IMG/VR virus record: IMGVR_UViG_3300022858_000343
Span: 1-25,116 of that record
DNA: 25,116 nt
Reading direction: 5' to 3' (one strand)
Source: a virus
Shown piece by piece: positions 1 to 25,116 of this stretch. How positions within the stretch are numbered: the first letter of the stretch is position 1; the number at the start of each line of letters is the position of its first letter. A program made the translations under genes and the position numbers. The notes below the pieces were generated by a model. The model was not told the DNA's origin, made no database searches, and saw only the letters and a list, made by a program, of their open reading frames with translations.

Positions 1-32
1 CCTATTACACTAAACGGACATTTCTTTAACAT
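1..32 (-). CDS. Start of a gene running off the window (unknown)
   Basis: An ATG at 32-30 on the minus strand follows an AAAGGA-type ribosome site at good spacing and opens a frame reading MLKKCPFSVI before the window ends. It sits 15 nt after the stop of the tail-tip gene, so it continues the same leftward structural operon. Only ten residues are visible and no family can be named. Being next to a tail-tip gene, it may be another tail, lysis or late accessory gene, but that is inference from position only. Confidence 0.5.
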   Translation of the reverse strand, partial: MLKKCPFSVI

Positions 33-47
33 AACAAAATCCTTTCT

Positions 48-785
48 TTAGTCTTTTTTACACATTATAAAACAATAAGCTGCTGGTCGCCACGTACCGG
101 CATGTGCAGAAGCTCCATGACTATGTGCTGTATCACTGCCAGTCGATGTTGTTAATTTACCTGTTCTTCTATTATAATAAGATCCTCCAAAACCAACAAC
201 ACCACCTGTTCCGTCCCATTTTTCAAGACCAGAATGAGTATGTGCCGCTAATTCAGCAATTGTTAATGCATGACTTCCACCTGTGATTCCCGAAATTGTC
301 CACGTCCCAGTAGCGTGTGCCCCCCCACCCGTTTGCCCTCCTGCGGCAGAACCTTTCGTAACCATAATGGTTTTGTCATCAAGGGTATTCTGTATTGTCC
401 ATCCGGTTGGTGCAGTATCAGCATAAAACAACATAACATCTCCAGTAGCAATAGGAGAATCATTCATTTCTCCGCCAGATGTTATTTGAATTATATCACC
501 GTCCTCGTCTATCATGAACAGTTCTGCTTTTGTAGAAACATCTTTGGCATAAAGTATTATACCACTTGCAACTTCTGTCGGGTCGGCAGCTAATACCGGA
601 AGGGTAATTTTCTTATGTAAACCATCGTTGGTTTGACTCGTTGCGTCCTTCCAATAATGGTCTATCTCCATTCTTTCACGAACAGCAACCTCTAACCTTC
701 TGATATAATCATCAATCTCGTAACCATAATTATCATCATCTGGTGCGGCTTCAAATGCGGCGTTCCAATTATAAGTATGTGCCAT
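48..785 (-). CDS. Tail-tip / collar-domain fibre protein
   Basis: A 245-aa probable receptor-binding or tail-tip protein. Residues 79-102 (YAKDVSTKAELFMIDEDGDI) look like the short segment often found in phage fibre N-termini. From about residue 114 the protein resembles the phage tail-collar / microcystin-dependent-protein fold: the opening TGDVMLFYADTAPTGW, then Gly/Thr-rich sequence, two His clusters (AHTHS near 181-185, AHSHG near 220-224) of the kind that bind metal in trimeric fibres, and the typical ending WRPAAYCFIMCKKD. The start at 785 has AGGTAAGG upstream and lies 11 nt after the connector-like gene. The N-terminal region (DDDNYGYEIDDYIRRLEVAVRERM) probably makes a short helical attachment segment. 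The exact role (fibre, collar or tip) is inferred. Confidence 0.8.
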   Translation of the reverse strand: MAHTYNWNAAFEAAPDDDNYGYEIDDYIRRLEVAVRERMEIDHYWKDATSQTNDGLHKKITLPVLAADPTEVASGIILYAKDVSTKAELFMIDEDGDIIQITSGGEMNDSPIATGDVMLFYADTAPTGWTIQNTLDDKTIMVTKGSAAGGQTGGGAHATGTWTISGITGGSHALTIAELAAHTHSGLEKWDGTGGVVGFGGSYYNRRTGKLTTSTGSDTAHSHGASAHAGTWRPAAYCFIMCKKD

Positions 786-796
786 TTTTCCTTACC

Positions 797-1501
797 TCAC
801 TTTGGATAACTTGGATAGCGTTCACCAAGATTAAACCCACGATTAACTGTGTTTTCTATTGAACCAAGCCTTCTTTCTCTGTTGGGATTCATTCTTCTCT
901 GTGTAAGTCCAGCCAGCCCAGAAATATACTGTTGCCAATACCAGTTGCCCCTGTCCAGATCACGCCCACCACCAGACTTATACAGGGCCATTGCCATAAC
1001 GCCATCTTTCAATAACTTACCGTTTGTGAATGGATATAATGGCGAACCAGCATCAGCAAGTTCTGACGGAATCATTATTTGTTCAATTCCAAGAACCAAA
1101 TCTGCTGTTGTCGGTTTTCGGAACAAGCTAACCTTCGTGCCATCTTCTCCCAAATCATGATAGAAAACAGCTGGAGTACCAGAATCAAATTCTCTCCATT
1201 TATAAATATCTCTGTCCAACTCTACAACCGATGTTCCATCAAGAGGTATTCCATCACAATCAACACCTAAAAGTGTTATCCCTCTATCATATCCGGTTGG
1301 AACTGGGAGGTCGTAACTTTTCTGTTCTGCAACCGTTACCGTTGTTTCATCACGTACTTTTATAAGTTGAAGTTCTTCACAAGTATCTTGATAAAGATTA
1401 TTATAATACTCTTTGATTTCTGCCTCTGTCCACCAATCAGAAGTTCCAGCTTCCTCTGATAGCTTTGCTTGAAGTTTAACATACGCTTCATCTAATGTCA
1501 T
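797..1501 (-). CDS. Head-tail connector/adaptor-like structural protein
   Basis: A 234-aa protein. The start chosen is ATG at 1501 (MTLDEAYVKL), preceded by GAGAGGT at good spacing and one base after the upstream stop; the longer frame would run into the methyltransferase gene. The pattern is an N-terminal helical region with a WWTEAEIKEYYNNLYQD segment, then a Tyr-Asp-Leu-Pro stretch (QKSYDLPVP), a 'GTPAVFYHD' segment, a 'VSLFRKPTTADLVL' strand, then 'YPFTNGKLLKDGVMAMALYKSG'. This resembles phage adaptor proteins that sit between portal and tail (DUF6682-like / head-tail adaptor type), as I recall them. It lies between the modification genes and the tail-tip gene, which fits a neck protein. 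The family match is from memory, not from a search. Confidence 0.55.
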   Translation of the reverse strand: MTLDEAYVKLQAKLSEEAGTSDWWTEAEIKEYYNNLYQDTCEELQLIKVRDETTVTVAEQKSYDLPVPTGYDRGITLLGVDCDGIPLDGTSVVELDRDIYKWREFDSGTPAVFYHDLGEDGTKVSLFRKPTTADLVLGIEQIMIPSELADAGSPLYPFTNGKLLKDGVMAMALYKSGGGRDLDRGNWYWQQYISGLAGLTQRRMNPNRERRLGSIENTVNRGFNLGERYPSYPK

Positions 1502-1502
1502 G

Positions 1503-2000
1503 TCATACCTCTCTTTTGTGTGCAACCACACACAATGATGCTATATTTCGTGGAGAATCATGCCATTTCAAATTACCAAAACCACAATTGAATAACAGGT
1601 CTGTTAAATACTGCCTATTAAATCCACATAAATGTCTATCTGATGGGTAGAGCGTTCTTCCGTAAACACCGTTGTACCAATAATCTTTTGAACCCAAATA
1701 ATTTTCTAAATAATTTCGCATAAATTGTTCAAGGTCTGGAACCTCTATGTAGGCACTTCCATCATCTTTAAGTACACGCCTCATTTCAGATAAGGCTTTC
1801 CAGTGGTTATTTTTATCAAGGTGTTCAAGGATATGAGAACAGATCACACCCTTGAACACTTTGCCTTCAAAGGGAATATCTAAAATATCACCCACTATAT
1901 CAGGAACGGATATTTCATTCTCAACAACATCCATGTTAATTGCAGTGGTTATTCTGCAATTTCCACAACCTATATTTAGATATTCCTTTTCTGGTATCAT
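1503..2000 (-). CDS. Class I SAM-dependent methyltransferase
   Basis: A 165-aa enzyme with a Rossmann-type methyltransferase core. Motif I (LNIGCGN, residues 8-14) binds S-adenosylmethionine; an acidic residue ends the next strand (NMDVV). 'GDILDIPFEG', 'ICSHILEHL' and 'MRRVLKDDGSAYIEVP' match the later motifs of the Methyltransf_11 group. The start is ATG at 2000, one base after the upstream stop; the longer in-frame extension would overlap the 94-aa gene completely and has no family character. No DNA-methylase signature (DPPY/NPPY or PC) is visible, so the substrate is more likely a protein, sugar or small molecule. Lying in the structural operon close to a glycosyltransferase, it may modify a glycan or virion protein. 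That is inference. Confidence 0.8.
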   Translation of the reverse strand: MIPEKEYLNIGCGNCRITTAINMDVVENEISVPDIVGDILDIPFEGKVFKGVICSHILEHLDKNNHWKALSEMRRVLKDDGSAYIEVPDLEQFMRNYLENYLGSKDYWYNGVYGRTLYPSDRHLCGFNRQYLTDLLFNCGFGNLKWHDSPRNIASLCVVAHKREV

Positions 2001-2001
2001 T

Positions 2002-2286
2002 TTATATCTCGACTCTCGTGGCCAGTTCGTCAAATTGAATAAGAAAGTTGGGGTCAAACATGGGAGTGGCTTCTGGCCTATACCCATCTGCCATGCCATC
2101 GACCTCACTATAACTCAGGTTCAAATCGTGCGGAATTTCCATTGCCCCGGATGCACACATTCCAGTAGATGCCACGCTTCCATCATCGTTATATTCAACA
2201 AATAATGCAAGTGGATACTGCATGTATGTTTTTTGGCCGGGAACAATATTTCTACGAACCATTAACTTTTGTGTCACAATCTTCAC
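2002..2286 (-). CDS. Hypothetical structural-operon protein, 94 aa
   Basis: Not recognised. I place the start at a GTG at 2286 because a full AGGAGGT lies seven bases upstream; the first ATG is eight codons further in, with a worse site. The protein would begin MKIVTQKLMVRRNIVPG and is rich in beta-type sequence with acidic patches, with no membrane segment or cysteine cluster. It overlaps the end of the glycosyltransferase by 35 nt and ends one base before the methyltransferase start, so the three are probably translated together. It could be a small virion or neck protein, or a partner of the two enzymes. Neither is shown. Confidence 0.65.
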   Translation of the reverse strand: MKIVTQKLMVRRNIVPGQKTYMQYPLALFVEYNDDGSVASTGMCASGAMEIPHDLNLSYSEVDGMADGYRPEATPMFDPNFLIQFDELATRVEI

Positions 2287-3067
2287 TTCCAATACCTCCT
2301 TCACCAAGAACCTCAAGTGGGTTCCTGAATTCTGTTGGTGCAGTTGGGTCTGCCATGTATTTTATATCCTTGGAAAATTTTATGTCAGGTAGCCATATTT
2401 GGTTTAAACCATACTTCTCATGAATATCAAGAAGTATTTGTTTGGATGCTTTTGTTAGAATGGGCTTATCAACTAAATGACCAGCCTCTATCAAATCATC
2501 CATATAGATACCAACATCTTCCACATATTCTGATGCCTTTACACAAAAATAAACATCTTCAGTATGTGTATTCCCCGTTACAAACCACGGCTCAGGAACA
2601 ATTTTAAACAACTCACAGTCAATCATTGTACAACAACAACCAACCGCATCGACCTTAACAAGGCCATCATCCCTTACAGAACCTTCATAATCAGAGAAAA
2701 TTTTCATGACACCCTTTTCGACATATTTAAATATCATTGGTTCATAGGGGAAACCACGAATAAAAGCTCTTGCTTGCAGAATATGCATATCGGGATTTTC
2801 GTCAAATCTCCGAAACATCTTTTCGACAACGAGTGGGTCTAATCTCATATCATCATCATAAAAGAAAAGATGCGTACACTCATTTTGTAAGGCATACTTA
2901 ACAGCCATATCCCTTGCTTTGTCAATCGGCATGCGCCACGGAGCAGAAAACAAAACCTCGACATCAGGTAGATTTCTACCAACACGATACATCATGTTCA
3001 TGTGACTTGCATAAACAACTGGGTCAACTTGATAAAGATTCGTGGCAATCATCAATCGTTTTTTCAT
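2252..3067 (-). CDS. GT-A-fold glycosyltransferase (GT2-like)
   Basis: A 271-aa protein expected to transfer a sugar from a nucleotide-sugar donor. The N-terminus (MKKRLMIATNLYQVDP) is a first Rossmann strand. 'MPIDKARDMAVKYAL' is followed by 'HLFFYDDDMRLDP' (about residues 66-78), where the Asp cluster at 71-73 matches the metal/donor-binding DxD of GT-A enzymes. A later 'TEDVYFCVKA' matches the ED motif that usually carries the catalytic base. No membrane segment is evident, so it should be cytoplasmic. Its start overlaps the stop of the zinc-ribbon gene (ATGA). Virus-encoded enzymes of this type can glycosylate virion proteins or other targets; its place between capsid and connector genes suggests a virion target, but this is inference. 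Confidence 0.8.
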   Translation of the reverse strand: MKKRLMIATNLYQVDPVVYASHMNMMYRVGRNLPDVEVLFSAPWRMPIDKARDMAVKYALQNECTHLFFYDDDMRLDPLVVEKMFRRFDENPDMHILQARAFIRGFPYEPMIFKYVEKGVMKIFSDYEGSVRDDGLVKVDAVGCCCTMIDCELFKIVPEPWFVTGNTHTEDVYFCVKASEYVEDVGIYMDDLIEAGHLVDKPILTKASKQILLDIHEKYGLNQIWLPDIKFSKDIKYMADPTAPTEFRNPLEVLGEGGIGSEDCDTKVNGS

Positions 3068-3237
3068 TTAATTACTCCAATCCTAATTAAGAACTCTTGC
3101 CATAGAGTTACGTTTGTTCCTCGTACCGTATTGCCTCCACAAAAACGGCACTTGCCAGTTTTCAAGAGAGTGATAGACGTTATCACTTTGTTACAAGTGT
3201 AACAACGATAAACATCTATCACCTTTCTCTCTTTCAT
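3064..3237 (-). CDS. Small zinc-ribbon protein, 57 aa
   Basis: A short gene beginning MKERKVIDVYRCYTCNKVI. It has two CxxC pairs, CYTC (residues 12-15) and CRFC (30-33), 18 residues apart (C12 to C30), which is the pattern of a zinc ribbon. A purine-rich AAAGGG precedes the ATG at 3237. The stop TGA overlaps the ATG of the glycosyltransferase, which strongly supports a real, translationally coupled gene. Its function is unknown; such ribbons can bind nucleic acid or protein, or simply stabilise a small fold. Confidence 0.75.
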   Translation of the reverse strand: MKERKVIDVYRCYTCNKVITSITLLKTGKCRFCGGNTVRGTNVTLWQEFLIRIGVIK

Positions 3238-3254
3238 AATTTACCCTTTCCCTT

Positions 3255-3695
3255 CTACAATGCCCTCACATAAACACCAGCGGCTCTGAGTGCAGCAGAA
3301 GAAGTAAGTGACGCCGAGTGACCATACACAAATGTGGGTTGCATTGCGGTGGCCGCACCAACCGATTCAGACATTACCAAATGACCACTGGAACCACTTG
3401 CAACATTTAGCACCGCCCCACAATTTGCCGCAAAGTCTGAATCACCGAGTATCTGTGCATTGGTTTTAAGGCCATAAACGAGCACCTTGCCATAGACCCC
3501 AGAAGCAATTGCTTCGTCCGCAAGACCAATGGTCTTGGTTCCATCTACTGCTTCATTTGCAAGATAAGCGTCCTTGCCATCACCAATACCATCGAAGTGA
3601 TAACAAACTGGCCTACCATCAAGCAGTGCCTCAGCAGCCTTTACGATTAAACAAACCCTTTCAGGTTCTTCTCTGTTAATTCGAGCAAATAACAT
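3255..3695 (-). CDS. Probable capsid decoration protein, paralogue 2
   Basis: A 146-aa protein with the same length as, and roughly three-quarters identity by eye to, the gene immediately upstream in the operon (3708-4148). Both begin ML-ARINRE-PE-V and share 'VKAAEALLDGRPVCYHFDG', 'GDGKDAYLAN', 'GLADEAIASG' and 'VYGLKTNAQ'; differences concentrate in the middle and C-terminal third (e.g. GSSGHLVMSESV versus KSSGCLLQSASL). A GGGGAGGT site precedes the ATG at 3695. Lying two genes after the major capsid gene, small and Gly/Ala-rich, it is most likely a head decoration (cement) protein. No defined family was recognised, so a tail-tube or other virion role is possible. Confidence 0.7.
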   Translation of the reverse strand: MLFARINREEPERVCLIVKAAEALLDGRPVCYHFDGIGDGKDAYLANEAVDGTKTIGLADEAIASGVYGKVLVYGLKTNAQILGDSDFAANCGAVLNVASGSSGHLVMSESVGAATAMQPTFVYGHSASLTSSAALRAAGVYVRAL

Positions 3696-3707
3696 TTAAC
3701 ACCTCCC

Positions 3708-4148
3708 CTATAGACATCTTACATACACACCCAACTCACGCAAACCGGCAGACAAGGCCAGGGACGCTGAATGGGCATATACAAAGTTTGGCTGAACAGC
3801 TGTTGCCGCACCCAAAGATGCCGACTGCAGCAGACACCCGCTTGACTTGGAGTCAATCCCAAATATAGCACCACAGTTTGCGGCAAAATTGGAAGCTCCA
3901 TAAGCCTGTGCATTGGTTTTTAAACCATACACCATTACCTTACCATACTTACCAGATGCAATTGCTTCGTCAGCCAACCCAACCACAAGGGTTCCGTCTG
4001 TGGCGGCATTAGCCAAGTATGCATCTTTACCATCCCCGGTGCCATCGAAATGATAACATACGGGACGGCCATCCAGTAACGCCTCAGCCGCTTTGACAAT
4101 AATCAAGACCTTTTCAGGGTCTTCTCTGTTTATCCTTGCTATTAACAT
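3708..4148 (-). CDS. Probable capsid decoration protein, paralogue 1
   Basis: A 146-aa tandem paralogue of the next gene. The start is ATG at 4148 (MLIARINRED), which matches the paralogue's N-terminus exactly and has AAAGGAG upstream; the longer reading would extend back to the capsid stop. It follows the major capsid gene by 31 nt. Alternating beta/Gly-rich sequence with conserved Cys residues (PVCYHFDG, AANCGA) fits a compact beta domain. Tandem duplication next to the capsid gene suggests two versions of one surface protein that may occupy different positions on the capsid or bind different ligands. Role inferred from position. Confidence 0.7.
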   Translation of the reverse strand: MLIARINREDPEKVLIIVKAAEALLDGRPVCYHFDGTGDGKDAYLANAATDGTLVVGLADEAIASGKYGKVMVYGLKTNAQAYGASNFAANCGAIFGIDSKSSGCLLQSASLGAATAVQPNFVYAHSASLALSAGLRELGVYVRCL

Positions 4149-4179
4149 TATTCTTTTACTCCTTTGCCACAACGGGCCG

Positions 4180-5256
4180 TTAGGAAACAATTTCTTGATC
4201 TATCTTATAATGCAACCCTTGTTTCCTTCTGTTGGAACAACACAGTTCACCCATCATATAAAGGATGGACGTCTTGACCTTCTGGTTCTCCGGCTGAATA
4301 AACGGGCCAACAGCAAAATCCTGTCCCTGACACACAACCAACTCCAAAAATTCAGAATTGAGGAACGCCGCAGACGAATAATCTGTGGTAATGTCCGTCC
4401 AATATGAATCAACGGTGTCAATAGTCACAGCGGTTCCATCTTCCACATCAGGCACATACTCATCCCACATCAACGTGGCTCCCTTGAATTTGAACCCACC
4501 AAATCCAAGATCAGCAACAGTATCATTAGAAACCATAATCTGAGCCTTGCTCAAGCAAGCCCCTTCATATGTTTCATAATAACGCTGGTCACACAGAATC
4601 AAGTCAGGAAAACTTCGCTTACCCTTTGAACCACCCCTTGAACAGAGATTGTAAAGGTGAGACATTTCCTTGTAAAACTGTGCCCAAGTTTTTGTTGCGG
4701 CTGTGGTGGACAATGAAACCTGATTTTGCCACCAATCATACGTTGATTGGTTGATTCCACCAACAGTCGTTGAGGCGAAAGCCTTCTGGATAAGGTGAAA
4801 AATCGGGAGCAGGTCTGCACCACCATTGCCAGCAGAAAATGCAAGTATCATGGCATTAACATACTCACTCATTGACATTTCTGTGTTGTTTGCTTTGCTC
4901 TGCAACAGAGAAATTATCTGGTTCTTGCCCTGATTCTTTGCTAATTCTTTGTTGGAAATTGTAGTAGAACCGGCAATTTCCTTCCACTCATAAAAAGCAG
5001 CGGTGAGGTGATCTTGCGGAGTCGTGTCAATGGTATCATAACCAGAAGACATTGACTTTATTGTATCGTTACGCCCATATTCAAGCGGAATAACAATACG
5101 CTCTCCACCGGGTTCAGTTCTCTTTCTCTCGTTGGCATGAATCCAATAAAGGAAAGGGTTCGCGTTAAAGATATTGTCGTACAGCTTATCACGGTAATTC
5201 AACCATGTGCTGGTCAACATTTCATCAAATTCAAACGTAAATGAATTTACAGACAT
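4180..5256 (-). CDS. Major capsid protein (HK97-like fold)
   Basis: A 358-aa protein directly after the scaffold gene, with GGAGGT upstream of the ATG at 5256; in a late operon this position and the strong site fit the most abundant virion protein. The N-terminal part (FNANPFLYWIHANERKRTEPGGERIVIPLEYGRND) and 'EWKEIAGSTTISNKELAKNQGKNQIISLLQSKANN' resemble the E-loop and long spine helix of HK97-type capsid proteins. 'FPDLILCDQRYYETYEG' and 'FGGFKFKGATLMWDEYVPD' resemble the A- and P-domain strands of capsid proteins such as those of many uncultured siphophages. No N-terminal delta domain or protease gene is seen, so the separate scaffold probably guides assembly. The subfamily is not assigned. 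Confidence 0.85.
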   Translation of the reverse strand: MSVNSFTFEFDEMLTSTWLNYRDKLYDNIFNANPFLYWIHANERKRTEPGGERIVIPLEYGRNDTIKSMSSGYDTIDTTPQDHLTAAFYEWKEIAGSTTISNKELAKNQGKNQIISLLQSKANNTEMSMSEYVNAMILAFSAGNGGADLLPIFHLIQKAFASTTVGGINQSTYDWWQNQVSLSTTAATKTWAQFYKEMSHLYNLCSRGGSKGKRSFPDLILCDQRYYETYEGACLSKAQIMVSNDTVADLGFGGFKFKGATLMWDEYVPDVEDGTAVTIDTVDSYWTDITTDYSSAAFLNSEFLELVVCQGQDFAVGPFIQPENQKVKTSILYMMGELCCSNRRKQGLHYKIDQEIVS

Positions 5257-5286
5257 TTTTCAATTAACCTCCATAATGTGTTTGCG

Positions 5287-6084
5287 TCAACCCTGCGCAC
5301 TGGCATCTTCAACAAATTTATCAAAAGCATCCTGCATGTTATTGATTTTCTTTGGTGTAATGCCAATTTTCTTTTTGTTTCCAAAGGTCGTTACGGCCTC
5401 TCTGCCTGGTTGACGATTAGTAACTTGTTTATTTGGGTCTGGCGTTTTTTCTTTTGTTTCTGCCACAATACCCAACTCCATATTGGCCACCCTAAGCAAC
5501 AAATCAAGATCATTGTATGCATTGGGGCCGAGCTTCTTTGCAACTTCGTCCATCTTCATTACTGTTGTCGGAGGAACTTTCTTCTCTGTCATAAAAGTCT
5601 TGACAGTCGAAACAAAGCCTTCCTGTTTGTTTTTGCTAACATTCGAGGAAACAGTGCCTACTTGCGTTTTCAAATCCTTTATTTCATCATGCATGACCTT
5701 AAAGAATTTTGCATAATAATCATTGTCCTCGAACTGGAGGGCATCATCAAGCGGGTCTTTTACAACCACGGGAGAGGGCTCACCAGTGACAGTCCCTTGT
5801 TCGCCACCAGGATTCTGGTTGGCCATATTCTGCATCAAAACATCGGATAGGTCTGCTTTTGGTCGCAGCTTACCGAGTTCAGCGAATTGGTCACCCACTA
5901 CGGTTTTGAACTTGCCTATCTCTTCACGAAATTCCTCAGGAAACTGAGAAACATCAAGATTCATAATATCCTCAACTGCAACCTCTTTTGTACCATCACC
6001 AGTACCATCATCCGTACCGGGAAGTTCACCAGCATTTACAACTACAGACTTTCCATCTTCTGAAAATTGAATGTCTTTAAACAT
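5287..6084 (-). CDS. Capsid scaffolding protein
   Basis: A 265-aa acidic, highly charged protein with low-complexity Gly/Thr/Asp segments (PGTDDGTGDGTKEV) and a helical, coiled-coil-prone middle (about residues 125-165, DYYAKFFKVMHDEIKDLKTQV). The C-terminus is basic (NKKKIGITPKKINNMQDAFDKFVEDA), as in scaffolds that bind capsid protein through a C-terminal helix. It sits between the FmdB-like gene and the major capsid gene, the usual scaffold slot when no prohead protease is fused. AAAGGA precedes the ATG at 6084. Sequence identity to a named scaffold was not recognised; the assignment rests on composition and position. Confidence 0.7.
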   Translation of the reverse strand: MFKDIQFSEDGKSVVVNAGELPGTDDGTGDGTKEVAVEDIMNLDVSQFPEEFREEIGKFKTVVGDQFAELGKLRPKADLSDVLMQNMANQNPGGEQGTVTGEPSPVVVKDPLDDALQFEDNDYYAKFFKVMHDEIKDLKTQVGTVSSNVSKNKQEGFVSTVKTFMTEKKVPPTTVMKMDEVAKKLGPNAYNDLDLLLRVANMELGIVAETKEKTPDPNKQVTNRQPGREAVTTFGNKKKIGITPKKINNMQDAFDKFVEDASAQG

Positions 6085-6096
6085 GTCTAATCCTTT

Positions 6097-6381
6097 CTAT
6101 AAATGGGCGTGTAGTCTGCCCTGTTTTTGCGCCAACTCTGTATCATTATGGCGGTTTACTGCATCCACTACGTCTTGTTTTGTTCTAACATATACCGGCT
6201 CATGGTCAATGTTTTCACAAAACTGTGCATCAAAAACATGAACGGCACCATTGGAAATTAGTTTTTTTGGATAACCCTGACACGGTTTATTAGGACACTC
6301 AACAACCAATTGATCATCAATCTTTTGTATCCTTTCAAAAAGAACACCACATCGCGGGCACTCATATTCATAAATGGGCAT
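6097..6381 (-). CDS. FmdB-like zinc-ribbon protein
   Basis: A 94-aa protein starting MPIYEYECPRCGVLFERIQK, the hallmark of the FmdB / CxxC-CxxC-SSSS regulatory-protein family: a zinc ribbon with a first CxxC at residues 8-11 (CPRC) and Cys30/Cys35 (CPNKPC) as the second pair. It ends in a longer charged tail with His (HVFDAQFCENIDHEPVYVRTKQ). The ATG at 6381 is chosen over a TTG two codons upstream because the family begins exactly here and AAAGGG is eight bases away. It overlaps the previous gene's stop by one base. Such proteins are often found in phage head operons between portal and scaffold; function unknown. Confidence 0.8.
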   Translation of the reverse strand: MPIYEYECPRCGVLFERIQKIDDQLVVECPNKPCQGYPKKLISNGAVHVFDAQFCENIDHEPVYVRTKQDVVDAVNRHNDTELAQKQGRLHAHL

Positions 6382-6512
6382 CAACAATTCCCTTTCTTTC
6401 CACCAGTTTTTTTACCAGTACCAGTATCAGAATTCCTTCCTCGTCCTCCACCACGTCCATCTTTTGGCCCCTTAGCATTTCTCGGTGGGCCTGTTTTATT
6501 TTTTCTTGGCAT
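6381..6512 (-). CDS. Small Gly/Arg/Lys-rich protein, 43 aa
   Basis: A 43-aa frame starting MPRKNKTGPPRNAKGPKDGR and ending GKKGNC. About a third is Gly and much of the rest Lys/Arg/Pro, with a single terminal Cys. Its ATG overlaps the portal stop (TAATG), with a full AGGAGGT nine bases upstream, and its TGA overlaps the FmdB ATG. The coupling on both sides makes it very likely translated. The TGP-x-x-x-x-GP-x-DGRGGG pattern recalls short 'GPxGxGPxTGRGxG' proteins of bacteria and phages, whose role is unknown. Being strongly basic and disordered, it may bind DNA or RNA, or the scaffold. Confidence 0.75.
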   Translation of the reverse strand: MPRKNKTGPPRNAKGPKDGRGGGRGRNSDTGTGKKTGGKKGNC

Positions 6513-8317
6513 TATTTCGTACCTCCTTGTTTCTCACCAACGGTAGGTTTATCCTGACCACGCATAGCGATTAAACTCTGAATCTGTCTTTCTTTGTCAA
6601 GCTCTGCTTTTATTTGTTTCATTTCTTCCTCATTGTTTAAAACCTCCTCAGCATCTAAGGTTTGGAATGTCCTCGCGAAACCCCTGATAATACCAGGAAG
6701 TTTTATGTGCATGCGAATTAACTCTTGTGGAAACGCACTGAGACTTTGAATTAACATAGCATAATCTTGTCGCTCAAATTCTGGAAGTTTCGGTGCAGCA
6801 GAACCAACCTCTATGGTAACATTAAATTCACCAGCAATGTCATCCCTTTTGATGTCTTCCCAAGCCAACCCCTCGTCTCCGGTTATCAACATTGCATCTT
6901 CATCTGTTAGGTTTGCCTGCATTGATTGAGATAGTTTTTTTCCAACAGATGCGGCAAAATCTTCTACCAAGGACTTCTTGTCTTCTTTCCTTATACCAGA
7001 TGCTTCTGATATTTTCGATGCCTCATATGCCGTTTTCCTTCTCTCAACCAACCCACGCTCACTTTCTGTTGCTCCACCAACTTCACGGAAATCTTCTTTA
7101 GACTGTTGGAAAGATGCGTAGATGGATGGTTCCAGTGGAGCATCTTTCACCACATCCATTACCTTATTAAGCGGAAGTTCCGTTACCTCAAATACAGTCC
7201 CGTCTCCACCTTTTTCAAAGGCCAGCTTGGAAGCCTCGTCTTTAAAGGTACTTGCGAGTATGGCATACTTTCTATTAAATCTTTTTGAATGATCTAATAT
7301 AAGACCACGGCCAATGTTGAAATCTTCCTGTATTGGAATAAGTGCTTTCATTTCTGACAATGGATATATCTCGTCCATAACAGAATAAAACACCAAGAAG
7401 GAATAAGGATGATCTTCTACACCATCTGGCAATTCATCGTTCCTAAGAAAATCCACGCAATCATCTGTTATAACCTTTATCTTTTTATTTTCAAGGTCAT
7501 ATATTTCATACAGGACAATCCTTTTCAGACTGTCCTTTAAGGTATCATTCCATTCTTCGTGTCCACGAATCTTTTCTTTCATTGAACGCTGAACATCAAA
7601 ACTTGCTTGTAATTTTTCTGTGTTTTTATATATCTTGTTTCCCTTTACGTCTGCTAAATCTTTGGTAATTTCTTCAATAATAAAACGGCCAGACTCAAAA
7701 TCCGTGTCACCTTCCGTGTCGAAAATAAAGTTCTTCGGAGAAACCCTACGACTAATAAACCTTTGGTTCGTAGAAATTTCTTCACGATCATCGGTCTTGA
7801 AGTTCCCAGTCTTGGCATCAATATCATAAATTTCTTTTCCACTCGCATCGTATCCAAGAATTGTATATTTCCCAAAGTTCTCGTTGGTTTCAAAATCTGA
7901 AACATAACCGGATTTCATCGCACCAAAGAAGAAATGTGCGTCCTTTATTGAGAATCGCATCTGCCTTTTCAGCGCAGACCCCATGTTCTCTGTTGCGTAA
8001 TAGTTCAGAAACTTCTCCATCTGCTTTGCAGACTTTACTGTATCAACTCCCTCAACCTTTCTTCTTGGACGAACAAACCATTTAGGATTCTGAAAATACA
8101 AAAACGGTAACTGTGAATTGATATGCGGGAAAATTAAATTAACCGTTGGTTTCTCTCCCAAGTTTACAACCCTATTTCCCCACTGTTTAGAATTGTAAAA
8201 ATCAAGATATACCTTGACTTCTTTTAACTTCGCATCACGTAGTTTCTTCCCACGCTCTATACGATCTTGCCAGATTTTAACTTCTGGGTCAATAATTTTC
8301 ATTGCAGTTTTAGTCAT
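6512..8317 (-). CDS. Portal protein
   Basis: A 601-aa protein, the expected size of a phage portal, encoded directly after the large terminase. The chosen start is ATG at 8317 (MTKTAMKIID), overlapping the terminase stop as TGATG; the codon before is a TTG. Portal-like traits are an N-terminal segment with 'GEKPTVNLIFPHINSQLPFLYFQNPKWFVRPR' (the clip/wing entry typical of P22/SPP1-like portals), the long middle beta/alpha region, 'MDEIYPLSEMKALIPIQEDFNIGRGLILDHSKRFNRKYAI' and a C-terminal helical crown ending in a Gln/Lys-rich tail. It should form the dodecameric ring for DNA passage and neck attachment. Family placement is by pattern and synteny. Confidence 0.88.
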   Translation of the reverse strand: MTKTAMKIIDPEVKIWQDRIERGKKLRDAKLKEVKVYLDFYNSKQWGNRVVNLGEKPTVNLIFPHINSQLPFLYFQNPKWFVRPRRKVEGVDTVKSAKQMEKFLNYYATENMGSALKRQMRFSIKDAHFFFGAMKSGYVSDFETNENFGKYTILGYDASGKEIYDIDAKTGNFKTDDREEISTNQRFISRRVSPKNFIFDTEGDTDFESGRFIIEEITKDLADVKGNKIYKNTEKLQASFDVQRSMKEKIRGHEEWNDTLKDSLKRIVLYEIYDLENKKIKVITDDCVDFLRNDELPDGVEDHPYSFLVFYSVMDEIYPLSEMKALIPIQEDFNIGRGLILDHSKRFNRKYAILASTFKDEASKLAFEKGGDGTVFEVTELPLNKVMDVVKDAPLEPSIYASFQQSKEDFREVGGATESERGLVERRKTAYEASKISEASGIRKEDKKSLVEDFAASVGKKLSQSMQANLTDEDAMLITGDEGLAWEDIKRDDIAGEFNVTIEVGSAAPKLPEFERQDYAMLIQSLSAFPQELIRMHIKLPGIIRGFARTFQTLDAEEVLNNEEEMKQIKAELDKERQIQSLIAMRGQDKPTVGEKQGGTK

Positions 8318-9870
8318 CAATACACCTGCGCCCCTAAGTGATTGTTCACTTGTTCGAGAATACTGCCAACATTTATCTTTTCACGTTGATCTTTTGCACG
8401 GCCCAACCTTCTTTTCCACAAGTGTAAAGAATTTCTGTCATACTCTGGTACTGATGTTTCCCTGCCAGAAGGTTTAACAACTTCCAATAACATTTGTTCT
8501 GCATCAGCCAAGTCGTCCCTTCTTGATTTCGGAAACCTCAACAACTCACTCTCACACTCTCCACCCTGCATTGCCCTAACGTGCCAAACCCAACCACCCT
8601 CATACCACGGTTGTAATTGTTTTATAAGATATTCTTTATTCTGTCCAGTGTTCTTACCAAGTGGCTCAAAGGTTACATGCTCCCTTGTATCCCTCATTCT
8701 TTTTTTAATAAAAGACCATAACATTTTTTCTACAAGAGATTTCTGGCCAGCAAACTTCACACATTCCCACTTGGCATATAGTTCAAAAATCTTATCTATA
8801 AATTTGGTCGGGTCTATCTGCTCATGGAATGTTTCCAAAATGTACAAGTTCTCATCCGCATCAAGCATCCCAATTACTATAGCTGAAAAATCGTTCCTTC
8901 CTTCTTCCGTTGCCCCATCAATTGCCATGTATGTCAAACCAATTGGCACGGTAACATCATCATCACGAACTAAAGATTTTCTGTCCGGTCGAATGTCAAA
9001 ATAATGATTCTTAAAATACCTCTCCTTAAATACAGCGTCTTCTTGTGAAATCGGTTCATTCATATACAAACAGGAAAAAAGATAACTTCCCATTTTCTTA
9101 CCTTGTTTAATTTTATTTAATTCTTCGAGTGAATACCTCTCTGGAAATGTAGCCTCACCGTCCAGTATGGCAGGAACCTTGATAAGTTCAATGTCCGGGT
9201 CTTCCTCAAGATCACCATACAAATCATAATCATCCCACCGTGTTCCCACTACGTCCATTGGCGAGTGAGGGTTATCACGGAGTGGAAAGAGAGCACGATA
9301 GAAATCCTTTGCCTTATCCATCTGGTCTTTCGTGGTTGTATTTTCTCTGGTTACGAGATCGTCAATAATAAGATGGTCGAAATGCCGACTCGTAAGTGTC
9401 GAATCCGCTCCAAACGCCTCAAACGTGCTCTCCATCACTGGACGCCCGCCACGATTAGGTATTTCAATCGCACTCTCAGTCCACTTTGTTTCTGGTGACA
9501 GCGCCTTCTGCGGGCAATACTCAGGAAAAAGGAGGCGGAATTTCTTGTTCACTAAGTATGGACTCCCGATCGCTGTCACCATTGACTTCGCATTAGCCAC
9601 AACCGCAGAGCATATCGCTATACGAATCCCCGGCGTGTTAAGTTGCAGACTAATAGACTGCGTTATCGTAACATTCGTTGTCTTAAAGAACCCACGTGGA
9701 ATTAACCACAACCTAATATCCTTTTTCCTCGGCTCGTCTAATTTCCTGCAAATGTACTTGTAATGAAACCCCAGTGTCAAATCATCAAACCCAAGCAGGT
9801 CTTTCGCCAAAAGGTAATGACTGCTCTTATACTTCTCTCTGAGAATTTTATCCTGCTCAGTTAAGGCCAT
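8317..9870 (-). CDS. terL: Terminase large subunit
   Basis: A 517-aa DNA-packaging motor. The ATPase has the deviant Walker A PRGFFKTT (residues 58-65) and Walker B LIIDD (167-171). The C-terminal RNase H-like nuclease has an acidic first strand (YMAIDGATEEGRNDFSAI, Asp 318) and a final 'DDLADA' (about 452-457). The start at 9870 (MALTEQDKIL) has GGAG six bases upstream; it overlaps the terS stop by 14 nt. The longer ORF reading to 9888 lacks a site. It should cut concatemers and pump DNA through the portal. It is complete in this window. Confidence 0.95.
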   Translation of the reverse strand: MALTEQDKILREKYKSSHYLLAKDLLGFDDLTLGFHYKYICRKLDEPRKKDIRLWLIPRGFFKTTNVTITQSISLQLNTPGIRIAICSAVVANAKSMVTAIGSPYLVNKKFRLLFPEYCPQKALSPETKWTESAIEIPNRGGRPVMESTFEAFGADSTLTSRHFDHLIIDDLVTRENTTTKDQMDKAKDFYRALFPLRDNPHSPMDVVGTRWDDYDLYGDLEEDPDIELIKVPAILDGEATFPERYSLEELNKIKQGKKMGSYLFSCLYMNEPISQEDAVFKERYFKNHYFDIRPDRKSLVRDDDVTVPIGLTYMAIDGATEEGRNDFSAIVIGMLDADENLYILETFHEQIDPTKFIDKIFELYAKWECVKFAGQKSLVEKMLWSFIKKRMRDTREHVTFEPLGKNTGQNKEYLIKQLQPWYEGGWVWHVRAMQGGECESELLRFPKSRRDDLADAEQMLLEVVKPSGRETSVPEYDRNSLHLWKRRLGRAKDQREKINVGSILEQVNNHLGAQVY

Positions 9871-10381
9871 TGCAATCTCCAATGGCATCCATCATATAAG
9901 AACCATCTTCTGCTTGCTCAAACTCAACAATGCTTTCTTCCAGTTTCTCCACTTCCATAATAGAATTTTTAACAATTTCAAATTTATCGTCTGCCAAGAC
10001 CGATTCCACGAACCTTCTCTTTTCTGAGGCTTCGTCCATTAAGTGTGCGTGAAGCAACATAGCTTTTCGCTTAATCCAATTGTCACTTGAATCCAATCCA
10101 TCTTTGATTATTTGGATGATCTGGTCTAAGGCCAAGACAAACTGCACACCCACTTCCTCTCTCAGTCTGTTGCGGTCAACCATGACTGCGTATTTCAGCC
10201 CGATCTCTGCATACCTTATTGCTTCTCCCAAATCTTTTCCAACAAGCTCCGGCAATAACTTCGAGTACACATCGTTGACGGTTAAGCCAGCCATATTGGC
10301 AAGGGTGGTAATTGGCCTTGACAGAATCTGTCTGTCTTGTTGTAAATGATCAACTATCGAAAGTGCCAGCACCTGTCCCAT
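9857..10381 (-). CDS. Probable terminase small subunit
   Basis: A 174-aa mainly helical protein, the first gene of the structural operon, right after its promoter and directly upstream of terL. The sequence 'LTVNDVYSKLLPELVGKDLGEAIRYAEIGLKYAVMVDRNRLREEVG' suggests an N-terminal helical DNA-binding domain followed by oligomerising helices, and the C-terminus is very acidic (EVEKLEESIVEFEQAEDGS), as in many TerS proteins that contact TerL. The helix-turn-helix is not clear enough to call. The gene's role as TerS is inferred from order, size and composition. A GAGGG site precedes the ATG at 10381. Confidence 0.7.
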   Translation of the reverse strand: MGQVLALSIVDHLQQDRQILSRPITTLANMAGLTVNDVYSKLLPELVGKDLGEAIRYAEIGLKYAVMVDRNRLREEVGVQFVLALDQIIQIIKDGLDSSDNWIKRKAMLLHAHLMDEASEKRRFVESVLADDKFEIVKNSIMEVEKLEESIVEFEQAEDGSYMMDAIGDCNGLN

Positions 10382-10405
10382 TTTCTACTATCCCTCTTTC
10401 CCCGA

Positions 10406-10434
10406 ACTCTACGCCCATATATAAAGGATGTCAA
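10406..10434 (-). promoter_or_regulatory. Promoter of the structural operon
   Basis: On the minus strand TTGACA (10434-10429) and TAGAGT (10411-10406) are separated by exactly 17 nt. This is a perfect -35 with a 4/6 -10 hexamer, and the predicted start would lie about 18 nt upstream of the terS ATG, leaving room for its GAGGG site. It fits a bacterial sigma70-type promoter. The spacer also contains TTTATATA, which by itself looks like an archaeal TATA box about 25 nt before the same start, so the host domain cannot be decided from this element. Confidence 0.65.
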
Positions 10435-10545
10435 GAAAAAAATTCAAAAAAAGGAAAAAAAATTAAAAGCGTAAGCAGAATAGGGGTTTAGGTGTATAGT
10501 AAAAAAAGTTCAGTGGTGAGAAAGAAAAAATGGTTCAAAAAATAT

Positions 10546-10575
10546 TTGAGGTGGGGGTTTGAGGCTATATATAAT
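10546..10575 (+). promoter_or_regulatory. Possible weak rightward promoter
   Basis: TTGAGG (10546-10551) and a perfect TATAAT (10570-10575) are 18 nt apart. The transcript would begin at the C8-GGA-G5 hairpin (about 10580-10595) and run through the ACTTCYA repeats towards 10835. The -35 is poor, so this could be only an AT-rich match. Confidence 0.3.
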
Positions 10576-10617
10576 AAGACCCCCCCCGGAGGGGGCTGGG
10601 TAGGGGTAGGCGTTTCT

Positions 10618-10654
10618 ACTTCTACACGCACTTCTAATACTTCCACTACTTCCA
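10618..10654 (+). repeat. Four ACTTCYA short direct repeats
   Basis: ACTTCTA at 10618 and 10630, then ACTTCCA at 10639 and 10648, spaced 12, 9 and 9 nt. The region is pyrimidine-rich. Such regular 7-mers can be protein-binding iterons or operator sites, or simple-sequence drift. Confidence 0.45.
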
Positions 10655-10706
10655 CTAAAAGCAAGTTTCTCACCTGTCTAACATAGTTTTGACCCTTTTA
10701 CGCCGT

Positions 10707-10725
10707 CTAAGCCTAAGTCGCTTAG
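10707..10725. promoter_or_regulatory. 6-bp inverted repeat, possible operator
   Basis: CTAAGC and GCTTAG flank a 7-nt spacer. It lies about 50 nt upstream of the rightward -35 at 10776. This is a candidate operator half-site pair for a dimeric regulator; short dyads also occur by chance. Confidence 0.35.
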
Positions 10726-10775
10726 CTATCGGGCTAATAAAAATCGTCTATAGGCCCGGATATCGAAAAAAAACC

Positions 10776-10804
10776 TTGCTTTAGTTAGTCGATAGGCGTA
10801 TAAG
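10776..10804 (+). promoter_or_regulatory. Promoter for the small rightward operon
   Basis: TTGCTT (10776-10781) and TATAAG (10799-10804) are 17 nt apart, 4/6 and 5/6 matches to sigma70-type hexamers. The predicted start near 10811 leaves a short leader ending in AAAGGAG before the ATG at 10835. Confidence 0.6.
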
Positions 10805-10834
10805 TATAGATAATAAATAGAAAGGAGATAAGAC

Positions 10835-10993
10835 ATGGATGAGAACATACAGGAGAATTTGAGGTTGTTGCTTTACCGCGCGATTGAACTAATTCACAAT
10901 TATCAGTCTCACGAGAATCAAAATGGTCACCTTCCACTTTTAGACGCGGAACGTAATATCGGTATAGCCTTAGAGCTTATTGATAGTGACTAA
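10835..10993 (+). CDS. Small hypothetical protein, 52 aa
   Basis: Not recognised. The frame MDENIQENLRLLLYRAIELI is preceded by AAAGGAG and a good promoter, and ends TAA at 10991. It is acidic and probably two helices (ENLRLLLYRAIELIHNYQSH and AERNIGIALELIDSD), with no cysteines or membrane segment. As the first rightward gene it may be an early regulator or host-takeover protein, on position alone. It is below the length of most automatic gene calls but has both transcription and translation signals. Confidence 0.65.
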   Translation: MDENIQENLRLLLYRAIELIHNYQSHENQNGHLPLLDAERNIGIALELIDSD

Positions 10994-11085
10994 CAAATAC
11001 AAAATAGGAGAGGAGGCGGACAGAACAGGCGGCAAAGATGAAGTCAAACGTAAACGCACCACCAACCAGAATGGAGGTTTTAAAC

Positions 11086-11529
11086 ATGACAGCAAACACA
11101 GAAGCTAAAAGCACATTGGTATTTGAAGGTAAAGAGTACAGTCTTGAGGAAATTCAGGAAATTCAGAAATCAGTTTCTGAAATGACTAAGCTCGTAAAAG
11201 AAGCCAAGAAGGAGGGTATAATTGCTAAAAAGGTCATTGCGAAAGTGGATGATCCGCGCAAGCTACTTCTTGCTGACCTTTTCAGAGGTACGATCGAATC
11301 GAATTTTACTGACATAGTCGGACTCTTCACTGAAACGAAAACCGCCGAAAAGCCTGAAGGTAACATTGGAATCAATATCATGATATCAGGTATTGAATTT
11401 GACGTCCAGTTACTTTCCGGTAGGGCACGTGACGAAAAGGTGAAAATTGCCAAGATGGCAAAAGCTGAAGCAAAAGCTGAAGCTGAACTGGAAAGGGTCA
11501 CCGCACCAGAATCTGAAGACACTGAATAA
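11086..11529 (+). CDS. Hypothetical acidic/lysine-rich protein, 147 aa
   Basis: No family recognised. The start at 11086 (MTANTEAKST) follows GGAGGT at seven bases. An ATG at 11038 in the same frame would add 16 residues with a weaker AGGCGG site and cannot be excluded. The N-terminal half is helical and charged (SLEEIQEIQKSVSEMTKLVKEAKKEGI), the middle has 'DDPRKLLLADLFRGTIESNFTDIVGLF', and the C-terminus is an Ala/Glu/Lys repeat (KMAKAEAKAEAELERV) likely to form a long helix, then an acidic tail. The gene is closed by a rho-independent terminator 21 nt after its stop, so it ends the small operon begun at 10776. A coiled-coil oligomer is likely; function unknown. Confidence 0.75.
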   Translation: MTANTEAKSTLVFEGKEYSLEEIQEIQKSVSEMTKLVKEAKKEGIIAKKVIAKVDDPRKLLLADLFRGTIESNFTDIVGLFTETKTAEKPEGNIGINIMISGIEFDVQLLSGRARDEKVKIAKMAKAEAKAEAELERVTAPESEDTE

Positions 11530-11549
11530 ATTCACACAGTTCTAAAATT

Positions 11550-11581
11550 ATGGGAGTCAGAATATTGACTCCCATTTTTTT
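11550..11581 (+). terminator. Rho-independent terminator
   Basis: A perfect 10-bp stem (ATGGGAGTCA / TGACTCCCAT) with the 6-nt loop GAATAT is followed by seven T. It lies 21 nt after the stop of the 147-aa gene and ends the small rightward operon. Confidence 0.92.
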
Positions 11582-11672
11582 ATGTCAACCTCTTTTTTGT
11601 CACCAAGTATCTTACCACCACAATATTAAAAATTCCTTTTTGTCACTCACTGTGTTTTTAGACCTTTTTTAC

Positions 11673-11801
11673 AACACGTGTTACAAAAAGAGCATCCCTA
11701 CTTTTACCCTGTGATACAACACGCTTTTAGCCTATATTCGACTTTTAGCATATAGCCTCTAACCTATACTCTCAAAGGATTACCTCATATTAGTGTTGTA
11801 T
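11673..11801. repeat. Iterated ACAACAC/GTGTTGT motif
   Basis: The motif occurs as part of the 10-bp palindrome AACACGTGTT (11673-11682), then as ATACAACAC (11714-11722), and in the opposite direction as GTGTTGTAT (11793-11801). The last two are an exact 9-bp inverted repeat. The second and third enclose two CTTTTAGC repeats 18 nt apart (11724, 11742). Such arrangement suggests binding sites for a dimeric protein. Confidence 0.5.
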
Positions 11802-11837
11802 AACAGTTTTTTTACTTCCTTCTATCCTTTCCTATAT

Positions 11838-11908
11838 AAAAAAAAATAAAAAAAAGAAAAAAAAAAAAAAAAAAAAACAAGAAAAAAAAAAAAAAAAAAA
11901 AAAAAAAA
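11838..11908 (+). repeat. 71-nt poly(A) tract
   Basis: All A except T at 11847, G at 11856, C at 11878 and G at 11881; the last uninterrupted run is 27 A (11882-11908) and the one before 21 A. A pyrimidine-rich strand segment precedes it. It could be a DNA-unwinding or curved element, a nucleosome-free type spacer, or an assembly/sequencing problem in a homopolymer. Confidence 0.95.
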
Positions 11909-12048
11909 GGACAATAACACGATATAAGTATCATATATAATATAACAACAATATCAATGAAAAAATAAAGAGTGAGAGGAAAATAAAAAATAGTTTTATA
12001 TATACCCGGCACTCCGAGACGAAAACAAAAAAACTGCGATGAAACACG

Positions 12049-12137
12049 AATCTGAGCTATCCCTTTGTCAGTATAGGTTTGCGAGGTTTTCTTAAAATCA
12101 GAAAATCGCCTTTCAAATCTGAGCTATTCCTTTGTCA
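12049..12137 (+). repeat. 22-nt direct repeat pair
   Basis: Copies at 12049-12070 and 12116-12137 share AATCTGAGCTAT-CCTTTGTCA with one mismatch (C or T). Their starts are 67 nt apart, and a hairpin lies between them. No coding frame crosses them convincingly. Confidence 0.85.
12081..12109 (+). ncRNA. Hairpin between the 22-nt repeats
   Basis: GCGA-GG-TTTTCT pairs with AGAAAA-TCGC around the loop TAAAATC, giving ten pairs with a 2-nt bulge. No U tract follows, so it is not a simple terminator. It could be part of an RNA leader or a DNA structure at an origin; transcription has not been shown, and 'ncRNA' is used only as the nearest type. Confidence 0.4.
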
Positions 12138-12278
12138 TCATGGGCTCCCGCAGTTCGTGTCAGATCACAAGAGATTTTGAGTAAAAAGTGAACTTGTAGT
12201 TTTGTTACGCTCACTGCTATATTTTGTTCAAAACAAGCAACACGCATACCCCAGATCAGAAAAGAAAACCGGAAAACA

Positions 12279-12368
12279 TAATAAAATCAGGTACTTATGC
12301 AAGGTCAGCGGATTAGGAAAAACCGGATAGCAAAAAGAGGCTCGAAAACTTAATAAAATCAGGTACTT
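12279..12368 (+). repeat. 18-nt direct repeat pair upstream of the early promoter
   Basis: TAATAAAATCAGGTACTT occurs exactly at 12279-12296 and 12351-12368, 72 nt apart, each followed by GCAA (directly or after AT). The second copy ends nine bases before the -35 of the putative early promoter, a natural place for an activator site. AAACCGGA also recurs nearby (about 12267 and 12321). Confidence 0.85.
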
Positions 12369-12377
12369 GCAAAGACC

Positions 12378-12406
12378 TTGCTTTTCTTTTCGGTTTAAGA
12401 TAGACT
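12378..12406 (+). promoter_or_regulatory. Probable promoter of the replication operon
   Basis: TTGCTT (12378-12383) and TAGACT (12401-12406) lie 17 nt apart. The -35 is the same as in the promoter at 10776, and the -10 resembles the TAGAGT of the structural promoter. It is the last good candidate before the operon that begins at 12482 and lies just after the 18-nt repeat. Confidence 0.5.
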
Positions 12407-12481
12407 ATCCTCTATATACAGTAGATTTTGAGATTGCCGGTATGCCGCCGGACAGAACACAACATAACACAGGAGGACAAA

Positions 12482-12967
12482 ATGTCAAAAAGTGTGAGAA
12501 ACAAGGAACCGCAAGATGTAACCACGCTGGACATAAAACAACTTGACCTGCGTGATTTACCCAACGGGAAGCATAAGAAAAATGCTTTTCAACAACTTCA
12601 ACGTATCATCAGAGCACCAAACGCGGCAAAGGAAGTTGTGCATGAAATCCTTTCCATTCTGATTCTGGAAGCAGACAGGAAAATAAACCAGCTGGAGAAA
12701 ATCAAGAAACTCCACATAGTACGATTCCGCCAGATGCAATTCAAAGCAGTCGAGGACTTCAAGAACATTGAGAAGGTGAGATTTTTTGAAGCTCATAAGA
12801 CTGAAATCGCGAAAAAACAATTTACATCTGAAATGGTTCATGAGTTGGAAGTGATAAAGAAACGTGAGCTATACAGTTGTTACAAGCTCAGCAAGCTGAA
12901 AGTTTCTGCTATAGACTGCACCACGTGCAACAGAAGACATTCTTGCTGGAGGGGAGGCAAACCATGA
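12482..12967 (+). CDS. Hypothetical early protein with C-terminal Cys cluster, 161 aa
   Basis: Not recognised. The start at 12482 (MSKSVRNKEPQ) follows AGGAGG at good spacing; the longer frame to 12428 lies in the leader. The body is helical and charged, with coiled-coil character (about residues 55-130: EILSILILEADRKINQLEKI). It ends with 'CTTCNRRHSCW', a small Cys cluster that could bind zinc. It is the first gene of the long rightward operon, and its stop overlaps the start of the next (ATGA). A leader motif CGGACAGAACA (12449-12459) recurs before the gene at 11086. It could be an early DNA- or protein-binding factor, without direct evidence. Confidence 0.75.
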   Translation: MSKSVRNKEPQDVTTLDIKQLDLRDLPNGKHKKNAFQQLQRIIRAPNAAKEVVHEILSILILEADRKINQLEKIKKLHIVRFRQMQFKAVEDFKNIEKVRFFEAHKTEIAKKQFTSEMVHELEVIKKRELYSCYKLSKLKVSAIDCTTCNRRHSCWRGGKP

Positions 12968-13107
12968 AAACCAAACAAGAATTTGAACTTCCGGGACTAA
13001 CGAGCAACAACAGAATAAAAGCAATTAAACTTTACACCAAACCAACGAGAGAGAGAACACCGGCAGAACGGCGGGAACTCGAATTGTTGGTTGAAAGGGG
13101 AGGTTGA
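12964..13107 (+). CDS. Small hypothetical protein, 47 aa
   Basis: A 47-aa frame starting MKTKQEFELPGLTSNNRIKA. The ATG overlaps the upstream stop (ATGA) and GGAGG lies at the end of the upstream gene. It is basic in the middle (IKLYTKPTRERTPAERRELELLVERGG) and probably a short helix at the C-terminus. The next gene begins one base after its stop. The coupling supports translation; no function can be proposed. Confidence 0.6.
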   Translation: MKTKQEFELPGLTSNNRIKAIKLYTKPTRERTPAERRELELLVERGG

Positions 13108-13108
13108 A

Positions 13109-13477
13109 ATGCAAGAACAAGAATACGAGAAAAATCATGAAGGACATGTTGAATTGTGGAATTGGTTATCTCACCACCCAAACAAAGGAAAATCACAATG
13201 GCCTGGATGGGAGATAAACGGTGGGATATGGCCAGAAGTTGAAGCGGATTGTTATGCATGTAAAGTCAGCAGGGATCCCGCCTGTAGGGATTGTCCTATA
13301 ATGTGGGGTGAAGAAACCATCAATGGTAAAATGCAGTGTGGACATGATGATTCGCCATATAGCAAGTGGTCTTTGGCCAAATCTCCCAAAACCCACGAGA
13401 AGTATGCCGCCCTTGTTAGGGATGCGGTATGGATACCATATGAAGAATGGCTTGAAATGGTCATGGAGATAGTATAA
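13109..13477 (+). CDS. Cys-rich phage hypothetical protein, 122 aa
   Basis: The start is ATG at 13109 (MQEQEYEKNHEGHVELWNWL), with GGGGAGG upstream. The centre carries 'CYACKVSRDPACRDCPIMWG' and a later 'CGHDDSPYSKW' (five Cys in all, plus His), the layout of a zinc-binding module that I recall from many phage proteins of unknown function (Cys-x2-Cys, Cys-x2-Cys-Pro, then Cys...PYxxW). The C-terminus is helical (THEKYAALVRDAVWIPYEEW). No enzyme motif is seen. It is likely a small zinc-binding regulator or accessory of early infection. Confidence 0.7.
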   Translation: MQEQEYEKNHEGHVELWNWLSHHPNKGKSQWPGWEINGGIWPEVEADCYACKVSRDPACRDCPIMWGEETINGKMQCGHDDSPYSKWSLAKSPKTHEKYAALVRDAVWIPYEEWLEMVMEIV

Positions 13478-13514
13478 CCATGAAGATTGGATTAAATTGT
13501 AAACAGGAGGTAAT

Positions 13515-14126
13515 ATGAGAGATACAAAAGAAGCAACTTGGGGAATTTCAATCGATGATGATTATTGTGAATGGAGGTTTCCCATCCAGATCAGCGGTAA
13601 CGAATGTATTGCAAGTGTATATAAGAAAATAACGAGGCTATTAGGCTCCCCAGAATTTGATGGAATGCTGCGGAAAAACCGTATAAAGCCCACAAAGCTG
13701 GAGGACAAAATGGAAACATACACCGTAAATGGAGTGACGTACAAGCAGTTGGAGGATATCACAGTAAAGGCGTTGATATGGGTGGGGGCGAGGGATATGG
13801 ACGCTGACAAGCTGACTATAGGAGGTTGGCTTGATTCACGTAACTCAAAAATCCGTGGCTTTTCTTATTTAGAAGTTATTCCATTTGATACCGCCCTCGA
13901 CTACGCCTCATCCTGTTCTGAATATCTACTTGTTTTGCTCGTAGATCAGGGGTTCGTGGAGGTGGTGGAGGAAATTGACATAGATTACATATTCAGAACG
14001 CACGGAATTCAGAAACGAACCTCTGGAAATTTGGGAAATAAGTCGGTTTATTTGAATGAAGACTATTCGTGGACACTTGAAAAAGACGACGAGAACATAC
14101 TGTGCTTGGTCCCAAAACAGAAGTAA
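13515..14126 (+). CDS. Hypothetical protein with a possible internal start, 203 aa
   Basis: Not recognised. The start at 13515 has AGGAGGT upstream. The first 65 residues (ending KPTKLEDK) read like a separate small domain. At residue 66 (13710) there is an ATG with the site GGAGGACAAA directly before it, the same 13-mer as at the start of the 12482 gene, so a shorter 138-aa protein (METYTVNGVTYKQL...) may also be made. The second part has helical and beta stretches (EYLLVLLVDQGFVEVVEEIDIDYIF) with no clear motif. It is followed by a 58-aa gene after a 27-nt gap. Function unknown. Confidence 0.7.
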   Translation: MRDTKEATWGISIDDDYCEWRFPIQISGNECIASVYKKITRLLGSPEFDGMLRKNRIKPTKLEDKMETYTVNGVTYKQLEDITVKALIWVGARDMDADKLTIGGWLDSRNSKIRGFSYLEVIPFDTALDYASSCSEYLLVLLVDQGFVEVVEEIDIDYIFRTHGIQKRTSGNLGNKSVYLNEDYSWTLEKDDENILCLVPKQK

Positions 14127-14153
14127 TCTCCAGTTCGCGGAGGTACCAATACC

Positions 14154-14330
14154 ATGAAAATTGAAACCATAAAGAATGAACTCGGCGAGTTTGTAAGTTG
14201 TGTTTGTAACGAGTGTCATGTTGCTCACACGGTAGATTGTGGAAATGCGAAACTTGCATACAGTGTAATCAATAAGTTCAGGGTCAGGCACGAAAGGTGC
14301 GATTCTTTACCAAGAAACAAAACAAAATAG
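14154..14330 (+). CDS. Small Cys-containing protein, 58 aa
   Basis: A 58-aa frame starting MKIETIKNELGEFVSCVCNE. It follows GGAGGT at about nine bases and ends TAG at 14328. It has CVCNECHVAH in the middle and two more Cys (VDCG near 29, ERCD near 49), so a small zinc-binding fold is possible. A basic tail ends with NKTK. It lies between two other unannotated small genes of the same operon. No function is proposed. Confidence 0.6.
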   Translation: MKIETIKNELGEFVSCVCNECHVAHTVDCGNAKLAYSVINKFRVRHERCDSLPRNKTK

Positions 14331-14344
14331 GAAAGGAGGGAAAC

Positions 14345-14518
14345 ATGAGTGATATGCAAGAAGTGAATGACGACCTTATGAAGGGTTTTCAGTACATGAA
14401 CAGAGCTTTCGGAAATTGTGATGATGAATCACTTTCAGAGCTTCAGGGGTTGTATGATGACATGGCAAGTCTGACAACATTTACAAGCGAAGAATTGTAT
14501 TCAGACCCAGAAAAATAA
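14345..14518 (+). CDS. Small acidic hypothetical protein, 57 aa
   Basis: The start is ATG at 14345 (MSDMQEVNDDLMKGFQYM), preceded by AAAGGAGGG; the longer reading to 14297 would run through the previous gene. The product is strongly acidic (DDLMKGF, CDDESLSELQGLYDDMAS, SEELYSDPEK) and helical. Acidic early phage proteins are often inhibitors or DNA mimics, but nothing in the sequence proves that here. Confidence 0.65.
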   Translation: MSDMQEVNDDLMKGFQYMNRAFGNCDDESLSELQGLYDDMASLTTFTSEELYSDPEK

Positions 14519-14535
14519 GAAAGGTGGTGAAAAAC

Positions 14536-14952
14536 GTGATAAGAAACAAAAACTTCATATGTAGCAAAATGTCAATGACAGACGTTACGCGGGCTTTTGA
14601 GTGTGGAAAGAAACCCAAAGAGTATGTCTATGACACGCTGATTGAAGAAGGTTGGATAAGAAAAATAGGTGATAGATTCTTTGCACCTACAGAAAAACTT
14701 TTGAACGAAGCCTTCCTTCCAGTTTGTGTGTCGTTGGATGAAAACCAGAGGCGATATCTTTCCAATAACACCCACTTTTACCGAGTCGATTTACTTAATG
14801 CTTTTGGTGGGGAACAAACATCGGAGCAGATTGTCAAAAAGCTCATCGCGAAAGGATATATTGTGTTGGATGACAGCAAGAGATACCGGAAAAGTGGTGC
14901 TCTTGAAGAATTTTTGGCAGATGGTGATGATACTTTTATGTGGAACGATTAA
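14536..14952 (+). CDS. Hypothetical protein, possible winged-helix-like, 138 aa
   Basis: I choose GTG at 14536 (MIRNKNFICSK) because AAGGTGG is placed about eight bases upstream; GTG codons at 14524 and 14527 lie inside that site. The N-terminal half 'SMTDVTRAFECGKKPKEYVYDTLIEEGWIRKIGDRFFAPTEK' has a helix-helix-helix then beta-hairpin rhythm like a winged helix, and 'SEQIVKKLIAKGYIVLDDSKRYRKSG' repeats that rhythm. A DNA-binding role is possible but weak. Its site and spacing to the next gene support a real CDS. Confidence 0.6.
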   Translation: MIRNKNFICSKMSMTDVTRAFECGKKPKEYVYDTLIEEGWIRKIGDRFFAPTEKLLNEAFLPVCVSLDENQRRYLSNNTHFYRVDLLNAFGGEQTSEQIVKKLIAKGYIVLDDSKRYRKSGALEEFLADGDDTFMWND

Positions 14953-14964
14953 CTGGAGGTGTTT

Positions 14965-15462
14965 ATGAATATTTACAAGGTGACATATAAAGATAGTGGC
15001 GGTGGTTATATCTGGGATGAACTGGTTACATTAACGAAGTGGAACAGTGGATATGGCGACCAAAGAATGAAGGAGTCTGGTGCTACAAGCGCAGTTTTTC
15101 AAATTTTCGCGCAGGAACAGGAAGTTCGTGGAGCGTTCACACCCTTCAGAACAGAACAAACAACCGCAGAACCCTTGGCCTGGAAAACTTCTTTTTCTGG
15201 GTCTGAACGGAATCTTGGTGTTGCGGTGGAGCCAATTTCTCGCGGTGAAATGTGTATTCGTGATGCAAGTGGATTGATTAAATCAGCATCAAATCTCAAC
15301 CCGCCACACCACAATAAAGAGTGGAGTGCTTTTGAAAAAAGTAGATTGGCGGAAAAACTGAAGCACTTTCTTTTTTACAATGCCAAAGTACACGGGCGGA
15401 CAGAAGGTGCGATTGCAAACAAGACAGAACAGTATCTCAAAGACAGAAGGAGGGGCAAATAA
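14965..15462 (+). CDS. Hypothetical protein with SANT/Myb-like C-terminus, 165 aa
   Basis: The start is ATG at 14965 (MNIYKVTYKDSGGGYIW) after GGAGGT; a GTG two codons upstream falls inside the site. The C-terminal 50 residues read 'EWSAFEKSRLAEKLKHFLFY' then 'GRTEGAIANKTEQYLKDRRR'. The W-x-x-x-E start and the GRT-x-x-A-I-x-x-K third helix resemble the SANT/Myb DNA-binding unit. The N-terminal part is beta-rich and unassigned. The stop overlaps the next start (TAATG). It may bind DNA as an early regulator; the N-terminal role is unknown. Confidence 0.6.
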   Translation: MNIYKVTYKDSGGGYIWDELVTLTKWNSGYGDQRMKESGATSAVFQIFAQEQEVRGAFTPFRTEQTTAEPLAWKTSFSGSERNLGVAVEPISRGEMCIRDASGLIKSASNLNPPHHNKEWSAFEKSRLAEKLKHFLFYNAKVHGRTEGAIANKTEQYLKDRRRGK

Positions 15463-15719
15463 TGGCTGATGAAATTAAGGGAACCACTATCACACAAGAA
15501 GATATTGACAGATACAAGAAGATGCAGGCCATGGTGGCAGAATACAGAAAAACCCTTGCACCCAAGAAGGAAGCCATTGTTGCCTCAATCCAGAAGTTAC
15601 CAATGAAAGATATTGTAGAAATATTGGCCTTCGAGGGCAAGACTGGAATGAACTATGATTTTGAGTGGGAGGAAAAGCCGTACACCATGAGAATTTCTCT
15701 CAGGAAAACGGCTGGGTAG
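15462..15719 (+). CDS. Hypothetical protein, 85 aa
   Basis: MADEIKGTTITQEDIDRYKK begins at the ATG overlapping the previous stop, with AGGAGGGG upstream. It is a helical protein with a charged repeat (MQAMVAEYRKTLAPKKEAIVASIQKL) followed by 'EGKTGMNYDFEWEEKPYTMRISLRKTAG', which may be a beta-hairpin. Not recognised. It is the last of the small genes before the helicase leader. Confidence 0.65.
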   Translation: MADEIKGTTITQEDIDRYKKMQAMVAEYRKTLAPKKEAIVASIQKLPMKDIVEILAFEGKTGMNYDFEWEEKPYTMRISLRKTAG

Positions 15720-15755
15720 GTAGCATAACATCACGTGGTAGGAAGCATATTGGAA

Positions 15756-15803
15756 GGTGTGGTCGGAATATGGAGGGTGCTACCCCCTTCACCGACCAGC
15801 ACC
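15756..15803 (+). promoter_or_regulatory. Leader hairpin before the SNF2 helicase
   Basis: GGTG-TGGTCGG (15756-15766) pairs with CCGACCA-c-GCACC (15792-15803), eleven pairs with a one-base bulge. The 25-nt loop holds GGAGGGTG, a copy of the true ribosome site GGAGGGTG (15813-15820) before the ATG at 15823, and then CCCCCTTC, which could pair with either copy. This suggests a translational switch for the helicase; it is not experimentally known. Confidence 0.55.
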
Positions 15804-15822
15804 GACAACTCTGGAGGGTGTT

Positions 15823-17541
15823 ATGGAAACTGAAAACAAAATACGAGCAAACATATTTAACTATAACGGAGAAGACAACTCTTTACGTTGCGAATCGTAT
15901 GAGGGCGGATATATTGGCTTGAAGGGTGGGGTATGGAAAAAACCAATCTATATTTACCCAATGAGCACCGCTAATATAGATATTCTTTTTAAATTATACA
16001 AGCATGATTCAGAAGATAGGTGGGGTGTAAAGAATTTATGGCAACCATCTCTTGTATATGAACTTCAACGGCTTTATAAAGATAAGTTCGACATGGCTGG
16101 GAACCTACGGTTTCTTCACTCACTAACACTTGATTCTGTTAAGAGGTATCCAACGCCATTTAAATTAGCAGGGAATGACCTTGAGCCATTCGCAAACCAG
16201 ATGGTATCACAATATTGGCAGAAGTATGTGAAAGAGCATGCACTACTCTGGGAAATGGGAACTGGGAAGACACGAAGTATAGTTGAAGCGTTTGAGATAA
16301 AAAAGAAGGATGAAAAGGTAAAAAACTGTCTTGTTTTGTGTCCCTTATCAATGGTTGATAAATGGATAGTCGAGATTGAGAAGTGGAGTGGTTGCAAAGA
16401 TGCAGTTGGACTCTGTGGTTCAAGGGCCGACAAGGTTGAGGCATTATCGTTGGGTTTCACCTGGGTTGTTGCTACTTTTGAAACAGCATACAGATTAGAA
16501 AAAGAATTACTAAGCATTGTAAACACAAAATGGATGGTTGTTCTTGATGAATTTACTAAAATAAAAAATCCTTATGCAAAAAGGTCGAAAACGTGTGTCA
16601 AACTGGGATTAAAAACAAAGCACAAGAATATTCTAAGCGGCACACCAATCACGCAGAACGCATATGATATATTTACACCATTTATGTTTCTTGATAATGG
16701 AGAAACATTCGGATTAAACTATGAAGATTTTTTGCGCAAGTACTTTTGGACAAATGGGTATAAGAAAATAGCAATGTCCGGTTCACTTCAAAGAATATCA
16801 GACCTGATCTTTGATAAATCAACACGATTCAGGAAGAAGGAGTGTATTGACATTCCTGATAAAATATATGATACAATTCCTATAGAATTACCGCCGGAAA
16901 ACAAACAGAAGTATGATGAAATGGTACAATATGCAATCGCTCAGCTTATGAGTGGTGAAATTGTAACCGCACCTATTATACTGGTACAGTTGCTACGACT
17001 CAGCCAGATAACATCCGGTTTTGCAGTAGATGAAGTTGGACAGACCATAGATTTTGTCAAGCAACCAAAGCTGGATGCATTTCAGGACATACTTGATGGT
17101 TCCAATGGAACAAAGATTATTGCGTGGTCAAGATTTAAACATGATATAGACAGAATAGCTGAACGGTGTAATGAAAGTGGGGTAAGGGCTGTTAAATTAT
17201 ATGGAGATACAAAACAGGAAGAACGAACAGCCAATATCAAAGCGTTTCAAGAAGAACCAGACTGCAAGGTGATAGTTGGTACAGCCGGAACAGGTGGACA
17301 CGGTATTGATTTGGTTGCTGGGAATATTGTGGTTTATTACTCGAACTCATATTCTTTGGAGCAGAGGTTGCAAAGTGAGGACAGGACACACAGAGCAGGG
17401 CAAAGAAACCAAGTGCAGTATATAGACCTACTGTGTAAGAAAACTGTGGACATTGCAATATATAAGATACTACGTGAGAAGAAAAGCATAGCAGACGTGG
17501 TAACAAGAGACAATGTATTTGGTATGCTAACAAATAATTAG
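15823..17541 (+). CDS. SNF2-family (SF2) DNA helicase/translocase
   Basis: A 572-aa superfamily-2 ATPase. The start at 15823 (METENKIRAN) has GGAGGG; the upstream frame lies within the leader hairpin. The Walker A is EMGTGKT (about 144-150), motif II reads DEFT (242-245) rather than DEAH, motif III is SGTP (272-275), and motif VI is QSEDRTHRAGQ (about 517-527), the Snf2 signature. 'VVLDEFTKIKNP' matches the DExx-x-IKN form of phage Snf2-like enzymes. An N-terminal region of about 110 residues is unassigned. It probably moves along duplex DNA to remodel replication or recombination intermediates. It neighbours a radical SAM and a nuclease gene. Confidence 0.92.
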   Translation: METENKIRANIFNYNGEDNSLRCESYEGGYIGLKGGVWKKPIYIYPMSTANIDILFKLYKHDSEDRWGVKNLWQPSLVYELQRLYKDKFDMAGNLRFLHSLTLDSVKRYPTPFKLAGNDLEPFANQMVSQYWQKYVKEHALLWEMGTGKTRSIVEAFEIKKKDEKVKNCLVLCPLSMVDKWIVEIEKWSGCKDAVGLCGSRADKVEALSLGFTWVVATFETAYRLEKELLSIVNTKWMVVLDEFTKIKNPYAKRSKTCVKLGLKTKHKNILSGTPITQNAYDIFTPFMFLDNGETFGLNYEDFLRKYFWTNGYKKIAMSGSLQRISDLIFDKSTRFRKKECIDIPDKIYDTIPIELPPENKQKYDEMVQYAIAQLMSGEIVTAPIILVQLLRLSQITSGFAVDEVGQTIDFVKQPKLDAFQDILDGSNGTKIIAWSRFKHDIDRIAERCNESGVRAVKLYGDTKQEERTANIKAFQEEPDCKVIVGTAGTGGHGIDLVAGNIVVYYSNSYSLEQRLQSEDRTHRAGQRNQVQYIDLLCKKTVDIAIYKILREKKSIADVVTRDNVFGMLTNN

Positions 17542-17557
17542 AAAGGGGATGTGTGTT

Positions 17558-17803
17558 ATGAAGCTAAAACAGAAATCTCTAACACAAAAAGCTAAAGATG
17601 CTGGTCTTGTTATGCCGACTGGTGGAAACAGACGACTTTACCGCAAGGCGTTGAAGGCCAAGATAAAAGAATTAAAGAAACAGAAAACTGTTGCCGTCAA
17701 ATCCCAAGTGAATTGGTTTGAAAAACTTATGGACGAGGAGCTAAGTGTAGTGTTACCGCTTGATGGTACAACAGTGGAGGCTATTTTAAATGGCAACGAT
17801 TAA
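17558..17803 (+). CDS. Small basic hypothetical protein, 81 aa
   Basis: The start is ATG at 17558 (MKLKQKSLTQKAKDAGLVMP); an ATG at 17549 abuts GGGG without spacing. The N-terminal two-thirds is strongly basic (RRLYRKALKAKIKELKKQKTVAVKSQ), likely helical and able to bind nucleic acid; the rest is acidic (FEKLMDEELSVVLPLDGTTVEAIL). It overlaps the radical SAM start by 14 nt. No function is proposed beyond possible DNA/RNA binding. Confidence 0.7.
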   Translation: MKLKQKSLTQKAKDAGLVMPTGGNRRLYRKALKAKIKELKKQKTVAVKSQVNWFEKLMDEELSVVLPLDGTTVEAILNGND

Positions 17804-18683
17804 CCTGCTCACTGATGCACCAAACTATAACTTGGCTCTGATGAAACTAAGTGCATGGCACAAAGCACAAGGAGATACAGTTTTTTTAAATGAACCATTA
17901 CAACCTGCGGAGAAAACCTATGCAAGCATACTTTTTGATTGGAACAAAGACAAGTTTTTCGCTGATGTTTATGGTGGGCCACAATTTCCTACCGTTAATT
18001 TACCACCAGAAGTGGAACGTATGCGACCTGACTATGAATTATATAACATCGACCACTCTCTTGGATATACATTCAGACCCTGTTATCGTCATTGCGATTT
18101 TTGCTTAGTCAAAACATTTAAGTTCCCAGATAAAAAGCACCACTCAATTTGGGAATTTCACGAAGAAAGGTTTGATAAGATATGTTTGATGAACAACAAC
18201 ACATTTATAGACCCACTATGGAAATCAACATTCCAAGAAATATGGGATGCGGATTTAAAAGTAATGGAACATGGTATGGATATAAGGTTGTTGGATAATG
18301 AGAAAATCGAGGCGATAAAAAATACCAAGTTTAGTGGCAAACTACACTTTGCGTGGGACAGAATGAGAGATAAAAAAAATATATTAACTGGTCTTAGGTT
18401 GCTCAAAGAATATAAAATACACAGCAGGATGTATGTTTTGTGTGGATATGATTCTACCATGGAAGAAGACCTTGAGCGGTGTCAGACCATAGTAGATTAC
18501 AATCAAGTTCCATATGTAATGCCATTCAATCTAACCAAAACGGTTAGGTTATTTAAAGGATTTATGAATGCACCAGCTAATTGGTGGCACGGCAAAGAAA
18601 ACATAACCTTAGAGTGGGAAAAGTTTCAACGTGGAAAAAAATATGTTAAGATGGATGAAGGACAAACAGATTTGTTTGAATGA
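17790..18683 (+). CDS. Radical SAM protein
   Basis: A 297-aa enzyme with C98-YRH-C102-DF-C105, the CxxxCxxC motif that binds the [4Fe-4S] cluster used to cleave S-adenosylmethionine. The first 90 residues (INLLTDAPNYNLALMKLSAWHKAQGDTV) resemble the cobalamin-binding-like N-terminal domain of B12-dependent radical SAM enzymes, though no DxHxxG cobalamin motif is seen. Downstream 'GMDIRLLDNEKIEAIKNTKFSGKLHFAWD' and 'RMYVLCGYDSTMEEDLERCQTI' fit the TIM-barrel half. GGAGG precedes the ATG at 17790. It lies among DNA-replication genes, so the substrate might be nucleic acid or a nucleotide, but that is open. Confidence 0.88.
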   Translation: MATINLLTDAPNYNLALMKLSAWHKAQGDTVFLNEPLQPAEKTYASILFDWNKDKFFADVYGGPQFPTVNLPPEVERMRPDYELYNIDHSLGYTFRPCYRHCDFCLVKTFKFPDKKHHSIWEFHEERFDKICLMNNNTFIDPLWKSTFQEIWDADLKVMEHGMDIRLLDNEKIEAIKNTKFSGKLHFAWDRMRDKKNILTGLRLLKEYKIHSRMYVLCGYDSTMEEDLERCQTIVDYNQVPYVMPFNLTKTVRLFKGFMNAPANWWHGKENITLEWEKFQRGKKYVKMDEGQTDLFE

Positions 18684-18694
18684 AAGGACTAACA

Positions 18695-19678
18695 ATGGAA
18701 AAATTATATGTTCATCAGCACGATGTAGCCGACTTTACACAATGCAGATTCAGATTCTACCTATCTTTTGTGTTGGGCCTTGCACCCATAATAAACAAAA
18801 GTTGGCTTGACGTGGGTTCTGCGTTCTCCAAAGCATTGGAGGTTGTTTATCTCACCGGTGAATTAGCAAACGGAATGGCAACAATCTATTCTATGCAAGA
18901 AGATTTGAAACTGTTGGCCAGATCGCAAGACAGAATGGATGATATTGATAATGATTGTTGCATGACGGTAGCTATGTTGAGTGCGTACCACAAGAAATAT
19001 ATTGAGAACTCTACCGATGAAATAAAGCCAGAGTTTCGTATCGAAACACCAATAAAGAACCATCCAAATTTTGTATATGTGTGTAGGCTTGACGGATTAA
19101 AGAATAACAATATTATTATTGAAGACAAAACAACAGCAAAAATCGAGAAGGATTTAATCGAACACCTTCCAACGAACTTCCAAGTCAATTCATATTGGAA
19201 CGCTCTCTTGGTCAACGGATATAAGATAGGAAAAATAAACTATAGGTACACACAAAAGACACAGATACGCAGAAAGAAAACTGAAACAGTTGAAGCATTT
19301 CAGTTGAGGATAATGGATAAATATCACCAAGAAGCAGATACACTTCTACACGAAGAAGAACTGTTGCTCGACACCTCAGTGTTAAAATCATTTAACGAAG
19401 ACCTCGACTGGTATATATCAGAAATAGAACGAGCGTACAACTACAATAGGTGGCCAAAGAATGGTACAATGTGTCGAACTGGATTCAATACAAGTTGTAA
19501 GTTCTTGAAGTATTGTTACAACCCAACGGAAGAAACTATCAATACATACTTTAAACCAGAGAAAACACCACACAAATACGAACAAGAAAAACGAGAATAC
19601 ATGCGCGATTTGTTTATGGAAATGATAAGAGCACAGGTAAACTTCAAGAAAGGAAAACGAATCTATGAAACCACTTGA
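18695..19678 (+). CDS. Cas4/RecB-like PD-(D/E)XK nuclease
   Basis: A 327-aa nuclease. I choose ATG at 18695 (MEKLYVHQHDVADF) with AAAGGA upstream; an ATG at 18680 overlaps the previous stop and cannot be excluded. The catalytic signature is D133 (CRLDGL), E143-x-K145 (IIEDK) and the QxxxY motif Q163-Y167, matching RecB/Cas4-type motifs. Cys17 and Cys260, 268 and 274 (MCRTGFNTSCKFLKYC) could hold an Fe-S cluster as in Cas4 and AddB. It should act as an exonuclease or single-strand processing enzyme with the Sak4-like protein downstream. No CRISPR locus is present, so a role in recombination is favoured. Confidence 0.88.
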   Translation: MEKLYVHQHDVADFTQCRFRFYLSFVLGLAPIINKSWLDVGSAFSKALEVVYLTGELANGMATIYSMQEDLKLLARSQDRMDDIDNDCCMTVAMLSAYHKKYIENSTDEIKPEFRIETPIKNHPNFVYVCRLDGLKNNNIIIEDKTTAKIEKDLIEHLPTNFQVNSYWNALLVNGYKIGKINYRYTQKTQIRRKKTETVEAFQLRIMDKYHQEADTLLHEEELLLDTSVLKSFNEDLDWYISEIERAYNYNRWPKNGTMCRTGFNTSCKFLKYCYNPTEETINTYFKPEKTPHKYEQEKREYMRDLFMEMIRAQVNFKKGKRIYETT

Positions 19679-20015
19679 CGAAGAACTTGTTGTTGAAGAA
19701 ATCTTTGATAAAATTAAGAAAGTTTTTCCAGATGTAACTACACCAGATATTGGCAATGTTCATTTTATTGAAAGTTTCAGGTTTGATGGACTCGCTAACA
19801 TCTACCACATAAAACTAAATCTGTCAATGTTTGAAGACATAAGTATACAAAATAAAAGATTGGTGCACGTTGTATTACATGAACTCGTACATTATAATGG
19901 ATTCATGCATCATAAAGAATCATTTTATAATAAACTTGAAATACTGGAAAGGGGGTGGAGTGAAGCATACGAGGAACTAACAACGAACAACAAAACAAGT
20001 GTGGAAGGAGAATGA
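19665..20015 (+). CDS. SprT/YgjP-like HExxH metalloprotein
   Basis: A 116-aa protein with HELVH at residues 72-76 and then His82-His83 in 'YNGFMHHKESF'. This HExxH-x5-H-H-x3-F arrangement resembles SprT/YgjP-type zinc metalloproteases and formally also the HExxHxxGxxH consensus. The N-terminus is helical (DEELVVEEIFDKIKKVF). The ATG at 19665 overlaps the nuclease stop by 14 nt, and AAAGGA lies about ten bases upstream. It is short for a full protease, so it may be a minimal fold. SprT proteins act on DNA-protein crosslinks, which would fit replication, but that is inference. Confidence 0.75.
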   Translation: MKPLDEELVVEEIFDKIKKVFPDVTTPDIGNVHFIESFRFDGLANIYHIKLNLSMFEDISIQNKRLVHVVLHELVHYNGFMHHKESFYNKLEILERGWSEAYEELTTNNKTSVEGE

Positions 20016-20016
20016 A

Positions 20017-20748
20017 ATGGCACTACCGACAGAAAAAACAAAACCGAAGTTGGGATTATGGCAACATCCCATACTGTTGTACGGCCCTCCCAAAATAGGC
20101 AAGTCAACTCTTTTGGCGGAGATACCAGACAACTTGTTCTTTAACACTGGTGGAGGATTGGATGCCCTTGAGGTTTTTCAAGTTCCGATACCAACATGGG
20201 AAGCGTTTGAGGAAAGAGCAACAGAGTTCCTTGCAGGTGGACATTCTTACAAGGTTCTGACAATAGATACCATTGATAGATTGCACAAGCTGGCAATTAC
20301 AAAGGTAATCACTGACAGAAACATATCCCACCCACAAGATTTGGAATTTGGGAAAGGATATGATCTTGTAAAGGACTTGATGATGCGTCCACTTATGAAA
20401 TTAGCGTTGTCAAAATATGGATTTATCTTGGTATCTCATACAAAGGAAGTAGAAATTACATCACGGATAAGGAAATATACCAAGACAATGCCGACTTTAC
20501 AAGACCACGTGTGGCAGTTGGTTGATTCCATAACTGGTATCATTATGTTGTATGATACCGAAACAGATAAAGAAAATAATGTTAAACGGGTACTTCGTGT
20601 TAAGCCTAACGAAAGCTATATCGCTGGAGACAGAACCGGTAGGTTGGCAAAGCACGGAGATATTTTATTGGATGATGGTAAAAATAACTGGGCTAAGATA
20701 GAAAACATATTCACTGGCCCAGCACCACAACAGGGGCTTAAGGTATGA
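20017..20748 (+). CDS. Sak4-like RecA-fold ATPase (phage recombinase)
   Basis: A 243-aa single-domain ATPase. The start is ATG at 20017 (MALPTEKTKPKL) one base after the upstream stop, with AAGGAG. Walker A is GPPKIGKST (residues 23-31), Walker B 'VLTIDTID' (Asp 84), and 'FILVSHTKEVE' is a sensor-like strand. The set matches the AAA_24 / Sak4 family, single-strand annealing or RecA-like proteins found next to SSB-like genes in phages. It should promote annealing recombination on SSB-coated DNA. Nuclease upstream and SSB-like protein downstream support that. Confidence 0.88.
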   Translation: MALPTEKTKPKLGLWQHPILLYGPPKIGKSTLLAEIPDNLFFNTGGGLDALEVFQVPIPTWEAFEERATEFLAGGHSYKVLTIDTIDRLHKLAITKVITDRNISHPQDLEFGKGYDLVKDLMMRPLMKLALSKYGFILVSHTKEVEITSRIRKYTKTMPTLQDHVWQLVDSITGIIMLYDTETDKENNVKRVLRVKPNESYIAGDRTGRLAKHGDILLDDGKNNWAKIENIFTGPAPQQGLKV

Positions 20749-21026
20749 GTGGAGAAAAGATAGAACCAAAAAAAGAAACGCGGGTTATTTGGGTTCATGG
20801 CATGGCGATAATCGGAAAGTCCACCAAGGATGAGGGGGGATTGGAAGATACGTTGTTCTTTCAACAAACAGAGGGGGGAATGAGGTTCGCCGTTGTGCCG
20901 GGAAACCCAAAGAACGTAGTGTTTTATGATATAGGAATGTCCTATATCGTGACATCAGAAAAGTTGATAACGGCATACAACGAAGCAATTGTTAAATTAA
21001 AAGGAAAGGAGAAAAAAATATTATGA
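20745..21026 (+). CDS. Small P-loop-like protein, possible Sak4 fragment
   Basis: A 93-aa protein coupled to both neighbours (ATGA on each side). Residues 14-27 read VIWVHGMAIIGKST, a formal Walker A (GMAIIGKST), followed by 'LEDTLFFQQTEGG'. The spacing and words match the start of the Sak4-like protein just upstream (PILLYGPPKIGKST ... PDNLFFNTGGG). There is no Walker B, so it cannot be a complete ATPase. It could be a truncated duplicate, a small partner, or a P-loop-like coincidence. The rest (AVVPGNPKNVVFYDIGMSYIV) is beta-rich. Confidence 0.65.
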   Translation: MSGEKIEPKKETRVIWVHGMAIIGKSTKDEGGLEDTLFFQQTEGGMRFAVVPGNPKNVVFYDIGMSYIVTSEKLITAYNEAIVKLKGKEKKIL

Positions 21027-21502
21027 GCAACGGCGTTGACGAATACATGGATTCATTGGACAAGGAACATACACCATCAACTGTTCCAGACCAAGGATTT
21101 GCAACGTATCCAGATTCAAAGTATCAAGTAAGACTGGATGCAATACGTATGCAGAAATCGAAAGCAAAAGAAAAAGTTCAGTGTGTTATGGAGTTTGAGA
21201 TTCTAACTGGTTCTTTGGCATTCAGAACAATTTACAAATACTCCAACATGGAAACAGTACAGAATCTCGATTACCTGACAAGAGACCTTCGGACACTGGG
21301 TATTCCAGTTGATTTCAAATGGAGCACAGTAGAGACGTTGTTTGCGCCACTACTTGATAGCTATTTTGAAATTGAACTCAAGACAAAAACAGACGCGGGT
21401 GGTAGGGAGTTCCAAAACTGTTTTATCTTGAAGAAGCTGGAGAGAGACAGTGTTCTTCTTGGTGGAGCAATAAAAGAACCAGAGGATGACATACCGTTCT
21501 AA
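21023..21502 (+). CDS. SSB/DUF669-like single-strand DNA-binding protein
   Basis: A 159-aa protein with an OB-like beta-strand core (SKYQVRLDAIRMQKSKAKEKV; FRTIYKYSN; YFEIELKTKTDAGGREFQNCFILKKL) and an acidic tip ending EPEDDIPF, the form used by single-strand binding proteins to recruit partners. It follows the Sak4-like ATPase, the usual place of DUF669-family proteins. Its ATG overlaps the previous stop. It should coat ssDNA during replication and annealing. Confidence 0.8.
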   Translation: MSNGVDEYMDSLDKEHTPSTVPDQGFATYPDSKYQVRLDAIRMQKSKAKEKVQCVMEFEILTGSLAFRTIYKYSNMETVQNLDYLTRDLRTLGIPVDFKWSTVETLFAPLLDSYFEIELKTKTDAGGREFQNCFILKKLERDSVLLGGAIKEPEDDIPF

Positions 21503-21508
21503 CGCTTC

Positions 21509-21575
21509 TGGATGGGACAACGCCCTGGTGCGCTCCTCCTCCGGGTGTACACGGGAAGGCACGTTGTCCCATCCA
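21509..21575. repeat. Perfect 14-bp inverted repeat before the primase-helicase
   Basis: TGGATGGGACAACG (21509-21522) and CGTTGTCCCATCCA (21562-21575) are exact complements with a 39-nt GC-rich loop, between the SSB-like stop and the primase-helicase ribosome site. CC (523-524) with GG (558-559) may extend the stem around a bulge, and the loop contains the palindrome GTGTACAC. No U tract follows, so it is not an ordinary terminator. It could be an RNA structure or a DNA site. Confidence 0.9.
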
Positions 21576-21607
21576 AACCTTTTACCACAGATGATCTGGA
21601 GATAAAC

Positions 21608-24373
21608 ATGAAGTGGAAAAGTTTTTATAAACAGTATTTTGATAATATAAAAGAAGGCGTTAGCAAGCAAAACGTAGTCTGCCCATTCCACGAAGATAAA
21701 GACCCAAGCATGTCACTTGATTTTGAGACGGGGTTGTTCTATTGTCATGGATGTGGAAAGGGTGGCGATGTCTTTTCTTTCCATATGCTTTGGCACCAGT
21801 GTTCATTTACTGTTGCAAAGAATGCGATTATGGGAAACGAACAGGTAGATGTCTTGTCTCAAACAGAAGTTGATGTTGCACACCTTAAATTGGTTGCATC
21901 TGGTGAACTACAAAAGATGCTTCTAATAAAACGTGGTTGGACACTGGACATTATAAAGCAATTAAAATTAGGTTGGTCTAACGAAAGAGTTTTCATTCCG
22001 ATATACAATAAAGATGGAAAACTTTGTAACATAAGGAAGTATGATGCACTTCACAAATCAAAGAATAAATTCAAGGGTGTCAAGGGTTACAACACTCTAA
22101 GGATATGGCCAGAGGAAGCGTTGGATTTAGAGCAGGTTATTTTCTTCGCTGGAGAACCGGACACAATACTTGCAAGGCAGATGGGACTGAACGGTGTAAC
22201 CTTTTGTGGAGGTGAAGGCTCATTTAAAGCAAGTCTTTTACCATTACTTGCGGGAAAGAAGGTTTATATAGTATATGATGTTGATACTGTTGGACAAAAT
22301 GCGGGAAGACAACTTGCTGAAAAAGCAACAGAACACGCGACCGAGTGTTATCTGTGTCACCTTCCAGCTTCTGTCCTTCCAGCTAACGGAGATTTTACAG
22401 ACCTGTTCCATTATTGTGTTGATAATGACAAACAATTTACAGAAGAATGGGGTAAGGTTGTTTCCGCTGCTGAAAAGATAGAGATAAAGGAAAAAGAAAA
22501 AGAAATAGAACACAAAAATGTTGATTTCTATGCCGCTGTACAAGAGAAGTATTTCAACAAGAACATTGCAATGGAAGCAATTGCAATAGGGAAAAACTTT
22601 TCACCATTTTTTGCACCCAAGCACCTAAAGATAACTTGTTCTTTCGCTAAGGGCGATTCATGCAAGGCTTGCAAAATGTTTGCAACTGGCGGTGAGATGG
22701 ACGTTGAAGTAGATGATGAGAATGCACTCGACCTTATAAAGTGTACCTCTGGTGAGCAACGTGGCAAAATAAAAAGTCTGGTTGGAATTGTAAACTGCAA
22801 CCAATTTGAATTGGAAGTTAAGACACAAACGATAGAGGAAGTTTTCATATCACCAGTGATTGATTCGGAAAGGATTGATAGACAGTTTGTTGTCAGAAAA
22901 ATATACGTAAAGGGACACAATCTACAGCTTAATAAAACATACAGGTTCTCTGGAAAAACAATAGCAGACGCCAAGACACAAGAGGCAACGCATTTATTTA
23001 ACGAAGCGGTTCCAGAACTAACAGACTTGGATAAGTTTAAATTAAGCGAAGAAGAAATAGGGTTGTTAAAGATTTTTAATCCAAAGGAAGTTGGGGTCGA
23101 TGGAATAGAAAAACAAGTAGCTTCTATTTGCCGTGACATTTCCTATAACATACCAGAAATTATTGTTGGACGAGAGAACTTAATGTTCTCATACGACCTT
23201 ACGTTTCACAGTGTACTACGGTTTAAGTTTCTGGGTTCGAGGGTTGAAAAGGGGTGGGTAGAAATGCTTGCTTTAGGTGATACAAGAACTGGAAAGACTA
23301 AGGTTGCTGTAAAAATGTGTAGGCACTATCGTGTTGGTGAATACATTACCCTTGAGTCGGCAACACTTCCCGGTCTTGTTGGTGGTATATCTCAGGTAGG
23401 CAGGGAGGTTGCGTTTGCATGGGGAGTGTTACCTATTAACGATGGACGACTGGTAGTTCTTGATGAAGTGAACGGACTCGATGCCAGAGACATTGGGAAC
23501 TTGTCTTCTATTCGTGACAACGGTATAGCAGAAAGAACTGTTGTTGGTTCTACCAGAAAAACATCTGCAAGAGTTAGGCTCATATGGATTTCTAATCCAC
23601 GTTCTGCCAATCTTAGAATAGCACACTATTCATCTGGTATCGAATCAATAAAAGAATTGATGGGAAGGCCAGAAGACATAGCAAGACTTGACCTTGCCAT
23701 TATAGTTGCAAAGGAAGATGTTGCAGTAGAAAAGATAAACCAACTGGGACACAGGAAGCCAGAGCATAAATACACATCAGACTTGTGCAATAAATGTTTA
23801 ATGTGGGCATGGTCACGAAAAGAAGATGATGTATTTTTTACACCAGAAGCAGAAAGGCTGATACTTAGAGAAGCAATATCTTTAAGTGAAAAATATTCTG
23901 ATAGTATTCCGTTAGTACAAGGTAGTGTTCAGAGAATTAAGCTGGCGAAGTTGGCAACAGCTTTAGCATGTAGATTGTTTTCGACAAACGATGGATTGAA
24001 GGTTACGGTAAAAGAAGAACACGTACAATATATAGTTAAGTTTTTGCAAGAAACATACGACTCGGCATACTTTGGATACAACGATTATAGTTTCAGCAAG
24101 AAAGAAGAAAGCACTTTAACTGGAACAGATGAAATAAGACAAGCAATAGAAAATTTGGGAGATTCATCAATGTTTGTAAGGAAGATGTTGAACTCAAACC
24201 AGATATTGTTTGACGATCTCGTTGACTTCACTGGTTGTAATCGTGAGTTTGTAAAGGAACTTCGTGCATTGATGGTGTCAAACAATTGTCTTGAAAGAAA
24301 GAAATCTTTTTATTATAAAACAAAAGAATTTACCAAGATGTTAAAAGAAATGCAAGGGAGAAATAAACAATGA
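21608..24373 (+). CDS. CHC2-TOPRIM primase fused to an MCM-like helicase
   Basis: A 921-aa replication protein. The start at 21608 (MKWKSFYKQYF) has GGAGA upstream. Domains in order: CHC2 zinc finger (C25-PFH28, C46-HGC49); primase core with TOPRIM (AGEPD, E183; YDVDTVG, D224/D226); a Cys-rich segment (C344, C352, C355) and OB-like region (about 425-465); an AAA+ module with Walker A GDTRTGKT (557-564), a PGLVGGI segment (588-594), Walker B VVLDE (616-620), sensor N663, and 'GRPEDIARLDLAII' (686-699) like the MCM arginine-finger region; then a C-terminal winged-helix-like end. The AAA+ part matches MCM, not DnaB. It would prime and unwind in one polypeptide. Confidence 0.85.
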   Translation: MKWKSFYKQYFDNIKEGVSKQNVVCPFHEDKDPSMSLDFETGLFYCHGCGKGGDVFSFHMLWHQCSFTVAKNAIMGNEQVDVLSQTEVDVAHLKLVASGELQKMLLIKRGWTLDIIKQLKLGWSNERVFIPIYNKDGKLCNIRKYDALHKSKNKFKGVKGYNTLRIWPEEALDLEQVIFFAGEPDTILARQMGLNGVTFCGGEGSFKASLLPLLAGKKVYIVYDVDTVGQNAGRQLAEKATEHATECYLCHLPASVLPANGDFTDLFHYCVDNDKQFTEEWGKVVSAAEKIEIKEKEKEIEHKNVDFYAAVQEKYFNKNIAMEAIAIGKNFSPFFAPKHLKITCSFAKGDSCKACKMFATGGEMDVEVDDENALDLIKCTSGEQRGKIKSLVGIVNCNQFELEVKTQTIEEVFISPVIDSERIDRQFVVRKIYVKGHNLQLNKTYRFSGKTIADAKTQEATHLFNEAVPELTDLDKFKLSEEEIGLLKIFNPKEVGVDGIEKQVASICRDISYNIPEIIVGRENLMFSYDLTFHSVLRFKFLGSRVEKGWVEMLALGDTRTGKTKVAVKMCRHYRVGEYITLESATLPGLVGGISQVGREVAFAWGVLPINDGRLVVLDEVNGLDARDIGNLSSIRDNGIAERTVVGSTRKTSARVRLIWISNPRSANLRIAHYSSGIESIKELMGRPEDIARLDLAIIVAKEDVAVEKINQLGHRKPEHKYTSDLCNKCLMWAWSRKEDDVFFTPEAERLILREAISLSEKYSDSIPLVQGSVQRIKLAKLATALACRLFSTNDGLKVTVKEEHVQYIVKFLQETYDSAYFGYNDYSFSKKEESTLTGTDEIRQAIENLGDSSMFVRKMLNSNQILFDDLVDFTGCNREFVKELRALMVSNNCLERKKSFYYKTKEFTKMLKEMQGRNKQ

Positions 24374-24639
24374 AAAGAAGAAAAGAGCCAGTGTTTTGGA
24401 AAGATGCTGAGTGTCCACATTGTGGAAACTTTGATTATGGTGTAGAATTTTTCTACACTCCCGATCTTTTGACACATTTAGTACAAAGAAAGTGTCATCA
24501 GTGTGGTAAAAAGTTTGATGTAACCGCAGACATAAAAACAAAATTAAGAATAAATATGTGTTTAAGGTTAGCAAAAGAGAACGATGATTTACTTGCTAAG
24601 ATTATGGTAAACAATAAAATATTGGGAGTGCACGAATGA
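24370..24639 (+). CDS. Zinc-ribbon protein, 89 aa
   Basis: The ATG overlaps the primase-helicase stop (ATGA). 'ECPHCGNFDYG' (C15, C18) and 'KCHQCGKKFDV' (C42, C45) are two CxxC pairs about 23 residues apart, a zinc-ribbon layout. The rest is helical (KTKLRINMCLRLAKENDDLLAKIMVNN). It ends overlapping the next gene. A role as a small nucleic-acid-binding partner of the primase is possible from position only. Confidence 0.75.
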   Translation: MKRRKEPVFWKDAECPHCGNFDYGVEFFYTPDLLTHLVQRKCHQCGKKFDVTADIKTKLRINMCLRLAKENDDLLAKIMVNNKILGVHE

Positions 24640-25022
24640 TTGAAATGACACACAGAGAACTATTCAATGCGCTAAAGATTGACGGTGAGATTTGGCACGA
24701 GTTTGTTTTAGACCCAAAGATAGATATGAGTTATGCCGTCTTAATACGATGTGAATGTGGAGCAATGATGAAATATGGTGATTGGTATTTAAACAAAGCT
24801 CACCATTTTATTGATTTTGAAACCAACGAAGGCATGATGTGGATACTAAATCATGCAAAGAAATATGATTGGTTTAAAAGATTTGTGTCCAGCTATATTG
24901 GAATGTACCACAATCGGAGGATATATATTGATACCGAACAGCTATCTCCTGTCAATGTAATGGAAAAAATAAAAGAGTTTTTTGAATTAGAGGGAAGTTC
25001 AAACACTAACATTAACAGATAA
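24636..25022 (+). CDS. Hypothetical protein, 128 aa
   Basis: Not recognised. Coupled to the previous gene by ATGA (MIEMTHRELFNALKIDGEIW). A single CEC (IRCECGAMMKYGDWYL) lies in the middle, then 'KAHHFIDFETNEGMMWILNHAKKYDWFKRF', 'SYIGMYHNRRIYI' and a helical acidic end (MEKIKEFFELEGSS). It is composed much like a soluble enzyme or adaptor of early infection, without a motif I can name. Confidence 0.65.
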   Translation: MIEMTHRELFNALKIDGEIWHEFVLDPKIDMSYAVLIRCECGAMMKYGDWYLNKAHHFIDFETNEGMMWILNHAKKYDWFKRFVSSYIGMYHNRRIYIDTEQLSPVNVMEKIKEFFELEGSSNTNINR

Positions 25023-25045
25023 CCAGAACTACTGGAGGTGATGGG

Positions 25046-25116
25046 ATGAAATTAGATAAGAATAAGTCAATTTTTTGTTGGCTACCGTCTCTTATGTCGA
25101 TTAAATACAAAAAGGG
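25046..25116 (+). CDS. Start of a gene running off the window (unknown)
   Basis: ATG at 25046 follows GGAGGTG at seven to eight bases (the ATG at 25041 is too close) and reads MKLDKNKSIFCWLPSLMSIK without a stop to the window end. It lies 23 nt after the previous stop and so continues the replication operon. Too short to classify. Confidence 0.55.
   Translation, partial: MKLDKNKSIFCWLPSLMSIKYKK

Follow-up and report, generated by a model that had tools for sequence, protein, structure and literature searches.

A phage protein joining a DnaG-type TOPRIM primase to an MCM-type helicase, and the widespread family to which it belongs

On the lagging strand, the well-studied TOPRIM primases partner RecA-fold helicases of 5'-3' polarity. 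In proteins of the T7 gp4 type, a zinc finger and a TOPRIM primase lie N-terminal to a ring helicase within one chain, the motor being of the RecA fold (DnaB/SF4, 5'-3'). In the bacterial realm, MCM had been described solely in phages before it was found in plasmids (PMC5862659), and its fusion to an archaeo-eukaryotic primase (AEP) is already published (PMC5862659, PMC4538821). For BcMCM, which is encoded by Bacillus cereus prophages (McGeoch & Bell 2005, cited by PMC4538821 and PMC5862659), 3'-5' helicase, ATPase, and primase/polymerase activities have been measured (PMC4538821). Furthermore, SCCmec elements carry the MCM-like Cch as well as Cch2, likewise 3'-5' AAA+ helicases of mobile elements, but neither has a TOPRIM primase attached (PMC7581432). 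While the AEP-MCM form is thus known, we found no paper describing a TOPRIM-MCM protein in the literature searched; since this coverage does not extend to the BcMCM paper or to a survey from 2016 of the replication proteins of dsDNA viruses (doi 10.1093/nar/gkw322), an earlier mention is possible.

The window, i.e., the whole stretch of 25,116 nucleotides that was analyzed, is a fragment of a tailed phage with two divergent blocks: terminase, portal, and major head protein are encoded on the minus strand (48-10381), and replication genes on the plus strand (11038-25022). Within the latter, a single ORF of 921 codons is open from an ATG at 21608 to the stop at 24373. An alternative in-frame ATG is found upstream, at 21512; however, 21608 is the likelier start, since near relatives (e.g., L008) align from residue 1 and a strong hairpin occupies positions 21509-21575. 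From N- to C-terminus, the product comprises a CHC2 zinc finger, a TOPRIM primase core, an OB-like domain with 4 cysteines, an AAA+ core, and a winged helix (Table 1). The initial annotation had read this ORF as a DnaG-type primase joined to an MCM-like helicase, and all motifs that it named are present at the residues it gave (C25/H28/C46/C49, E183, D224/D226, GDTRTGKT at 557-564, PGLVGG, Walker B, and EDIARLD). The profile searches and structure prediction that it had suggested as checks returned DnaG primases for residues 1-290 and MCM for residues 308-921, so that its reading is supported with respect to fold and residues, while the function is predicted.

Table 1. Features of the primase-helicase gene and of the neighboring replication genes, with positions in the window.
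Feature	Position	Strand	Evidence
TOPRIM primase-MCM helicase fusion, 921 aa	21608..24373	+	ORF, Pfam, profiles, AlphaFold, Foldseek
CHC2 zinc finger (DnaG type), residues 1-80; C25, H28, C46, C49	21608..21847	+	PF01807 3.4e-14; 1d0q; conservation
DnaG-type RNA polymerase core with TOPRIM, residues 85-290; E183, D185, D224, D226, D262	21860..22477	+	profile matches 2au3, 1dd9, 5guj; invariant residues
Beta-rich OB-like domain, C344/C352/C355/C397, residues 319-470; equivalent of MCM N-terminal tier	22562..23017	+	AlphaFold secondary structure; Foldseek; Cys 65-66/68
MCM-type AAA+ core, residues 481-735; helix-2 insert hairpin (592-605), pre-sensor-1 hairpin (640-653)	23048..23812	+	profiles, AlphaFold, Foldseek
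Walker A GDTRTGKT, residues 557-564	23276..23299	+	G557, D558, R560, G562, K563 68/68
Walker B strand and acidic pair D619-E620, residues 615-620	23450..23467	+	E620 68/68, D619 67/68
Arginine finger R693 (EDIARLD)	23684..23686	+	68/68; role inferred from MCM alignment
Sensor-2-like arginine R776	23933..23935	+	66/68; role inferred from lid position
C-terminal winged-helix-like domain, residues 853-920	24164..24367	+	AlphaFold secondary structure
SSB-like protein (DUF669), directly upstream of primase-helicase	21023..21502	+	phrog_378 3.4e-5
Sak4-like RecA-fold annealing protein	19999..20748	+	phrog_124 1.4e-34
PD-(D/E)XK (Cas4/RecB-like) nuclease	18680..19678	+	PF12705 3.5e-5
SNF2-type SF2 helicase	15757..17541	+	phrog_62 7.5e-111, PF00176 1.6e-22

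Two alignments were used for the family, one of full-length homologs from named phages (A1) and one of 68 proteins (A2), which consists of the window protein and relatives mostly from viral contigs and underlies all residue counts given here as x/68. The features that mark the DnaG/TOPRIM class, a CHC2 zinc finger and the catalytic acidic residues (E; DxD), are both present, and the N-terminal part of the family profiles matches DnaG structures at 4.6e-29 (A1) and 6.4e-26 (A2), which bears out the proposed bacterial-type primase. E183, D185, D224, D226, and D262 are each invariant (68/68), and the zinc-finger ligands are retained at C25 in 64, H28 in 62, C46 in 65, and C49 in 39 of the 68 proteins. 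N663 in the helicase half is likewise found in 68/68, and with the motif residues of Table 1 included, the conservation of the catalytic residues of both halves is far beyond chance. The protein is predicted to synthesize RNA primers.

We assign a probability of about 80% to the reading that this protein is the phage's own replicative primase-helicase, with a TOPRIM primase and an MCM-type helicase in one chain. This assignment is inferred from its replication neighbors, from the absence of DnaB_C from all 17 related records, from its constancy while the polymerase varies, and from the activities measured for BcMCM. The order of SNF2 helicase, nuclease, Sak4, and SSB is common in outline to BSTP12, Youna2, and Krampusvirus. 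A polymerase is not in view within the 25 kb fragment; among complete relatives, some have a family A polymerase and others a DnaE-like one, so that the primase-helicase rather than the polymerase is the constant part. In the proposed mechanism, 6 chains would assemble into an MCM ring moving 3'-5' along the leading-strand template. Since, by the established polarity of MCM enzymes, their N-terminal face is turned toward the fork, the primases would be expected on this OB/zinc face, where their zinc fingers could bind the excluded lagging strand and RNA primers would be laid as the duplex opens, to be extended by the phage polymerase.

The lack of a phage DnaB in the relatives would also leave room for that of the host, and the strongest alternative, although improbable, is that the protein serves initiation only, as an origin-melting helicase with a primase, while host DnaB drives the fork. 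Origin DNA could be contacted by the predicted C-terminal winged helix, and SCCmec elements are known to encode a 3'-5' helicase specific to their origin (PMC7581432). However, a primase carried in the same chain, with its active site and zinc finger intact, is suggestive of primers being laid again and again at the fork, and the relatives bring their own polymerase, both of which argue for the replicative primase-helicase.

The assignment of the helicase half to MCM required evidence beyond a single-sequence Pfam match, since the window protein scores 18.2 bits against a cut-off of 23.3. Pfam applied to the window protein alone gave the CHC2 zinc finger (3.4e-14), Toprim_2 (7e-4), and MCM below its cut-off (0.0014), and phmmer with the single sequence against solved structures gave the DnaG zinc finger and core, followed weakly by archaeal MCMs. 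The cut-off is exceeded by the TOPRIM homologs L003 (27.7 bits) and L004 (27.3) and by the AEP relative L007 (51). Nevertheless, we dropped the Pfam match as stand-alone proof: the model matches all 14 control genomes, including bacteria lacking MCM, and thus fails to separate MCM from helix-2-insert relatives, so that the claim is carried by fold and profile results. This behavior of the model, together with the sub-threshold score and a weakly listed AAA_5, would suit a helicase half from another AAA+ group that merely resembles MCM (D5/SF3, DUF927/Cch-like, or Mg-chelatase/ComM-like). We regard this as very unlikely, given that the AAA+ part of the family profiles matches MCM among solved structures at 8.5e-10 (A1) and 5.3e-10 (A2), with no D5 or chelatase AAA+ chain among the 60 solved-structure matches listed, that T7 gp4 is matched via its primase part only, and that D5, DnaB, and chelatase families are absent from the Pfam results. 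In particular, Pfam found no DnaB_C match in the window protein, i.e., no sign of a RecA-fold motor.

AlphaFold modeled the full protein at pLDDT 90 and residues 308-921 at pLDDT 91 and pTM 0.86, and for both models the best 50 PDB fold matches are all MCM. For residues 308-921, these reach E-values down to 5e-23 and TM up to 0.63 at 11-16% identity, and the Foldseek alignments span 540-670 columns, including the N-terminal tier. The modeled strand pairs correspond to the helix-2 insert and pre-sensor-1 hairpins, and the OB-like domain carries a putative zinc-binding cluster of 4 cysteines (65-66/68), in line with the initial annotation, which likened the Cys-rich, OB-like middle to an MCM N-terminal part. 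Based on sequence profiles and models, the results therefore support MCM rather than DnaB or D5/SF3. With archaeal and eukaryotic MCMs, the protein shares the OB/zinc N-tier, helix-2 insert, pre-sensor-1 hairpin, arginine finger, and C-terminal winged helix, whereas cellular MCMs have no fused primase and, as seen from the above identities, are distant from it. The pre-sensor-1 lysine is found in 58/68 homologs; the window protein has Val645, with another lysine nearby at 651, and this one oddity counts against the assignment. In the secondary structure of the AlphaFold model, no bundle of helices matching the MCM N-terminal helical (A) domain was evident between the primase and the OB domain.

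The fusion is a widespread phage family and not a single oddity. Full-length homologs are encoded by Krampusvirus, Wollypog, the Bacillus phages BSTP12 and BSP7, and Weizmannia phage Youna2, with the same architecture and 29-32% identity over 88-96% of the protein, and tblastn against phages gave 47 records at ≥80% coverage, mostly Krampusvirus but also Bacillus and Weizmannia phages. The records of the named phages label these homologs simply "DNA primase" or "primase/helicase" ("DNA primase small subunit" in the case of Youna2 and BSTP5) and leave their MCM nature unstated. A plasmid-like record of Paenibacillus larvae also carries the fusion. While a single-sequence query of viral contigs gave no match, relatives were found once an alignment was used as query; based on 2 short motifs, at least 266 IMG/VR contigs encode relatives, and the analysis used the best 80 of them. 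The nearest are L008-L011, with 62, 62, 62, and 49% identity, respectively. A one-motif search of a bacterial genome collection yielded 2 loci, which argues for a chiefly phage family. An assembly error, the initial annotation's own caveat, can be dismissed, and so can an accidental union of separate primase and helicase genes, as the same one-ORF fusion is conserved in about 80 independent contigs as well as in finished phage genomes.

In addition, the same OB-AAA+-winged-helix part is found behind an AEP primase in B. velezensis plasmid p3 and Bacillus phage vB_BboS-125, in line with the earlier remark that MCM may be joined to such a primase in some bacterial elements. Over this part, the window protein and the AEP form L007 share 31% identity, and its helicase half matches that of PHROG 18685 ("unknown function"), which is the AEP-MCM family, at 4.7e-78. 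L007 and L090-L110 are probably orthologs of BcMCM, which resembles the window protein in its OB/zinc-AAA+-winged-helix chassis, N-terminal primase, and phage or plasmid replication context. However, the primases have unrelated folds: the archaeo-eukaryotic domain (PF01896) of BcMCM was not found by Pfam in the window protein, which has TOPRIM instead. Scoring the ORFs of 175 records gave about 145 TOPRIM and 26 AEP forms, with overlapping loci and the window itself counted more than once. In a tree of the shared MCM part (67 rows), a further check suggested at the outset, the AEP forms fall together with part of the TOPRIM forms into a single group of 18 rows with high support (100/99), and at least 2 primase changes were obtained in 200/200 bootstraps. 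However, a tree constrained to unite all AEP forms was not rejected by an AU test (p 0.54) and even scored slightly better. We therefore dropped the claim of 2 or more independent exchanges; at least one primase exchange, in either direction, is needed, with a higher number not proven. The AAA protein of haloarchaeal virus HJTV-4 (L174, 1215-3317) matches the AAA+ core weakly and is a possible relative from an archaeal virus.

Taken together, we lean toward regarding these proteins as a large, unrecognized class of phage primosome, in which MCM serves as replicative helicase in bacteria and a TOPRIM primase on the fork side has been swapped for AEP in some lineages. If so, primase type and helicase type, and hence the strand tracked by the ring, can be recombined: a TOPRIM primase tied to a ring expected to move 3'-5' would have the opposite geometry to its RecA-fold pairings, nearer to that of Pol alpha-primase on the eukaryotic CMG. 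With TOPRIM and AEP versions on the same chassis, small one-chain systems would be at hand for testing polarity constraints on primase-helicase pairing. Furthermore, the annotation would be corrected for a family that hundreds of phages carry, among them Bacillus and Microbacterium phages that are easy to grow.

Several further observations were made around the gene. The hairpin at 21509-21575, just upstream of the primase start, contains a perfect 14-bp inverted repeat, TGGATGGGACAACG (-43 kcal/mol, z -3.75). Its sequence was not present upstream of the relatives inspected and was seen in one other viral contig only, for which reason we do not claim it as an origin or regulator. In L009, the gap upstream of the fusion holds a tRNA-Gln (7908-7979). 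The replication block of the window also encodes a radical SAM protein (17790-18683; phrog_9298, 2.8e-43), and queuosine-type genes (QueC/QueD/FolE) adjoin the same fusion in related Bacillus phages, which together make DNA base modification possible. A small protein in this block (19665-20015) has weak SprT/WLM-like metallopeptidase matches. Finally, the polymerases of some relatives are divided: the family A polymerase is split into 2 ORFs that small ORFs or a gap separate (L003, 17494-20439; L004, 16919-20188), perhaps due to an intron or homing insertion, and the DnaE-like polymerase is annotated as 2 ORFs (L002, 16835-20186; L172, 12487-16363), with an HNH endonuclease lying between them in Wollypog.
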